Shown in pieces: positions 1-64,000 of a DNA stretch of 64,000 bases. The notes under the pieces were generated by a model. The model saw only the letters and a list, made by a program, of their open reading frames with translations. It was not told the origin of the DNA and searched no databases. A program made the translations under genes and the position numbers. Every line of letters begins with the position of its first letter. The first letter of the stretch is position 1. The DNA lies in NCBI RefSeq assembly GCF_004116625.1, contig NZ_NXIE01000002.1, positions 620,001-684,000 of the forward strand. Direction: 5' to 3'. The stretch comes from Halarcobacter mediterraneus (GTDB lineage Bacteria; Campylobacterota; Campylobacteria; Campylobacterales; Arcobacteraceae).

Positions 1-797
<797 letters not shown>

Positions 798-829
798 TCA
801 ATAGTTTATAGACATTACGGTCATTTTAA

Positions 830-1420
830 TTACTTTTTACAAATTGAAACCATTGCTGGTCTTAATAGCCTATCTTTAAATTTATAACCTTTTTGAAGTT
901 GTTGAACTATTTGTCCATCTTCATGATCTTCACTATCAACTTGCATTACCGCATCATGAAAATTTGGATCAAATTCACCATCAGTTTCTACTAATGTAAT
1001 ATCATGTTTTTCAAAAGCAGTATAAAAATTCTTAATTGTCAATTCTACACCTTCTTTTAATTTTGATAAAAGCTCTTCAGTAGGCAATTCTTTTGCTGCT
1101 TCTTCAGCAGCAAGAGCCATCTCAAGAGTGTCAATTGGTGTTAATAAATCTTTTGCAAACTTCTCACTTGCATAATCAATTGCTTGATACTTTTCTTTTT
1201 CCAATCTTTTTTTAATATTCTCAAAATCTGCATGAACTCTAAAGTATTTATCTTCACTCTCTTTTAGTTTTCCTTCAAGTTCAGCAACTTTTTCTTCAAG
1301 ACTTAATTCTTTATTTTCATCACAGTTTTGATTCTCTTCAGTAGTTTCTACTGTCTCATTAACTTCCTCTTCTAAAGGAAGTTCTTCTTGTTTTAGTTCT
1401 TCTTTTGTTTCTTCACTCAA
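830..1420 (-). CDS. grpE: GrpE nucleotide exchange factor
   Basis: GrpE releases ADP from DnaK. The 196-residue product has a very acidic Glu-rich N-terminus (about residues 1-45), then a long helical segment (about 45-105) containing the family's ADFENIKKRLEKEK motif, and a C-terminal beta domain with the typical ending LLRPAMVSICKK. Length fits the family. It sits between hrcA (10 bp upstream) and dnaK (74 bp downstream) on the same strand and should be transcribed with both under HrcA control. Confidence 0.96.
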   Translation of the reverse strand: MSEETKEELKQEELPLEEEVNETVETTEENQNCDENKELSLEEKVAELEGKLKESEDKYFRVHADFENIKKRLEKEKYQAIDYASEKFAKDLLTPIDTLEMALAAEEAAKELPTEELLSKLKEGVELTIKNFYTAFEKHDITLVETDGEFDPNFHDAVMQVDSEDHEDGQIVQQLQKGYKFKDRLLRPAMVSICKK

Positions 1421-1430
1421 AGTTTATCTC

Positions 1431-2222
1431 CTAAATCATACTTATTTTATTAAAAAAATATTCGTAGTCTTTAGATAACTCCCCAACTACTAACATTTTA
1501 ATATCATTGTTTTTTATTTTACAATTATGACAAATACCTATATATCCCTCAGGAATAATTTCATCAAAATATAAACCTTCATCAATTGAGTCTAAAATTT
1601 TGCCTTTCAAAAAAGAGTTAATACTTTTTTCATCAAGGTCAAATCTAAGTGCTAAAGAAAAAAAATCTTTAGTATTATAGATATGAAAATTCTTATTTTG
1701 AAGATGTAAACTCACCTTTTCATAAATTTCATAGGCTCCTACCTGCTTTGAAATATTAACAATATGAATAAGTTCTAAACCTCTCATATCTGATAAAAAT
1801 CTATAAAGCATATCTGTATATTTTACAGTTATTGAAAAAGAACTAAACTCAAGAATCATATATCTGTTCTCTACATTTAATATATCTTTTAAAGTATCAG
1901 ATTTCTGTTCTTGCACAAAAACTGTAATGCCTATATGTTTAGAAAGATATTCTATTGCATCTTCATCTACAAAATTGAGTTTAAAATTTAATTTATTAGT
2001 CCAATAAAGCTTTAAAGCTTCAGTTGTAGGAGTTCTCCCACTACTTACATGCTCTTGAGCTAAAAATCCTTCATCCCCTAACTTTTTAAAGTAACCCCTA
2101 ATAGTTGCAGGAGAGTATGCTATGTCATACATTGATTTTAATTGTGTTGAACCTATCGGTTCTAAATGCTCAATATATGCTTTAATTATGGAATGTAATA
2201 AAAACTCTTTTTTGTCAATCAT
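1431..2222 (-). CDS. hrcA: HrcA heat-shock repressor
   Basis: HrcA represses the class I heat-shock genes by binding CIRCE operators. The 263-residue product begins with a winged-helix region (residues about 1-70). This contains the recognisable segments HSIIKAYIEHLEPIGSTQL, YSPATIRGYFKKL and FLAQEHVSSGRTPTTEA, the last being the conserved wing. The rest is the GAF-like and dimerisation part. It is somewhat short for HrcA (often about 340 residues), as in other Campylobacterota. It is the first gene of the operon, and two CIRCE-like dyads flank its own promoter, so autoregulation is expected. Confidence 0.93.
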   Translation of the reverse strand: MIDKKEFLLHSIIKAYIEHLEPIGSTQLKSMYDIAYSPATIRGYFKKLGDEGFLAQEHVSSGRTPTTEALKLYWTNKLNFKLNFVDEDAIEYLSKHIGITVFVQEQKSDTLKDILNVENRYMILEFSSFSITVKYTDMLYRFLSDMRGLELIHIVNISKQVGAYEIYEKVSLHLQNKNFHIYNTKDFFSLALRFDLDEKSINSFLKGKILDSIDEGLYFDEIIPEGYIGICHNCKIKNNDIKMLVVGELSKDYEYFFNKISMI

Positions 2223-2241
2223 TCATATCCTAATTTATTTT

Positions 2242-2268
2242 TTAGCACTTGTTATCTTAAACTGCTAA
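2242..2268 (-). promoter_or_regulatory. CIRCE operator, promoter-proximal copy
   Basis: TTAGCACTT at 2242-2250, nine bases, then AACTGCTAA at 2260-2268. The arms are inverted repeats with one mismatch, and the 9-9-9 geometry matches CIRCE (TTAGCACTC-N9-GAGTGCTAA). It lies between the -10 box of the hrcA promoter (2273-2278) and the hrcA start, where a bound repressor would cover the transcription start. Confidence 0.85.
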
Positions 2269-2272
2269 ATGA

Positions 2273-2301
2273 ATTATACTATATGAGTGAGTAAATGTCA
2301 A
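2273..2301 (-). promoter_or_regulatory. Consensus sigma-70 promoter of hrcA-grpE-dnaK
   Basis: Read on the minus strand there is a perfect TTGACA (plus-strand 2296-2301), a 17-base spacer and a perfect TATAAT (2273-2278), about 50 bases before the hrcA start. An exact -35/-10 match is uncommon in this phylum, where -35 boxes are usually weak. Such a strong promoter needs tight repression, which the flanking CIRCE dyads can supply. Confidence 0.88.
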
Positions 2302-2308
2302 GTTGTTT

Positions 2309-2335
2309 TTAGCAAAAGATTTATAAAAGTGCTAA
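2309..2335 (-). promoter_or_regulatory. Second, degenerate CIRCE-like operator upstream of the -35 box
   Basis: TTAGCAAAA at 2309-2317, nine bases, then AAGTGCTAA at 2327-2335. The right arm is a near-perfect CIRCE half-site and the left arm keeps TTAGCA, with the N9 spacing preserved. It lies just upstream of the -35 box, giving an operator-promoter-operator arrangement. Confidence 0.65.
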
Positions 2336-2406
2336 ATTATTTTTTTGATAGAAATTAATTTTTTTTTTTAAGTTTCATAATATTTTTTATATTATAAACT
2401 ACTTGT

Positions 2407-2430
2407 AATTGTAACTTTAATACAATTTTT
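2407..2430. promoter_or_regulatory. AT-rich dyad in the TRAP leader, followed by a T run
   Basis: AATTGTA (2407-2413), seven-base loop, TACAATT (2421-2427), then more T residues. It could be an operator or a weak terminator-like stem. An 11-base T run lies just upstream at about 2359-2369. Confidence 0.35.
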
Positions 2431-2436
2431 TAACTA

Positions 2437-2481
2437 TTTAGAAAACACTAATAACAACTTTGGATATTAGTACTTTCTAAA
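2437..2481. promoter_or_regulatory. Long imperfect hairpin or operator just before the TAXI receptor gene
   Basis: TTTAGAAA-AC-ACTAATA (2437-2453) faces TATTAGT-AC-TTTCTAAA (2465-2481) across an 11-base loop. This gives 15 paired bases with a symmetric AC/AC internal loop. It ends 22 bases before the ATG at 2504, immediately before the ribosome binding site (CAGGGAG). It could be a regulator's dyad or an mRNA 5' stem controlling translation or stability. Confidence 0.55.
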
Positions 2482-2503
2482 CTAAAAAAATCAGGGAGTA
2501 GAC

Positions 2504-3448
2504 ATGAAAAAATTAGCTAGTGCAGCTTTAGTTGCTGCTTTAACAATCCCAGCATTTTCTGCTGAATTTATTACAATTGGTACAGGAAGTGTTACTGGAA
2601 CTTATTACCCAACTGGTGGAGCAATTTGTAGGTTGGTTAATAAATATAAAAAAGAGACTAAGATTAGATGTTCTGTTGAATCAACTGGTGGTTCTGAATA
2701 CAATATTAATACAATTAAAAACAAAGAATTAGATTTTGGTGTTGCACAATCTGATGTTGTATATAATATGTCAAAAGGGCTAAAAAAATATGAAGGTAAA
2801 GCTGTTGATAAATTAAGATCAGTAATGGCTATTTACCCTGAATTATTTACTTTAGTTACTAGAAAAGAAGCTGGTATTAAAGGTATTCTAGATATAAAAG
2901 GGAAAAAAATAAATGTAGGAAACCCTGGAAGTGGACATGCTTCTACTGCTGATACATTATTTCCTTATTTAGGAATTTCAAAAGATGACTTAAGTTTTGC
3001 AGGAGTTTTAAAAGCAGGAGAATCTCCAGATGCTTTAAGAGACAATAAAGTTGATGGATATTTTTATATGGTTGGTCATCCAACTGCAAATATTAAAGAT
3101 GCCTCAAACTCTGTTGATATAGCAATCACTCCAATAGTTGGACCAGCTGTTGATAAAATGATTAAAGACAATCCTTACTTTGCAAAGGCAAATGTTCCAG
3201 CTGGAATCTATAAAGGTGTTGATAAACCTGTTCCTACTTTTGGTGTTAAAGCTGTATTAGTAACAAGTACAGATGTTAGTGATAAAGCGGTTTATACTTT
3301 AGTAAAAGCTATCTTAGAGAATTTTGAAGACTTTAAAAAACTTCATCCAGCATATTCTAATATTACAAAAAAATCATTACTTGATGGATTAAGTGCTCCT
3401 TTACATGAAGGTGCGAAAAAATATTATAAAGAGGCTGGATTACTATAA
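2504..3448 (+). CDS. TAXI-family TRAP transporter solute receptor
   Basis: Periplasmic substrate-binding protein that delivers an organic anion or amino-acid-like solute to the fused permease encoded next. The 314-residue product has a Sec signal peptide (residues 1-19, cleavage after AFSA) and the TAXI start FITIGTGSVTGTYYPTGGAICRLV. Other family landmarks are VESTGGSEYNINTI, LDFGVAQSDVVY and VNVGNPGSGHASTADTLF-like segments. A good ribosome binding site (GGGAG) supports the start. A stem-loop after the stop probably lets the receptor be made in excess over the permease. The substrate cannot be read from sequence. Confidence 0.93.
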   Translation: MKKLASAALVAALTIPAFSAEFITIGTGSVTGTYYPTGGAICRLVNKYKKETKIRCSVESTGGSEYNINTIKNKELDFGVAQSDVVYNMSKGLKKYEGKAVDKLRSVMAIYPELFTLVTRKEAGIKGILDIKGKKINVGNPGSGHASTADTLFPYLGISKDDLSFAGVLKAGESPDALRDNKVDGYFYMVGHPTANIKDASNSVDIAITPIVGPAVDKMIKDNPYFAKANVPAGIYKGVDKPVPTFGVKAVLVTSTDVSDKAVYTLVKAILENFEDFKKLHPAYSNITKKSLLDGLSAPLHEGAKKYYKEAGLL

Positions 3449-3456
3449 TCTAAACT

Positions 3457-3488
3457 AAACTCAAAGGCATAAGTCTTTGAGTTTTTAA
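3457..3488 (+). terminator. Stem-loop terminator or attenuator after the TAXI receptor gene
   Basis: AAACTCAAAG (3457-3466), eight-base loop, CTTTGAGTTT (3475-3484), then T-rich sequence. A perfect 10-bp stem between receptor and permease genes suggests partial termination. Confidence 0.75.
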
Positions 3489-3552
3489 ATTTAGTTTTAT
3501 TATATATAGTTTACTTCTAAATTACATATAATAAAATTCATAAGGATTTATA

Positions 3553-5643
3553 ATGAAGATTTATGAAGAAAAACCACATACTTTAAATGAACTTGAAAAT
3601 GAACAAGCTGAAGAGTCAAGAAAAGTTTTACATGAACTTGAAGGACAAAGAGTTTTTGGAAGAGAACATTATGAATTTTGGATAATCTCTACTCTTGCTT
3701 TATTATGGTCATTATTTCAATTATACATTGTAATTGAACCAACAAATTCTACAATATCTAGATCTATTCACTTATCTTTTGCTTTAATCTTAGCTTTTAT
3801 GATTTACCCTATGATAAGAAAACCCTACTTTTTAAATAAAATTAGATGGTTTGGATATACTCTTGCTTTAGTTGGTTTATGTACTGCTGGTTATATAGCT
3901 TTCTTTTTTGAAGAGTTAGCACTAAGACCAGGAGATTATACTAATATTGATATTATTGTTGCACTTATAGGTATAATAATTTTACTTGAAGCAGGAAGAA
4001 GAGTTCTTGGACTTGCATTATCTATAATTGCAATTGTTTTTATTGCTTACGACTTATTAGGTCCTTATATGCCTGAACTTATTATACATAAAGGAGCTAG
4101 TTTAAATAAACTAGCTGGTCATATGTTTTTAACAACAGAAGGTATTTTTGGTGTGCCTCTTGGCGTTTCTACTGGTTTTGTATTTCTATTTGTTCTTTTT
4201 GGTTCTTTATTGGATAAAGCTGGAGCCGGAGAGTATTTTATTAATCTTGCATTTGCAATGCTTGGAAAATTTAGAGGAGGTCCTGCAAAAGCCTCAGTTG
4301 TTGCATCAGGTTTCACTGGAATCATGAGTGGTTCTTCTATTGCAAATACTGTTACAACAGGAACTTTTACTATCCCTTTAATGAAACGTACTGGATTCAG
4401 ACCAGAACAAGCAGGAGCTGTAGAAGTTGCTTCTTCTACTAATGGACAATTAATGCCCCCTGTTATGGGAGCTGCTGCTTTTATTATTGCAGAGTTCTTA
4501 GGTCTTGCATATACTGATGTTATTTTTGCTGCATTTATACCTGCTTTTGTTTCTTATTTTGCTTTATTTTATATTGTTCATTTAGAAGCTTTAAAATTGG
4601 GATTAAAAGGGATGGAAGATGAAGATATTCCACCTAAATGGAAAACTTTTGCTCAGGGTATTCACTACTTAGTTCCTATTTTCTTTTTACTTTATACTCT
4701 TATGGTATTAAGAGAAAGCGCTGCAAGTGCTGCTTTTAATGCAATTATGTTGTTAATGCTTTTAATGGTTGTGCAACACCCATTCAGAGCTTTTTTAGCA
4801 AAAGAGAAAATTACAAAAGATATTTTACTTTCTGGTTTTATTGATATTTTAGCAGGGATGATTAGTGGAGCAAAAAATATGATTCCAATTGCAGTAGCGA
4901 CTGCTCTTGCTGGTATTGTAGTAGGAAGTATCACTTTAACTGGCTTAGGTCAGGTATTATTAGATGTGATTGAAACTTTATCAGATGGTAATATTTTTAT
5001 TATTCTTCTTTTAGCAGCTATTATTTCTTTAATTCTTGGTATGGGTTTACCAACAACAGCAAACTATATAGTAATGGCATCTTTAACAGCACCTGTTATT
5101 TTGATTTTGGCTCAAGATAATGGTTTTTTAATTCCTGCTATTGCAGCTCATTTATTTGTATTTTATTTTGGTATCTTAGCAGATGACACCCCACCTGTTG
5201 GACTTGCAGCTTATGCTGCTGCAGGTATTGCCAAAGCTGACCCAATAAAAACAGGTATTCAAGGATTCAAATATGATATAAGAACAGCTATTTTGCCATT
5301 TATGTTCTTTTTTAATCCCGAATTACTTTTAATCTCAGGGGTTGATGCACTTAATCCAGCTGATCCAAAAGGATGGATATGGATTACAAATCCTTTTGAA
5401 ATAGCAATAATATTTTCTACTGCTTTTATTGGAATGATGGCTTTTTCTTGTGCAACTCAAGGTTATTTTATAACAAAAACAAATGTAATTGAAAGATTAG
5501 TTTTCCTATCAATTGTTCCATTTATGTTCTTACCAAAAATTATGGAAGCAAAACTATCTTTACCAAGTCACTATATATCTTATTTAATAGGACTAGCTAT
5601 TTTTGCTTTAATTTATTTTTTCCAAAAAGCTAAATTAAAGTAA
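3553..5643 (+). CDS. TRAP transporter fused permease (DctQ-DctM type, TAXI system)
   Basis: Inner-membrane part of the TRAP transporter, a secondary transporter driven by an ion gradient. The 696-residue product is a fusion. A cytoplasmic N-terminus (about 1-40) is followed by a DctQ-like four-helix part (about 40-150) and a DctM-like large part (about 185-690) with many membrane helices. Landmarks are GFTGIMSGSSIANTVTTGTF, the VEVASSTNGQLMPPVMGAAAF segment, LGMGLPTTANYIVMA and ADDTPPVGLAAYAAAGIA, all typical of the 4TM/12TM fusion family. It follows its receptor gene by 104 bp. Confidence 0.93.
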   Translation: MKIYEEKPHTLNELENEQAEESRKVLHELEGQRVFGREHYEFWIISTLALLWSLFQLYIVIEPTNSTISRSIHLSFALILAFMIYPMIRKPYFLNKIRWFGYTLALVGLCTAGYIAFFFEELALRPGDYTNIDIIVALIGIIILLEAGRRVLGLALSIIAIVFIAYDLLGPYMPELIIHKGASLNKLAGHMFLTTEGIFGVPLGVSTGFVFLFVLFGSLLDKAGAGEYFINLAFAMLGKFRGGPAKASVVASGFTGIMSGSSIANTVTTGTFTIPLMKRTGFRPEQAGAVEVASSTNGQLMPPVMGAAAFIIAEFLGLAYTDVIFAAFIPAFVSYFALFYIVHLEALKLGLKGMEDEDIPPKWKTFAQGIHYLVPIFFLLYTLMVLRESAASAAFNAIMLLMLLMVVQHPFRAFLAKEKITKDILLSGFIDILAGMISGAKNMIPIAVATALAGIVVGSITLTGLGQVLLDVIETLSDGNIFIILLLAAIISLILGMGLPTTANYIVMASLTAPVILILAQDNGFLIPAIAAHLFVFYFGILADDTPPVGLAAYAAAGIAKADPIKTGIQGFKYDIRTAILPFMFFFNPELLLISGVDALNPADPKGWIWITNPFEIAIIFSTAFIGMMAFSCATQGYFITKTNVIERLVFLSIVPFMFLPKIMEAKLSLPSHYISYLIGLAIFALIYFFQKAKLK

Positions 5644-5675
5644 AGAGTACTTCAAAATATGAAGTATCCTTATAA

Positions 5676-5704
5676 ATAAAGTATCCATTTAGGATACTTT
5701 ATTA
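5676..5704 (+). terminator. Stem-loop terminator after the TRAP permease gene
   Basis: ATAAAGTATCC (5676-5686), five-base loop, GGATACTTTAT (5692-5702): an 11-bp perfect stem, AT-rich afterwards but without a long T run. A weaker stem (ACTTC/GAAGT) lies just upstream. Confidence 0.65.
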
Positions 5705-5750
5705 TAATTGATCTATTAATATTTTGCTCTAATATAAAGGAGTTCCTCTT

Positions 5751-6209
5751 ATGAATATACTAATAGTTCACTGTCATCCAGAAAAACAATCTTTTAATGC
5801 ATCTTTAACAAACATTGCTGAAAAAACATTGACAAAACAAGGTCATAGTGTAGAAATATCAGATTTATATGCAATTGATTTTGATCCAGTAGAAAAAGCA
5901 ATACATTATAAAAATAGAGTAAATAACTCTAAATTTGATGTATTATCAGAACAAAGAAATGCATATAAAACAGATACTTTAGCAAAAGATGTTAAAGAAC
6001 AAATAGAAAAAGTCAAAAGATGTGATTTACTAATTTTACAATTTCCATTATGGTGGCATCAACAACCAGCCATGCTTAAAGGGTGGTTTGATAGAGTTTT
6101 TGTTGCAGGTGGCCTTTATACTAGTAAAATGAGATATGATAAAGGATACTTCAAAGGGAAAAAAGCAATCTGTTCTGTTACTTCAGGAGCTCCTTATCAG
6201 ATGAAATAG
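5751..6209 (+). pseudogene. Flavodoxin-fold NAD(P)H oxidoreductase, 3' end lost to an IS remnant
   Basis: The product resembles NAD(P)H:quinone oxidoreductases of the Flavodoxin_2 family (MdaB/KefF/YwrO-like), FAD- or FMN-dependent two-electron reductases in the cytoplasm. Visible are the N-terminal ILIVHCHPEKQSFNASL strand and phosphate loop, LLILQFPLWWHQQPAMLKGW, RVFVAGGLY and the VTSGAP loop. After VTSGAP the frame meets a stop within four codons, and the sequence at once becomes an IS256-family transposase in another frame. Only 152 residues remain of a usual 190-250, so the C-terminal part of the fold is missing. Probably non-functional, though the start region with its AAAGGAG site is intact. 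Confidence 0.82.
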
Positions 6210-6690
6210 AAGAGAGAATAATCTCAATGTATGGCTTAGGATTAAGCTATAGAGATATAATAAAACATATTGAAGAGATATATAGAGTAGAATTATCAAC
6301 TGCAACAATAAGTGCAATTACAGATAAAATTATTGATAAAGTAAAAGCATCGCAAAGTAGACCATTAGAATCTATTTATCCATTTGTTAAGTGGGAGAAT
6401 TTATCTGTTTATTTTAAATATCCACCAGAAATTAGAAAAGTAATTTACACGACTAATATTATTGAGTCTGTTCATAGGCAATTTAGAAAACTTACAGCCT
6501 AGAGCGAACACTAAGTGTGAGAAAAACAAAGGGAGCATTTCCAAATGAAAATTCATTATTAAAATTACTCTATATGGGAATACAAAATGCAAGTGAAAAA
6601 TGGACAATGCCAGTTAGGAACTGGAATCTAACCCTCTCTCAATTAGCTATATTTTTTGAGGGAAGGTTAGATGATTTTTTAGAGGTGTAA
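6209..6690 (+). pseudogene. IS256-family (mutator-type) transposase remnant, internally deleted
   Basis: From about 6209 the frame reads EERIISMYGLGLSYRDI, then STATISAITDKIIDKV and PLESIYP, which matches the middle of IS256-type transposases. It then jumps directly to KWENLSVYFKYPPEIRK and TTNIIESVHRQFRKLT, removing the segment that holds catalytic acidic residues. A further disruption after RKLT (about 26 extra bases, roughly 6497-6522) shifts the frame. It resumes as RKTKGAFPNENSLLKLLY and ends SQLAIFFEGRL-DDFLEV at the stop at 6690. The start of the transposase is also missing. It cannot encode an active enzyme. Confidence 0.85.
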
Positions 6691-6725
6691 ATTAGTTACT
6701 TGACACAGATTTTTGAACGGTCTCT
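6209..6725 (+). mobile_element. IS256-family remnant 1, right end with terminal repeat
   Basis: Contains the transposase remnant and the IS right end after its stop, ending in a terminal-repeat-like sequence (...CTTGACACAGATTTTTGAACGG then TCTC, about 6706-6724). The last 197 bases (6528-6724) are repeated at 8842-9048 with two substitutions and one 10-bp duplication. The left end of the IS is absent. Its 5' boundary coincides with the truncation of the oxidoreductase gene. Confidence 0.82.
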
Positions 6726-6730
6726 TATTT

Positions 6731-7216
6731 TTACTTAATACCTGCTTCAAATTTTAGAGATGTACCATCATAAACTCTTAGGGTATCTTTTAAATCTACA
6801 TCTGTTATAGAAGATACAGAACTAACAGGGATTTTAGGAACAAAAAACTTATATCTCTTCCCATATATTATTTTTGAGCTATTTACAAGGTTATCTGTTT
6901 CCATGATTACGCCATATTTTGTACCTATTTTAACAGTTGGTTCATCGTGTGGCATACCGTGAACTTCTACCCAAACCATATTACCATAGTATTCTTCACC
7001 ATAAACATAAACTTCTTCGCCTTGTGCAAAATTTGTTAACCAATTATACGTTGTATATCTCCCATTAATTAATTTTTCTATATAAGGTCCATAAAATTTG
7101 CCATCTTGAAATAAAATTCCTTCTATTGCAGTTACCTTCCATAAATAACCACTTGCATTTGCATTTAATACTAAAGCAAATGACAAACTAAATAAACTTA
7201 AGATAAACCTTTTCAT
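6731..7216 (-). CDS. Exported protein of unknown function (SH3-like?)
   Basis: A 161-residue protein with a clear Sec signal peptide (MKRFILSLFSLSFALVLNANA, residues 1-21), so periplasmic or outer-envelope. The mature part is rich in Tyr, Gly and Val and predicted mostly beta. The stretches NFAQGEEVYVYGEEYYGNMV and VEVHGMPHDEP resemble bacterial SH3 or SH3b-like sensing modules, but I cannot assign a family. The stop codon lies 7 bases outside the right end of IS remnant 1. It is divergent from the gene at 7328 across a 111-bp region with A-tract repeats. Confidence 0.7.
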   Translation of the reverse strand: MKRFILSLFSLSFALVLNANASGYLWKVTAIEGILFQDGKFYGPYIEKLINGRYTTYNWLTNFAQGEEVYVYGEEYYGNMVWVEVHGMPHDEPTVKIGTKYGVIMETDNLVNSSKIIYGKRYKFFVPKIPVSSVSSITDVDLKDTLRVYDGTSLKFEAGIK

Positions 7217-7270
7217 TTTTTTCCTTTTTATAATAACTCAAATTTTTATTTTTTTCTAACTTAAAAGATT

Positions 7271-7306
7271 ATAAAATAATATAAAATAATATAAAATAAT
7301 ATAAAA
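7271..7306 (+). repeat. Decamer tandem repeat (ATAAAATAAT, about 3.6 copies)
   Basis: Three exact copies of ATAAAATAAT at 7271-7300, then ATAAAA. The 10-base period puts A-tracts on one face of the helix, so intrinsic curvature or an UP-element-like role is plausible between the divergent genes at 7216 and 7328. Confidence 0.85.
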
Positions 7307-7327
7307 ATACTAAATAAGGATATTAAA

Positions 7328-8068
7328 ATGCAAATAGGAACTAATTATAATAGTTATCAAACAATAAATAGTCAAGTTTCAGCAAATAAAAGTGAATCTA
7401 ATGCAAAAGCAGAAGAAACACAAACATTTTCATCACTTATGGATAGTGAAAAAGTTGAAGAGAAAAGCGAGATATTAGAGTATTTAGATAAACACAAAGC
7501 CTTTGATAGTTTAAATGAAGAGGATGCAAAACTATTTAGAGAGCTTTTATCAGATGGTAGTTTAGATGATGAAGATATGAAAAAGTTATCATTTGAACAA
7601 ACAAAAACAATGCATGGGGTTGTCTTAAGAGATTGGTCAGGTAATATGGATTTACCAATAATAGGAGTATTAAAAGGAAAATCTTTTCATTTATTAGCAT
7701 CAGCTACTTATACAGGGGATGATAAGTTTAATAAGGTTTTATATAAAACGATGAATGAAACCGAAGATCCTAGAGTTAGAAGTAATTATTTTAGTATGTT
7801 AGCATTAAATCTATCTCAACTTGCCTCAGGTAAGGAGGCTTTACCTGGATTTCAAGAAGGAGCAAATATTGGAAACTTTGCTGGGTTTGGACCTCATAAT
7901 AAAGATGATGTAAATATCAACTTTGAAGAATTTTTATATAACTATACAGCAAGACTTCAACAAGATATGAATAGTACTAGAGATAATATAGACATATTTA
8001 AACAGTATAAAGAGGTAAGTGATTTTTATACAAAAGTATTAAATAACTATGTTAGCTATAGTGAATAG
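7328..8068 (+). CDS. Protein of unknown function, 246 aa
   Basis: I do not recognise the family. The product is soluble, with no signal peptide or membrane segment. Its N-terminus is polar and probably disordered (about 1-45, rich in Gln, Asn, Ser and Glu). The remainder is folded and mostly helical, with an acidic segment around LNEEDAKLFRELLSDGSLDDEDMKKL. The ATG has an AAGGA site 8 bases upstream and follows the decamer repeat, where its promoter probably lies. The next gene begins two bases after its stop, so the two are probably co-translated. Both lie between the two IS remnants. Confidence 0.75.
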   Translation: MQIGTNYNSYQTINSQVSANKSESNAKAEETQTFSSLMDSEKVEEKSEILEYLDKHKAFDSLNEEDAKLFRELLSDGSLDDEDMKKLSFEQTKTMHGVVLRDWSGNMDLPIIGVLKGKSFHLLASATYTGDDKFNKVLYKTMNETEDPRVRSNYFSMLALNLSQLASGKEALPGFQEGANIGNFAGFGPHNKDDVNINFEEFLYNYTARLQQDMNSTRDNIDIFKQYKEVSDFYTKVLNNYVSYSE

Positions 8069-8070
8069 AA

Positions 8071-8769
8071 ATGAAGAAAATATATTATATTCCTATTACA
8101 ATTTTTTGTTTTGTTTTAATTTATTTTTTCTTTGTAAATTCTGATAAAAAAGATACAAAAGAACTTTTTATTGAAAAGGTAGATATTAATACAGTTAATA
8201 ATTTAGAAGAGATTAAAAAAGTAGAAATTCCTAAATATGAAAAAAAAATAATAGAGAAGACTATCTTAAAGAAAGAAGGTGTTATAAAAAATCAAAAAGA
8301 AAAAGTTGAAGTAAAAAAGGAAAAAAAATTAGTTTTAACTTCTTCTATAGATTCAGAACAAAAGTTTAAAGTAAATCTTGTTTCAAAAAAAAAGTATGAA
8401 TCTAATTCATATTATAAACAAAATAGTAGTAAATATATATCAATTTCAGGAAAAATAGAGGCTAATGAATATCAATCTTTTTATCCTATGAGTTTTGAAA
8501 AAAAATATTTAGAGTTTGCAAATGAATTGTATTTAGAATTAGAAAATATTTCTACAAAGCAGGTATATGTATGTGATACATACTTATTTAGTGGAATGGA
8601 TTCTCAAATTTCATATAATATTAAAATAGATTTATATGGAGACTCTATAGATTGTTATATAGATTCTCAAAGTGATAGTATTAATATAAATAAACCAATG
8701 GATAAAACAAAAGTGATTGAATCTATAGATGATATAAGTGATAAAGATAGAATAGAGCCTTTATTTTAA
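8071..8769 (+). CDS. Membrane-anchored or exported protein of unknown function, 232 aa
   Basis: The N-terminus has one hydrophobic helix (about residues 5-22, IPITIFCFVLIYFFFVN) that could be a signal anchor. A highly charged Lys/Glu-rich linker follows (about 28-95). The C-terminal part (about 110-232) is acidic and contains two Cys (in VYVCDTY and SIDCYID) that could form a disulfide outside the cytoplasm. No family recognised. It starts two bases after the stop of the preceding unknown gene, which suggests a two-gene unit. Confidence 0.7.
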   Translation: MKKIYYIPITIFCFVLIYFFFVNSDKKDTKELFIEKVDINTVNNLEEIKKVEIPKYEKKIIEKTILKKEGVIKNQKEKVEVKKEKKLVLTSSIDSEQKFKVNLVSKKKYESNSYYKQNSSKYISISGKIEANEYQSFYPMSFEKKYLEFANELYLELENISTKQVYVCDTYLFSGMDSQISYNIKIDLYGDSIDCYIDSQSDSININKPMDKTKVIESIDDISDKDRIEPLF

Positions 8770-8776
8770 AATTTAG

Positions 8777-8817
8777 ATCTACCTTATTATAAAAGGTATT
8801 ATTATTTTAAGGTAGAT
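8777..8817. terminator. Inverted repeat after the unknown pair, possible terminator
   Basis: ATCTACCTTA (8777-8786) and TAAGGTAGAT (8808-8817) form a perfect 10-bp stem with a 21-base AT-rich loop; a competing small stem is ACCTT/AAGGT. There is no T run after it, so termination is uncertain. Confidence 0.45.
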
Positions 8818-8841
8818 AATTATATGTTTAAAATCCTAAAG

Positions 8842-9049
8842 AAAGGGAGCATTTCCAAATGAAAATTCATTATTAAAATTACTCTATATGGGAATACAAA
8901 ATGCAAGTGAAAAATGGACAATGCCAGTTAGGAACTGGAATCTAACCCTCTCTCAATTAGCTATATTTTTTGAGGGAAGATTAGATGATTTTTTAGAGGT
9001 GTAAATTAGTTACAATTAGTTACTTGACACAGATTTTTAAACGGTCTCT
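8842..9049 (+). mobile_element. IS256-family remnant 2, right end only
   Basis: Repeats 6528-6724 in the same orientation: the last 54 codons of the transposase (ending at the stop at 9002-9004) and the terminal repeat ending GGTCTC at 9048. It differs by two substitutions and a tandem duplication of AATTAGTTAC (9004-9013 and 9014-9023). It ends 14 bases from the stop codon of the response regulator. It fills almost all of the gap between 8770 and 9062. Confidence 0.88.
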
Positions 9050-9062
9050 TAATCTCTTCTTT

Positions 9063-9779
9063 CTATTTTCTTAATTGCTTTTCAATTATGTAACCATAGC
9101 CTTTATGTGAGATAATAAAATCATCTTCTTTTACTTTATCTTTTAATCTTTTCATTACTGTTCTAAAAGCTGAATCATTAGTATTTATATCATTCCAAAC
9201 AACTTCTTTAAATTTCTCAACGGGAACTACTTCTCCTAAGTTATCAACTAGAACAGTTAAAATATCTAACTCTTTTTTTGATAGTTTTACTATACTTTCT
9301 TGATTATATAGTTTATTATTCTCTTTATCGTAAGTATAGCGTTTATTTAGATTAAGTAATTTACTTTCTTCTTTGGGAAGGTTATCAGCTAATACTTCTT
9401 CTTTTGCTTTTTTTAACATCTCCATCATATTATCTATATTTAAAGGTTTTACAAAATATCCTAAAACCCTTAAATTAATAAGTTTAAGTAGGTCGTCTTC
9501 ATTTTTATGTGCGCTAACTATTATAAATCTTTGATTGGAAACTAGTTTACGAATATCATCTATCATTGACATTCCATCTTTATTTGGCATTTTTAAGTCT
9601 GTTAATACTAAATCAAAAGATTTTTTATGCTCATACTCTTTTTTAAAAATATTACTAGCTTCTTGTCCATCACATGCCACAACAACCTCATCAAATATTG
9701 TATTTAAATAAAAAGATAGAGTTTTTCTTGCAACATCTTCATCTTCAACTAATAAAACTCTTGTTTGATACTCTTTCAT
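9063..9779 (-). CDS. Response regulator, receiver plus OmpR-type winged helix
   Basis: DNA-binding response regulator. Residues 1-125 form a receiver with the acidic pocket (E12, D13), the phosphoacceptor Asp61 in LVLTDLKMPNKDG and a conserved Lys in YFVKPL. Residues about 145-238 form a winged-helix domain ending in SHKGYGYIIE, typical of the Trans_reg_C family. It lies 38 bp after the histidine kinase on the same strand and is very probably its partner. IS remnant 2 lies immediately beyond its stop. Target genes and signal are unknown. Confidence 0.92.
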   Translation of the reverse strand: MKEYQTRVLLVEDEDVARKTLSFYLNTIFDEVVVACDGQEASNIFKKEYEHKKSFDLVLTDLKMPNKDGMSMIDDIRKLVSNQRFIIVSAHKNEDDLLKLINLRVLGYFVKPLNIDNMMEMLKKAKEEVLADNLPKEESKLLNLNKRYTYDKENNKLYNQESIVKLSKKELDILTVLVDNLGEVVPVEKFKEVVWNDINTNDSAFRTVMKRLKDKVKEDDFIISHKGYGYIIEKQLRK

Positions 9780-9817
9780 GATAAATTCCCATATTATTTT
9801 ATTGTGTAATTATAACT

Positions 9818-12391
9818 TTATAGCGGTAAAGAAATCGTAAAGACAACTCCACCTTTTATATTTTCTACTTGAATTTGACCCTTCATATTCTTTTCAATAA
9901 TAATTTTAGCCATATAAAGTCCTATTCCTGTTCCTTGTTCCTCAAACTTAGTAGTAAAGTAAGGTTCAAACATTCTTTCCATAACTTTAAAAGGAACTTC
10001 ACCACAATTATTACCAATCTCTATTTTAACCTGATTACATTCTTTTTTAATATTTATAAAAACTTTTGCAATAAAGCCTTTTTCTTTTTGTTTTATAATT
10101 GCTGCATCATTTGCATTATTTAATATATTTAAAATAACTTGTTGAAATTCATTTTGATAACTTGTTAATTCAACATTCTCTAGATTTACTTCTGTTTTTA
10201 TATTATTTTTCTCAAATTGAGTTTCTACAATCTTTAGTGAAGAAAGAATTGAATCTTTAATATCAAATTTAATTCTATCTTTTGTGGGTTGATAAAAGTT
10301 TCTAAAATCATCAATTGTTTGTGACATATAATCAATTTGTAATTTTGTATCTGAAACAATATCTTCAATATCATCTTTACTTAGATTTCCATAATTATCT
10401 CTAATAAAATGAGTTAAAAGGTTTATATTATTTAAAGGCTGTCTCCATTGGTGGGCAATATTTCCTAGCATCTCTCCCATTGCTGCAAGTTTACTTTGAT
10501 GTACTAAAATTCTATCTTTTTCAGTATTTTTAGATACTTCTTCTGCAATTTTTAATTTTAATTCTTCTTCTGTTAACTTCATTTTTGTGATATCTGAAAT
10601 ATAACCATAAAGATGTGTCACATTACCAAAGTCATTTTTTAAAAAAATTGTTCTATTAAATACCCATCTAATAGTTTTATCTTTTTCTATAACTCTAAAA
10701 ATTTTTGTAAAAGATTTATTATCTTTTTTTATTGCTTCTTCTAGCTCATTTTGCAAATCTAAAGAATCATCTTTATGAACAAAGTTTAAAAAACTTTTCT
10801 TTTCACTTTCAAAGTATTCACTAGTATAGCCAAAAGAACTTATTGACTTTGAAACATATTCAGGACTTAAATATTTGTCATTTTTCCATTTGAAAATAAC
10901 AATTCTTCCATATTCTACTAAAAGATCAACGTATTGAAGTTCTTCAAGAAGTCTTTTTCTTCTTTCAATATCCATTGACATCATCAACATTCTTTTTTGG
11001 TTTACTTTCGTATCATTAAAAGCTTTTCCCCTTACTAAAACCCATTTATATTCATTTTTTTTATTTCTTATTCTATATTCACTAACAAAGTGTTCAGTTT
11101 TCCCATCTAAATGGGTTTTTAATCTATTCTCAACAATGGGTCTATCTTCTTTATGTATTTTGTTTAACCACTCTTCAATATTTTTTATATCACCTTTTTC
11201 ATAACCAAACATATCTAACCATTTTTTAGAAAAATAAATCTCTTTTGTATTTAAATTAATATCCCAAAGTCCATCATTTGAAGCAATAATTGCAAGTTCA
11301 TATCTATCTTTCCATTTTTTATACATTTTATTTCTAGTTTCAATTCTTTTGTTATATCTATAAAAAATAGTATTAATAAATTTTGAAAAAACAATTGAAG
11401 CTAGAATAAAAAATAGAGTTACTAAAATAACTATAGAAATAGAAATTCTTAATTTAGAATCATACTTAGCTTTTAGCTTATCAATTTTAAAAGAAGGATT
11501 ATTACTTTTGATAGATACTAAAAAATTATATTTAGCAAATTTATAGATTTCACTCATATTGCTCTCTTGATTATTATATTTTTTTAAAATCTCATTTGAG
11601 CTATTTAATCTATCTTTTTCTAAAATATATTTTGCATCAAGTTTTTGACCTCTATTATAATAGTTATATACATATCCTAAATCATAATCATAAAACCAAA
11701 AGTACATATCATCAAAATACTTACTTTTTTTGTATATTGAATCAATAATCGTAAGTCTTGTTAGATTTTCCATATCATCAATTTTAGAAAAAGCACCAAG
11801 GAACCAAGCCTTTGATTCTATATTAACAAAGTAACTTAATTGAATTTTTCTTTTTTCTTTATCAATCCAATATATTAAGTTTGAATCCCCTATATACTGA
11901 ATATTTTTCAATATATGATACTGGAAATTACTTAGTCTTATCTCTGAGTCCGTAATATCCATAAGATAATCAATACTTTTTTCACCATAAAGTATCTCAT
12001 AATTTTTTTTATTAAAAATAACAAAATCCACATTGTGTTTTGTCTCATAGTTTTTTAAGGCTTTTTTTAAATCTTTTAAATCAATATTTTTTGAAGAATT
12101 TTTTACATAACCACTTATTTCAGTTACTGCTTTATTTAAAATCGTTTCATTTTTATCAAAATTACCACTAACATTAAATTTTATATTATTTACATACTCA
12201 GAGAGTAAACTCTTTTTTTTATAAGCTGCTTCTTGCAATAAAAGTTTTACTTCATTGTTTTTTTCAAATTCTAAAATGGAGATTATTACTAAAATAGAAA
12301 TAATAGCAAGAACTATTGCAAAAAAAATAGGAGTAAAGATTAAATGTTTTTTTATATCTCCTAGCGTATAAAACTTTCTTTTTTTAAACAT
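9818..12391 (-). CDS. Membrane histidine kinase with periplasmic sensor and two PAS domains
   Basis: An 857-residue sensor kinase. One membrane helix (about 15-38), a periplasmic sensor of roughly 275 residues (Cache-like by layout) and a second helix (about 315-338) are followed by two PAS_3-type domains (about 365-475 and 485-600). The PAS1 core is NDGLWDINLNTKEIYFSKKW. The kinase core has the phosphoacceptor His647 in MGEMLGNIAHQWRQPLNNIN, the N box NILNNANDAA and the G box GTGIGLYMAKIII. The HQWRQPL form is the subclass common in Campylobacterota and Deltaproteobacteria. The start codon overlaps the truA stop (TAATG), so it is translationally coupled to the upstream operon. Confidence 0.92.
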   Translation of the reverse strand: MFKKRKFYTLGDIKKHLIFTPIFFAIVLAIISILVIISILEFEKNNEVKLLLQEAAYKKKSLLSEYVNNIKFNVSGNFDKNETILNKAVTEISGYVKNSSKNIDLKDLKKALKNYETKHNVDFVIFNKKNYEILYGEKSIDYLMDITDSEIRLSNFQYHILKNIQYIGDSNLIYWIDKEKRKIQLSYFVNIESKAWFLGAFSKIDDMENLTRLTIIDSIYKKSKYFDDMYFWFYDYDLGYVYNYYNRGQKLDAKYILEKDRLNSSNEILKKYNNQESNMSEIYKFAKYNFLVSIKSNNPSFKIDKLKAKYDSKLRISISIVILVTLFFILASIVFSKFINTIFYRYNKRIETRNKMYKKWKDRYELAIIASNDGLWDINLNTKEIYFSKKWLDMFGYEKGDIKNIEEWLNKIHKEDRPIVENRLKTHLDGKTEHFVSEYRIRNKKNEYKWVLVRGKAFNDTKVNQKRMLMMSMDIERRKRLLEELQYVDLLVEYGRIVIFKWKNDKYLSPEYVSKSISSFGYTSEYFESEKKSFLNFVHKDDSLDLQNELEEAIKKDNKSFTKIFRVIEKDKTIRWVFNRTIFLKNDFGNVTHLYGYISDITKMKLTEEELKLKIAEEVSKNTEKDRILVHQSKLAAMGEMLGNIAHQWRQPLNNINLLTHFIRDNYGNLSKDDIEDIVSDTKLQIDYMSQTIDDFRNFYQPTKDRIKFDIKDSILSSLKIVETQFEKNNIKTEVNLENVELTSYQNEFQQVILNILNNANDAAIIKQKEKGFIAKVFINIKKECNQVKIEIGNNCGEVPFKVMERMFEPYFTTKFEEQGTGIGLYMAKIIIEKNMKGQIQVENIKGGVVFTISLPL

Positions 12392-13113
12392 TAGTAATAA
12401 ACCTTTGCTAAATATAAGCCATAAGGACTTGCTGGGGTTTTAAATTTATGATGTTTTTTTTCTAATTGTTTTTGTAAATCTTCAAGGGATAACTTACCTT
12501 CTGAAACTCTAAGAAGAGCCCCTACCATAAGTCTAATTTGAGAACGTAAATATGAATTTGCACAAAAATAAAAAACATAAGTATTTTTATATTTATAAAA
12601 TTTTGTAGCAAAAATTTCTCTTACTGTATTATCTTTATCACTTCCTTTTTTATGGAAATATTCAAAATCATGAACTCCTTCAAAAAGTTTTATTGCTTCT
12701 TTTATTTTCTTTTCATCTATATTTTCACAATAAGAAAGATAATTTGATTCAAAAACAGAAGGTTTCCTTGAAGAAACTAAATATCTATATACTCTTTTTT
12801 TAGCATGAAATCTTGAATGAAAATCAATATCCACTTCTTGTATACTTTTTATATTTATAGAAGAAGGAAGATGTCTATTTAATACTCTTTTTAATTTTTT
12901 TAAGTTTTGCCAAAAATCTGGAAGAATACAGTTAAAAACTTGTCCTGTGGCATGAACATCTTTATCTGTTCTACCACTTAAAACTATCTTTGTACTAATA
13001 TTAATTTGTTTAAATGCCTCTTGAATTTTATCTTCAACACTTAAACCATTAGGTTGAGTTTGACTTCCTTGAAATTGTGTTCCATCATAGGAAATTATAA
13101 ACTTTGCATTCAT
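12391..13113 (-). CDS. truA: tRNA pseudouridine synthase A
   Basis: Converts U38-U40 in tRNA anticodon arms to pseudouridine. The 240-residue product has the N-terminal YDGTQFQGSQ segment, the catalytic motif LSGRTDKDVHATGQV with nucleophile Asp50, and the C-terminal SYLRSQIRLMVGALLRV motif. Length fits TruA. It overlaps the histidine kinase start by one base and lies two bases from the LptF/G-type gene upstream. Confidence 0.96.
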   Translation of the reverse strand: MNAKFIISYDGTQFQGSQTQPNGLSVEDKIQEAFKQINISTKIVLSGRTDKDVHATGQVFNCILPDFWQNLKKLKRVLNRHLPSSINIKSIQEVDIDFHSRFHAKKRVYRYLVSSRKPSVFESNYLSYCENIDEKKIKEAIKLFEGVHDFEYFHKKGSDKDNTVREIFATKFYKYKNTYVFYFCANSYLRSQIRLMVGALLRVSEGKLSLEDLQKQLEKKHHKFKTPASPYGLYLAKVYY

Positions 13114-13114
13114 T

Positions 13115-14131
13115 TTAATATTGATATTTTACAGTCTTTATATATAAGAAATATGTACATATAAACCAGATTATCGGTACTAAATAAAGTGAATGTAGCA
13201 AAGTACTCTCAGTTAAAAACTCTATAAAGACATAGAAGGCTACAACAGAAACCATAGCAAACATCACAGATCTATTTTTTTCATATCTTGGGTTAAAATA
13301 ACCAAAAATAACAACTAAGAATAACGATATTAAAGGAAAAATTGAAGTTAAAATATAAAATGTAAATTTATCTACAAGATCATTTTTTGTTAAGTGCTCT
13401 TTCCAATAAGAAAAAGAGTCTATAAAGAATTCATTTTCTGTTTTCTTTATGGAATCATTGATAATAAGATTCTTATAATTAATTTGATTTAATTCTTCTT
13501 CATCAATATAAAATGATTTTCCATCAAATAATTCAAAACTTAAGTCTCCTCTATCATTATTTAACTGCCCACTTTTTGAAATAATAAATTGATCTTTATT
13601 GTCTTCTGTTTTAAAAAGTTTTAACTCTTGATAAGTTTTATCATCTTTTTCATTAATATAAATAAGCCAATCTCCAAATTTTTGTCCAAACTCAGAGGCT
13701 TTTATATTAAAATTTGCTTCCTTTTTCTTTTGCTCTAAAAATCTTTCATTTAAAAACTTTGCTTTTGGAATTAATCCAACAGATACAAAAAGTAAAGAAA
13801 TGCTCAAAATTAAAGTAATTGGTAAAAATATTCTTAGTATTCTTGCAGGGTTTAAACCAAAAGAAGTAATCACAATAAGTTCATACTCACTTGAAAGTTT
13901 AGATAAGGTAATAACTAAAGATATAAAAAAAGATATGGGTAAAGTATAAAATAAAATCGTAGGTATTATATACATATAGAGTCTTAATAACTCAAAAAAA
14001 TCCATTGTAATTACAGAGGTAAGTGCTGCAATTTTAACAAGAAATATAATAGATGTAATAAAATATAATCCTAAAAAAATAGGAAAAAATGTATGTGCTA
14101 ATTGATTAAATAAATACTGCTTTAATTTCAA
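13115..14131 (-). CDS. LptF/LptG-family permease (YjgP/YjgQ)
   Basis: Inner-membrane component predicted to act with the LptB ATPase in moving lipopolysaccharide to the outer membrane. The 338-residue product has three N-terminal helices (about 10-115), a periplasmic beta domain (about 125-235) and three C-terminal helices (about 255-335). The N-terminal YLFNQLAHTFFPIFLGLYF and the segment SSEYELIVITSFGLNPARIL are typical of the family. I cannot separate LptF from LptG by sequence alone. It overlaps the prepilin peptidase gene by four bases. Confidence 0.88.
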   Translation of the reverse strand: MKLKQYLFNQLAHTFFPIFLGLYFITSIIFLVKIAALTSVITMDFFELLRLYMYIIPTILFYTLPISFFISLVITLSKLSSEYELIVITSFGLNPARILRIFLPITLILSISLLFVSVGLIPKAKFLNERFLEQKKKEANFNIKASEFGQKFGDWLIYINEKDDKTYQELKLFKTEDNKDQFIISKSGQLNNDRGDLSFELFDGKSFYIDEEELNQINYKNLIINDSIKKTENEFFIDSFSYWKEHLTKNDLVDKFTFYILTSIFPLISLFLVVIFGYFNPRYEKNRSVMFAMVSVVAFYVFIEFLTESTLLHSLYLVPIIWFICTYFLYIKTVKYQY

Positions 14132-14886
14132 AAAATAACCTTTGTAATTTCAAAAAAATATTCAACTATAAAACCTAAAGATAAAAAAGGAATAAAAGGT
14201 ATTTCAATCTCTTTATTTTTATACTTATTATATATTGCTGGAATTATAGCAAAAAGTGCTGCAAAAAACATAACCATTAAAGAAGCTTGTAGTCCTAAAA
14301 TTACAGCAAAAGAAGCAATAACAGGTATATCACCCTCACCTAAAGCTTCTTGTTCTTTTAAAGAGTCATCTTTTAAAAGCTTTGCTTTTATATTTTGAAT
14401 ATAAAAGGTAACTAAAAAATTTAATAAAATAAAAGCTCCTGATAGAAGACACGCATTTTTTATATTTGTTATAAAATCATATTCGCTAACAAAAAAAGAT
14501 AATATTAATAATAGTAAAAGTAAATAATCAGGAACAGCTTTATAATGAAAATCAATAAAAGATAATACTATTAAAACATAAAAAAAAACTACTGATAAGA
14601 AAAAGGAAGAAGATAAACCTAACTTAAGAAATAAAAATAAAGTTAAAAATGCAGAGAGTATTTCTACAATAGGATATTGTAAAGAAATCTTTTCTTTACA
14701 ACATGAAGCTTTTCCTTTTAATATAAGAAAAGAAAAAATTGGGATATTATGATACCATGCAACTTTTTCATTGCAATATACACAATGGCTTCTTGTAAAA
14801 AGTGACTCACCTTTAGGTAATCTTATTATCAATACATTTAAAAAAGAGCCAAAAACAGCTCCAAATATAAAACTAAATAGCTCCAA
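14128..14886 (-). CDS. Prepilin peptidase (type IV leader peptidase, A24 family)
   Basis: Aspartic membrane protease that cleaves prepilin-like leaders, and in many relatives N-methylates the new end. The 252-residue product has the N-terminal FGSFLNVLIIRLPKGES segment and a cytoplasmic Cys-containing loop (CVYC and CC pairs). About seven helices follow. Two family Asp motifs are visible: one in LSFIDFHYKAVPD and one in GEGDIPV (the GxGD motif). It overlaps uppS by 14 bases. No pilin genes are visible in this window, so its substrates are encoded elsewhere. Confidence 0.93.
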   Translation of the reverse strand: MELFSFIFGAVFGSFLNVLIIRLPKGESLFTRSHCVYCNEKVAWYHNIPIFSFLILKGKASCCKEKISLQYPIVEILSAFLTLFLFLKLGLSSSFFLSVVFFYVLIVLSFIDFHYKAVPDYLLLLLLILSFFVSEYDFITNIKNACLLSGAFILLNFLVTFYIQNIKAKLLKDDSLKEQEALGEGDIPVIASFAVILGLQASLMVMFFAALFAIIPAIYNKYKNKEIEIPFIPFLSLGFIVEYFFEITKVIF

Positions 14887-15574
14887 ATCTTCGTTCTCTA
14901 TTTATAAAATCACTAATCATATCATCTAGCTCATTTGTTGTAAACTCAGGCCAATAAGTTTTTGTAAAAAATAATTCAGCATAAGCATTTTGCCAAAGAA
15001 GATAATTTGATAATCTTATTTCACCACTAGTTCTAATAAGCATATCTACATCAGGAATACCTGCGGTATCAAGACAAGATTCAAAATTTTCTTTTGTTAT
15101 TTCCATTTTTTTTTCATCTAATTTTTTTATTGCCCTTAAAATTTCATCTTGAGAACCATAATTTAAGGCTAACACTTGAGTAAGATTTTTTCCATTTACT
15201 GTTTCTTCTTCTGTTTTATGAATTATTTTTTGTAAAGAGTTTGAAAACTTTGATAAGTCTCCAATAGCTTTAAAGCGAATTGAATTTTCTAAATAAACTT
15301 CTAATTCACTTTTTAAATATTTTTCTAAAAGCTTCATTAAAAATTCTATTTCAAGTTTAGGTCTATCCCAATTTTCTGTAGAAAAAGCATAAAGAGTTAA
15401 ATATTTTATTCCAAGTTCAGAACAATGTTTGGTTATTCTTCTAACTGTTTTTGCTCCTTCTTCATGCCCAGCAGTTCTTTTTAATCCTTTCTCTTTTGCC
15501 CATCGTCCATTACCATCCATAATCATAGCAATATGAGTTGGTATTTGTTTTTTTATTTCACTACTCACAAACAA
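14873..15574 (-). CDS. uppS: Undecaprenyl diphosphate synthase (cis-prenyltransferase)
   Basis: Makes the C55 isoprenoid carrier used for peptidoglycan and surface glycans. The 233-residue product carries the cis-prenyltransferase signature MIMDGNGRWAKEKGLKR (catalytic Asp20), TLYAFSTENWDRP and DMLIRTSGEIRLSNYLLWQ, and ends normally near the FTTNELDDMI region. It overlaps coaBC by 14 bases and the prepilin peptidase by 14 bases, in a compact envelope operon with glmU. Confidence 0.97.
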   Translation of the reverse strand: MFVSSEIKKQIPTHIAMIMDGNGRWAKEKGLKRTAGHEEGAKTVRRITKHCSELGIKYLTLYAFSTENWDRPKLEIEFLMKLLEKYLKSELEVYLENSIRFKAIGDLSKFSNSLQKIIHKTEEETVNGKNLTQVLALNYGSQDEILRAIKKLDEKKMEITKENFESCLDTAGIPDVDMLIRTSGEIRLSNYLLWQNAYAELFFTKTYWPEFTTNELDDMISDFINRERRFGAI

Positions 15575-16781
15575 ACTTTTTTGCTAATTTTTCTATTATT
15601 TCAAAAGAAATCTTATTTTTTTCTCCACTGAAAGAGAAACTTTCTTCTTTAAAAATAAGCTCTATTGTATTATTGTTTGTTCCAAAAGAAGATTTATCTT
15701 TTAGTACATTTAAACAAACGGCATCTAAATCTTTTTTCTCAAGCATATTATTTGCATTACTTGTTGCTACAGTCTCATCCATTTCAGCTTTAAAACCAAT
15801 TGAGATCAAACCTTCTTTATTAATAGAACTTAATATATCAATATTCTGTTTTAATTTTAAATTCCAAGTTTGACCTATAATATCTTTTTTCATTTTTCCT
15901 GAAAAATCTTCTTCTGGAACATAATCACTAACAGCTGCAACCATAAATAGATAAGGTTTTTTCTTTTCTTTTTTTACTTTTTTTATTAAAATATTTAAGT
16001 CTTCATACATGGCAAATGTACTTTGTACATTTACTTTTTTAATTTCATCAATAAGATTTTCATGACCTCGTGTACTAATTAATGTAACATTAGCACCTTT
16101 TAAATATAAAGCAAGAGCCAAAGAAGAAGCCATTTTACCTGATGAATAATTTGAAATATACCTCACATCATCAATCTTTTCAACTGTTCCTCCACCAGTT
16201 AAAATAACACTTCTTTCTTCCCAATATTCTTCTTTTAAAAGTTCTCTAGCTGTTTTGTAAAAAATAGTTTCAGGTTCTGCTAATGCTCCATTTCCTACAT
16301 CTTTACAAGCTAACTCTTTTACTTGAGAATTTATAAGTTCAAAACCAAGAGTTTTTAAATTTTCTAAACTTTTTATTGTAATTTGGTTTTCAATCATATT
16401 TGTATTAGCTGCTGGTGCTATTATTTTTTTGCCTTTAAAAGCTAAAACTGTTTGAGTTAATAAATTATCAGCAATACCATTTGCTAATTTATTTATTGTA
16501 TTTGCACTACATGGAGCAATTACTAAAATATCAGCCCATTTTCCAATATCAATATGATTATAATCTTGATTTTTTTCCCAAGATTCTGAAGACTCATCTA
16601 AAACTTTATTTTGAGAAATTGCCTCAAAAGACAGTTTTGTTACAAATCTTTGTGAAGCTTCAGTCATAAGAACTTTTACATTTGCACCACTTTTCACATA
16701 AAGTCTTGTTAACTCTAAAGCTTTATAGACTGCAATAGAACCCGTAATACAAAGTAAAATATTTTTGTTTTTTAAAAGCAT
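15561..16781 (-). CDS. coaBC: Bifunctional CoaBC (phosphopantothenoylcysteine synthetase/decarboxylase)
   Basis: Catalyses the second and third steps of coenzyme A synthesis. The N-terminal half (about 1-185) is the flavoprotein decarboxylase with ILLCITGSIAVYKALEL, the active-site His region YNHIDIGKWADILVIAPCSANT and the PAANTNMI motif. The C-terminal half (about 190-406) is the synthetase with SVILTGGGTVEKIDDVRYISNYSSGKM. Length is standard. It lies three bases from glmU. Confidence 0.96.
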   Translation of the reverse strand: MLLKNKNILLCITGSIAVYKALELTRLYVKSGANVKVLMTEASQRFVTKLSFEAISQNKVLDESSESWEKNQDYNHIDIGKWADILVIAPCSANTINKLANGIADNLLTQTVLAFKGKKIIAPAANTNMIENQITIKSLENLKTLGFELINSQVKELACKDVGNGALAEPETIFYKTARELLKEEYWEERSVILTGGGTVEKIDDVRYISNYSSGKMASSLALALYLKGANVTLISTRGHENLIDEIKKVNVQSTFAMYEDLNILIKKVKKEKKKPYLFMVAAVSDYVPEEDFSGKMKKDIIGQTWNLKLKQNIDILSSINKEGLISIGFKAEMDETVATSNANNMLEKKDLDAVCLNVLKDKSSFGTNNNTIELIFKEESFSFSGEKNKISFEIIEKLAKKFVCE

Positions 16782-16784
16782 ATT

Positions 16785-18080
16785 CTATTTCTTACTTTCA
16801 AAATGTTTATAAAAATAACCTTCTACAACTCTTTTCTTAGCTCTTGTTGTATAAAGTTGTCCTTTTTTTAAATCATTTGTTACAGTACTTCCTGCACCAA
16901 TAAGAACATCATCTTCTACAGTTATTGGAGCTACAAATTGAGTATCACTTCCTACAAATACATTTTTACCTATAATAGTTTTATATTTATTGATTCCATC
17001 ATAATTACAAGTTATTGTTCCACAACCAATGTTTGTACCTTCATCAATTTCACAATCACCAAGGTATGTTAAGTGCCCTGCTTTTACACCATTTAGTTTG
17101 GCTTTTTTTGTTTCAACAAAATTTCCAATATGAGTTTTATCAAGTTCACTTCCTGGTCTAATTCTTGCCATTGGTCCTGCATCAGAATTGATTAAAATGG
17201 AATCTTCTATTACTGTATTTGTTTTAATATGAGAATTTACTATTTTAGTATTTCCTAAAAGAGTAACACCATTTTCTAAAATAGATTCACCTTCTATTTG
17301 AACACCCTCTTCTATATAAATAGTATCTGGTAATCTCATAATTACACCCTCACTCATGAAGGCTTTTTTGATTCTATTTTGGTGTATTACTTCTGCATCT
17401 GCTAATTCTACTTTTGAGTTTACACCTTTAAAGTTTTCTTCGCTAACTATAATTGGTTTCAAAACCTTTTTTTGCAAGATTGCCATTTCTATTAAATCAG
17501 TTATATAGTACTCTTTTTGGGCGTTATCATTTGAAAGTTTTGATAGATTTTCTAGTAAAAATTTTGTATCAAATTGATAGCTTCCTGCATTTGCAGTTGT
17601 GATTTTAAGTTCATCTTCACTCGCATCTTTTTGTTCAACTATTTTTTGAACATTTCCATTTTCTATTACTACTCTTCCATACCCAGAAGCATCATCTAAT
17701 TGAAGTACTGACATTACAATAGTAGCATTAATATCAAATTTTTCTAATTCTACAGCTTGAATTAATGGCATATCTGCATTTAAAACTAATGTTTTTTCGT
17801 ACTTAGGAGTTACATTCATAACTGCCCCACCAGTACCTGGATAATTTTCATGGTCTTGAATTACATAATTAATATTTGCAAAATATTTTTCCATTTCTTC
17901 TTGCACTCTTTGTGCTTGGTGATAAAGAACAACGGTTACATCATCACTAATTTTTAAAGCCTCTTTTATAGAATAATATAACATTGGTTTACCAGAGATT
18001 TTATGTAAAACCTTTGGTGTAGTTGATTTCATTCTTGTTCCTGCACCAGCAGCCAAAATAATAATAGATTTTTTTGTCAT
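16785..18080 (-). CDS. glmU: Bifunctional GlmU (N-acetylglucosamine-1-P uridyltransferase / GlcN-1-P acetyltransferase)
   Basis: Makes UDP-GlcNAc for peptidoglycan, lipopolysaccharide and also the pseudaminic acid route encoded downstream in this window. The N-terminal pyrophosphorylase has the signature ILAAGAGTRMKSTTPKVLHKI, with NADMPLI and YPGTGGAV. The C-terminal left-handed beta-helix (about 245-431) has hexapeptide repeats, RIRPGSELDKTHIGNFVETKKA and the GCGTITCNYDGINKYKT segment. 431 residues is typical. Confidence 0.97.
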   Translation of the reverse strand: MTKKSIIILAAGAGTRMKSTTPKVLHKISGKPMLYYSIKEALKISDDVTVVLYHQAQRVQEEMEKYFANINYVIQDHENYPGTGGAVMNVTPKYEKTLVLNADMPLIQAVELEKFDINATIVMSVLQLDDASGYGRVVIENGNVQKIVEQKDASEDELKITTANAGSYQFDTKFLLENLSKLSNDNAQKEYYITDLIEMAILQKKVLKPIIVSEENFKGVNSKVELADAEVIHQNRIKKAFMSEGVIMRLPDTIYIEEGVQIEGESILENGVTLLGNTKIVNSHIKTNTVIEDSILINSDAGPMARIRPGSELDKTHIGNFVETKKAKLNGVKAGHLTYLGDCEIDEGTNIGCGTITCNYDGINKYKTIIGKNVFVGSDTQFVAPITVEDDVLIGAGSTVTNDLKKGQLYTTRAKKRVVEGYFYKHFESKK

Positions 18081-18086
18081 ATTTTA

Positions 18087-20027
18087 TTAACCTTTTAAAG
18101 CTTCATTTATTTCTTTTTTCAAGTTATCTGCAACTTCCTGTAAAGCTCTTATCATTTTTCCATCTGTAATATTTGCATTAACTAACTTTTCTAAATTTGG
18201 TTCTCTTTCTTTAAAAAACTTTGCAACAGATTTACTTTTTTTATTATGATTGTACATAAGAACACCAGAAACAATTAAAACAACTACTAATTTAGTATGT
18301 CCTAAAATTGCGGCATAATTTAAAATAGTAAATCCTGCATAATCAGCGGCATTAATATCAGCTCCTGCTGCAATTAATAGTCTTGCTATTTTATAATTAC
18401 CTTTCCACTGAGTATGATGTAAAGCCGTTCTTCCTTGTTTATCTTTAATATCTAAATTTGTTTTTTTAGTTAATAGTTTTTCTACAATTTCTATATCATC
18501 TGCCATAACAGCTTTATGAAAAATAGTTCTTCCTTCTTTATCTATTGTATTAACATCTACTCTAAATTTTAAAAGAAATACAAGTCTCTCTAAAAACTGT
18601 TCTTTCTCTCTTTGTTTTGTTATTTTTAAGCCATGGTCAATCATATAAGATAAAGGTGTATTTCCTTCTGTATCTTCTATATTTAAATCTACTCCTGCAT
18701 TAACGACAAGTTTAATTAAATCTAAATTAGGTTCATTTACTAAGTCAAAAATAAGTGTTCTACCCTTAGCCCTTGGTAGATTTATTTTAGGTTTAAATAA
18801 AAGCATTTTCTTTAAAAGAACCATATAATCAGCATCTTCTTTAATATCTAAAAATCTTCTCAAAGTTGGTTTTTTATTATTTCTAGTTATTAAAATAGCT
18901 TCACAAAGATCATCAATTATTGTTCTATCTGTATAATCCTTATGATCCATATCTGCACCTTTTTCAATAAGATGGTCGATCATTTTCATATTATTAGGAC
19001 CTTTTAAAACTGCATCAAAAAGTACGGTTCTTCCTTCATTATCTTCTGCGTTAATATCAGCTCCTGAAGAAATTAAAAAATCAATAGTATCATAATTTTC
19101 TCTTTCAACCTCTTTGTAAAGTACTGTTTTTCCTTGAGAATCTGTTCTATTAATAGCTAAGCCATTATCTATTAAAAAGCCTGTTAGTCTTAAGTAATTT
19201 CTATTTTCATTTACAAATCTGTATTTTCCTTCTATTTTTATATCTGTTTGTTTTGAGATTGCCAAAATTCTAAGAATCTCATCTAGTAGAGTTTTATCTG
19301 CATAATCTTTAATATTAATTTTAATACCATTTTCTAAAAGTAGTTCAATTATAGGAATATTTTTTGCACCTAAAATAATAGCATTAAAAAGAACATTTTG
19401 TCTTTTCTTATCTAAAATATTTACATCCATTCCACAAGAGATTAAATATTTAGTTATTGCAGGTTGATTCTTTAAAACTGAATGAAAAAGTACCGTTTGC
19501 CCATTATTATCAACAATATTTATATCTTCAATATTATTTACTACTTCTTTGATAATATCAAGATTACCACCTTCAACTGCATCAAAAAGAACAGTCTTTC
19601 CATAGTGGTCAGTAATTGATAAGTCAGGATTATGAGCCATAAGAATTTTAAAAACTTTATCATTTTCTTCTAAAGCAGCATCTTGCAAGACTGTTCTTCC
19701 TGAAGAGTTAATATGATTTACACTAGCTCCATTATCAAGAAGAAAACGAATCATCATTCCATCCATTTTATCAGCTGCTTCACTTAATACTGTTTTACCA
19801 TAATTATCTTCAGCATTGATATCAATACCATTTCTTATAAGTATTTTAATTGATTCAATTCTTCTTTTAGCAGCTAACTCAAAGAGTAAAGTTCGTCCCT
19901 TTGCATCTCTTCTATTAATATTTACACCACTATCAATAAATGTTTGTATTTTTTTTTCATCAACATAGTTTTTTAAAAGTTCTTTATGTAATGCCTCTGC
20001 ATTATCACCTTTAAACATACCTAACAT
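18087..20027 (-). CDS. Ankyrin-repeat protein, 646 aa
   Basis: Almost the whole protein is a run of about 16-18 ankyrin-type repeats, for example RDAKGRTLLFELAAKRRIES, AEDNYGKTVLSEAADK and DKQGRTALHHTQWKGN. Many repeats use the variant G-[KR]-T-[VL]-L-[FY] in place of the usual G-x-T-P-L-H. There is no signal peptide. A hydrophobic stretch near residue 590 (TKLVVVLIVSGVLMY) falls inside the last repeat. The charged C-terminus (about 600-646) is helical. Probably a cytoplasmic scaffold or interaction protein. It lies six bases from glmU in the same orientation, but its partner is unknown. Confidence 0.85.
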   Translation of the reverse strand: MLGMFKGDNAEALHKELLKNYVDEKKIQTFIDSGVNINRRDAKGRTLLFELAAKRRIESIKILIRNGIDINAEDNYGKTVLSEAADKMDGMMIRFLLDNGASVNHINSSGRTVLQDAALEENDKVFKILMAHNPDLSITDHYGKTVLFDAVEGGNLDIIKEVVNNIEDINIVDNNGQTVLFHSVLKNQPAITKYLISCGMDVNILDKKRQNVLFNAIILGAKNIPIIELLLENGIKINIKDYADKTLLDEILRILAISKQTDIKIEGKYRFVNENRNYLRLTGFLIDNGLAINRTDSQGKTVLYKEVERENYDTIDFLISSGADINAEDNEGRTVLFDAVLKGPNNMKMIDHLIEKGADMDHKDYTDRTIIDDLCEAILITRNNKKPTLRRFLDIKEDADYMVLLKKMLLFKPKINLPRAKGRTLIFDLVNEPNLDLIKLVVNAGVDLNIEDTEGNTPLSYMIDHGLKITKQREKEQFLERLVFLLKFRVDVNTIDKEGRTIFHKAVMADDIEIVEKLLTKKTNLDIKDKQGRTALHHTQWKGNYKIARLLIAAGADINAADYAGFTILNYAAILGHTKLVVVLIVSGVLMYNHNKKSKSVAKFFKEREPNLEKLVNANITDGKMIRALQEVADNLKKEINEALKG

Positions 20028-20082
20028 ATATGTGTCCTCAAGTTTTACCTAAATCATTCCATTTTATCAAAAATATTATAAA

Positions 20083-21609
20083 TTATCTTCGTCTAAATCT
20101 ACTTTTACTCTTCCAATTCTTTTTGTCAAAATTATTTTCTCTTACTTTTAAACTGCTTTTTAAAGTTTTTTCAATAAATGAATTAAATGAATTTCTTAAA
20201 ATTATTGCTTTTTCATAATCAATAAATATATCGGGAAATTTATAAGAAAGCCATAAATATAAAGATATTTTTTTTACTTCGTCTTCTACAAGTAATAAAT
20301 CCTTTTGAGTAACCGCTTTTCGAGGAAGAGTTATAGATGGTTTATACCTACATACTTTATTTTTAATAACAGCTGCAATATATGCTTCATAAGCTTGTAA
20401 AATAATTTTTGACTTTGTAGTAATAGGAGCTTGTGCTAGAAGATATTTTTTTTCTAAATCTAACTTCTCTCTTTTATCAACTATATTTGCAGCTTCAATC
20501 AAAGATGAAATATTTGAAGCAATAAAAGGACCATCAAACTTCATATTTACTTTAAAATATTTTAAAATCTTCACTAAAGATTTTGTTTTAATATGATTAC
20601 TTAGTTCTAACAATTGTTCTGTTGAAATTTTAACTTTATATGGGGGTTTTATAGTTTTGATAGCTTGTTCAAACTCTTCTTTTATATAATTTAATACATC
20701 TCTTCTTGTTGCTCCTAAAAAACCTGCATCAAATATTTTATATCTACCTGCTCTTCCTGCAATTTGAACTATTTCATTTACTGTTATTTTTCTTCTACTT
20801 ACTCCATCAAACTTTGTATCAGTAGTAAAAAGTATATTTTTTATAGGTAAGTTTAATCCCATAGAAATTGCATCAGTTGCGATTAAAATATCACTTTTAC
20901 CTTCCCTAAATCTTTTTGCTTCATCTCTTCTAACCTCTGGAGATAAATTTCCATAAATTACTGAGACTCTATATTTTTTTTGTAGTTTTTGTTTTAATTT
21001 TAAGACATCCATTCTTGAGAAAGCTATAAGAGCAGTTGCTGGTTCTAAATTATCTAAAGCAACGTGTTTTTCCATCACTTTTAAAGGGGTTTTTCTTTTA
21101 TGTTTAACAACTTCAAGTTCTTCACCTAAATATGCAGCTATTTTTTTTACAGACTCCAAAGCATTTACACTTCCTGTCATAATAACTGTTTTTGAAGGAC
21201 AGCCAATAATTGCATTAACCCAAGCCCAACCTCTTTCATCATCATCTAACATTTGAACTTCATCTATAATTGCAACATCCACATCTAAATTAAAATCCAT
21301 CATTTCAATAGTTGAACATATATGCGATGCATCTTCATTTATAAGTTGTTCTTCTCCTGTAATTAAAGAGCTTTTTATATTTGCTTCTTTTAATTCTTCA
21401 TGACCTTCTAAAGCTAGAAGTCTCAAAGGAGCTAAGTATAATCCTGAATTTGCTTTTTTTAGTTCTTCCATTGCATTATAAGTTTTACCGGAGTTAGTGG
21501 GTCCTACAAAAAATTTTAATTTTCTGTTCATACTTCTTGCTAAAGGGAATAACTCTTTTAAACTGCAATTTAAAAAGCTTTGTAATTGTTCGTGGAAGGT
21601 TTCTTTCAT
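20083..21609 (-). CDS. Suv3-like superfamily 2 helicase
   Basis: Predicted ATP-dependent RNA helicase resembling the Suv3 group (degradosome partner in mitochondria). The 508-residue product has Walker A GPTNSGKT (36-43), motif Ia LYLAPLRLLALEG, a DEVQ-type Walker B (VAIIDEVQMLDDDERGWAW), the motif III-like TGSV, motif IV FSRMDVLKL, motif V ATDAISMGLNLP and motif VI QIAGRAGRY. The C-terminal ~170 residues are basic and helical with an Arg/Lys tail. It is the first gene of the minus-strand run that continues through glmU. The start at 21609 is next to a divergent promoter region. Confidence 0.88.
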   Translation of the reverse strand: MKETFHEQLQSFLNCSLKELFPLARSMNRKLKFFVGPTNSGKTYNAMEELKKANSGLYLAPLRLLALEGHEELKEANIKSSLITGEEQLINEDASHICSTIEMMDFNLDVDVAIIDEVQMLDDDERGWAWVNAIIGCPSKTVIMTGSVNALESVKKIAAYLGEELEVVKHKRKTPLKVMEKHVALDNLEPATALIAFSRMDVLKLKQKLQKKYRVSVIYGNLSPEVRRDEAKRFREGKSDILIATDAISMGLNLPIKNILFTTDTKFDGVSRRKITVNEIVQIAGRAGRYKIFDAGFLGATRRDVLNYIKEEFEQAIKTIKPPYKVKISTEQLLELSNHIKTKSLVKILKYFKVNMKFDGPFIASNISSLIEAANIVDKREKLDLEKKYLLAQAPITTKSKIILQAYEAYIAAVIKNKVCRYKPSITLPRKAVTQKDLLLVEDEVKKISLYLWLSYKFPDIFIDYEKAIILRNSFNSFIEKTLKSSLKVRENNFDKKNWKSKSRFRRR

Positions 21610-21620
21610 AAGGGTATTAT

Positions 21621-21644
21621 AGTAGATTGAATATAATATCTACT
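21621..21644. promoter_or_regulatory. Dyad with TATAAT in its loop between helicase gene and trmA
   Basis: AGTAGAT (21621-21627) and ATCTACT (21638-21644) are inverted repeats around a 10-base loop containing TATAAT (21632-21637), which is 30 bases before the trmA ATG. It is a candidate -10 region overlapped by an operator-like dyad, in a divergent intergenic region of only 57 bp. Confidence 0.4.
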
Positions 21645-21666
21645 TGATTTTAGATTAAGGTTTACT

Positions 21667-22788
21667 ATGAATTGTGAATATTTTGGAAAATGTGGAAGCT
21701 GTACTTTATATGAAATGAACTATGAAGAGCAATTAAATTTTAAAATACAAAGGGAAAAAGAACGTTTTAATGAATTTGATATTCCTAATATAGATATTAT
21801 TACAAGTGAAAAACAAAACTTTCGAACAAGAGCAGAATTTAGAATTTGGAAAAATTTTGATAAAAACGAGGAACCAACAATTTCATATGCAATGAATAGT
21901 TTTGAAAAAAATGCACTTGAAATACAAAGTTGTCAAATTGTTTCAAAAGACATTTCAGAACTGATGCCGAAGCTTTTGGAAAAAATTAAAAAAAGTGAAG
22001 AATTAAAGTTTAAACTTTTTGCCTGTGAATTTTTAGGCTCAACTACAAAGGATATGCTTGTAACACTTATTTATCATAGAAAACTTGAAGACTCTTGGAT
22101 AGAAGAAGCAAAAAAACTTGAAAAAGAATTTAATATAAAAATTATAGGAAGAAGTAGAAAACAAAAAGAGATTCTAAGTGAAGATTTTATAAAAGAAACA
22201 TTAAATATTGAAAATAAAGAGTTTTATTTTCAATACAAAGAAGGTGGTTTCACTCAACCAAATACAAAAGTAAATATAAAAATGATTGAATGGGTTTTAT
22301 CCCAAATAGAAAAAACAGGTAAAGACCTCTGTGAACTTTATTGTGGAGGAGGCAACTTTACAATTCCTTTAAGCCAAAAATTCAATAAAGTACTTGCAAC
22401 TGAAATTTCTAAAACCTCTATTAAATCTGCATTAACAAACTGTTCTTTAAATAATATATCAAATATAGACTTTATAAGAATGAGTGCAGAAGAATTTGTT
22501 GAAGCCTTAAAAGCAAAAAGAGAGTTTAGAAGACTAAAGGATATTGATTTAAGAACATATGATTTTGATACTATTTTTGTAGATCCTCCAAGAGCGGGAC
22601 TTGATGATACAACAAGAAACCTATCAAAACAATTTGATAAAATAATCTACATATCTTGTAATCCAGAAACTTTACATAGAGATTTAAAAGAATTAACAAA
22701 AACACATAAAATAATAAATTTTGCACTCTTTGATCAATTTTCATATACAAATCATATAGAATCAGGGGTTTTCTTAAACAAAGTTTAA
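21667..22788 (+). CDS. trmA: tRNA (uracil-54-C5)-methyltransferase TrmA
   Basis: Methylates U54 of tRNA (m5U in the T loop) with SAM. The 373-residue product has the SAM site LCELYCGGGNFTIPL, IFVDPPRAGLDD and the catalytic-Cys motif YISCNPETLHRDL, then the C-terminal DQFSYTNHIESGVFL. The N-terminus has three close Cys residues (C3, C9, C12), a pattern I expect for the Campylobacterota form. Length fits TrmA, not the longer RlmD. It is followed 50 bp later by the first flagellin gene. Confidence 0.93.
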   Translation: MNCEYFGKCGSCTLYEMNYEEQLNFKIQREKERFNEFDIPNIDIITSEKQNFRTRAEFRIWKNFDKNEEPTISYAMNSFEKNALEIQSCQIVSKDISELMPKLLEKIKKSEELKFKLFACEFLGSTTKDMLVTLIYHRKLEDSWIEEAKKLEKEFNIKIIGRSRKQKEILSEDFIKETLNIENKEFYFQYKEGGFTQPNTKVNIKMIEWVLSQIEKTGKDLCELYCGGGNFTIPLSQKFNKVLATEISKTSIKSALTNCSLNNISNIDFIRMSAEEFVEALKAKREFRRLKDIDLRTYDFDTIFVDPPRAGLDDTTRNLSKQFDKIIYISCNPETLHRDLKELTKTHKIINFALFDQFSYTNHIESGVFLNKV

Positions 22789-22838
22789 CTTTAGCTTAGA
22801 TATTATTTAAACAATATACAAACTGTAAAGGTTACATT

Positions 22839-24299
22839 ATGAGAATAAATACAAATATTTCATCTCTAACAGCACAAGAGTCAGCAGTAAATACTAACAA
22901 TAACATTAAAGGTTCGTTAGAAAAATTATCTTCTGGTTTAAAAATTAATAAAGCTAGTGATGATGCTTCTGGTTTAGCAATTGCTGATAAATTAAGAACT
23001 CAAGCTACTTCTATCAATCAAGGTATTGATAATGGTAACTCTGCAGTTGCACTTCTTCAGATTGCAGATAAATCTATGGCTGAGCAATCTAATATTCTAG
23101 ATACAATTAAAGCTAAACTTATCCAAGCTAATACTTCAACTACATCTTATGATGGTAGAGAAGCAATTAGAAAAGATATTGGTAAATTATTAGAACAATT
23201 AGATAGTATTGCAAAGCAAACAAACTATAATGGTAATACTTTACTACAATCGACAAATAGTACAAACTCTTCGGAAGCATTAACTTTTCAAATTGGAGAG
23301 GGTTATAAAGATGTAATCTCATCAGAGTCTATTAAATCAAATACAATTGGTTTAGGTGGAGGAAGTGAGAAGCTTATCCAAACTTCTGGAGCTTCAAATC
23401 AAAATAATATTATTGCTGACAATTCTGCATTAATCATTAACACAAACAAAGGTGCTGATTGGGCAGGAGGAACTGATGGTGATGGTAAAATAGATTCAGC
23501 AGATATTGCAGATATTACTATTACAGGGCAAACAACTGGTGCAACTCCTACAAACACAGGTATTGGAGTTATAAATATTAGTGCAGAACAAATTGATAAA
23601 ATATCAGATGGTGCTAATGATTTAGAAGTTCAATTTGATGATAAAACTTCAATTTTAATTAGAGATAGAATCAATGCAGGTGAAAGTGGTTTCGCAGCCA
23701 CTGATATCACTTATGATAAAGATAAAAATACTTTCACTATTATAGAAGGTGGTGCTTTCTCTATGAAAGACCTTGGTAAAATTGGTTCTATGCAAGTTGA
23801 TGCAGGAACAGCAGAAGAATTAAATATCACAGGTGAAGTTAAAAACTTAGTTATACATAATACAGAAGATATTAAATTAAACGGTGATGCTTCTTCAACA
23901 GCAACTACAAATAATCAATTAAAAGTTACTACTACAGATGCTGCGGCTAGTGGTGCATTAATTGGTGGTCAAGCTTTAGCTTCTTTAGGTAATCTTTCAA
24001 CTGGAGAATTAACTACTGAGAAAGCTGCACAATTCCAAGGTGTTATTGATAGTGCTATTTCTACACTTAACTCATATAGAGCTGATATTGGTTCGACTCA
24101 AAACCAAGTTGAATCAGCTGTACGTAACTTAATGACTCAAGCAACAAATGTAAAAGCTGCCGAGTCTATTATTAGAGATGTTGATTATGCAAAAGAATCT
24201 GCAAACTTCAACAAACAAAATATCATCTCTCAAGCTGGTTCTTATGCTATTTCTCAAGCAAATAATGTACAACAAAATGTTCTTAGATTACTTCAATAG
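22839..24299 (+). CDS. Flagellin 1
   Basis: Structural subunit of the flagellar filament. The 486-residue product has the conserved D0/D1 N-terminus (about 1-150, MRINTNISSLTAQESAV, LSSGLKINKASDDASGLAIA) and C-terminus (about 395-486, ending NVQQNVLRLLQ). The variable centre (about 170-370) carries an EF-hand/dockerin-like loop T-D-G-D-G-K-I-D-S-A-D (about 212-222). It is followed by a close paralogue (486 against 489 residues), the two sharing long identical DNA blocks. The short 50-bp upstream gap holds an AAAGG ribosome binding site. Ser and Thr of the centre are likely glycosylation sites, given the island that follows. Confidence 0.96.
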   Translation: MRINTNISSLTAQESAVNTNNNIKGSLEKLSSGLKINKASDDASGLAIADKLRTQATSINQGIDNGNSAVALLQIADKSMAEQSNILDTIKAKLIQANTSTTSYDGREAIRKDIGKLLEQLDSIAKQTNYNGNTLLQSTNSTNSSEALTFQIGEGYKDVISSESIKSNTIGLGGGSEKLIQTSGASNQNNIIADNSALIINTNKGADWAGGTDGDGKIDSADIADITITGQTTGATPTNTGIGVINISAEQIDKISDGANDLEVQFDDKTSILIRDRINAGESGFAATDITYDKDKNTFTIIEGGAFSMKDLGKIGSMQVDAGTAEELNITGEVKNLVIHNTEDIKLNGDASSTATTNNQLKVTTTDAAASGALIGGQALASLGNLSTGELTTEKAAQFQGVIDSAISTLNSYRADIGSTQNQVESAVRNLMTQATNVKAAESIIRDVDYAKESANFNKQNIISQAGSYAISQANNVQQNVLRLLQ

Positions 24300-24320
24300 G
24301 AAGTAATCTAGACTTTTTTA
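24284..24320 (+). terminator. Intrinsic terminator embracing the stop codon of flagellin 1
   Basis: TAGATTACTTC (24284-24294), five-base loop that contains the TAG stop, GAAGTAATCTA (24300-24310), then GAC and six T. A perfect 11-bp stem with a T run. The left arm encodes the last residues (LRLLQ). Confidence 0.85.
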
Positions 24321-24494
24321 TTTATCGTTTTTAAATTTAATCTAGTTTTAAGAATTGGTGTGTAATAATTTCAGTATAAGTTATATAGGGATCAATGGAT
24401 TCCAAAGGACTCAATCCTATGCTTGGTAAAACAAGAAGGTTCAAAGGCTGTAAACACTTGTTTACTTTGTGTCATAATACAAAAAGGATTTATT
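24311..24494 (+). promoter_or_regulatory. Leader and promoter region of flagellin 2 with a GTAAAC dyad
   Basis: The 195-bp gap before flagellin 2 contains the flagellin 1 terminator, then a TATAAG at 24375-24380 (possible -10) and a foldable stretch around GGATT...AATCC (24399-24419). It also holds a perfect dyad GTAAAC-ACTT-GTTTAC (24450-24465), 30 bases before the ATG. I find no convincing sigma-28 or sigma-54 box. Confidence 0.45.
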
Positions 24495-25964
24495 ATGAGA
24501 ATTAATACAAATATTTCATCTATTTCTGCTCAAGAATCAGCAACAAATACTAACAATAACATTAAAAGTTCGTTAGAGAAATTATCTTCTGGTTTAAAAA
24601 TTAACAAAGCTAGTGATGATGCTTCTGGTTTAGCAATTGCTGATAAATTAAGAACTCAAGCTACTTCTATCAATCAAGGTATTGATAATGGTAACTCAGC
24701 GGTTTCTTTATTACAAATCGCAGATAAATCTATGGCTGAGCAATCTAATATTCTAGATACAATTAAAGCTAAACTTATCCAAGCTAATACTTCAACTACT
24801 TCTTATGATGGTAGAGAAGCAATTAGAAAAGATATTGGTAAATTATTAGAACAATTAGATAATATTGCTGAACAAACAAACTATAATGGTAATACTTTAC
24901 TACAATCAAATGATAGTACAAATGGTTCAGAATCTTTAAACTTCCAAATTGGGGAAGGATATCAAGATATTATTTCTTCAGAATCTATTAAATCAAATAC
25001 AATTGGTTTAGGTGGAGGAAGTGAAAAAGTTGTTCAAACTTCTGGTGCTTCAAATCAAAATAATATTATTGCTGATGGTTCTGCAATGATTATTAGTACT
25101 AATAAAGGTGCTGATTGGGCAGGGGGAACTGATGGTGATGGTAAAATTGACTCTTCAGATATTGCAGATATTACTATTACAGGTCAGACAACAGGAACAA
25201 CTCCTACAAATACAGGTATTGGAGTTGTAAATATTTCTGCTGACCAAATTGATAAAATAGCAGCTGGTGATGGTAGTGATTTAGAAGTTCAATTTGATGA
25301 TAAAACTACTCAATTAATTAGAGATAAAATTAATGAAGCTGAATCTGGTGGAGGTTTTGAATCTGCAGATATTACTTATGATAAAGATAAAAATACTTTC
25401 ACTATTATAGATGGTGGTGCTTTCTCTATGAAAGATCTTGGTAAAATTGGTTCTATGCAAGTTGATGCGGGAACAGCAGAAGAATTAAATATCACAGGTG
25501 AAGTTAGAAATTTAGCTATTCATAATACAGAAGATATTAAATTAAATGGAGATGCTTCTTCAACAGCAACTACAAATAATCAATTAAAAGTTACTACTAC
25601 AGATGCTGCGGCTAGTGGTGCATTAATTGGTGGTCAAGCTTTAGCTTCTTTAGGTAATCTTTCAACTGGAGAATTAACTGCTGAAAAAGCTGCACAATTC
25701 CAAGGTGTAGTTGATAGTGCTATTTCATCTCTAAACTCATACAGAGCTGATATTGGTTCGACTCAAAACCAAGTTGAATCTGCCGTTAGAAACTTAATGA
25801 CTCAGTCAACAAATGTTCAGGCTGCCGAGTCTATTATTAGAGATGTTGATTATGCAAAAGAATCTGCAAACTTCAACAAACAAAATATTATTTCTCAAGC
25901 TGGTTCTTATGCTATTTCTCAAGCAAATGCAACTCAGCAAAACGTTCTTAGATTACTTCAATAA
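24495..25964 (+). CDS. Flagellin 2
   Basis: Second filament subunit, 489 residues, nearly the same as flagellin 1 in the D0/D1 ends. It differs mainly in the middle (for example GGGFESADITYDKDKN). I chose ATG 24495 (MRINTNISSISAQ), not the in-frame ATG at 24423, because it aligns with flagellin 1 and has AAAGGA just upstream. The central GTDGDGKIDSSD loop is kept. A 129-bp block (25551-25679) is identical to 23886-24014, including silent positions, which points to recent gene conversion. Confidence 0.96.
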   Translation: MRINTNISSISAQESATNTNNNIKSSLEKLSSGLKINKASDDASGLAIADKLRTQATSINQGIDNGNSAVSLLQIADKSMAEQSNILDTIKAKLIQANTSTTSYDGREAIRKDIGKLLEQLDNIAEQTNYNGNTLLQSNDSTNGSESLNFQIGEGYQDIISSESIKSNTIGLGGGSEKVVQTSGASNQNNIIADGSAMIISTNKGADWAGGTDGDGKIDSSDIADITITGQTTGTTPTNTGIGVVNISADQIDKIAAGDGSDLEVQFDDKTTQLIRDKINEAESGGGFESADITYDKDKNTFTIIDGGAFSMKDLGKIGSMQVDAGTAEELNITGEVRNLAIHNTEDIKLNGDASSTATTNNQLKVTTTDAAASGALIGGQALASLGNLSTGELTAEKAAQFQGVVDSAISSLNSYRADIGSTQNQVESAVRNLMTQSTNVQAAESIIRDVDYAKESANFNKQNIISQAGSYAISQANATQQNVLRLLQ

Positions 25965-25975
25965 GAAGTAATCTA
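25949..25975 (+). terminator. Stem-loop around the stop codon of flagellin 2 (T run lost)
   Basis: TAGATTACTTC (25949-25959), loop AATAA, GAAGTAATCTA (25965-25975): the same 11-bp stem as after flagellin 1, but followed by GAATTAATAG with no T run. It may stabilise the 3' end rather than terminate. Confidence 0.6.
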
Positions 25976-25978
25976 GAA

Positions 25979-26037
25979 TTAATAGCGTAAGCTATGCAGA
26001 ATGTTTCTGTGAAAATGTATTGAGACTTTTACAATAG
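25979..26037 (+). pseudogene. Vestigial 3' end of a third flagellin gene
   Basis: In frame with the stop at 26035-26037 the sequence reads NSVSYAECFCENVLRLLQ. It keeps the SYA and NVLRLLQ of the flagellin C-terminus (GSYAISQAN...QNVLRLLQ) with a few residues lost or changed. Its codons differ from those in flagellins 1 and 2 (TTGAGACTTTTACAA), so it is old, not a recent copy. A degenerate stem (AGACT/AGTCT, about 26023-26045) again encloses the stop codon. Confidence 0.55.
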
Positions 26038-26059
26038 TATTAGTCTTCTTACAAACCTT

Positions 26060-26093
26060 AAAAGTCATACCTTTTTTTGGTATGACTTTTTTA
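26060..26093 (+). terminator. Strong intrinsic terminator after the flagellin cluster
   Basis: AAAAGTCATACC (26060-26071), seven-T loop, GGTATGACTTTT (26079-26090), then TT: a perfect 12-bp stem. It separates the flagellins from the Maf gene. Confidence 0.88.
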
Positions 26094-26180
26094 ATATTTA
26101 ATAAGCCTTTATAATAAAATCTTATTAAATATTATGATAATATCTTGCCTAGAAAAAAACAAATAAAGGGATAGTTATTA

Positions 26181-29100
26181 ATGACTGAAGAAGAAGCCCA
26201 GAATTATGCCATTGTAACTTTTAATGATAATACTCAGTACTTAGAAAAAGAACACCCTGAATTGTTTCAAAAGTTGTCTTTATTCAATACTGCTCTTGAA
26301 ATAGGAGAGTTAAAAGCCCAATTTGATTTGCATTTTATTGATGGATATTTTGATATTATTAATCTTTCAAATAATCAATTACTCTATGGTCAAGACTCTT
26401 TTGAAGTGAGTAAGGCTTTTACATCTATTGTTAATACAGATATTTCAACTAGTTCTTTTAAAGCCTTTTATGAACAATCTGCAAATAAAGAACAGGCAGA
26501 AGACTCCCTTAAGAAAGGCTTACTTTCTGAATATACAGAAGGAAATGCTCCTATTATTAATTTTGTGAATAATAATTTACCACAAAAACAAACTTTAAAT
26601 AATATTTATAAATTTATAATATTTGGAGTAGGATTAGGTCTTCATATTCCTATAATTCATGAAAAACTAAAATCTAAACTTTATTTAATCGTTGAACCTA
26701 GTTTGGAAATTTTTAGGTTATCATTATTTGTAACAAACTATGCTAAATTAGCAAAAGAAGCTAAACTAATTTTAGCTATTGCTCAAGATGAAGAAAATTT
26801 TAAAAACTCTTTTGAATCTTTTTATAATGATAGCTTTATTTTTAATCACTATTTTAAATTCTTTAAATTAAGTGATAGTTTTCCTTTTTATACAAGAATT
26901 ATTCAAAATAGATTAGTTTCACAAAAGTTTTATTTATACCCATATCACCGGACTTTTTTAAGTTTATTCAGAACCAATAATTATATTATGGAAGGATTTA
27001 AAACTTTAAATATTTCAAAAGTTAATAATTTAGATTTTACTAAAAAACCTATTTTATATTTAGCAGCAGGACCATCTTTACAAAAGAATATTGATTTTGT
27101 AAAGGAATTTCAAGACAAGTTTACAATAGTAGCTATTTATGCAACACTTCCTCTTCTTGAACAACACAATATCAAACCTGATATTGTGACACAATATGAT
27201 GAGCAAGATGCTGCTGTTTTAAATACTTTAGAAAAAATAAGAAATATAAACTTTTTTGACAATACAATCTTTATCTTTGCATCTCATATTAATGCAAAAC
27301 TTATTAATAGTTTCAAAAAAGAAAATATTTATATTTTTCAAGCAATGTTTGAACTTAAAAAAGATTTTGGAATACTTACAAGCCCGAGTATTGGTGAACT
27401 TACTTATGGATTACTTTTAAAACTAGGTGCAAAAGAAATTTATCTTTTAGGTTTAGATTTAGCACTAGATGAAGAAACAGGAAAAACTCATATAGAAGGG
27501 CATAGTGGAGCAAATGCTTATAACAATTTAAAAGAAGAAGAGGACTCTTCTGATCATAATTATTCTTATAGAAAAAATACTATTAGAGTAAGAGGAAATT
27601 TAAAAGAGAGTATAAAAACGACCCCTGTATTTAAAACAAATATAGATTGTTTTACTTTTTTTACTCAAGATGATAAGCAAAAAGATACAAAAGTATATAA
27701 CCTTTCTAATGGAGCATATCTTGCAGATACAATCCCTCTTAAAATAGAAGATATGAACTCTAATAAATTAGAGACTAAACAAGAAAATATACTAGATATT
27801 ATAAAAAAAGATTTAGAAAAAATTTCTAAGTGTAACTATTCAAATGAAGACTTGGAAGATATAAATCTTAAAATTAGCAATTCAAAAAAAATGAAAAAAT
27901 CTTTAGAATCATTTTTTAAGATTAAAAACTATAAAAAATTTAAAGATTATGAAAATAATTTAATCTATACACTTCAAGTATTACTTTTTGAAAATAAATC
28001 TAATGATCTAAAGTCTATACTTATAAACTATTGCCAACATAATATTCCTTTTATTTTTCATTTATTTAATACAAATGAAGAAAAGAAAAATTTATCATTT
28101 ATTCCAAAACTTAATAAGATATTATCAATACAACTTAATAAAGTTATTGATACTTACTTAGTTTCTATTTTATATACAAAAGATGAAAAACACCAATTAA
28201 ATAAAAAATTAAATAAGCTAGTAAAAGAGTATAAAATAGAGCATACTAGATATTGTGAACCACATTTAAAAGAATTAAGTGAAACTGCACCGCTAAGGGA
28301 ATCAATAAGTTTTTGGGAAAATGCAATTGGAATATTTGCAGTAAATGAAAACCTAGAAAATAAAAATCTAATAGAATATATTTCAAATATTGTAAATACA
28401 TATAATTGTAAATTAAAAATATTTTACTTTTTCGAATATCAAAAAAATAAAGCCCGACAGATATTTAAAAATATAAAAGAAAAGATAGAGTTTATAATAC
28501 CTAATAGTCTTGAATCTTTAGCTAGTGAAATTGAAGTCTATATAGATGGAAGTAAAAATTTAAGTTTAGAAAATTTAAATGAAATCTTAGTAAATAAATA
28601 TTTAAACATACTTTGTATTGAGTTTACCCAGAATATTTATATAGAGAATAAAACTTTAGTTAAAGTAGAAAATGAAAACACTTCATTAAAAGGAAAGCTT
28701 TCACTAAACAAGCTACCAAATAGTAGATACTATAACTTCGTTCAAAGTTTAAATAATGTAGATGAAGAAAAACTTCGTGAACTATATAAAAAAGAGCATA
28801 TAGGCTTTTTTGCATTTGAAGAAAACTTAACTAAATACTTTGTAGAAAATATACATGAAATAGCTAATAGATTTCCAAATCTTAAATTTTCTTGTTTTTA
28901 CTTTACTGAAAAACAGAGAAAAAGATTTGAAAAAGTATTCTCAAACCTTTTAAATAGATTTGATTTTATCATACCTAATGATATTTATGATATAGCAACT
29001 AATACTGAGGTTTGGGTTCAAGCTGAGATCAAGAATCAAAGCATGACTTATACAAAGATACCTCTACTTATAGAAAAAACCATTAATATCTTTAATATTA

Positions 29101-29819
29101 TTATAGATAATAAATTTAAAATTAAAAATGATATAAATAGTAGTGAATATTTAGAGTATATTATTGAAAGATATGATGAAGCTAAATTTATAAAGAGTTT
29201 GAATCATAAAATTGATGAAAAAAGAATTGAAGGAAATTATACTTTAAATTCAATTGGTTTTTTAGCAACAGAGGATAGTTTAAAAGACCTAGAGTTTTTA
29301 AACTATATAAAACAAATTGTGAAGCATTTTCCTAAGAAGAAAGTAAAAGGTTTTATATTCGATAAAGAAGATGAAAGGAATGCTAAATTATTATTTAACA
29401 ACATTGAAAATATAGAAATTATTAAAATTATAGATATCTATCAAATAAATAAAAATTGTTTAGTTTGGTTATCATCAAGTAATTTTACATCCTTAGAAAT
29501 AAGAAAATATACAAGATATGCTCTATTTACAAATTTTGGTGATAAAAAATTAACAATTAAAGAATATGAACAAAAATATAAAAAATCATTTCAAAAATTT
29601 TATAATAATTCAAAAAAATTTAATATTTTAAATAATGACCCATCTTTTTTTATAGATTTATATAATAGAAAATTAGAAGAGTTACAAATAAATTATACAA
29701 TAACAAATGAAGAAAACTATTTTGATTTTTTTTCATTCAAACAATTAGAGTTTGCCCTTAACTATAAAAACTTTATTACTACAATGAAAAATATATCTAA
29801 TAAAATTAAAGAACTATAA
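26181..29819 (+). CDS. Maf-like motility accessory factor (DUF115), with repeated C-terminal modules
   Basis: Maf proteins are needed for flagellin glycosylation in Campylobacter, Helicobacter and Aeromonas and are thought to transfer nonulosonic acids to flagellin. The core is the DUF115/MptE-like domain at about 285-470: KKPILYLAAGPSLQKNIDF, PDIVTQYDEQDAA, SPSIGELTYGLLLKLGAKEIYLLGLDLALDE. At 1212 residues it is far longer than usual (600-750). About residues 715-1100 hold three divergent copies of a module of ~80 residues spaced ~150 apart (starts AIGIFAVNENL, IGFFAFEENL, SIGFLATEDSL). It directly follows the flagellins and leads the plus-strand operon. A GGGA site precedes the ATG. Confidence 0.9.
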   Translation: MTEEEAQNYAIVTFNDNTQYLEKEHPELFQKLSLFNTALEIGELKAQFDLHFIDGYFDIINLSNNQLLYGQDSFEVSKAFTSIVNTDISTSSFKAFYEQSANKEQAEDSLKKGLLSEYTEGNAPIINFVNNNLPQKQTLNNIYKFIIFGVGLGLHIPIIHEKLKSKLYLIVEPSLEIFRLSLFVTNYAKLAKEAKLILAIAQDEENFKNSFESFYNDSFIFNHYFKFFKLSDSFPFYTRIIQNRLVSQKFYLYPYHRTFLSLFRTNNYIMEGFKTLNISKVNNLDFTKKPILYLAAGPSLQKNIDFVKEFQDKFTIVAIYATLPLLEQHNIKPDIVTQYDEQDAAVLNTLEKIRNINFFDNTIFIFASHINAKLINSFKKENIYIFQAMFELKKDFGILTSPSIGELTYGLLLKLGAKEIYLLGLDLALDEETGKTHIEGHSGANAYNNLKEEEDSSDHNYSYRKNTIRVRGNLKESIKTTPVFKTNIDCFTFFTQDDKQKDTKVYNLSNGAYLADTIPLKIEDMNSNKLETKQENILDIIKKDLEKISKCNYSNEDLEDINLKISNSKKMKKSLESFFKIKNYKKFKDYENNLIYTLQVLLFENKSNDLKSILINYCQHNIPFIFHLFNTNEEKKNLSFIPKLNKILSIQLNKVIDTYLVSILYTKDEKHQLNKKLNKLVKEYKIEHTRYCEPHLKELSETAPLRESISFWENAIGIFAVNENLENKNLIEYISNIVNTYNCKLKIFYFFEYQKNKARQIFKNIKEKIEFIIPNSLESLASEIEVYIDGSKNLSLENLNEILVNKYLNILCIEFTQNIYIENKTLVKVENENTSLKGKLSLNKLPNSRYYNFVQSLNNVDEEKLRELYKKEHIGFFAFEENLTKYFVENIHEIANRFPNLKFSCFYFTEKQRKRFEKVFSNLLNRFDFIIPNDIYDIATNTEVWVQAEIKNQSMTYTKIPLLIEKTINIFNIIIDNKFKIKNDINSSEYLEYIIERYDEAKFIKSLNHKIDEKRIEGNYTLNSIGFLATEDSLKDLEFLNYIKQIVKHFPKKKVKGFIFDKEDERNAKLLFNNIENIEIIKIIDIYQINKNCLVWLSSSNFTSLEIRKYTRYALFTNFGDKKLTIKEYEQKYKKSFQKFYNNSKKFNILNNDPSFFIDLYNRKLEELQINYTITNEENYFDFFSFKQLEFALNYKNFITTMKNISNKIKEL
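28322..29482 (+). repeat. Three divergent repeat modules inside the Maf-like protein
   Basis: Modules at about residues 715-791, 874-949 and 1023-1100. Each follows the pattern [IS]-G-[IF]-[FL]-A-x-[NET]-[ED]-[NS]-L, then a helical stretch and K-[LFV]-K-x-F-x-F-[FD]. Next comes an ARQIF/RKRFEKVF/NAKLLFN-type helix, then I-I-P-N (or IIKII) and a closing EV[YW]-type strand. DNA similarity is low, so this is an old internal triplication. Confidence 0.6.
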
Positions 29820-30818
29820 ATGATCCTACATATAATGATAATGGATAAATTCCTTCCTTCGTTTATCAATTTTACAGATAAACACTTTGGAAGAGAAAAT
29901 CACAAATATGTATTTATTACTAGTGAAAAGTATAATTATGGCTTAAATAAAAAGCATGAAGTAGAGTTTTTACATACGAATGAAGAGATTTTTCACACTT
30001 TATTAGAGTACATGAAAAACTCAGAGAAAATAATACTTCATGGTTTATGGAGAGATAAAGTTGATTTACTATTAATTAAAAATCCCCATTTATTATCTAA
30101 ATCGTATTGGATTATGTGGGGAGGAGATTTTTATTTTCCAAAAAAACATAGTGATAATAGGAAAAAAATTATAAAAAATATCCCTTACTTAGTTACTGGA
30201 ACTACAGGTGAAATTGAATATGTAAGAAAACACTACAATGCAAAAGGAAAACATATTAAAGCTTTTGTTTATACTAGTAATTTATTTAAAGATATAAAAC
30301 TCAATTCTATTAACACAGACACAATAAGAATATTAGTTGGAAACTCATCTACTGAAACAAATCAACACTTTCAAGTCTTTGAAAAACTAAAAAAATATAA
30401 GCATAAAAATATTCAAATATATGTTCCCCTTTCTTATGGTAATCCTAGTTATGGAATGAAAGTTATGAAGAAAGGATATGAATTATTTAAAGATAAATTT
30501 AATCCTATGATTGACTTTATGAATGAAAAGAACTATTATGAGTTTCTATCTACTATAAATATTGCTATTTTTAATCATAATAGACAACAGGGAATGGGAA
30601 ACATTATAACACTTTTAGGAATGGGCAAAAAAGTATATATGAATCCAAAAGTATCTACATACAAAATGTTTTTGGAAAATAGCATTAAGGTTTTTAATAT
30701 TGATAATATAGACTTAGAATTAATAAATAATAATCAAAAAAACAATAATATAAAGAATACTAAATTTTTATTTTCCAAAGAAAGCTTTATTCAACAATTA
30801 AAAGAAATCTTTAATTAA
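29820..30818 (+). CDS. GT56-family glycosyltransferase (WecF/Fuc4NAc-transferase-like)
   Basis: Resembles TDP-N-acetylfucosamine:lipid II N-acetylfucosaminyltransferase (Glyco_transf_56). Family-like segments in the 332-residue product are KIILHGLWRDKVDLLL, YWIMWGGDFYFPKK, the VGNSSTETNQHFQVFEKL donor-domain motif, IYVPLSYGNPSYGMKV and the FNHNRQQGMGNIITLLGMGKKVYM segment. In E. coli WecF adds Fuc4NAc from a dTDP donor; rmlA, rmlB and a WecE-like gene downstream could make a matching donor. The ATG directly follows the stop of the Maf gene. The acceptor here could be flagellin-linked glycan or a lipid intermediate. Confidence 0.8.
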   Translation: MILHIMIMDKFLPSFINFTDKHFGRENHKYVFITSEKYNYGLNKKHEVEFLHTNEEIFHTLLEYMKNSEKIILHGLWRDKVDLLLIKNPHLLSKSYWIMWGGDFYFPKKHSDNRKKIIKNIPYLVTGTTGEIEYVRKHYNAKGKHIKAFVYTSNLFKDIKLNSINTDTIRILVGNSSTETNQHFQVFEKLKKYKHKNIQIYVPLSYGNPSYGMKVMKKGYELFKDKFNPMIDFMNEKNYYEFLSTINIAIFNHNRQQGMGNIITLLGMGKKVYMNPKVSTYKMFLENSIKVFNIDNIDLELINNNQKNNNIKNTKFLFSKESFIQQLKEIFN

Positions 30819-30852
30819 AAAGTATCTATTAAGATTTATTTTATAGCTTTTT
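30817..30852 (+). terminator. Possible weak attenuator before the aldolase gene
   Basis: AAAAAG-(TAT bulge)-CTAT pairs with ATAG-CTTTTT (30843-30852) across an AT-rich loop. This 54-bp gap is one of the larger ones inside the operon. A strong GAGGGGAG ribosome binding site for the next gene follows. Confidence 0.3.
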
Positions 30853-30872
30853 AAATAAGAGGGGAGAAGAAA

Positions 30873-31907
30873 ATGACAAACTTAAATCTAGAAATACTAG
30901 ATTGCACATTAAGAGATGGGGGATATGTTAATGATTGGAGATTTAGTAGTGGATTTATAGAGAAAGTGATAAATACATTAACTAATGCAAGAGTAGAAAA
31001 CATAGAATGTGGTTACTTTATAAAAGATAAAAAAGAAAATATCTATGGAGCATTATTTAATGATTTAAATTTTCTTAAAAAGGATCCCAATATCGATATA
31101 AAGGGGAAAGAAAGTAATTTTTTTGCAATGGTTGATGTCGCTAAAGTTGAAATAGATGATATTCCTAATTACTCTGGACAGATAATTGATACATTAAGAG
31201 TTGTATTTTATAAACATCAAATAAATATTGCTTTACCCTTAATAAAATCTATTTTAGATAAAGGATTTAAGGTATTAGCACAACCTATGGTTACAATTGA
31301 TTATAGTGAAAATGAGTATATTGATTTATTAAGAAGAATTGATTCAAGAGTAAGTATGATTTCAATTGTTGACTCTTTTGGTAATATAACAAAAAATGAA
31401 CTAATTAGATATATTAAGCTTTTAGATAATACTCTAGACAATTCAATCGGTATTGGATTACATTTACATGATAATCTAGAAAATGCAATATTACTATTAA
31501 ATAATTTTATAGAATATGCTTATTTAATAAACTGTAAAAGAAAATTAATAATTGATTCCAGCTTATCTGGCATTGGTAGAGGAGCAGGAAATTTAAAGAC
31601 AGAAATTTTAGCTTATCATATGAATGAATTACATAATTATGAAAAGTATGATATATATGCTTTTTTAGATTGTATAAATACAACAATTTTACCTCTTAAA
31701 CATAATCATAATTGGGGTTCGGACCCTTTTACAAAAGCTACAGCTTTATTAAATGTTCACCCAAATTATGCTAAATTCTTAAGAGTTGTTGATCCAAATA
31801 TATCATTATCAAGTTTTGTAAATTTTATAAAAAATATGCCAGAAGAATATAGAACTCATTGTAGACTAGAAAAAACAAGAAAGTTATATGAAAAGAATAA
31901 TAAATGA
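30873..31907 (+). CDS. HMGL/DmpG-like aldolase-domain enzyme
   Basis: TIM-barrel enzyme of the HMG-CoA lyase / 4-hydroxy-2-oxovalerate aldolase superfamily. The 344-residue product has the metal-site start LEILDCTLRDGGYVNDW (Asp and Arg of the CTLRDGG motif), the metal-binding GIGLHLHDNLENA (His-x-His) and DSSLSGIGRGAGNLKTE. These enzymes make or break C-C bonds next to a 2-oxo acid using a divalent metal. Relatives occur in surface-polysaccharide clusters with unknown substrates. It has its own strong ribosome binding site. With the RraA-like protein at 36433 it forms a pair of aldolase-type enzymes in the same operon. Confidence 0.82.
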   Translation: MTNLNLEILDCTLRDGGYVNDWRFSSGFIEKVINTLTNARVENIECGYFIKDKKENIYGALFNDLNFLKKDPNIDIKGKESNFFAMVDVAKVEIDDIPNYSGQIIDTLRVVFYKHQINIALPLIKSILDKGFKVLAQPMVTIDYSENEYIDLLRRIDSRVSMISIVDSFGNITKNELIRYIKLLDNTLDNSIGIGLHLHDNLENAILLLNNFIEYAYLINCKRKLIIDSSLSGIGRGAGNLKTEILAYHMNELHNYEKYDIYAFLDCINTTILPLKHNHNWGSDPFTKATALLNVHPNYAKFLRVVDPNISLSSFVNFIKNMPEEYRTHCRLEKTRKLYEKNNK

Positions 31908-31934
31908 ATATAAAAATAATAAAAAGGATTAATA

Positions 31935-32615
31935 ATGCCATTAACTACTGAACATAGAAATATAAATGTAGGAGGGGATGATTTAGACTTGTCTTGTATA
32001 AAAGATGTTCCTACATTTATTATTGATGTGGGTGTTTCTGCAGGGACACCTTGGTTATATGAGTCATTTCCAAATGCAAATTATGTTTTAATTGATCCAT
32101 TAAATGTTGTTGATGAACTTAATATTTATTTATCAAAAATGGATTATAAATTTCATGAAGTTGCCTTATCATCTGAAGATGGTGGTATTTTAACAATTAA
32201 TATGGATACTGAACAACCAGCACTTAGCTCTATTTTACCATTATCTAAACATAATGAAAGAGGACATGAATTAAAGGAAATAAAAGTAAATAAAAGGAGA
32301 CTTGATTCTCTTTTAAATGAAGAATATAAGGAAGAAGTAACTTCAAATACTACTTTATTAAAAATTGACACAGAAGGGTATGAACTAGAAATAGTTAAAG
32401 GAGCAACTGAAATATTAGAACATATAGACTACCTTATTTGCGAAGTTTCTGTATATGATAGGTTTGAAAACGGTTATACATTACTCGACTTATTATCATT
32501 TTTAGATAAACAAGGATTTATATTATCAGAAGTTCTTAGATTTGCAAAGCTTAATGGTAAAGTTGTGGTAGGAGATATGCTTTTTATAAAAAAGGGAAGA
32601 AAAAATGAATCATAA
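31935..32615 (+). CDS. FkbM-family methyltransferase
   Basis: SAM-dependent O-methyltransferase of the FkbM family, common in glycan loci. The 226-residue product has FIIDVGVSAGTPWLYESFP (SAM loop), NYVLIDPLNVV, the VALSSEDGG segment and LLKIDTEGYELEIVKGA, the conserved family signature. It overlaps the cytidylyltransferase gene by 11 bases. The methyl acceptor is unknown; a sugar hydroxyl or an acyl side chain is likely. Confidence 0.88.
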   Translation: MPLTTEHRNINVGGDDLDLSCIKDVPTFIIDVGVSAGTPWLYESFPNANYVLIDPLNVVDELNIYLSKMDYKFHEVALSSEDGGILTINMDTEQPALSSILPLSKHNERGHELKEIKVNKRRLDSLLNEEYKEEVTSNTTLLKIDTEGYELEIVKGATEILEHIDYLICEVSVYDRFENGYTLLDLLSFLDKQGFILSEVLRFAKLNGKVVVGDMLFIKKGRKNES

Positions 32616-33309
32616 AATTAGTGTTTTTTTACCAGTAAGGTCAGGAAGCACAAGAGTAATTAATAAAAATACTAAACTTTTTTCCAATGATAGTTCACTA
32701 TTACAAATAAAACTGCAACAGTTAATTAAAACTTCTACTATTGATGAAATAATAGTTTCCACTAATTGTAATATATGCTTAAACCAAGCTCAAGATTTTT
32801 TATTAAAAGATTCGAGAATTAAGTTAATAAAAAGAAGTGATGAACTTGCAAATGGGAAAACTACTGTCAAACAGATGCTTACACATATGTGTAAACTAGT
32901 ATCTTATGACCATATTCTATATACCCATGTAACATCTCCTTTTATTAATAACTATCATTTTGACGATGCTATAACTAAGTATAATAAGCTTATTGATAAC
33001 AATAATATTGATAGTATGATATCTGTTAATAAGATTCAAAACTTTATTTTAGATAAAAAAGGAAACTTAATTAATAATAAAATATCTGAAAACAAGTGGC
33101 CAAATACACAAGACTTAGATGTTTTATATGAGATGAATCATGCATTTTATTTAGCCTCAAAAAAATTATTCCAAACAGGTGATCGAGTTGGTAAAAATCC
33201 TTTCTATTATGAATGCGTTGGAACAGAAAGAATAGACATTGATTGGGAAGATGATTTTACTTTTGCTCAAAAAGTTTATAAACTTTTGTATGAAAGTAAA
33301 AAACAATGA
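32605..33309 (+). CDS. Acylneuraminate cytidylyltransferase-like enzyme
   Basis: Resembles CMP-sugar synthetases (NeuA/PseF/KdsB group), which activate ulosonic acids with CTP. The 234-residue product has the N-terminal nucleotide motif FLPVRSGSTRVINKNTKLF (family form PARxGSxRxxxKN), then IDEIIVSTNC, YDHILYTHVTSPFI and the C-terminal RIDIDWEDDFTFAQ with metal-binding acidic residues. It is distinct from PseF at 55531, so a second CMP-activated sugar or sugar-like acid is likely. It overlaps both neighbours by a few bases. Confidence 0.85.
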   Translation: MNHKISVFLPVRSGSTRVINKNTKLFSNDSSLLQIKLQQLIKTSTIDEIIVSTNCNICLNQAQDFLLKDSRIKLIKRSDELANGKTTVKQMLTHMCKLVSYDHILYTHVTSPFINNYHFDDAITKYNKLIDNNNIDSMISVNKIQNFILDKKGNLINNKISENKWPNTQDLDVLYEMNHAFYLASKKLFQTGDRVGKNPFYYECVGTERIDIDWEDDFTFAQKVYKLLYESKKQ

Positions 33310-34580
33310 TTATCCAAATCGATGGATGGTTTGCAGGGGGGAAAAGTGTATTATGGTCATTACTAGATGGACATAAAGATATTTATGTATCTCCTCTACA
33401 TGATTATACATTCTCTAGACTACTAAAAGAAGATTGTACACCATGGATAAAATCTAAAAATTTACTTTTTTTAAGAAAAATACTTTTAGGAGAAACTTCT
33501 TACTACAAATTTGAACAAATTCTAAAATATGGTACTCTTGATATTAGTCTTTCTTCAGAAGAAACTATAAAGTTACCTTACAATATTGACTTTTATACCC
33601 TAGACAGGAATTATATTAATACAATAGAAAAACTAGAGAAATGGACGCCAGAAATTCTTATTGAAACTTTATATGAAACTCTATATAAAACATTCATAAA
33701 GAGTCATCAAACTAAAAAATATTATGCTTCAATGGGTAATGCATATTATTATAAAAACTATAAAAATATACCAAAAATTTTTCCAAATATGAAGTCAATT
33801 ATTGTAAAAAGAGATATAAAAAATATTATTGCTTCTAGAATCAATAGGAAAGTAAGGCCGATTGATGTCAAAGAACATAATGCCTTTGCATCAGAATTTG
33901 AAATAATAATAAAGTCAAGAGAAATAGAAAAAATAGTTGACTATTTCAAGACTTTAGATTTTTTATCTAAAAGATACCCAAATAAGTTTTTTATTGTAGA
34001 ATTTGATGATTTAGTTAAAAATACAAAAAATACTATGAAAAAAATATCAAACTTCTTGGAAATTAAATTTGAAGAAGTTTTAACAAAACCTACTAGGGAT
34101 GGACGATACCTTCAAAAAAATGGAATTAGTTTTATAGGACAAGAAAATGATACCTATGAAAAATTACTAACTGAAAATGAAGTTGATATTATTAATGAAA
34201 GAATCAAGTCATGCAACCCAAATACTAATCTAAACCTTAAGAGTGATTATAATTATAAATTATCTAAAGATATAAATAAAATAATTTCTCAAATAAATCA
34301 TATAAAAGAATCTCATAATAAAATAATTCTCTATGGGAATGGAAATATCTGTAAACTTATATCTACTTTATTAGCTGATAAATTATTATGTATAGTTGAT
34401 CAAAAGGAAGCTCTTGACTCAGAAAATAAGAAAGTGATAAATCCTTTAAAATTAAGAAATCTAAATTTTGATGTTATTTTAATTACTGTACTTGGTAGAG
34501 AATTAGAAATTATTAATGATTTAATAACTCTGTATCAAGTAGAAAAAAATAAGATTATTTCATTTAATATAGAGGATTAA
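33306..34580 (+). CDS. Sulfotransferase with C-terminal YG-x-G Rossmann-like module
   Basis: Predicted PAPS-dependent sulfotransferase. Residues about 1-290 contain the 5'-phosphosulfate loop (QIDGWFAGGKSVLWSLLDGH, an AGGKS variant of the usual RSGTT form) and the 3'-phosphate motif IVKRDIKNIIASRINRK. The FLEIKFEEVLTKPT segment near 250 is also family-like. Residues about 335-424 are a separate domain starting KIILYGNGNICKLI, shared with three other enzymes in the island. A run of six G (in AGG-K codons near 33340) is unusual in this AT-rich DNA. It implies a sulfated glycan and a PAPS supply elsewhere. Confidence 0.8.
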   Translation: MIIQIDGWFAGGKSVLWSLLDGHKDIYVSPLHDYTFSRLLKEDCTPWIKSKNLLFLRKILLGETSYYKFEQILKYGTLDISLSSEETIKLPYNIDFYTLDRNYINTIEKLEKWTPEILIETLYETLYKTFIKSHQTKKYYASMGNAYYYKNYKNIPKIFPNMKSIIVKRDIKNIIASRINRKVRPIDVKEHNAFASEFEIIIKSREIEKIVDYFKTLDFLSKRYPNKFFIVEFDDLVKNTKNTMKKISNFLEIKFEEVLTKPTRDGRYLQKNGISFIGQENDTYEKLLTENEVDIINERIKSCNPNTNLNLKSDYNYKLSKDINKIISQINHIKESHNKIILYGNGNICKLISTLLADKLLCIVDQKEALDSENKKVINPLKLRNLNFDVILITVLGRELEIINDLITLYQVEKNKIISFNIED

Positions 34581-34581
34581 G

Positions 34582-35775
34582 ATGAAAAGAATATTAGTAA
34601 TTGGAGGAGGACAATGGCAAATACCAATTATAAAAAAAATAAAAGAACTTGGACATACTGTTATTTGTACAAATCTTTACGAAAATTCTCCTGCTTTTAA
34701 GTTTTCAGACCATTCTTATATAATTGATATCCTAAATAAAAATAAAAACCTTGAAATAGCAAAAAAACACAAAGTTCATGCTGTAATATCAGACCAAACA
34801 GATATTGCTGTAAAAACTGTTGCATACATAAATAAAAAACTTAGTTTAAATGGTAATAAAGAGGATATAGCAGAACTTTTTACTAATAAATTAAGAATGA
34901 GAAATGAAATAAATATACCTAACATACATCATCCCAAATTTAAACTATGTAAAAATGTTCAAGATGTAATAAATTTTTTTGAAAAAATACAAGTACCAAT
35001 AATTCTTAAACCTTTAGACAATCAGTCAAGTAGAGGTTTAGAATTTGTTGATTCACTTTTAAATATAAAAGATAAAGTAAAAACAACTTTAATGTATTGC
35101 CATAATAAACAATTCTTAGCTGAAGAATTTATTGGAGGCATTGAATTAACTGTAGAAGGTTACAAAAGTAGATTAGCTAAACATGAAAGTTATGCTGTTT
35201 CAAAAAAAACTCATTTTAAAAATACTATAGGAGTTGCCTCTTCACTGCAATATCAACAAAAGTTTGATGAATTTAATATAAATATATTAAAAGAGATAAA
35301 TAATCAGATATTTAAAAATATAAACTTTGGAATAACTCATACTGAATATAAACTCTACAAAGGAAAGTTTTATTTAGTTGAAGCAGCAATTAGAGGAGGA
35401 GGAACAAAGGTTTCTTCTTTAATAACTCCATTAATGAGTGGTTATGACACTAACTCTTTTTTAATTAAAGAAGCACTTGGAGAAAATATTTTATTGGAAA
35501 AAACAGTTAAAACAGAAAATACTATTTCTCTTAATTTTTTTAATTTCAAAGAAGGAGTAGTTAAAGAAATAACAGGAATTGATATCCTAAAAAACAATGA
35601 AAATATTTTAGATTATTCATTAGAATTTGAAATTGGAAGTTATATTAAATCCCCTACTGATGATAGAAGTAGAAGTGGGTATTATATTATTAAAGCAAAT
35701 GACATAGAAGAGTTAAAAAAAATATCTAAAGAGATACAAAAAAATATTCTAATCTCCTACAAAGGATTATTATGA
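34582..35775 (+). CDS. ATP-grasp carboxylate-amine ligase
   Basis: ATP-grasp enzymes join a carboxylate, activated as acyl phosphate, to an amine or thiol. The 397-residue product starts with a pre-ATP-grasp Rossmann strand (RILVIGGGQWQIPIIKKI). The ATP-binding PIILKPLDNQSSRGLEFV and FLAEEFIGGIELTVEGY follow, then YLVEAAIRGGGTKVSSL with metal-binding Glu. This layout is like PurK/carbamoyl-phosphate-synthetase-type ligases. In this operon it could attach an acid to the 4-amino sugar made by the WecE-like aminotransferase, or build an amide precursor; this is inference. It overlaps the next gene by four bases. Confidence 0.85.
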   Translation: MKRILVIGGGQWQIPIIKKIKELGHTVICTNLYENSPAFKFSDHSYIIDILNKNKNLEIAKKHKVHAVISDQTDIAVKTVAYINKKLSLNGNKEDIAELFTNKLRMRNEINIPNIHHPKFKLCKNVQDVINFFEKIQVPIILKPLDNQSSRGLEFVDSLLNIKDKVKTTLMYCHNKQFLAEEFIGGIELTVEGYKSRLAKHESYAVSKKTHFKNTIGVASSLQYQQKFDEFNINILKEINNQIFKNINFGITHTEYKLYKGKFYLVEAAIRGGGTKVSSLITPLMSGYDTNSFLIKEALGENILLEKTVKTENTISLNFFNFKEGVVKEITGIDILKNNENILDYSLEFEIGSYIKSPTDDRSRSGYYIIKANDIEELKKISKEIQKNILISYKGLL

Positions 35776-36461
35776 AAATGTCAAAAGAAGATATAGAAAT
35801 TATACAAAATAGATATTCAACAAGATTTGTAAAATATGGATACTCTCCTAAAACATTAGGATGGGATAAAGGGAAGCAGGACCTTAGGTATCATATTTTA
35901 CTAGAAGATTATAATTTAGAAAATAAAAGTATTTTAGATATTGGATGTGGTTTTGCAGATGCTAATATACTCTTAAAGAAGAAAGTTGAAAATTATACAT
36001 ACTTAGGAGTAGATATTGTAAAAGAACTTATTGAAACAGCAACAGAAATATATAAAGATGATTCTCATATTGACTTTATTTTAGGAGATTTTTTAAATCT
36101 TAATTTAAATAAAAAATTTGATATTGTTATAGCATCTGGTATATTTAATTTTAAACTAACAAACGAAGATAATTATGATTTTATAAATTCCTTTATGAAA
36201 AAAGCTTATAATCTTTCAAAAGAAGGTATTTCTTTTGACTTTTTATCAGACAAAGTAGATTTTCAATATAAAAATACCTTTCATAGTTCTCCTTCAAAAA
36301 TATTAGATATGGCATATCAATTTAGCAAAAATGTATCTTTAAAAAACAATTATATGCCTTTTGAGTTTGCCATAACTATTTTTAAAGATGAAAGCTTTGA
36401 AAAAAAAGACACAATATTTAAAAGGTTCAAAAATGAAAAAAGTTATTATAGATTTCATTAA
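35772..36461 (+). CDS. Class I SAM-dependent methyltransferase
   Basis: A 229-residue methyltransferase with the SAM motif I SILDIGCGFADANILL, motif II YLGVDIVKELIETA, an acidic FILGDFL (motif III) and FDIVIASGIFN. It is a small single-domain enzyme, with a C-terminal end rich in Lys. The substrate cannot be inferred beyond a small molecule or sugar. It overlaps the ATP-grasp gene by four bases, and the RraA-like gene starts inside its last 29 bases. Confidence 0.85.
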   Translation: MKMSKEDIEIIQNRYSTRFVKYGYSPKTLGWDKGKQDLRYHILLEDYNLENKSILDIGCGFADANILLKKKVENYTYLGVDIVKELIETATEIYKDDSHIDFILGDFLNLNLNKKFDIVIASGIFNFKLTNEDNYDFINSFMKKAYNLSKEGISFDFLSDKVDFQYKNTFHSSPSKILDMAYQFSKNVSLKNNYMPFEFAITIFKDESFEKKDTIFKRFKNEKSYYRFH

Positions 36462-37086
36462 AAGAAATCGTGTATCAACAACTGAACTAGCAGATTGTAT
36501 GGGGAAAAGTGGTGCAATCTATAATGTATCAGCAATAAATAAAGGTCACTTTAAAGTAGGTAATTTATTTTGGGTCTATGCTACAGGAGGAACAAACTGG
36601 AATGTTCATAAACAAATAGAAAAAGTATCTGATAATGATATTGTTTTTATTGAAGCATTGGATAATGAAGATAAAGCAATTTTTGGAGATTTAGTTTCTA
36701 AATATCTAATTCTGTACAAACAAGCAAATGCTATAGTTACAAATGGTCTATTAAGGGATGCACCAAGAATACTAAAAGAAAACTGGCCAATCTGGTGTCA
36801 TGGTTTTAATCCAGTAGGATATATAAATGAACCAGTTAAAATTAAAAAAGAAATAAGAGAATTAATAAAAGAAAAGCAGAAACTATACAAAAACTCTATT
36901 GCTGTTTGTGATGACACAGGGGTAGTGATAATTCCATCTAAATATCACAATAAAAAATTCCTAAAAAAAATAAAATCAATTGAAGAACAAGAAGATATTT
37001 GGTTTGATTGTATTGATAGAAAAAAATATTCAACCTTTGAAACTGTATGTCTAAAGAAATATGAAAAAGGTATAAATAAATGCTAA
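36433..37086 (+). CDS. RraA-like (HMG/CHA aldolase family) protein
   Basis: Resembles the RraA fold (regulator RraA, and the 4-hydroxy-4-methyl-2-oxoglutarate / 4-carboxy-4-hydroxy-2-oxoadipate aldolases). Visible features are TTELADCMGKSGAI near the start, then the core GDLVSKYLILYKQANAIVTNGLLRDAP and WCHGFNPVGY. The catalytic family pattern is DGxxRD; here it is NGLLRD, an Asp-to-Asn change, while the Arg-Asp pair is kept. I chose ATG 36433, behind AAAAGG and giving MKKVIIDFIKRN, over the upstream in-frame ATG 36388, which lies in the methyltransferase gene. 217 residues. Aldolase activity is likely but not certain. Confidence 0.62.
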   Translation: MKKVIIDFIKRNRVSTTELADCMGKSGAIYNVSAINKGHFKVGNLFWVYATGGTNWNVHKQIEKVSDNDIVFIEALDNEDKAIFGDLVSKYLILYKQANAIVTNGLLRDAPRILKENWPIWCHGFNPVGYINEPVKIKKEIRELIKEKQKLYKNSIAVCDDTGVVIIPSKYHNKKFLKKIKSIEEQEDIWFDCIDRKKYSTFETVCLKKYEKGINKC

Positions 37087-38246
37087 TCAACTTCAATAAA
37101 CCAACTATTATTGGGACTGAGCAGAAATATATTTTAACCTCAATGCAAAAAAATAAAATATCTGGAGATGGATATTTTACTAAATTATGTCAAAACTGGT
37201 TTAATAAAAAACTAAATGCAAAATTAACATTACTTACACCTTCATGTACTCATTCATTAGAAATGGCAGCACTTTTACTAGACATAAAAAAAGGAGATGA
37301 AATAATAATGCCATCTTATACTTTTGTAAGTACTGCGAATGCATTTGCTTTAAGAGGAGCAAAAATTATATTTATAGATATAAATGCTGACACTATGAAC
37401 ATTGATGAATCTAGAATAGAAGATGCTATAACACAAAAAACAAAAGCAATTGTTGTAGTACATTATGCAGGAGTTTCTTGCGAGATGGATACAATTATGG
37501 AAATTGCGAATAAATACAACATTTTTGTAGTAGAAGATTCAGCACAAGCTATTATGTCAAAATACAAAGATACATATTTAGGTACAATTGGTCACATAGG
37601 AACCTACAGTTTTCATGAAACTAAAAATCTTACAAGTGCAGGAGAAGGTGGACTTTTAATTATAAATGATAATAGATTTAAGAAAAGAGCAGAGATTATT
37701 AGAGAAAAAGGAACGAATAGAAGTCAATTTTTTAGAGGAGAAATAGATAAATATACCTGGGTTGACATAGGCAGTAGCTATTTATTAAATGATATAAGTG
37801 CTGCTTTTCTTTGGGGACAAATTCAAAATGCTAAACTTATTACAAAAAATAGACTTAATACATGGAGTATTTATTATAAAAATTTAAAAATTTTAGAGAA
37901 ACAAGGATACTTGAAACTACCTTTTATACCAAAAGAATGTATTCATAATGCACATATGTTTTATATAAAATTAAAAGATGAAAAAACAAGATTTAATCTT
38001 ATAAAATTCTTGAGAAAAAATGGTATTGAATCTTGCTTCCACTATATACCTTTACATACTTCTACTGCAGGTAAAAAATATAGTAAATTTGTGGGAGAAG
38101 ATATACATACAACAAAAGAAAGTAAAAAGATACTTAGACTTCCTCTATATTTTGAATTATCGGAAAGGGATACAATGTATATCATAGAAAGAATAAAAAC
38201 TTTTTTCAAAACTTACGATGAAAATAAAATTTTTGTAAACACCTAA
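37080..38246 (+). CDS. WecE-like sugar aminotransferase (DegT/DnrJ/EryC1/StrS family)
   Basis: PLP enzyme that most resembles dTDP-4-amino-4,6-dideoxygalactose transaminase (WecE/RffA), converting dTDP-4-keto-6-deoxyglucose to the 4-amino sugar. The 388-residue product has the N-terminal INFNKPTIIGTEQKYI, DEIIMPSYTFVSTANAFALRGA, VVEDSAQAI, the PLP-lysine motif TYSFHETKNLTSAGEGG and HMFYIKLKD. Its likely substrate is made by RmlA and RmlB encoded 3 kb downstream. No WecD-like N-acetyltransferase is seen nearby. It overlaps the RraA-like gene by seven bases. Confidence 0.85.
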   Translation: MLINFNKPTIIGTEQKYILTSMQKNKISGDGYFTKLCQNWFNKKLNAKLTLLTPSCTHSLEMAALLLDIKKGDEIIMPSYTFVSTANAFALRGAKIIFIDINADTMNIDESRIEDAITQKTKAIVVVHYAGVSCEMDTIMEIANKYNIFVVEDSAQAIMSKYKDTYLGTIGHIGTYSFHETKNLTSAGEGGLLIINDNRFKKRAEIIREKGTNRSQFFRGEIDKYTWVDIGSSYLLNDISAAFLWGQIQNAKLITKNRLNTWSIYYKNLKILEKQGYLKLPFIPKECIHNAHMFYIKLKDEKTRFNLIKFLRKNGIESCFHYIPLHTSTAGKKYSKFVGEDIHTTKESKKILRLPLYFELSERDTMYIIERIKTFFKTYDENKIFVNT

Positions 38247-38257
38247 AAGGAAATCAA

Positions 38258-39910
38258 ATGCCAGGATTATTTGGATATGTAAACAAACATGATAAAAACT
38301 TTATTCAGAAGATGAATAAAACAATGAAACATACAGAAAGTTTATCAATAAAAAACTTGCTTTCTGACAAAAATATTAAAGTTTCAAGTAGCTATTTAAA
38401 AAATGATAATTTAATTTCATACTCTAAAAATAAAATACATACCTTTTTATTTGGAGATATTTATAGTAATTATGACAAAAAAGATTTATATAAAGCATAT
38501 ATATCAAAGACTTTACCCTATTTCCTAAAAAACCTAAACGGTTATTTTAATTGTTTAATATATGATGAGAATATTAATAAACTTTTTCTAATAAGTGATA
38601 AATATGGATTAAAGCCATTGTTTATATATCACTACAATAATGACTTTGCATTTGCAGCAGAAACAAAAGCAATCTTATCATTATCTTTTGTCAATAAAAA
38701 AATAACTAAAAAAGCATTTAATTGTTTTATTGATTTAGGACATTTTGTAGGAGATACAACTTGGCATAAATATATAAAGATGATTTCTCCTTCTACTATT
38801 TTTGAATATAATTTATCTAATAATAAAAGTAAAAAATCTTATTACTGGAACTGGTCAAATGTTCAAAAGCAAAATATTTCATTTGATAATGCAATAAATA
38901 GACTATACAATCTTTTTATGAATTCAATGGAAATGAGATTAAAAGGACATAAAAGAATTGGATTGTCTTTGAGTGGAGGATTAGATAGTAGACTTATTCT
39001 AGCATCACTTCAAAAACTAATATCAAAGAAACAAACTATTACTGCATTTACTTTTGGAACACATAATTGTGATGATATGATAATTGCCAAAGAAATAGTA
39101 AAAAGATTTAATATTAATCATAAGACTTATCTTTTTTCTAATATAAATTGGCTAGAGAAAAGAATTCCTGAAGTTTCAAAGTCTGATGGTATGTATAGTA
39201 TTATGCATATGCATGGAACAGAGTTTAGGAAAGATATAAGCACAAATATAGATGTAAACTTCAATGGTTTTTTAGGGGATGTAATTTTAGGAGCAAGTTA
39301 TATACAAAGATATAAAAATTTTTATAATACAAAGATAAATGATGAAATAGCAAAAACAATTTATGGTATATATTGGAAAGATTCACTTGTAGATAAAAAG
39401 TACTTTAATATAGATAACACAGAACCATATATGATTTTAAATAGAGGAAGAAGGTTTATTCATGGTGCTTTAGCACATAGTAATCATCAAATTAAACAAA
39501 TTTTGCCTTTTCTTGATAATAATTTAATAGATTTTATATATTCTTTACCTGATGAATATAGATTAAATAATAAGATCTATTCAGCTATGCTATTAAAATA
39601 TTTTCCTGAACTATTTGAAAATATTCCTTGGCAGAAAACTAGAAGAACACTTGATAATAAAAAAAGTAATCTTCTCCCTGAACAAGCTTTTAGTAGAGGC
39701 TATCTTACATATGCTAATGAAATAAGAAAAGATAAAATATTAAACTATACTTATAAGACACTAAACTTTAAAAAATCAAAATATCAGAATTTTACAGATA
39801 CAAATATGATAAAACTTTATCTAGAACCTCACTTAAAAGATTTAAATCAGAATTATATTGATAAAATATTTAATACATTAACTGCTGAGTTATATTTAAG
39901 AAATTATTAA
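38258..39910 (+). CDS. Asparagine-synthetase-like enzyme lacking the glutaminase Cys
   Basis: A two-domain protein like AsnB. The N-terminal Ntn-type domain (about 1-190) is recognisable by SDKYGLKPLFIY and FAFAAETKAIL. The synthetase domain has the ATP-PPi loop LSLSGGLDSRLILA. Active AsnB begins Met-Cys-Gly-x-Phe-Gly with Cys2 as nucleophile; here it begins MPGLFGYV, with Pro in place of Cys. It therefore should not hydrolyse glutamine, and may use ammonia or another amine, as beta-lactam-synthetase-type relatives do. It lies between the sugar aminotransferase and a methyltransferase, so amidation of a sugar acid or an acyl group is plausible. Confidence 0.83.
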   Translation: MPGLFGYVNKHDKNFIQKMNKTMKHTESLSIKNLLSDKNIKVSSSYLKNDNLISYSKNKIHTFLFGDIYSNYDKKDLYKAYISKTLPYFLKNLNGYFNCLIYDENINKLFLISDKYGLKPLFIYHYNNDFAFAAETKAILSLSFVNKKITKKAFNCFIDLGHFVGDTTWHKYIKMISPSTIFEYNLSNNKSKKSYYWNWSNVQKQNISFDNAINRLYNLFMNSMEMRLKGHKRIGLSLSGGLDSRLILASLQKLISKKQTITAFTFGTHNCDDMIIAKEIVKRFNINHKTYLFSNINWLEKRIPEVSKSDGMYSIMHMHGTEFRKDISTNIDVNFNGFLGDVILGASYIQRYKNFYNTKINDEIAKTIYGIYWKDSLVDKKYFNIDNTEPYMILNRGRRFIHGALAHSNHQIKQILPFLDNNLIDFIYSLPDEYRLNNKIYSAMLLKYFPELFENIPWQKTRRTLDNKKSNLLPEQAFSRGYLTYANEIRKDKILNYTYKTLNFKKSKYQNFTDTNMIKLYLEPHLKDLNQNYIDKIFNTLTAELYLRNY

Positions 39911-39934
39911 AAAAATACAAAAGAGATACAACAA

Positions 39935-40948
39935 ATGAAATTTAAAGATATAAAAAAAGAATTAAAAAATATTCCTTGGATATCAACAGAAAATGCTAAT
40001 TTCCTATATAACTTTATTATAGAAAACAAGATTAACAATATTTTAGAATTAGGAATAGCTCATGGAACAGCAACTTGTTATATGGCAGCGGCATTAGAAG
40101 AGTTAGGGGAAGGGACTATTACTGCAGTTGACTTAACAGGTACTAGTTTCACTCCATCTGCTGAAGAACAAATAACAAAATATAATTTTGATAAATATGT
40201 AGATATAGTTCGCATGAAAACCGGATACAATTGGTTTTTACATGACAAAATAAAAAGTAATTCACAAAATAATATATGTAAAGAAGAATATGATTTATGT
40301 ATAATTGATGGAGCAAAGAATTGGACAATTGATAGTTCTGCATTTTATTTAGTAGATAAACTTCTAAAAGAAGATGGTTATATAATTTTTGATGATTATA
40401 CATGGACATATGAAATAGCTAATAAAACACAAATTTCAACAGATAGAATAAACCATGACTCGTTATCAGTACCTGAATTAAAAACACCCCATATAAAAGA
40501 AATTTTTGACTTATGTGTAATGCAGCATCCTAATTATTCAGATTTTAAGATTTTTTATAATAATCAATGGGCAATGGCAAAAAAAACATTAGTTGACAAA
40601 AAATACTCTATACATTCTTATGAGCATAACAATAGTTTATATATGGCAAGATCCATAGAAAAAATATATAAAAAAATTGCTCAATTCAAAAATAATAAAA
40701 TGGGCAGGATCCTCATTTATGGTAATGGTTCATTAGGTAAAATCATCGCATCTATATTAGAGAATAATATTGTAGGGTTTATAGACCAAAATGCTCATAT
40801 AATAAATAATCAAGATGTTTTCTCTATAGATGAAATCAATTCCATAGATTATGATAAAATTATAATTAGTGTGTTAGGTCATGAAGAATCAATTAAAAGA
40901 ATTCTACATAAAAATAATGTTCCGAATCAAATAATTATAACATTATAA
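39935..40948 (+). CDS. Class I methyltransferase with C-terminal YG-x-G module
   Basis: Residues about 1-240 form a SAM-dependent methyltransferase (Methyltransf_24-like): NILELGIAHGTATCYMAAAL, ITAVDLTGTSF, YDLCIIDGAKNWTIDSSA, YIIFDDYTWTYE. Residues about 250-337 are a separate module starting MGRILIYGNGSLGKIIASIL with VGFIDQN and DYDKIIISVLG. This matches the C-terminal module of the sulfotransferase at 33306 best (shared YGNG). The substrate is unknown. It follows the Asn-synthetase-like gene by 24 bp and precedes rmlA by 10 bp. Confidence 0.83.
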   Translation: MKFKDIKKELKNIPWISTENANFLYNFIIENKINNILELGIAHGTATCYMAAALEELGEGTITAVDLTGTSFTPSAEEQITKYNFDKYVDIVRMKTGYNWFLHDKIKSNSQNNICKEEYDLCIIDGAKNWTIDSSAFYLVDKLLKEDGYIIFDDYTWTYEIANKTQISTDRINHDSLSVPELKTPHIKEIFDLCVMQHPNYSDFKIFYNNQWAMAKKTLVDKKYSIHSYEHNNSLYMARSIEKIYKKIAQFKNNKMGRILIYGNGSLGKIIASILENNIVGFIDQNAHIINNQDVFSIDEINSIDYDKIIISVLGHEESIKRILHKNNVPNQIIITL

Positions 40949-40958
40949 GGAATAAAAA

Positions 40959-41831
40959 ATGAAAGGAATAATTCTTGCAGGTGGCTCAGGAACTAGACTT
41001 TACCCTGTAACAAAATCAATTAGTAAACAATTATTACCAGTTTATGATAAACCTATGATATATTATCCTTTATCAATATTAATGCTTTCCAAAATACAGG
41101 AAATATTAATAATAACAACTCCTGAAGATATAGATAACTTTAAAGAGTTATTAGGGGATGGATCAAATTGGGGTATAATGTTACAATATAAAATACAACC
41201 AAAACCAAAAGGATTAGCACAAGCATTTATAATAGGTGAAAAGTTTATAGGGGAAGATAGTGTTTGTTTAATTCTTGGTGATAATATATTTTATGGTAAT
41301 GGGCTTAGTAGATTTGTTCAAAGAGTAGCTCAAAGTAAAAAAGGAGCCACTATTTTTGCATATCAAGTTAAAAATCCTAGTAGATTTGGTGTAGTTGAGT
41401 TTGATAAAAATTATAATGCATTAAGTATTGAAGAGAAGCCTAAGACTCCTAAATCAAATTATGCAATTACAGGTTTATACTTCTATGATAATGATGTTAT
41501 TGAAATTGCAAAAAAAGTAAAACCTAGTATGAGAGGTGAATTAGAGATAACTTCAATTAATGAAAAATATCTTGAAAAAGGAAATCTAAAAGTTGAACTA
41601 CTAGGTCGTGGTTTTGCATGGCTTGATACAGGAACACATGACAGTCTAATTGAGGCTTCTCAGTTTGTACAAACTATTGAGCATAGACAAGGCTACAAGA
41701 TAGCTTGTTTAGAAGAAATTGCTTATAATAATAATTGGATAAGTAAAGAAAAAGTTCTTGAAATTGCAAAACCTTTATCTAAAAATTCATATGGTAGATA
41801 TTTAATTGAATTAGTTAAGGAAGAGGAATAA
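40959..41831 (+). CDS. rmlA: Glucose-1-phosphate thymidylyltransferase
   Basis: Makes dTDP-glucose from dTTP and glucose-1-phosphate. The 290-residue product has the signature [69 protein letters not shown] and [14 protein letters not shown], all diagnostic of RmlA/RffH. Length is standard. rmlB follows directly, but no rmlC or rmlD is present, so the product probably does not go to rhamnose but to the amino sugar made by the WecE-like enzyme. Confidence 0.97.
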
Positions 41832-42869
41832 TTGAATAAAAGTATTTTAATAACTGGAGGTGCAGGATTTATAGGTAGTAATTTTATACCATATTTTCTA
41901 AAAAAATATAACCAATATCAAATAATAAATCTAGATTTATTATCTTATGCTGGAAATTTAGAAAACTTAAAAGAAATAGAAAACCATTCTAGATATAAGT
42001 TTATAAAAGGTGATATATGTAATAGAGAGTTAGTTGAGTTTATATTTGAAGAATATGATATAAAAGGTGTTATACATTTTGCAGCAGAATCACATGTTGA
42101 TAATTCTATTAAAGATCCAGGAATATTTATACAGACAAATGTAAATGGTACATTTACATTAATTGATGTTGCATATAGATATTGGATGAAAGAGCCTTTT
42201 AAATATAAGACTACTTATAGAAATTGTAGATTTCATCATATCTCAACAGATGAAGTTTATGGAACACTACCTGACGACTCCAAAGAGTTATTTACAGAGA
42301 AGACTCCATATGCTCCTAATTCTCCATATTCAGCCAGTAAAGCTTCTTCAGACTTTATAGTAAAAGCATATAATAAAACATATGGAATAAATACGGTAAT
42401 AAGTAACTGCTCAAATAACTATGGACCAAAACAACATAATGAAAAATTAATCCCAACAATTATAAAAAGGATTCTAGAAAATAAACCTATACCAATTTAT
42501 GGAGATGGGGGGAATGTTAGAGATTGGTTATTTGTATTAGATCATTGTAAAGGAATTGATTTAATTTATCATAAAGCTAAAAATGGAGAGACCTTTAATA
42601 TTGGAGGGAATAATGAAAGAACTAACCTTCAAGTGGTAGAAAAAATTTGTTCTATCCTTGATAAGGAAATACCTCCTAAAACAGTTCACTCATATAAGAA
42701 ACTTATTAATTTTGTAGAAGATAGAGCAGGACATGATAGAAGATATGCAATTGATACAAGTAAATTAGAAAATGAACTTGGATGGAATGTAGATGAAAGT
42801 TTTGAGACAGGTATCACTCTAACGATAAAATGGTATTTAACTAAAAACAAGGAGAGAAATAATACATGA
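41832..42869 (+). CDS. rmlB: dTDP-glucose 4,6-dehydratase
   Basis: Converts dTDP-glucose to dTDP-4-keto-6-deoxyglucose. The 345-residue short-chain dehydrogenase has LITGGAGFIGSNFIPYF, VIHFAAESHVDNSI, STDEVYGTL, the YSASKASSD catalytic Tyr-Lys motif and FNIGGNNERTNLQVV. The start is a TTG placed directly after the rmlA stop, with rmlA's GAGGAA serving as ribosome binding site. It overlaps the next gene by four bases. Confidence 0.96.
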   Translation: MNKSILITGGAGFIGSNFIPYFLKKYNQYQIINLDLLSYAGNLENLKEIENHSRYKFIKGDICNRELVEFIFEEYDIKGVIHFAAESHVDNSIKDPGIFIQTNVNGTFTLIDVAYRYWMKEPFKYKTTYRNCRFHHISTDEVYGTLPDDSKELFTEKTPYAPNSPYSASKASSDFIVKAYNKTYGINTVISNCSNNYGPKQHNEKLIPTIIKRILENKPIPIYGDGGNVRDWLFVLDHCKGIDLIYHKAKNGETFNIGGNNERTNLQVVEKICSILDKEIPPKTVHSYKKLINFVEDRAGHDRRYAIDTSKLENELGWNVDESFETGITLTIKWYLTKNKERNNT

Positions 42870-44050
42870 GTAATCTATCTCCAATAGTCCTTTTTGTTTA
42901 TAATAGATTAGAACATACAAAAAAAACTATTAATGCATTAAAAAAGAATTTACTAGCGGAACAAAGTCATTTATATATTTATTCTGATGGATATAAAAAT
43001 GAAGAAGATAAAACACAAGTATTAGAGCTTAGAAAATACCTAAAAACTATTAAAGGTTTTCTAGATATCAGCATTATTGAACAAAACAAGAATAAAGGTC
43101 TAGCAAATTCAATTATTAGTGGAGTTACAGAAGTTATAAATCATCATGGAACAACTATTGTTGTAGAAGATGATATTGTAACAAGTAGATATTTCTTAAC
43201 TTTTATGAATAAAGCATTAAATGATTATAAAGAAGAAAAAAAGGTATGGCATATAAGTGGTTGGAACTATCCTATATCAAACGAATACTTAGAGGATACA
43301 TTTCTTTGGAGAATGATGAACTGTTGGGGTTGGGCTACTTGGGAAGATAGATGGAAATATTTTGAGAAAGAACCTAAAAAACTAATTAACACCTACTCAA
43401 AGAAAGATATTAATAAATTTGATTTAGATATTAATAATGCAGGTTTTTGGGAACAAGTTTTAAAGAATAGTTCAAGAGAAATGAATACATGGGCTATTTT
43501 TTGGTATGCAACCATTTTCAATAATAAAGGTTTATGTCTTAATCCAACTCAATCATTTACTAAAAATATAGGATTTGATGGTACAGGGACAAATACTGGA
43601 TTTAGAAACAACTATTCATCTAAGCTAAATAATAGTTCTGAAATAAGAATGACTAAGAACTTTAATGAAAATAAACTTGCACTTGAAAGAATCAAAAGAT
43701 TTTTGATAAAAAAAGATGATAAGAACTTACAATTCTCAAAAAGCTTAAACCTAATATATAAAAAACTTAACGAATTAAAAAATACAAAAGAAAAATATAT
43801 TCTTTATGGTGCAGGAACAGGATGTTTATTAACATTAGGTATTTTAAAAGAAAATATAACTTTTATAGTTGATAATAATCTTTCTAATAAAGAAATTTAT
43901 AATATTGAAGTGAAAAATCTATCTTTTTTAGAAACCACAAATCATAAAATTATTATAACACCATTTGGAAGATTTTATGAAATCTATGAAACTTTAACCA
44001 AGCAATATAAAATACCCAAAGATAGAATTATATCTTTAGATATTCTTTAA
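42866..44050 (+). CDS. GT2-like glycosyltransferase with C-terminal YG-x-G module
   Basis: Residues about 1-285 look like a GT-A glycosyltransferase: PIVLFVYNRLEHTKKTINAL, YIYSDGY, QNKNKGLANSIISGV, TTIVVEDDIV (the DxD-like metal site), WRMMNCWGWATWEDRW and SFTKNIGFDGTGTNTG. Residues about 305-394 form the extra module starting KYILYGAGTGCLLT, with FIVDNNL and HKIIITPFGR. It is the last gene of the plus-strand operon and its stop abuts the stop of the convergent gene at 44051. Confidence 0.84.
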   Translation: MSNLSPIVLFVYNRLEHTKKTINALKKNLLAEQSHLYIYSDGYKNEEDKTQVLELRKYLKTIKGFLDISIIEQNKNKGLANSIISGVTEVINHHGTTIVVEDDIVTSRYFLTFMNKALNDYKEEKKVWHISGWNYPISNEYLEDTFLWRMMNCWGWATWEDRWKYFEKEPKKLINTYSKKDINKFDLDINNAGFWEQVLKNSSREMNTWAIFWYATIFNNKGLCLNPTQSFTKNIGFDGTGTNTGFRNNYSSKLNNSSEIRMTKNFNENKLALERIKRFLIKKDDKNLQFSKSLNLIYKKLNELKNTKEKYILYGAGTGCLLTLGILKENITFIVDNNLSNKEIYNIEVKNLSFLETTNHKIIITPFGRFYEIYETLTKQYKIPKDRIISLDIL

Positions 44051-45190
44051 CTAAATCTTTTTAGCAACAAAGATTATGAATTGACCATCATCTTTCTTTT
44101 CAATTAATGATTTGGCATCATTATCTTGCTGAAAATACTCAATATCTGTAAAGTCATATTTTTTGAGCATTGAGTCAAGCTGCTCCATTGTAAAATGTCT
44201 TGTATGAAATAAAAAGTTTTGTTGAATAAAAGGCATAATATCTTCATTAGGTGTAGACCCAATAAAGACAGAACCTTTTTTTAATTGATTAGAAACTTTC
44301 TGTATAAACTTTTCGGGATTAGGTAAATGTTCTATTGTCTCAAAAGAAATAAAATAATCTGGACTATCTGTTGTAAATTCATCTTTTTCTAAATTTTGTA
44401 AATGATAAGTAATTTTCTCATTATTATAATACTTTTTTGCATGAGATAAAGCATCTTGTGAAATATCTAAACTTATAATAGAATTTACATTCTCATTTTG
44501 AGATAAGATAAACGACCCATACCCTACTCCACAAGCTGCATCAATGACTTTTGAATATTTCTTATTAATAACCTGACTTGCAAAGATATATCTATTTTTA
44601 TGGTCAAGTCTAATATTATCTAAATCCTCTCCTACCTGCCTCTCTCCTGAATATTTTGGTTTTCTAGCTTTTGCTATCAAATGAATATCATCTTTTATTT
44701 CAGTTTCCACATCTACAAAACCTATTCTTTCCAGCAGTAGTCGTATTCTTTTTTTATTATATCCTGATTTTTGTACAGACAAATAACTATCATTATAGTT
44801 TTCACTCCAAGGATCACACTCTTGTTGAATCCCCCAAAAGCCCCTAAAACTATTTTGTGCATGTGAAGTTTTATTTTTTAAGGTATCTTCATTCCATTCT
44901 GCTTCTAACCATTGTTTTGCATAAAAGTCCATATTTGGAACTAACACTTTTATTGTTCCATCTGTTTTTAAAGCCTTAAACCAATCTCTCAAAGCCCTAT
45001 CTGATTCATAATTTGTAAGAAACTCTAACATATGTTCTGAATAAATATGGTTTATTTCCATCATCTTAGAAGAAACTTCCCAAGCCTTACAAACATAATC
45101 AATATGATCAAAATTTTTTATATCAATATGAATAAAACCTTCTCTTATATCTTCACCACAACCAACATAAACATTTAATTCTTTTTTCAT
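44051..45190 (-). CDS. Double methyltransferase (two SAM-fold domains)
   Basis: The N-terminal part (about 1-170) has a shortened methyltransferase-like fold with LNVYVGCGEDIREGFIHID and IYSEHMLEFL, as in predicted SAM-dependent methyltransferases of glycan loci. The C-terminal part (about 190-379) is a complete class I domain: KVIDAACGVGYGSFILS, IISLDISQDALSHAKKYY, YFISFETIEHLPNPEKFI and FIGSTPNED. It may be one active enzyme with a degenerate partner, or act twice. It is the last gene of the minus-strand operon. A weak stem (AATCTTT/AAAGATT, 44054-44075) lies inside its 3' end. Confidence 0.82.
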   Translation of the reverse strand: MKKELNVYVGCGEDIREGFIHIDIKNFDHIDYVCKAWEVSSKMMEINHIYSEHMLEFLTNYESDRALRDWFKALKTDGTIKVLVPNMDFYAKQWLEAEWNEDTLKNKTSHAQNSFRGFWGIQQECDPWSENYNDSYLSVQKSGYNKKRIRLLLERIGFVDVETEIKDDIHLIAKARKPKYSGERQVGEDLDNIRLDHKNRYIFASQVINKKYSKVIDAACGVGYGSFILSQNENVNSIISLDISQDALSHAKKYYNNEKITYHLQNLEKDEFTTDSPDYFISFETIEHLPNPEKFIQKVSNQLKKGSVFIGSTPNEDIMPFIQQNFLFHTRHFTMEQLDSMLKKYDFTDIEYFQQDNDAKSLIEKKDDGQFIIFVAKKI

Positions 45191-45219
45191 ATATTCCCTT
45201 TGTTATCTTTCAACTATTT

Positions 45220-46551
45220 TTAATTTTTATAATAAATGATATTGCATTTTATATCTTTTAATTCATTTTTAATCTCTTTATTATATAAAAAAGGTGAAAC
45301 TATTAGATTATCATTTCTTTTCAAATCATCAATATTAACTTTTGGAATTTTATTATTTCTATATAAAATATAATTATCATTTAGATTCTTATCAATAACT
45401 CCATAAACTACTTTATCTAAAAGAGAAAGAATAAGTTTTCCTAATGTTCCAAATCCATATAAAATATAATTATTTCCATTATCTAAAGACTCAATAAACT
45501 TAATATAATCAATAAACTCCTGGTATGTCTTAAATATATGATTATCATTCAAAAATTCCTTATATCCATAATAAACATTTGAAGAATACCTTAAATAATT
45601 ATCATGAACTAAATAATCAAATTTTTCTTCACTATTCAAGTCTAAAATAGTTTTCCAGAATTCACTTTTATATATTTTCTTATATATCAATTTATATTTT
45701 TGAGGAATAACTGGTTTGTATAAAAACCTTACTTTTTTATTAAAATACTTGGCTTCAGTTAAAACTGATGAAGAAATACCAATAACTTCATTTATTTCTT
45801 TTGAAGTCAAAAGTTTATAAATATTAATATCATTTAAAAACTCTATACTTCCATTGCTTTTTAACTCATTAAATAACTCTTTATATTCATTTTCCTTCAT
45901 TAATGGATGCTTTAAGAAATATAATTTTTTATAATTTTTTGATATTTTATTCAAGGTATTTTTAAAATCTAATAGCGTTAAAAACTTTCCATTCTTCATA
46001 ACTGACTTATCATACTTCAATTGTCCAATAATTAATGCCGAATTCTCAGTGAGATTTATTTCTAATGGACTAAAGTTTTTAATATAATTAGATAATTTAT
46101 TAGCTCTTTTAAAAAGTTTTTTCTCAGATATTTGGAATTTATCTAATTTTTCTTGAATAGATTTTTTATTTGAATAAAAACTAAACATAATATCCTTATG
46201 AAAGCGGATAGGGGACACCCATATATCTAAGTATTTAATATTTAAACTTTCAAATATTTTTTTACTTGTACTTGACAATTCAAAAGTAATTAGAATATCA
46301 AAACCTTCAATATAACTCTTTATGTAGTTTAAGGACTCTTTATTTAAATCCTCAATATTTACCTCAATATATTTTTCTTTTGAAGAAACTTTTCCCATTA
46401 AGTTAAATAACTTAGCTCTTGAAAAGTTGAAATTATTAGGATTAGCATAGGTAACATTTTTTAAAAGTCTCTTTAATATTAACTCTAAAAAACTATATTC
46501 TCCATAATAGTAATTAGAAACTATAAAGTCATGAACAATTAAAGCTCTCAT
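45220..46551 (-). CDS. Unclassified glycan-locus protein with C-terminal YG-x-G module
   Basis: I do not recognise the first 350 residues. The layout (SALIIGQLKYDKSVM, KKLYFLKHPLMKENEY, INEVIGISSSVLTEAKYFNK) resembles GT-B glycosyltransferases or capsule/sialyltransferase-like proteins, where the ISS-V-x-EA motif would sit in the donor domain. Residues about 355-443 are the module seen in three other enzymes here (NYILYGFGTLGKLILSLL, YGVIDKN, NDNLIVSPFLYN). The start is next to the stop of the upstream GT2 gene. No membrane helix. A glycosyltransferase is the best guess. Confidence 0.6.
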   Translation of the reverse strand: MRALIVHDFIVSNYYYGEYSFLELILKRLLKNVTYANPNNFNFSRAKLFNLMGKVSSKEKYIEVNIEDLNKESLNYIKSYIEGFDILITFELSSTSKKIFESLNIKYLDIWVSPIRFHKDIMFSFYSNKKSIQEKLDKFQISEKKLFKRANKLSNYIKNFSPLEINLTENSALIIGQLKYDKSVMKNGKFLTLLDFKNTLNKISKNYKKLYFLKHPLMKENEYKELFNELKSNGSIEFLNDINIYKLLTSKEINEVIGISSSVLTEAKYFNKKVRFLYKPVIPQKYKLIYKKIYKSEFWKTILDLNSEEKFDYLVHDNYLRYSSNVYYGYKEFLNDNHIFKTYQEFIDYIKFIESLDNGNNYILYGFGTLGKLILSLLDKVVYGVIDKNLNDNYILYRNNKIPKVNIDDLKRNDNLIVSPFLYNKEIKNELKDIKCNIIYYKN

Positions 46552-47918
46552 TATTTATTTTCTTTTATTAATTTTAATTTTCTTTTTAATACAGGTTTGT
46601 ATATGTTTTCACTTATAGCCTTAAAGTTTTCAAAAGCCGTCTTTAGATTCTCTATATCTTTAAAGCTTGAAGTATTTATATATTGGTCAATAAAAATACA
46701 ACGAGGATCAATATATAATTCATTATAATCATCTAAAATATGTTTTTGAACAAAAAATAGTCTCTCATAATCTATTTCCACTGATTTCTCAAATAAAATT
46801 ATTTCCTCTTCAAAATTAGACTCTATTAACTCTAAGTTTAATTCATCACAACAAATTGTAATTTCTTGATAAGATTCTTTTATATATTCATAAACTCTTC
46901 TATTTGAAAACATATCATTTTGCATATAAATAGCTATTTTATTATCTTTTTCTAAATTATACTTTTTAAAAATACTTTCTTCTTGTTCTTTGACAAAAAT
47001 ACTACTATCTTGTCTACCTAGATTACCTAATAATAAATCATCTATCGCACAAAGAAAAGATTTTGGAGTAGCATAATTACCTTTTAAATTAGAAAAGAAG
47101 GTTAAAGAAACTAACCAATCACTTATTCCATCTGAAAACTTATTAAGTTTTTCATCATTAAGATATTTTAAAAAAAACAATATTCTATTTCTTTCAAAAT
47201 AATAGAGACCAAAAGTATTTGAATGATTAGCTGCTCCCATTTTATGAAAAACTCGAGAGTTATTTATTGCATGAACTTCATAGCCAGCTCTTTTTATTCT
47301 TGTACACCAATCCATATCATCCCAATAAATAAAGTGCTCCGTATTAAAACTACCTACTTTATTTAAAACTTCATTAGTGGTAACTAAGCAACAAGCAGGT
47401 ACATAATCACAAACTACAATATCAGGTAAACTATCATCATCTCGATGAGATTTTAATGGAGTTACTACATTAAATTTATTTTCAAAATCTATAAATGAAC
47501 CCATTTCTTGTAATATCTCTGGATTATCCATTGTGCATATTTTTGAGCCTACAACACCTACATTAGGGTTTAATTTGATATACTCAACTAAATTAATAAT
47601 AGTATTTCTTTCTAATAAAATATCGTTATCTAATAAACAAACATATTCATACTTTTTATCAATACAATATCTAATTCCTCTATCAAAGCCTCCTGAGCCA
47701 CCTGTATTTATCTCATTTTCTAAAAGAGTTATCTCTGGATACTTTTCTTTTATAAATTCAGGACTACCATCTTCTGATGCATTATCTACAACTATTACAT
47801 CATATGAATAGTTCTTAAAACTTGATTCGAATAAAGTTTTAAGACAGCCTTTCAAATAATCTATTTTATTAAAATTACAAATTACAATACCTATATCTTT
47901 CATATAGTCTTCTCCCAC
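46551..47918 (-). CDS. GT2 glycosyltransferase with long C-terminal extension
   Basis: Residues about 1-250 form a GT-A glycosyltransferase: DIGIVICNFNKIDYLKGCL, VVDNASEDGSPEFI, LLENEINTGGSGGFDRGI, CLLDNDILL (metal site) and IYWDDMDWCTRIKRAGYEV. This style (NxGGSGGF) is common in rhamnosyl and galactofuranosyl transferases. The C-terminal ~200 residues are unusual, with NKIAIYMQNDMFSNRRVYEY and an acidic segment, and have no clear family. It overlaps galE by 19 bases. UDP-galactofuranose from glf and galE is a candidate donor. Confidence 0.85.
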   Translation of the reverse strand: MGEDYMKDIGIVICNFNKIDYLKGCLKTLFESSFKNYSYDVIVVDNASEDGSPEFIKEKYPEITLLENEINTGGSGGFDRGIRYCIDKKYEYVCLLDNDILLERNTIINLVEYIKLNPNVGVVGSKICTMDNPEILQEMGSFIDFENKFNVVTPLKSHRDDDSLPDIVVCDYVPACCLVTTNEVLNKVGSFNTEHFIYWDDMDWCTRIKRAGYEVHAINNSRVFHKMGAANHSNTFGLYYFERNRILFFLKYLNDEKLNKFSDGISDWLVSLTFFSNLKGNYATPKSFLCAIDDLLLGNLGRQDSSIFVKEQEESIFKKYNLEKDNKIAIYMQNDMFSNRRVYEYIKESYQEITICCDELNLELIESNFEEEIILFEKSVEIDYERLFFVQKHILDDYNELYIDPRCIFIDQYINTSSFKDIENLKTAFENFKAISENIYKPVLKRKLKLIKENK

Positions 47919-48913
47919 TCATAAGCACTTTTACAAATTAACTCTAAATTGTCAAATTTAGGTTTCCACTTCATTGTACTTACTACTTTACTATTATCAG
48001 CAACTAAAAAAGCTGTGTCACCTGCTCTTCTATCAACTATAGTTGTCTTAAAGTCAATTTTTATTACATCTTTGACAGCATTTACAATTTGTTTAACACT
48101 ATATCCTTTTGAATATCCTAGATTAAATATATCACTTTTATTTTCTTCTAAATAATTAATTGCTTCTATATGTGCATTAGCTAAATCTTCAACATGAATA
48201 TAGTCTCGTATACAGCTTCCATCAGGTGTCTTAAAATCATCGCCATATATATTAAGTAAATCTCTTTTTCCTAATGCAGTTTTTACTACTAATGGTATTA
48301 GATGTGTTTCAGGGTTATGATTTTCACCTATTCTTGGACACAAATTATCTTTATCAAAATACATATCTGCTCCAGATACATTAAAATATCTAAAGATTAC
48401 ATATTTAAAATCAGGAAAATTTTTACTTGCATCTTGAAGTATTTTTTCACTCATTAATTTACTCATACCATAGGGGTTTATAGGATTAGTTGCAAATGTT
48501 TCTTTTATATTTACATTTTCTTGAACATCACCATATACAGCTGCAGTACTTGAAAAAATAAATTTCTTTACACCTGATTTAATTGCACATTCTATTAGAT
48601 TTGTTGTATTCACTGTATTATTTAAATAATACTTTAAGGGGTTTTGCATAGATTCTGAAACAATACTATAAGCTGCAAAATGAATAATTGCATCAAATTT
48701 TTCTTCTGTTAAAAATTGATTTATCTTATCAAACTCTTTTAAATCTAACTGTAAAAAATTAAAATCTCTAATTTTTTCTAAAGTATTTATCGTAGCTTTA
48801 TTTCCTGTTGACAGGTTATCTAAAACTGTAACTTCACAACTACTTAATTCTAAAAGTTGTTTAACAACATGGCTTCCTATATACCCTGCCCCGCCAGTTA
48901 TTAATATTTTCAT
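47900..48913 (-). CDS. galE: UDP-glucose/UDP-N-acetylglucosamine 4-epimerase
   Basis: NAD-dependent short-chain dehydrogenase that inverts C4, giving UDP-galactose (or UDP-GalNAc). The 337-residue product has the Rossmann motif ILITGGAGYIGSHVVKQL, AIIHFAAYSIVSESM, STAAVYGD, the catalytic NPYGMSKLMSEKIL, RYFNVSGAD, DYIHVEDLANAHIEA and FNLGYSKGYSV. It sits next to glf, so the UDP-galactopyranose it makes likely feeds the mutase. Four-base overlap with glf. Confidence 0.93.
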   Translation of the reverse strand: MKILITGGAGYIGSHVVKQLLELSSCEVTVLDNLSTGNKATINTLEKIRDFNFLQLDLKEFDKINQFLTEEKFDAIIHFAAYSIVSESMQNPLKYYLNNTVNTTNLIECAIKSGVKKFIFSSTAAVYGDVQENVNIKETFATNPINPYGMSKLMSEKILQDASKNFPDFKYVIFRYFNVSGADMYFDKDNLCPRIGENHNPETHLIPLVVKTALGKRDLLNIYGDDFKTPDGSCIRDYIHVEDLANAHIEAINYLEENKSDIFNLGYSKGYSVKQIVNAVKDVIKIDFKTTIVDRRAGDTAFLVADNSKVVSTMKWKPKFDNLELICKSAYEWEKTI

Positions 48914-50052
48914 TTAATTTTATCCCCAAAAACATCTAAAGCTCTTTTTACAATATCATCCATATCATAATATTTATACTCAGCTAATCTTCCAACTAAT
49001 ACTAAGTTTTTAAACTCTTTTGAATACTCTAAATATTTATTATAGTTTTCTTGATTTTCTTCAGTGAATATTGGATAGTAAGGAGTATTTTGTCCTATCT
49101 TATACTCTTGTGGATATTCTTTTAAAATAGTTGTCTTCTCACTATTTACTGGATGAATATGCTTAAACTCTGTTATTCTAGTAAAGTCATAGTTATTTGG
49201 ATAATTTATAGTTGCTTTCTCTTGATAATACTCTTTTTCAATAGTTTCGAATTTCATATCAACACTTCTATATGGAAGTTCTCCAAACTTATAATCAAAT
49301 AGTTCATCTATTTGCCCAGTATAAATAACTTGTCCATCAAACTTTTTTCCAAATAAATAAAAATCTTTCTCTTTTATAGAACAAACTTCTTTAAAATCTG
49401 AATTTAACATAATTTTTATATTTTTATGACTTAACATATTATTAATCATTTTAGTGTAGCCATATTTTGGTAGCATTTGATATTTATCATTAAAATATCT
49501 ATTATCACTTCCAACAAAAACTGGAACTCTTGCAGTAACTGCACCATCCATATCTTCAGGCTTCATATTCCATTGTTTTGCAGTATAATTTACAAATACT
49601 TTTTCATAAATATATTCTGCTAAAAAAGACAAGTCTTCATCTTCTGATTTTTTCAGTTCAAGAATAGGTATTTTAGAGTTAAACTCATATTTTTCTAAAA
49701 GTTTTTTTTCTAAAAGTTTAGCTTTGGATTCAGGAAAAATATCAGATATAGTGTTAAAATTAAAAGGTATTGAAACTTTTTGTCCATCAATAAAACATAG
49801 TACTTCATGATTATATATATCCCAATTTGTAAATTTCGATAAATAATCTATGACTTCTTTATTATTTGTATGAAAAAGATGTGGTCCATACTTATGAATT
49901 AATATGTTGTTTTCATCTTTTTCATCAAAACAATTTCCTGCAATATGATTTCTTTTTTCAATTATTAATACTTTTTTATCAAGAGTATTGGCAATTCTCT
50001 CTGCAATAACACAGCCTGCTAATCCTGCTCCTACAATTATATAATCAATCAT
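48910..50052 (-). CDS. glf: UDP-galactopyranose mutase
   Basis: Flavoenzyme that interconverts UDP-galactopyranose and UDP-galactofuranose. The 380-residue product has the FAD motif DYIIVGAGLAGCVIAERI, RNHIAGNCFDE, the His-rich YGPHLFHTNNKEV, EKVFVNYTAKQWNM, VPVFVGSDNRYF, YTGQIDELFDYKFG, LPYRSVDMKFE and the C-terminal LVGRLAEYKYYDMDDIV. Length is standard. With galE and two GT2 genes it forms a galactofuranose module in the pseudaminic acid operon. Confidence 0.96.
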   Translation of the reverse strand: MIDYIIVGAGLAGCVIAERIANTLDKKVLIIEKRNHIAGNCFDEKDENNILIHKYGPHLFHTNNKEVIDYLSKFTNWDIYNHEVLCFIDGQKVSIPFNFNTISDIFPESKAKLLEKKLLEKYEFNSKIPILELKKSEDEDLSFLAEYIYEKVFVNYTAKQWNMKPEDMDGAVTARVPVFVGSDNRYFNDKYQMLPKYGYTKMINNMLSHKNIKIMLNSDFKEVCSIKEKDFYLFGKKFDGQVIYTGQIDELFDYKFGELPYRSVDMKFETIEKEYYQEKATINYPNNYDFTRITEFKHIHPVNSEKTTILKEYPQEYKIGQNTPYYPIFTEENQENYNKYLEYSKEFKNLVLVGRLAEYKYYDMDDIVKRALDVFGDKIK

Positions 50053-51020
50053 TATTCACCTTTTAATATCTTTGCTGGTTTGTCATTATCAAAATGTCCT
50101 CTTACTCCATCAAAAAAAGAGTTTGAAGCAAACTTTATTCTAATCCATTTATTATCATCATATAAAATAATATCTTTTATCAATGTTAGATATATATTAA
50201 CTGCCGAAAAGTATTTCTTTAAACCTTTCCCATATTTAAAAGCTATATAAATAGAATTTCTAAGTCCAAAATACTTTAGCCAAAGCTTATCAAACCTTAT
50301 TCTATTTTTCTTAAAGATTAAAAAACTTTTTTCACATTTTTCTTCTGCTCTTTTTTCTTTATGATATATACTTACACTATTTACCATTAATATTTTGCCT
50401 AATGTCATTAATCTCAGACTATATTCCATATCATCATGATGAATAAAAAATTTGTTTTCAGGTAGCCCTATTTTCTTAACAGAAGACATTGGTACTAATA
50501 TCCCTACAAAAGATGCCATTTCGATTTCGCATGTTTCTTTTTCATAACTTTCTTTAGGCATAGGTCTAGAAAAAGAAGGTAAACAGTTTTCATAGTCAAA
50601 GAAACCTCTATGTCCATAGCCTGAAAGAGAAATTTCATTTTTTTCTTTTGTTCCAATTAAAGTTTTTGGAGCATATCCACTATATTGACTATCTGTGTTT
50701 TTTAGCAATACTTCAAGACAATTAGTCTCTGGCTCTGCATCATCATCCATTAGCCATACATAATCATAATTATTTTCTAATGCATACTTTACTCCATAAT
50801 GAAAGCCACCTGCTCCACCAAGATTTTTCTCTAATCTTTTGTATATAATATATTCTGAGTTTAAATATCCATCTTCTTCTATTTTATTTGGTGTTCCATC
50901 TGTTGATGCATTATCCACAACTAAAATGTCTGTTTTTAATGTTTGTTCTAATAGTGCATCTAAACATTCTGTTAGAAGTTGATATCTGTTAAAAGTTACT
51001 ACTACTGTGCATATTCTCAA
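50052..51020 (-). CDS. GT2 glycosyltransferase, possible galactofuranosyltransferase
   Basis: The 322-residue product begins RICTVVVTFNRYQLLTECL, followed by ILVVDNASTDGTPNKI, YKRLEKNLGGAGGFHYGV, YDYVWLMDDDAEPETN (the DDD metal site) and FFIHHDDMEYSLRLM. This resembles the GlfT/rhamnosyltransferase group of GT2. It is adjacent to glf (one-base overlap), so UDP-galactofuranose is the likely donor. A C-terminal basic region (about 230-300) may bind the membrane or the lipid-linked acceptor. Confidence 0.86.
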   Translation of the reverse strand: MRICTVVVTFNRYQLLTECLDALLEQTLKTDILVVDNASTDGTPNKIEEDGYLNSEYIIYKRLEKNLGGAGGFHYGVKYALENNYDYVWLMDDDAEPETNCLEVLLKNTDSQYSGYAPKTLIGTKEKNEISLSGYGHRGFFDYENCLPSFSRPMPKESYEKETCEIEMASFVGILVPMSSVKKIGLPENKFFIHHDDMEYSLRLMTLGKILMVNSVSIYHKEKRAEEKCEKSFLIFKKNRIRFDKLWLKYFGLRNSIYIAFKYGKGLKKYFSAVNIYLTLIKDIILYDDNKWIRIKFASNSFFDGVRGHFDNDKPAKILKGE

Positions 51021-51054
51021 TTTTTATTCTTTTCTTAAAGTTAGATTATTTTAA

Positions 51055-51270
51055 CTATTTTTTACTTTCAAGTAGTTTCACAATACTGCTAATACTATTA
51101 TTTTCTATTATTTCATCTGCAGAACACTTTATTCCTAGCTCAGATTCAATAGCCATAAACAAGTTTAGTTGACCTAAAGAGTCCCATTCTTCAGGATTAC
51201 CTATTTTAGAATCACTTTTTATTTGACAATTGAAAACATCACTTGCTATTTGAATAACTTTTTCTTCCAT
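51055..51270 (-). CDS. Acyl carrier protein
   Basis: A 71-residue acidic ACP with the phosphopantetheine attachment site at Ser31 in EEWDSLGQLNLFMAIE, and the usual four-helix pattern. It is too divergent to be the fatty-acid ACP. It overlaps the FkbH-like gene by one base, which strongly suggests it carries the acyl group loaded by that enzyme. It needs a phosphopantetheinyl transferase encoded elsewhere. Confidence 0.93.
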   Translation of the reverse strand: MEEKVIQIASDVFNCQIKSDSKIGNPEEWDSLGQLNLFMAIESELGIKCSADEIIENNSISSIVKLLESKK

Positions 51271-52781
51271 TAAATATCCTTTTTATACCTTGTTTCATCT
51301 ATTTTTTTAAAGCCTAAATTACAATACATATCTTTTGCAATCTCATTTTTATCTGTTTTTATATATTCTGCTATAATTTTTTTATTAGGAACTACTTCCG
51401 TAATTTTTTCTATTAATAACTTCTCAACATCTCTTTTTAAAACTCTACAACTTAATAAAAAGGTATCAATATAAATATCTTTTTCGACTTTTATTATACA
51501 AAGTCCTATTATCCCTTCATTTGCATATTTATCTTTATAATCAACTGCAATTACTCTATAATCATTACTCTCAATAAACTTTTCTATATCTTGTTGAGTA
51601 TATCTTCTAGTAGTTAAATTAAATTGATTTGTTTTTTGAGTAAGTTGAGAATACCTTTGTGCGTATCTAATATCATCAATATAAAAAGTTAATTCTATTT
51701 CTAAACTTTTTAGAAACTCTTCATAATTCATTGTTTTAGATACTTCATCCCTTTTTATTTTTGCTTTATATTGCTTCTGTTTTTGTTTGTCTTCATCATT
51801 TATTTTCAGCTTATAAAAATATTTATATACCACTTCTTTTTTAAACCAGGAATTAAGTTCATATATATCTTCAGGAAAATTTGGAACACAAACTTTTGTA
51901 GTTGTTTTTACTAAATCTCTTTCTACAGGGTTATCATCAATAAAAACTAGGCTATCATCTGCTATATTAAGTTCTTGTGCTATCTCTAAAAGGTTTTCAT
52001 TCTTATTATTCCAATTTGCTTTTATAATAATAAAGTCATCTTTTTTTAAAATTGAAGAGTTATGGTCTAATCCCTTAAGGGCATCGGCATAATTATTCTT
52101 AGAATTAATTGCTAATATTATTCCAAAATCTTTTAATTTCTTTATATTTTTTTGGAATTCTTGATATATAGCACCTTTACCCTCATTGGATAATTCTATT
52201 TCACCTTCTCCTATTACACCACCCCAAAGAGTATTATCTAAATCTAACACTAAACATTTTTTACAAGATGATTTATATGCATTTAAAAGAGCTTTTATGT
52301 CTTTTGCTAATTCTTCAAAAACATCTTTTGTAAATTTTATTTTACCTAGATACCAAAACTTTTCTGCATATGAACTTTTAATACCTAGCCTCTTAATTAT
52401 CGAGTTAAAATCTAAAACAAGAAAATCATTATTTTTAGAATAGTTTAAAACTTTTTGGTTAAGTTTTAATTCCATTAGCAAGGATTCATTTGTATAAGTA
52501 TCAAGATAGTATGGATAAAAACAAAGAGTATTAATTATAATTATTTTACCTCTTTGTTTTAATTCTTTTAAAGAGGCTAAGACCTCATCAAGATTTTCAT
52601 TTAATGTATCTATATCTAAAAAACATAAAATACAATCAGTTTCCTGTGAGTATAGTTTTGAGTTTTTATCTAATAAATCTATAAAATAATTTCCATAAGA
52701 ACAACTATTTTTAACTTTAAACTCTTTTAGATAATACTTTAGACTATCCATATTTATGTTACTTATTATTTCAATTTGCAT
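51270..52781 (-). CDS. FkbH-like HAD-IIIC enzyme (predicted glyceryl-ACP synthase)
   Basis: FkbH-type enzymes in polyketide pathways take 1,3-bisphosphoglycerate and load a D-glyceryl group on an ACP. The 503-residue product has an N-terminal region of ~150 residues, the HAD core CLVLDLDNTLWGGVIGEGEI (nucleophile Asp in DLDNTLWGG) at about 165-290, and LVFIDDNPVERDLV. A C-terminal GNAT-like domain (about 345-500) includes YKDKYANEGIIGLCII. The ACP gene follows immediately and pseH lies two genes upstream. A glyceryl or other three-carbon decoration of the glycan is the inferred role. Confidence 0.86.
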   Translation of the reverse strand: MQIEIISNINMDSLKYYLKEFKVKNSCSYGNYFIDLLDKNSKLYSQETDCILCFLDIDTLNENLDEVLASLKELKQRGKIIIINTLCFYPYYLDTYTNESLLMELKLNQKVLNYSKNNDFLVLDFNSIIKRLGIKSSYAEKFWYLGKIKFTKDVFEELAKDIKALLNAYKSSCKKCLVLDLDNTLWGGVIGEGEIELSNEGKGAIYQEFQKNIKKLKDFGIILAINSKNNYADALKGLDHNSSILKKDDFIIIKANWNNKNENLLEIAQELNIADDSLVFIDDNPVERDLVKTTTKVCVPNFPEDIYELNSWFKKEVVYKYFYKLKINDEDKQKQKQYKAKIKRDEVSKTMNYEEFLKSLEIELTFYIDDIRYAQRYSQLTQKTNQFNLTTRRYTQQDIEKFIESNDYRVIAVDYKDKYANEGIIGLCIIKVEKDIYIDTFLLSCRVLKRDVEKLLIEKITEVVPNKKIIAEYIKTDKNEIAKDMYCNLGFKKIDETRYKKDI

Positions 52782-53142
52782 TTAGAAGCTCCACTAGTCC
52801 TAAAGGTGTCATTAAAAAAGCCACTTCTCTATTATCAAATAAAACAGCAGGCTTTGGTTCTGATATAACTATAGCTCCTTTAAAATTATCTATAGCTTCA
52901 TTTATATCCTCAACTTCATAACAAATATGATAGTAGGTAGTTTTTGCTTTTATCAGTTTGTCTACTACATTTCCAGTCACTAATTCTATATTCAAATCTT
53001 TTGTTTCTATCATTTGAAGTGTTGCATCTTGATTTTCGTCAAAAATTTCTTCACTTATATTAATTACTTCAAAGTTTTTGTTCACAAAGTCTAAAGAAGT
53101 TTTTAAACTTTTTGTTGCAATACCTATATGATGGAATTTCAT
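52771..53142 (-). CDS. VOC-family (glyoxalase / methylmalonyl-CoA epimerase-like) protein
   Basis: A 123-residue vicinal-oxygen-chelate protein with FHHIGIATKSLKTSLDF, the IELVTGNVVDKLI segment (metal Glu), YYHICYEVEDINEAI (metal His) and LGLVELLNAN at the end (second metal Glu). This matches small metal-dependent epimerases and lyases. It overlaps pseH and the FkbH-like gene by a few bases each, so it probably acts on the acyl group or the sugar in the same route. The exact reaction is unknown. Confidence 0.82.
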   Translation of the reverse strand: MKFHHIGIATKSLKTSLDFVNKNFEVINISEEIFDENQDATLQMIETKDLNIELVTGNVVDKLIKAKTTYYHICYEVEDINEAIDNFKGAIVISEPKPAVLFDNREVAFLMTPLGLVELLNAN

Positions 53143-53636
53143 TTTTTCTCTTTTTCTAACGACATTACTGTATATTCTTGATTATTGTGTATCTCTTTTC
53201 TCAAAATTTTAAAGCCAAAAAATTCATGTATTTTTATCACATGGTTTTTACTATCATTTATACATAATAATCTATCCAAAGATAAGTGCTCAAAAGCAAG
53301 TTCTATTATAATTTTTTCTATTTTTAGCACTTCACTCTTATAGTTTTCATTAATCAAAAAATAGCCCCAATAGGCTTCTTTTTCATCAATATCATGATAT
53401 GAAATAGCAATAAATGGTATATTATCTTTATAAACTAAATAATTTAACTTAGTATCGTCATTTTTTAAGCTATCAATCCATTTTAAATGACTTTCTAATG
53501 TTATTTCATCTTGTTGAAGCATCCACTTTTTATTTTTATTTCTAGATTCTAAAACTAAACACTTTTCATCATATGTCAAACTACAATAGTGTTTAAAGGT
53601 GTATGTTTCTAGAGTAAACTTATCTTTTAGATTCAC
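53139..53636 (-). CDS. pseH: PseH, UDP-4-amino-4,6-dideoxy-AltNAc N-acetyltransferase (GNAT)
   Basis: Transfers acetyl from acetyl-CoA to the 4-amino group of the altrosamine intermediate. The 165-residue GNAT protein has the PseH-style segment ESRNKNKKWMLQQDEITLESHLKWI, then EAYWGYFLINENYKSEVLKIEKI and the C-terminal HEFFGFKILRKEI. It lies between pseG and the VOC gene, overlapping both. The nearby ACP raises the option that it, or the FkbH protein, uses an acyl-ACP donor; acetyl-CoA is the family rule. Confidence 0.85.
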   Translation of the reverse strand: MNLKDKFTLETYTFKHYCSLTYDEKCLVLESRNKNKKWMLQQDEITLESHLKWIDSLKNDDTKLNYLVYKDNIPFIAISYHDIDEKEAYWGYFLINENYKSEVLKIEKIIIELAFEHLSLDRLLCINDSKNHVIKIHEFFGFKILRKEIHNNQEYTVMSLEKEKK

Positions 53637-54531
53637 TTTTTATCCCATTTATTAACTTTACTAATTTTTTATTTGAAAATGTTTCCAGTACTTTATACTT
53701 TTTCTTTTTTAAGTATTTATACATATATTTTTGATTATCTGCAGTTTTAATAGCAATAAAGTCTAAGTTCATATAAATAACTTCATGAACAGTTACACTA
53801 GGAGTAACTATTGCAAAGCTACTTCTTGCCATCAATTTTGCTATTTTTTTTGAGTCAATATATAAATTAATATTTTGGTATTTACTACACTTTTTCTTTA
53901 AAGCTTTCAAATTTTTATTTGAAGAACTTGTAATAATATTAACTCTATATTTTTTAAAATATTTTACTAAAACATCTATAATCTTAGGATTTAAACCTAA
54001 GTGGTCAACTCCACCCATTGCAACAAAAATCTCATTTTTCTTTTTGACTTTTTTTTGCTTTTTAAATTCATCTCTTATTAGAGTATGTTTTTTACCACAT
54101 CTAAGTTCACAAAAACTAGGAACTAATTTCTTATATTTTTCCTCTTTTGCATAAATATTATGATTTAAAACTATATCGCAATAATGTTTCTTATAGATAT
54201 CATCAAAACAAAGAAGTTTTATTTTTGAGTTTTGCTTTATATATTTTTCAAAACTATAATCTATATCATAATTATCTATTACAATAAAATCTATTTTAAG
54301 TTTTGTTATTAACTCCAAAAATTCTTTTTTATTATTGCTTTTTAAAACTTTAAGGGTATAGCCTTCTTCAATTACTTTTTTATTAAAGTTACCACTTAAG
54401 TTTTCACATGCAAAGTATATTTTAGAGTTTTTGTATTTTTTAGCAAGAGTCAAACTTCTCATAAGATGTCCAAGACCTATATTTGAAGAAGAGTTTACTC
54501 TAAAAAGAATCTTTTTCAAGTCTATCTCCAA
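53620..54531 (-). CDS. pseG: PseG, UDP-2,4-diacetamido-2,4,6-trideoxy-AltNAc hydrolase
   Basis: Releases UDP from the diacetamido-altrose intermediate. The 303-residue GT-B-like product has the conserved loop FRVNSSSNIGLGHLMRSLTLAK (family RxDxSxxIGxGHxMR, with Asn in the Asp place), IDFIVIDNYDID, GKKHTLIRDEF, IFVAMGGVDHLGLNPKI and FAIVTPSVTVHEV. The protein is rich in Lys. It overlaps pseI by 32 bases and pseH by 17 bases. Confidence 0.9.
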   Translation of the reverse strand: MEIDLKKILFRVNSSSNIGLGHLMRSLTLAKKYKNSKIYFACENLSGNFNKKVIEEGYTLKVLKSNNKKEFLELITKLKIDFIVIDNYDIDYSFEKYIKQNSKIKLLCFDDIYKKHYCDIVLNHNIYAKEEKYKKLVPSFCELRCGKKHTLIRDEFKKQKKVKKKNEIFVAMGGVDHLGLNPKIIDVLVKYFKKYRVNIITSSSNKNLKALKKKCSKYQNINLYIDSKKIAKLMARSSFAIVTPSVTVHEVIYMNLDFIAIKTADNQKYMYKYLKKKKYKVLETFSNKKLVKLINGIKSESKR

Positions 54532-55534
54532 ACTTATAATCTTTCTTTGCTTTTTTACCTAAAATTTCATTTAAATATTTTGGATGCAATCCAAATCCTG
54601 GTCTTACTGATTTTATATTCTCATTTGTAAACTCTTCACCTTCTTTGATATCTTTACAAACATAAAGGCTTCTTGAATACTTTCTATTTTTCTTTCTTTT
54701 ATCATTCATTTCATAATCAATAGTTCCTTGAAGCTTTTGAGCTTCTCTTATTGATTTTATCATAAAAGCTAAATCATCTTTTTCCATAGAAAACTCTGCA
54801 TCAGGACCACCAATACTCTTATCAAGTATAAAATGTTTTTCAATAACTTTTGCACCCAATGTAACTGCCATAATAGGAGCTGTACTTCCTAAAGTATGAT
54901 CAGAAAAACCAACTTCTACCCCAAATCTTTTTTTCATATCAGCAATTGTATTTAAATTTGCATCTTCAAGTGGTGCTGGGTATGAGCTAGTACACTTTAA
55001 AAGAATAATATCTTCATTCCCTTCTTTTTTACATATATCAATTACATCTTCAATTTCTTCTAAAGTTGCAATACCTGTACTTATAATTATAGGTTTTCTT
55101 TTACTTGCTACATATCTTATTAATTCATAATCAGTTATTTCAAATGAAGCAATTTTGTAAGCACTAGGATTAAACTGCTCTAAAAAATCAACTGCCGTCT
55201 TATCAAAAGGTGAAGAAAAAATATCTATTCCAATTTCTCTTGCATAAGCAAATAGTTCTTCATGCCACTGCCAAGGAGTACTTGCCCACTCATAAAGTTC
55301 ATAAAGATTTTTTCCATCCCAAAGTGTTCCACCATCAACCATAAAGTCATCATTTTTACAGTTTAATGTTATTGTATCTGCTGTATATGTTTGAAGTTTT
55401 ATTGCATTTGCTCCACACTCTTTGGCTGCTTTTATGCTTTTCTTTGCAATTTCTAAAGAACCATTATGGTTTGCACTTAATTCTGCAATTACATATACAT
55501 TACCTAATGAAAAATCAAAATCACCTATTTTCAA
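54500..55534 (-). CDS. pseI: PseI, pseudaminic acid synthase
   Basis: Condenses 6-deoxy-AltdiNAc with phosphoenolpyruvate to form pseudaminic acid. The 344-residue NeuB-family protein has VYVIAELSANHNGSLEIAKK, ANAIKLQTYTADTITL, IDIFSSPFDKTAVDFLE, YKIASFEITDYELI, VEVGFSDHTLGSTAPIMAV and IEKHFILDKSIGGPDAEFS. A C-terminal SAF (antifreeze-like) domain starts about residue 285 (RSLYVCKDIKEGEEFT). The NH-GS and FSMEK-type residues fit PseI better than LegI or NeuB. Confidence 0.94.
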   Translation of the reverse strand: MKIGDFDFSLGNVYVIAELSANHNGSLEIAKKSIKAAKECGANAIKLQTYTADTITLNCKNDDFMVDGGTLWDGKNLYELYEWASTPWQWHEELFAYAREIGIDIFSSPFDKTAVDFLEQFNPSAYKIASFEITDYELIRYVASKRKPIIISTGIATLEEIEDVIDICKKEGNEDIILLKCTSSYPAPLEDANLNTIADMKKRFGVEVGFSDHTLGSTAPIMAVTLGAKVIEKHFILDKSIGGPDAEFSMEKDDLAFMIKSIREAQKLQGTIDYEMNDKRKKNRKYSRSLYVCKDIKEGEEFTNENIKSVRPGFGLHPKYLNEILGKKAKKDYKFGDRLEKDSF

Positions 55535-56241
55535 GTAGTCTCCTTTTTCATACTGTTATTAATAGCTTCATATAAAAACTGAGCTCTATCCCAATCCTCT
55601 AAAGTATCAATATCTTGAACTAAATATCTCGGTAAAATAATAGGAATACTATTTTTCCCAAAAACTATTTCACTTGAAGTTTTTTTCAAATCATCAAAAT
55701 AAAATTGTCCTGCATCTTGATAAGCTTCTTCTAAATCTTGGCTTCTTTTTGAAAAGTTTTCAGGCCAAAACATTTCACATCTATTATCTTGTGTAATTTT
55801 AAAAGTTCTTTGAATTGGAAAAGGCATTGAAGTACAAGAGAAAGCTATTTTTGCATCACTATTTTTTAGTTTTTTAAAGGCTTCAATCAAATATTTTTCT
55901 TGAAGTAAAGGAGCTGTTGCATAAATAGTACAACAATAATCATACTCTTCATTTTGAGATTTTAAAAAATCTAAAGCATGGGAAACCACAGCACCTGTAC
56001 CAGTAAAATCATCACTTAACTCTTTTGGTCTTATAAATGGAACTTCCGCTCCATACTCTTTTGCAATATTTGCTATTTCTTCATCATCAGTACTTATAAT
56101 TACTTTATCAAATAGTTTTGATTTTAAAGCCACTTCAATACTATATGCAATTAACGGCTTTCCATAAAAAGGTTTAATATTTTTTCTAGGTATTCTTTTA
56201 CTTCCCCCACGGGCTGGAATTATTGCTATTGCTTTATTCAT
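55531..56241 (-). CDS. pseF: PseF, pseudaminic acid cytidylyltransferase
   Basis: Activates pseudaminic acid to the CMP sugar used by the flagellin transferases. The 236-residue product has the nucleotide motif AIIPARGGSKRIPRKNIKPFYGKP, IISTDDEEIANIAKEYG, YCCTIYATAPLLQ, DAGQFYFDD and the C-terminal DIDTLEDWDRAQFLYEA. It overlaps pseC by eight bases and pseI by four. The order pseB-C-F-I-G-H is intact. Confidence 0.94.
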   Translation of the reverse strand: MNKAIAIIPARGGSKRIPRKNIKPFYGKPLIAYSIEVALKSKLFDKVIISTDDEEIANIAKEYGAEVPFIRPKELSDDFTGTGAVVSHALDFLKSQNEEYDYCCTIYATAPLLQEKYLIEAFKKLKNSDAKIAFSCTSMPFPIQRTFKITQDNRCEMFWPENFSKRSQDLEEAYQDAGQFYFDDLKKTSSEIVFGKNSIPIILPRYLVQDIDTLEDWDRAQFLYEAINNSMKKETT

Positions 56242-57360
56242 TAATTATTTCCAATAAAGTTTTTATAACATATTCTTGTTCTTCATTACTCAAATTTGGA
56301 TATAAAGGAAGAGAAAAAGCTTCTTTATAATACTTATCCATAATAGGTGTTATTTCATCTCCATATCCCAATTGTCTATAAAAAGGCTGCTTATTTATAG
56401 GTATATAGTGATATTGTAATCCAATATTTTTTTCTCTCATTTTATAAAACAGTTCTTCTTTTGATATATTTAAACTTTCAAAATCTATTCTTACTACATA
56501 CAAATGATAAGAAGAGTTTTCATCAAAAGAGTATAAAGGTTTAACTTTTGTATTTAAAAAAGCTTTATCATAATACTTTGCAAGTTCTTTTCTTTTATTT
56601 ACAAAATTATCTAACTTTTTTAATTGAGATAAACCCAAAGCACAAGAGATATCTGTAATTCTATAATTAAAGCCTAATTCCTGCATTTCATATTCCCAAG
56701 ATTTCATAGAAGAAGTTTTTAACATGCCATGATTTCGTAAGATTAATAACTTTTCATAAATATCTTTTGAGTTAGTTGTAATTGCTCCACCCTCACCTGT
56801 TGTTATATGTTTTACAGGATGAAAAGAAAAAATTGAACAGTCACTATTTTTACAAGAACCTGCTTTTATTCCATTAAATTTTGCACCAAGACTATGTGCA
56901 CAATCTTCAAGAATCTCTATCTTATATTTTTCTTTTAGGTATTTTAGTTTTTCTTGATTTACAGGTTTTCCTGAAAAGTGAACTATATATATTGCTTTTA
57001 TAGAAGAGTCTTCTTTTAAAATCTCTTCACAAGCTTCTAAATCTATATTTCCATCTTCTTTAATATCTACAAAAATTGGTTTTGCACCTACATAAAGAAT
57101 TGAGTTCGAAGTTGCTAAAAAAGAGTTTGGAGTTGTTAAAACTTTATCATTTTTATTTAAAAGACATAAAGAAGCTAGATGTAAAGCAGCTGTTCCATTT
57201 GATACTACAACACAATATTTTGCCCCTGATACTTTACAAAGTTTTTCTTCAAACTCTTTTACTTTGGGACCTATTGTTAAAAAGTCTGATTTTAAAACCT
57301 CTAAAACAGAATCTATATCATCTTGAGATATTGTTTGTTTACCGTAAGGAATAAAATTCA

Positions 57361-57361
<1 letters not shown>
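56234..57361 (-). CDS. pseC: PseC, UDP-4-keto-6-deoxy-AltNAc aminotransferase
   Basis: PLP enzyme of the DegT family that makes UDP-4-amino-4,6-dideoxy-beta-L-AltNAc. The 375-residue product begins FIPYGKQTISQDDIDSVLEV, with CVVVSNGTAALHLASL, KVLTTPNSFLATSNSI, EDCAHSLGA, the PLP-lysine motif FSFHPVKHITTGEGGA and the C-terminal LQYHYIPINKQPFYRQLG. It overlaps pseB by one base and pseF by eight bases. Confidence 0.94.
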
Positions 57362-58353
<992 letters not shown>

Positions 58354-58424
58354 TTAAGACCTTTGATTTTTATAAGAGAATTTTGTACTCAAATAATATC
58401 TAAATTAATATTTATCTTTAATTT

Positions 58425-58453
58425 TTAAGAGTATATATGCAATAATTTATATT
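58425..58453 (+). promoter_or_regulatory. Candidate promoter of the small gene at 58478
   Basis: TTAAGA (58425-58430), 17-base spacer, TATATT (58448-58453), about 25 bases before the ATG. The match is weak but the spacing is right. On the other strand a TTAAAG-N17-TATTAT pair could serve pseB. Confidence 0.3.
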
Positions 58454-58477
58454 AGTACATTAAAACATAGGTGAAAA

Positions 58478-58681
58478 ATGGCAAATAGCATTCCTGAAGA
58501 TATATTAAAAATTCAAAAAAAACTTGCTTCCTTTGAAAAAGGTAGTAGAAACTACAAAAAATATACAAAAATTCTTGCAAAACATATTAAAAGTAATAAT
58601 ATGAAGAATAGAGTATCTTCTCATATAAAAACCATTGAAACAATAGAGAGTTTTACAAAAGAGACGAAGAAAGGAGAATAA
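58478..58681 (+). CDS. Small basic protein of unknown function, 67 aa
   Basis: A short, helical, Lys-rich protein (ILKIQKKLASFEKGSRNYKKYT, KTIETIESFTKETKKGE) with an AGGTG site seven bases before the ATG. It has no hydrophobic segment. Codon use looks normal, and the spacing from the divergent pseB and the following recA is ordinary, so I take it as real. No family recognised. Confidence 0.65.
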   Translation: MANSIPEDILKIQKKLASFEKGSRNYKKYTKILAKHIKSNNMKNRVSSHIKTIETIESFTKETKKGE

Positions 58682-58682
58682 A

Positions 58683-58699
58683 TATTGCATTTTGCAATA
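58683..58699. promoter_or_regulatory. Short palindrome TATTGCA-TTT-TGCAATA upstream of recA
   Basis: Seven-base perfect arms (58683-58689 and 58693-58699) with a three-base loop, two bases after the stop of the small gene. It may be an operator for recA or a mini-hairpin that ends the small gene; there is no T run. Confidence 0.4.
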
Positions 58700-58776
58700 A
58701 AACTTATTACTTAAAAAATATTGTGTTAAAATTCTAACATAAATAAAAAACATACCCACAAATAGGAAATATAAAA

Positions 58777-59808
58777 ATGGATGAAAATCAAAAAAAATCA
58801 CTTGATTTAGCAATTAAACAAATCGATAAAACTTTTGGAAAAGGTACATTAATTAGATTAGGAGATAAAGAAGTTGTACCAACAGAAGCTATTTCTACAG
58901 GTTCATTAGGACTTGATTTAGCTTTAGGAGTTGGAGGACTTCCTCAAGGTAGAGTTATAGAAATTTATGGTCCTGAGTCATCAGGGAAAACAACACTTAC
59001 ACTTCATGCAATTGCAGAATGTCAAAAAGCTGGAGGAGTTTGTGCTTTTATTGATGCAGAACATGCTTTAGATACTGTTTATGCAAAAAACCTTGGTGTT
59101 GATATTGACAACTTACTTGTATCACAACCAGATTATGGGGAGCAAGCTTTAGAAATTTTAGAAACTGTTATTAGAAGTGGAGCCGTTGATTTAGTAGTTA
59201 TTGATTCAGTTGCAGCATTAACTCCAAAAGTAGAAATTGACGGAGATATGGATGATCAACAAGTGGGTGTACAAGCTAGACTAATGAGTAAAGCACTTAG
59301 AAAAGTTACTGGTCTTTTAAATAAAATGCATTGTACTGTTATTTTTATTAATCAAATTAGAATGAAAATTGGTATGACAGGATATGGAAGCCCAGAAACA
59401 ACGACAGGTGGAAATGCACTTAAATTCTATTCATCTGTAAGACTTGATATTAGAAGAATTGCTACACTAAAACAAGCTGAAAACTCAATAGGAAATAGAG
59501 TTAAAGTAAAAGTTGTAAAAAACAAAGTTGCAGCACCATTTAAACTTGCAGAGTTTGATATTATGTTTGGTGAAGGTATTTCTAAAACAGGTGAACTTAT
59601 TGATTATGGAGTAAAACTTGATATTGTAGATAAAGCTGGAGCTTGGTTCTCTTATGATAATACAAAAATTGGGCAAGGGAAAGAAAACGCAAAAGTATTC
59701 TTAAAAGATAATCCAGAGATTGCAAAAGAAATCGAAGATAAAATTTTAACAGCAATGGGAATTAATGATGAATTAATTCAAGGAGAACCTGAAACAGACG
59801 AAGAATAA
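58777..59808 (+). CDS. recA: RecA recombinase
   Basis: ATP-dependent strand-exchange protein for recombination and repair. The 343-residue product has Walker [32 protein letters not shown] (Walker B), [14 protein letters not shown], the DNA-binding loop [28 protein letters not shown] region and an acidic C-terminus ([12 protein letters not shown]). No LexA-type box is visible, which fits my understanding that this phylum lacks LexA. The ATG has an AGGAA site. Confidence 0.98.
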
Positions 59809-59839
59809 TTACAATTTTATTTCAATAGCAATTATCAAA

Positions 59840-59868
59840 GCGACACAAAATAAAACTTTTTGTATAAT
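59840..59868 (+). promoter_or_regulatory. Promoter of eno
   Basis: GCGACA (59840-59845, four of six matches to -35), 17 bases, TATAAT (59863-59868, perfect -10), 30 bases before the ATG at 59899. A GGAGA ribosome binding site follows. Confidence 0.65.
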
Positions 59869-59898
59869 AATTTGATTTAATAAATTTAGGAGACCTAA

Positions 59899-61173
<1,275 letters not shown>

Positions 61174-61176
61174 TTT

Positions 61177-61419
61177 ATGAGAGAAAATTTTCATGAACTA
61201 AAGAAGTTTTCGTTAATAGTAATAGGTTCTATTGCTATTACGATGCTTCTTTCTTATCATGTTGCAAATATTCTTTTTGGAGATAACTCTTTAGAAGTTT
61301 ATACTTCTTTAAAAAATAAAAAAGAGTATCTTCAAAGTGAAATTAAAAGATTACAACTTGAAAATGCTCGTTTACAAAAAGAGTATTTTGAACTTAAAAA
61401 TTTGGAGCCTGAAGAATGA
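61177..61419 (+). CDS. FtsB/DivIC-like septum initiator protein
   Basis: An 80-residue bitopic membrane protein: short cytoplasmic N-terminus, one membrane helix (about 11-33, FSLIVIGSIAITMLLSYHVANIL), then a periplasmic coiled coil (about 45-77, KKEYLQSEIKRLQLENARLQKEY). This layout and size match FtsB/DivIC division proteins. It begins three bases after the eno stop, as is common for ftsB next to eno in many bacteria. It overlaps the AMIN gene by four bases. Confidence 0.8.
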   Translation: MRENFHELKKFSLIVIGSIAITMLLSYHVANILFGDNSLEVYTSLKNKKEYLQSEIKRLQLENARLQKEYFELKNLEPEE

Positions 61420-62105
61420 AAACTTTATTTACATTGTTAATGATTTTACAAGTTAGCTTAATAGCTAGAGAAAATCCTTTTGAACCTACAATAGCTTATG
61501 AAGAAGAAGCCGCAAGAATGATTGAAATGCAAGAGGTTGAAGAAGATTATGCAATAGAATTTCAAAAAGAACAACACTATGTAAATGACATGTATGAAAA
61601 AATGAATAATCCAAAAGAAGAAAAGCCTAAAAAGCCTGCTTTAACAGAAGATAAAGTAAAGAAATTAATTGAAAAAGCTACAAAAGAAACAGAGAAGAAA
61701 ACAAAAGCAATTGTAAAAAAAGCAGTTGAAGAGAAACCAAAAGAAATAGAGCAAGTTGTATTTGTAAAACCAAGACTTGATGTATCATATGAAAAAGAGA
61801 TTTTACCTTTTGTTAAAGTTTCTTACGACAATGATAAAATAGATATTTTTTCTAAATATAAAGTTTCAAAAAAACTTACTTTGCCAAATGAGAAAAAAAT
61901 CATTTTAGATTTTACTGCAAGAGAAAATTTTTATACAGTAAGAGAAAAATTAGAATCTACAAACTTCTTAAAAATAACAGCAGGAAATCATAAAAAAGAT
62001 AACTTTTTTAGAGTTGTTGTAGAGTTATCACAACTTCCTGATAATTATGAAGTTACATATGATGATGATAAAGTAAGTATCATAAAACTTTACTCAAATG
62101 AATAA
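61416..62105 (+). CDS. AMIN-domain exported protein
   Basis: A 229-residue envelope protein with an N-terminal signal peptide (about 1-17, MKTLFTLLMILQVSLIA). A long charged Glu/Lys-rich linker follows (about 35-115, KKPALTEDKVKKLIEKATKE). The C-terminal beta domain (about 135-225) includes IDIFSKYKVSKKLTLPNEKKII and FFRVVVELSQLPDNYEV, the AMIN fold that binds peptidoglycan or directs proteins to the septum. It is coupled to the FtsB-like gene, which fits a cell-division or envelope role. Confidence 0.8.
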   Translation: MKTLFTLLMILQVSLIARENPFEPTIAYEEEAARMIEMQEVEEDYAIEFQKEQHYVNDMYEKMNNPKEEKPKKPALTEDKVKKLIEKATKETEKKTKAIVKKAVEEKPKEIEQVVFVKPRLDVSYEKEILPFVKVSYDNDKIDIFSKYKVSKKLTLPNEKKIILDFTARENFYTVREKLESTNFLKITAGNHKKDNFFRVVVELSQLPDNYEVTYDDDKVSIIKLYSNE

Positions 62106-62130
62106 AAAACTTCAAAAGAAGTTTTTTATT
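62101..62130. terminator. Bidirectional terminator shared by the convergent AMIN and regulator genes
   Basis: AATAAAAAACTTC (62101-62113), four-A loop, GAAGTTTTTTATT (62118-62130): a perfect 13-bp stem with T/A tracts for both strands. It overlaps the AMIN stop and reaches the regulator stop. Confidence 0.9.
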
Positions 62131-62819
62131 CACACTCTTAAAATATACCCTTCCCCTTTTATTGTTTCAATATCTAACTCAGGTACTTTTTTTCTTAGTC
62201 TAAAAAGTACTTGTCGTCTTGTTGCATCATCGATTATTTCATCATTCCACAACAATAAATCTACTAATTCATTTGAAACTAAGTTATTTTTATTTAAAAC
62301 TAAAATATTAAAAAAACATTTTTCTTTTTTTCCTAATACTATTACTTCACTTTTATTTTTTAATACACTTGTTCCTATACAATAATTATAGTCATCACTT
62401 AGTTGAATTATACTTTTTTCACTTTTATTTTTTATATGATAATAGGCAAGTTTCACTTCTCTAATAAGATCTTCTTCAATAAATGGCTTAACAAGATATC
62501 CTAAGTAATTTACTTGAGAAGCTTCTTTCAAAAACTTTTCTTCTTGGTGAGCAGTTAAAAATATAACAGGTATACTAAAACCTTCTTGAATCAATTTTAC
62601 TGTTTCTATTCCATTTAAAAAACCAAGAATCGTAATATCTGCAATAATAAGATTTACATCATTTTCTTGTATTAAATGAATAGCCTTACTACTATCTTTT
62701 GCAATGCCAACAATATTATAATTTTCACACTCTAAAATTTTTTTTATTTTATACGCAATAAGAGATTCATCTTCTATAATTAATATATTAAAATCATTCA
62801 TAATAGATAAGTATATCAT
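62130..62819 (-). CDS. Response regulator, receiver plus winged-helix output
   Basis: The 229-residue product has a receiver (about 8-130) with acidic residues E16-D17, phosphoacceptor Asp61 in LIIADITILGFLNG, the switch Thr in FLTAHQ and Lys in LVKPFIEEDL. The C-terminus (about 140-229) is a winged-helix-like DNA-binding domain ending GEGYILRV. An internal ATG (Met7, 62801) could be the real start, since neither has a strong ribosome binding site. It is divergent from a 7TM-DISM sensor gene 46 bp away, which may be functionally linked. Confidence 0.88.
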   Translation of the reverse strand: MIYLSIMNDFNILIIEDESLIAYKIKKILECENYNIVGIAKDSSKAIHLIQENDVNLIIADITILGFLNGIETVKLIQEGFSIPVIFLTAHQEEKFLKEASQVNYLGYLVKPFIEEDLIREVKLAYYHIKNKSEKSIIQLSDDYNYCIGTSVLKNKSEVIVLGKKEKCFFNILVLNKNNLVSNELVDLLLWNDEIIDDATRRQVLFRLRKKVPELDIETIKGEGYILRV

Positions 62820-62865
62820 TTTCTACTTTTATTTTTAACTGATATTATTTATTGTACTATTAATT

Positions 62866-64000
62866 ATGAAGATGAATATTTTTACTTATATTACTATTTT
62901 TTTATTACTTTTTATAAATTCTTTACATGCAGATATCAAAATTGATGACTCTAGTAAAGAGATTATATTATTAAATAAAAGTGAAATCTACTATGATGAA
63001 AAAAATGAAGAAAATATCAATACTCTTATTGAAAAACCTGAACTTTTCCATCCTTTTAAAAAAGAGTTTATTAACTATGGTCTAAAAAACAAATCTCCAA
63101 TTTGGGTTAAATTTACCCTTCACAATATTTCTTCAAAAACCATACAAAAAACTATAAGTATAGATGAACTAAGACTTGAGCATATAAAACTTTTTACAGT
63201 AAAAGACAATAAAGTAATCAATTTACAAAAAAGTGGTTCCTTTCATCGTAAAAAGTTTAATGGCATACTTATGCCACATTTTAATGTACAACTTCTTCCT
63301 AGTGAAAAGAAGACATTCTACTTAAAAGTCTTCTCTCCTAGCTATGCTTTAGCATTTAAAGCTTTGATTACAACATATGAAGACTTTATATATAAAGATA
63401 TAAAGTACCACTTAATCTGGGGAATATTTATTGGTATTTTAATAACTATCTTAATCTACAATTTCTTTTTATACCTTTTAACAACAAACTCATTATACTT
63501 TTATTATTCATTATATATATTAGGAATCTTAGCCTCAAGGAAAGTTCATTATCTAATATGGCTACATATTTTTCCTATGCATGACCCAATTGCAGTTGAA
63601 AAAGAGATTAGTTTAATTGTTTATTATACAAACTTTACAGTCCTTACTATGGCTTTATTTACTCAACATTTTTTACAAACAAAACGCTATCCTAAACTAC
63701 ACAGGTTATTAAACTTTATTATAATAATTATTGTACTTCACTCTTTTATAACAAGTCCATCTTTTTTAAGTTATCAAGATATTGCACCTTTATATTTAAT
63801 ACTTATTATCTTTTATTTCTGTATTGGGTTTTATGCTTTATATAAGAAAAACAAAAATGCCCCTTATTTTATCCTTGGATGGAGTTTAGGTTTACTTGCT
63901 TGGGTATTTGCCCTACTTCATGGTTTAAATATTTGGAGTGTTAAATATGAGTTTTTTTATATAACTGAAACACTAATCACTATTGAGGTATTTTTCTTCT
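62866..64000 (+). CDS. 7TM-DISM sensor protein, N-terminal part, cut by window edge
   Basis: The frame is open from the ATG at 62866 to the window end (378 codons). It has a signal peptide (about 1-21, ending SLHA), then a periplasmic 7TMR-DISMED2-type beta domain (about 25-175) with NKSPIWVKFTLHN and the MPHFNVQLLPSEKKTFYLKV segment. A run of membrane helices (from about 185, YHLIWGIFIGILITILIYNFFLY onward, broken by LTTNSLYFYYSLY) matches the 7TMR-DISM_7TM domain. The output domain (kinase or GGDEF) lies outside. It starts 46 bp from the divergent response regulator. Confidence 0.87.
   Translation, partial: MKMNIFTYITIFLLLFINSLHADIKIDDSSKEIILLNKSEIYYDEKNEENINTLIEKPELFHPFKKEFINYGLKNKSPIWVKFTLHNISSKTIQKTISIDELRLEHIKLFTVKDNKVINLQKSGSFHRKKFNGILMPHFNVQLLPSEKKTFYLKVFSPSYALAFKALITTYEDFIYKDIKYHLIWGIFIGILITILIYNFFLYLLTTNSLYFYYSLYILGILASRKVHYLIWLHIFPMHDPIAVEKEISLIVYYTNFTVLTMALFTQHFLQTKRYPKLHRLLNFIIIIIVLHSFITSPSFLSYQDIAPLYLILIIFYFCIGFYALYKKNKNAPYFILGWSLGLLAWVFALLHGLNIWSVKYEFFYITETLITIEVFFF

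Follow-up and report, generated by a model that had tools for sequence, protein, structure and literature searches.

A recurrent pair of a DmpG-like aldolase and a cytidylyltransferase in a flagellin-glycosylation operon of Halarcobacter mediterraneus suggests a PEP-independent route to CMP-ulosonic acids

Two genes of a flagellin-glycosylation operon of Halarcobacter mediterraneus probably constitute a two-gene, PEP-independent pathway to a CMP-activated ulosonic acid. The first, HMGL (30873..31907, + strand; 344 aa), encodes a DmpG-like (DRE-TIM) putative pyruvate aldolase, and the second, CMPt (32605..33309, + strand; 234 aa), a NeuA-like cytidylyltransferase that would activate the HMGL product. 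The evidence comes from sequence, i.e. from the identity of the genes and their intact motifs, from their recurrent pairing and fusions, from the predicted transferase fold of a fused domain and from the absence of a PEP synthase. We know of no pathway to an ulosonic acid of surface glycans (Kdo, sialic, pseudaminic and legionaminic acids) in which the C-C bond is made without PEP. The recurring pairing of an aldolase with a CMP enzyme thus suggests a second, so far undescribed bacterial way to sialic-acid-like surface sugars; no account of glycan clusters that combine cytidylyltransferases with HMGL or HpcH/HpaI aldolases was found in the open-access literature, and a description elsewhere is possible. 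An earlier note on this DNA had proposed an aldol condensation followed by CMP activation, with an RraA-like protein as a further aldolase. The analysis supports this proposal for HMGL and CMPt, which form a recurrent and sometimes fused pair with no PEP synthase nearby, but not for RraA.

Positions 30873-37086 of the window (the whole stretch of 64,000 nucleotides that was analysed) are part of this operon, which adjoins flagellin genes. From Maf (26181) through GT-x (44050), the gene string is nearly gapless, with spacings of -74 to +54 nt. The HMGL, CMPt and RraA-like genes are all intact, on the + strand and at the coordinates given previously. Upstream of the pair, in the same string, lies a Maf flagellin glycosyltransferase of 1212 aa (26181..29819, +; PF01973 112 bits, PF20157 40.7 bits), a candidate user of CMP-ulosonates. 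An FkbM-family methyltransferase (31935..32615, +; PF05050 53.5 bits) sits between HMGL and CMPt, and methyltransferases also flank HMGL at three loci of the same HMGL clade (L088, of the FkbM family, L177 and L178). CMPt is followed by a sulfotransferase-family protein with an extra C-terminal domain (33306..34580, +; PF00685 43.1 bits), which has a 50% identical relative in the flagellin island of another genome (G014) and possibly plays a role in glycan decoration.

HMGL matches PF00682 with 50.3 bits (Pfam cut-off 29). Its best NCBIfam models are 4-hydroxy-2-oxovalerate aldolases (65-73 bits), while homocitrate/isopropylmalate synthases score at most 19 bits. Among solved structures, the AF2 model of HMGL (pLDDT 91) is nearest to 3dxi (Z 33.1, E 9e-30), the putative aldolase BVU_2661 of Bacteroides vulgatus; the entry represents the N-terminal domain of a protein that extends further, an arrangement compatible with the aldolase/extra-domain layout of HMGL relatives. 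The model aligns with DmpG (1nvm) over 324 residues (Z 30.4); DmpG-type aldolases in general give Z 29-30 over 320+ residues vs. Z 22-26 over about 260 residues for CoA-type synthases, the predicted fold being closest to the former. As the earlier note had stated, the metal motifs are intact: R14, D15, H197, H199 and N201, of the metal/pyruvate motifs, are invariant in 30 relatives. HMGL shares with DmpG the fold, the metal site (D15, H197, H199), R14 and the GxGxGAGN motif. It differs in having no aldehyde-dehydrogenase partner, in sitting in glycan clusters, in a score far under the cut-off of the DmpG equivalog TIGR03217 (65.4 vs. 286 bits) and in lacking the catalytic His, the LRDGMH of 8ih7 reading LRDGGY in the window. 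At the place of this His, which we take to be His21 of DmpG, HMGL has a Tyr (Y18) and would therefore need a different general base.

The PF00682 superfamily also includes citramalate- and homocitrate-type synthases, and some cytidylyltransferases of the CMPt fold activate non-sugar acids. HMGL might accordingly be imagined as a Claisen-type synthase that uses an acyl-CoA and yields a branched polycarboxylic acid for activation by the cytidylyltransferase, by analogy with phosphonate pathways that link a hydroxy or phosphonic acid to CMP. We consider this quite improbable, since the nearest models and folds are those of DmpG aldolases, the family motif is GxGRGAGN, where isopropylmalate synthases have GERAGN, the partners of HMGL are NeuA/KdsB-type enzymes, and the two other lineages with the same pairing are pyruvate-aldolase families as well. 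A role of HMGL as a core metabolic enzyme was also rejected, the solitary core HMGL of Arcobacteraceae forming a different, distant branch.

CMPt matches PF02348 (43.3 bits, Pfam cut-off 22.6) and keeps the metal-binding DxD (D211/D213). At the position of Gln104 of the Neisseria CMP-Neu5Ac synthetase it has a His (H108), which 38 of 48 HMGL-linked relatives share, and in the P-R-[ST]-Q motif, beside the carboxylate-binding site, an Asn replaces the Arg of most relatives. CMPt had been described as different from PseF, and this was confirmed: it reaches 53.7 bits with the PseF model TIGR03584 (cut-off 205.7), and the true PseF (55531-56241, -) lies in a separate pseudaminic-acid operon of the same window (53620..58353, - strand; PseG at 53620, PseI at 54500, PseC and PseB), the PEP-dependent contrast case to HMGL-CMPt. 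The genome contains exactly three PF02348 proteins (KdsB, PseF and CMPt). Its sole NeuB-family gene (PF03102 census) is the PseI of the Pse operon, and its sole DAHP_synth_1 match, a gene of the KdsA type, lies on another contig. In agreement with the earlier note, which saw no NeuB/PseI-type synthase in the operon, no dedicated PEP-dependent synthase (NeuB, PseI or KdsA) was found in the HMGL-CMPt module, both genome copies being assigned elsewhere. With three cytidylyltransferases vs. two PEP-dependent ulosonate synthases (KdsA and PseI) in the genome, CMPt is therefore without a PEP-synthase partner. The PseF-model score and this gene count led us to reject CMPt as a second PseF.

The pairing extends well beyond this genome. 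Our cross-phylum scan covered the 80 loci that, among more than 575 HMGL relatives in the genome collection, best matched a profile. A same-strand NeuA/KdsB-like gene was found at most 900 nt from HMGL in 60 of these 80 loci, vs. 15.7 expected by random placement of the same loci's cytidylyltransferases; as the profile was built from already-linked pairs, the pairing frequency among distant relatives is expected to be lower. Only three of the 80 loci have a PseI/KdsA-type synthase within about 8 kb of HMGL. A cytidylyltransferase is adjacent in all 21 examined Campylobacterota loci with this HMGL type and in none of 20 solitary core HMGL of Arcobacteraceae used as a control (one orthologous group, so that these controls are not independent). 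On the HMGL tree, NeuA-like and KdsB-like partners replace each other at least 13 times. The window HMGL sits on a long branch and groups (99%) with eight short forms; in each of these, NeuA is adjacent or one gene off. Two other pyruvate-aldolase subfamilies behave similarly: HpaI is paired with a cytidylyltransferase in 10/10 cases (distant paralogues 0/7) and HpcH in 9/9 (distant paralogues 0/6), giving 19/19 vs. 0/13 together. In total, the pairing, sometimes as one fused protein, was seen in at least six bacterial phyla; no relatives were found in the viral contigs searched. A HAD phosphatase often accompanies the pair in relatives, and on Leisingera plasmids aldolase, KdsB and HAD are consecutive (NCBI annotation); the subgroup of the window has no such HAD gene. 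Some HMGL relatives have no cytidylyltransferase: the Gastranaerophilales forms (L114, L118, L144 and L152) and plasmid copies of Desulfobaculum, Priestia and Paraburkholderia. The earlier note had itself counted aldolase genes found elsewhere without the cytidylyltransferase as evidence against its proposal; by this measure RraA fails, while the outcome for HMGL is mostly favourable.

These counts and controls argue against a chance assembly of HMGL, CMPt and RraA, sharing no pathway, within a variable island of glycan genes. In favour of chance, one could cite the mosaic nature of flagellin and capsule islands, the divergence of the window HMGL and the fact that RraA demonstrably belongs elsewhere; nevertheless, for HMGL-CMPt as a family, chance is contradicted by the fusions and by the 21/21 adjacency, and we regard it as highly improbable.

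In 64 of the 80 relatives, HMGL is fused to an extra domain of about 200 aa, and some triple fusions of about 770 aa combine the aldolase, this Maf- and sialyltransferase-like (MptE-like) domain and KdsB. The model of the extra domain (pLDDT 92) aligns with MptE (Z 12.4), with Maf 5mu5 (Z 11.0 over 183 residues) and with CstI 2p56 (Z 9.6 over 155 residues; CstI/CstII range Z 9-10), relations that emerged only after VIA-align re-ranking, Foldseek alone giving no significant match. The domain thus has the fold common to Maf and GT42 sialyltransferases; it is shorter than these enzymes and a putative transferase. The window HMGL does not carry it, but a Maf gene adjoins the window pair. A Clostridium Maf accepts both CMP-Neu5Ac and CMP-Kdo (PMC11339370).

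Adjacency of HMGL and CMPt gives neither the direction nor the substrate of the reaction. Aldolases of the DmpG and HpaI types are known chiefly for catabolic cleavage, and the pairing with CMPt would also suit salvage or editing, with HMGL running in the cleavage direction, NanA-like, and degrading or editing an ulosonic acid beside its activating enzyme (pool-size control or salvage). However, the loci are glycan-biosynthesis clusters with no evident uptake genes, the fusions join the aldolase to a synthetase and a transferase-fold domain, and a full-length NeuB, able to make such an acid, is missing in 36 of 50 cassette genomes. This last count comes from a census of NeuB alone, in which matches of 24-47 bits were excluded as likely DAHP synthases because of their partial coverage of the model; it would be uninformative if these partial matches were counted as NeuB. 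Gram-positive bacteria with the cassette but no full-length NeuB include Niameybacter massiliensis and Paenibacillus sp. HB172176. Cleavage thus seems to us of little probability.

If a CMP-ulosonic acid were made from pyruvate by aldol addition, one would expect such a recurrent pair, frequently accompanied by a HAD phosphatase and with no PEP synthase nearby. From the gene content, we infer the following reaction, product and use on flagellin. HMGL, as a metal-dependent DmpG-type aldolase, would form the pyruvate enolate and couple it to an aldehyde, either an aldose or an aldose phosphate, to yield a 3-deoxy-2-ulosonic acid. The neighbouring HAD phosphatase of many relatives would then take off a phosphate, a step without its HAD in the subgroup of the window. 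CMPt would transfer CMP from CTP onto the anomeric hydroxyl, and the CMP-sugar would be used by a transferase of the Maf/sialyltransferase fold, aldolase-fused in relatives and here possibly the neighbouring Maf. The FkbM protein probably O-methylates the sugar. The canonical routes (KdsA-KdsC-KdsB, NeuB-NeuA, PseI-PseF) likewise have a C-C bond enzyme that adds three pyruvoyl carbons, often with a HAD phosphatase next, followed by activation by a CTP_transf_3 enzyme and by a CMP-ulosonate transferase; the difference would be a DmpG-like (or HpaI/HpcH-like) pyruvate aldolase in place of the PEP synthase.

Whether this applies generally is evenly balanced: at least six phyla (Campylobacterota, Bacillota, Bacteroidota, Synergistota, Melainabacteria and Pseudomonadota) may make CMP-ulosonic acids by direct pyruvate aldol addition, at least three aldolase lineages (DmpG-like, HpaI-like and HpcH-like) having replaced PEP synthases, with making, activation and transfer in one polypeptide in some species and with chain lengths or stereochemistry new to surface glycans. 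If true, this would explain cytidylyltransferases without a NeuB or KdsA partner, Gram-positive bacteria included, lead us to expect that flagella, capsules and S-layers bear new acidic sugars, and provide ready-fused enzymes for CMP-ulosonate production. The vague annotation "aldolase catalytic domain-containing protein" would become a directly testable function.

The RraA-like protein (36388..37086, + strand; 232 aa), with a class II pyruvate-aldolase fold, is present as previously described (PF03737 65.9 bits, Pfam cut-off 24.5). It stays below the cut-offs of the 4-carboxy-4-hydroxy-2-oxoadipate aldolase equivalogs (NF006731 49.0 vs. 179, TIGR02798 45.0 vs. 304.5). It occurs in 5 of 397 Campylobacterota genomes, each time alongside an ATP-grasp ligase and WecE. 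The relatives in the four other genomes (L074, L075, L170 and L171) are 70-77% identical; HMGL is absent from all four loci and a cytidylyltransferase from three (L075, L170 and L171). RraA therefore lies outside the HMGL-CMPt route, and we rejected it as a third member on these gene neighbourhoods. In the window, it is preceded by an L-amino-acid-ligase-like ATP-grasp ligase (34582..35775, +; PF18603 41.4 bits, PF13535 33.6 bits), whose 49-58% relatives adjoin RraA and WecE in all four loci, and by a SAM methyltransferase (35772..36461, +; PF13649 46.6 bits), with 67-69% relatives in L074 and L075; both are members of the RraA/Fuc4N module, and the ligase is not one of the HMGL-CMPt module. 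WecE, the dTDP-4-amino-4,6-dideoxygalactose (Fuc4N) transaminase, follows (37080..38246, +; NF008687 610 bits vs. cut-off 375, TIGR02379 625 vs. 434.85). The putative Fuc4N transferase, a WecF-like GT56 glycosyltransferase (29820..30818, +; PF07429 81.7 bits), has 48-67% relatives in the RraA-bearing islands L074, L075 and L170. RmlA and RmlB (40959..42869, +; identified by sequence), which would supply dTDP-4-keto-6-deoxyglucose to WecE, have 72-78% relatives flanking the RraA module in L170 and L171. This second module would make and modify the Fuc4N of the same flagellin glycan.

The ATP-grasp ligase, RraA, the methyltransferases and WecE of one operon do resemble an N-acyl-Fuc4N pathway. 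The earlier note had offered, as its second option, that the aldolases make a branched acyl group for the amino sugar; an unusual N-acyl group of this kind fits the RraA/ATP-grasp half better. Extended to HMGL, its product would be a small 4-hydroxy-2-keto or branched acid, attached by the ATP-grasp ligase as an acyl or ether substituent of Fuc4N or another sugar, and CMPt would be a second PseF for a PEP-derived acid (pseudaminic acid or a derivative), for which a PseI synthase elsewhere in the window and the weak match of CMPt to the PseF model could be invoked. This is unlikely, however, given that HMGL is missing from the four other RraA/ATP-grasp/WecE loci, that clusters with neither ATP-grasp nor WecE still have HMGL and the cytidylyltransferase side by side or even fused, that the genome already has a PseF and that most cassette genomes lack a full-length NeuB that could supply the cytidylyltransferase. 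As for the RraA-like reading frame itself, a later alternative start near 36433 is possible.

In the window, two tandem and nearly identical flagellin genes (22839-24299 and 24423-25964) are followed by a gene encoding a 1212-aa Maf protein (starting at 26181) and then by a nearly gapless string of forward-strand genes up to 44050. Three genes of this string had been proposed in an earlier note to form a non-PEP route to an ulosonic acid, and all three were found intact: HMGL, which encodes a DmpG-like putative pyruvate aldolase (30873-31907, + strand, PF00682), CMPt, which encodes a NeuA-like cytidylyltransferase (32605-33309, + strand, PF02348), and an RraA-like gene (36388-37086, + strand, PF03737). 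A separate pseudaminic-acid operon is visible among the window ORFs at 53-58 kb on the reverse strand. A domain of about 100 residues, alike in each case, is apparently appended to unrelated enzymes of the island (sulfotransferase, methyltransferase, glycosyltransferase-like), in the C-terminal parts of 33306-34580, 39935-40948, 42866-44050 and 45220-46551.

The Arcobacteraceae-like genome carrying the window (2.83 Mb) contains three PF02348 genes (KdsB, PseF and CMPt) versus one KdsA-type gene and a single NeuB-family gene, which is PseI. CMPt is therefore devoid of a PEP-dependent synthase of its own, in agreement with the earlier claim that the operon lacks one of the NeuB/PseI type. CMPt falls short of the PseF model. 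In the Neisseria CMP-Neu5Ac synthetase, Gln104 binds the sugar and Mg2+ (PMC2901514). The equivalent position is occupied by His in 38 out of 48 NeuA-like proteins linked to HMGL, including CMPt of the window, whereas PseF has a Tyr. The metal-binding Asp pair is retained. In the P-R-[ST]-Q motif, residue 167 of the window CMPt is Asn, while most HMGL-linked relatives have Arg; this Asn may reflect a changed substrate or a weakened enzyme.

Among curated models, HMGL comes nearest to 4-hydroxy-2-oxovalerate aldolases, and CoA-dependent synthases score far lower. Its AlphaFold model (pLDDT 91) matches the putative Bacteroides aldolase 3dxi (Z 33.1) and aligns with DmpG-type aldolases along their full length (Z 29-30), the match of the model to isopropylmalate, homocitrate and HMG-CoA enzymes being poorer (Z 22-26). 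R14, D15, H197, H199 and N201 are invariant across 30 relatives. In HMGL and its family, a Tyr occupies the place of the His found after LRDG in DmpG.

We scanned 84,980 species genomes with an HMGL profile and retained the best 80 loci, which belong to Bacillota, Bacteroidota, Synergistota, Melainabacteria, Campylobacterota and others. A same-strand cytidylyltransferase gene was found within 900 nt of HMGL in 60 of these 80 loci (31 KdsB-like and 29 NeuA-like), versus 15.7 expected when the cytidylyltransferases of the same loci are scattered at random. In Campylobacterota, this adjacency concerned 21 loci out of 21. A HAD phosphatase lies within 1.5 kb in 23 of the best 80 loci, and only 3 contain a PseI- or KdsA-type synthase anywhere. 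In Arcobacteraceae, HMGL relatives above 150 bits either adjoin a NeuA- or KdsB-like gene or are fused to one (proteins of about 770 aa); in the L076 fusion, Pfam and NCBIfam place the HMGL-like part at residues 4-255 and a 3-deoxy-manno-octulosonate cytidylyltransferase at 529-769. On Leisingera plasmids, NCBI annotation gives an aldolase, a 3-deoxy-manno-octulosonate cytidylyltransferase and a HAD hydrolase in a row.

Other pyruvate aldolases form this kind of pair too. The position of HMGL is taken by an HpaI-type protein in two Campylobacterota loci (L073 and L086), and by another PF03328-type protein (HpcH) in L074 and L084, the L074 island being the closest counterpart to the rest of the window operon (WecF, sulfotransferase, ATP-grasp, MTase, RraA, WecE). 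Among 397 genomes searched, a cytidylyltransferase adjoins all 10 close HpaI relatives (66-88% identity; five NeuA, five KdsB) and all 9 close HpcH relatives (63-90%), versus none of the 7 distant HpaI (31-37%) and none of the 6 distant HpcH relatives. Likewise, none of the 20 solitary core HMGL genes of Arcobacteraceae has such a neighbor. These controls, few and related to each other, show that the adjacency is not an artefact of the method. The HpaI-cytidylyltransferase pair (L073 8422-9874; L086 9002-10436; L191-L200) is a parallel cassette of other Campylobacterota; in L086, a D-2-hydroxyacid dehydrogenase and an SDR come next.

Of 50 genomes in which HMGL and a cytidylyltransferase are adjacent, 14 contain a full-length NeuB-family gene (>120 bits). 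The other 36, which include the isolates Niameybacter massiliensis, Paenibacillus sp. HB172176 and Lactimicrobium massiliense, have no match or only partial ones of 24-47 bits, read as probable DAHP synthases; these absences are uncertain because many of the 50 genomes are metagenome bins. The best reading is that HMGL and CMPt represent a route, widespread in bacteria, that makes a CMP-activated ulosonic acid by pyruvate-aldol chemistry, independently of PEP. The gene content, the association, the fusions and the folds are established, and we infer the direction of the reaction, its substrate and its product. No description of this route was found in the open-access literature searched.

An extra C-terminal domain of about 200 aa is present on HMGL in 64 of the best 80 loci. 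Its model (pLDDT 92) matches the MptE pyrophosphokinase (Z 12.4) and the Maf glycosyltransferase 5mu5 (Z 11.0), as well as CstI/CstII, which are CMP-sialic-acid transferases (Z 9-10), and mammalian sialyltransferases (Z 7-9). The predicted fold is that of CMP-ulosonate-using enzymes, a shared fold not being proof of activity. Unlike these relatives, the window HMGL lacks this domain, and the Maf protein at 26181 would be the natural candidate for the transferase role; a Clostridium Maf accepts both CMP-Neu5Ac and CMP-Kdo (PMC11339370).

In a tree built from 103 HMGL domains, the protein of the window has a long branch within a group of nine short forms (the others in L088-L092, L094, L177 and L178; 99% SH-aLRT). 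Each member of this group has NeuA as its direct neighbor or one gene off, and none has HAD. A methyltransferase gene flanks HMGL in L088, L177 and L178, as does FkbM in the window. Over the whole tree, the pairing persists while the type of partner alternates (NeuA-like or KdsB-like), with at least 13 switches. In one genus of another family of the same order, clusters reach three HMGL genes and eight cytidylyltransferases (L176 3139-18994, the maximum; L173 6091-15399; L174 483-12782), and look like side-by-side pathways to several different CMP-acids. On a Desulfobaculum bizertense plasmid (L224 3191-6014), an HMGL relative comes after RfbH and a split transketolase; it has no cytidylyltransferase nearby, possibly a different use of the same aldolase.

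Co-occurrence among the three genes of the proposed route is seen for HMGL and CMPt, which would carry out that route; it does not extend to RraA. The RraA-like protein fails the named aldolase equivalogs, and its relatives occur in only 5 of the 397 Campylobacterota genomes, window included (70-77% for the other four). HMGL is absent from the locus in all four others (L074, L075, L170, L171), and a cytidylyltransferase from L075, L170 and L171. An ATP-grasp ligase and WecE are near RraA in all five genomes, usually with WecF and RmlA/RmlB. From these neighborhoods, RraA therefore belongs to the making or modification of a Fuc4N residue, probably acting on its N-acyl group, and this module is best read as a second one, beside HMGL-CMPt and unrelated to it. 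The conserved block, ATP-grasp, methyltransferase or amidohydrolase, RraA and WecE, with RmlA, RmlB and WecF (34582-38246 in the window; also L074, L075, L170 and L171), lies in flagellin and other glycan islands and is probably an unusual N-acyl-Fuc4N pathway.
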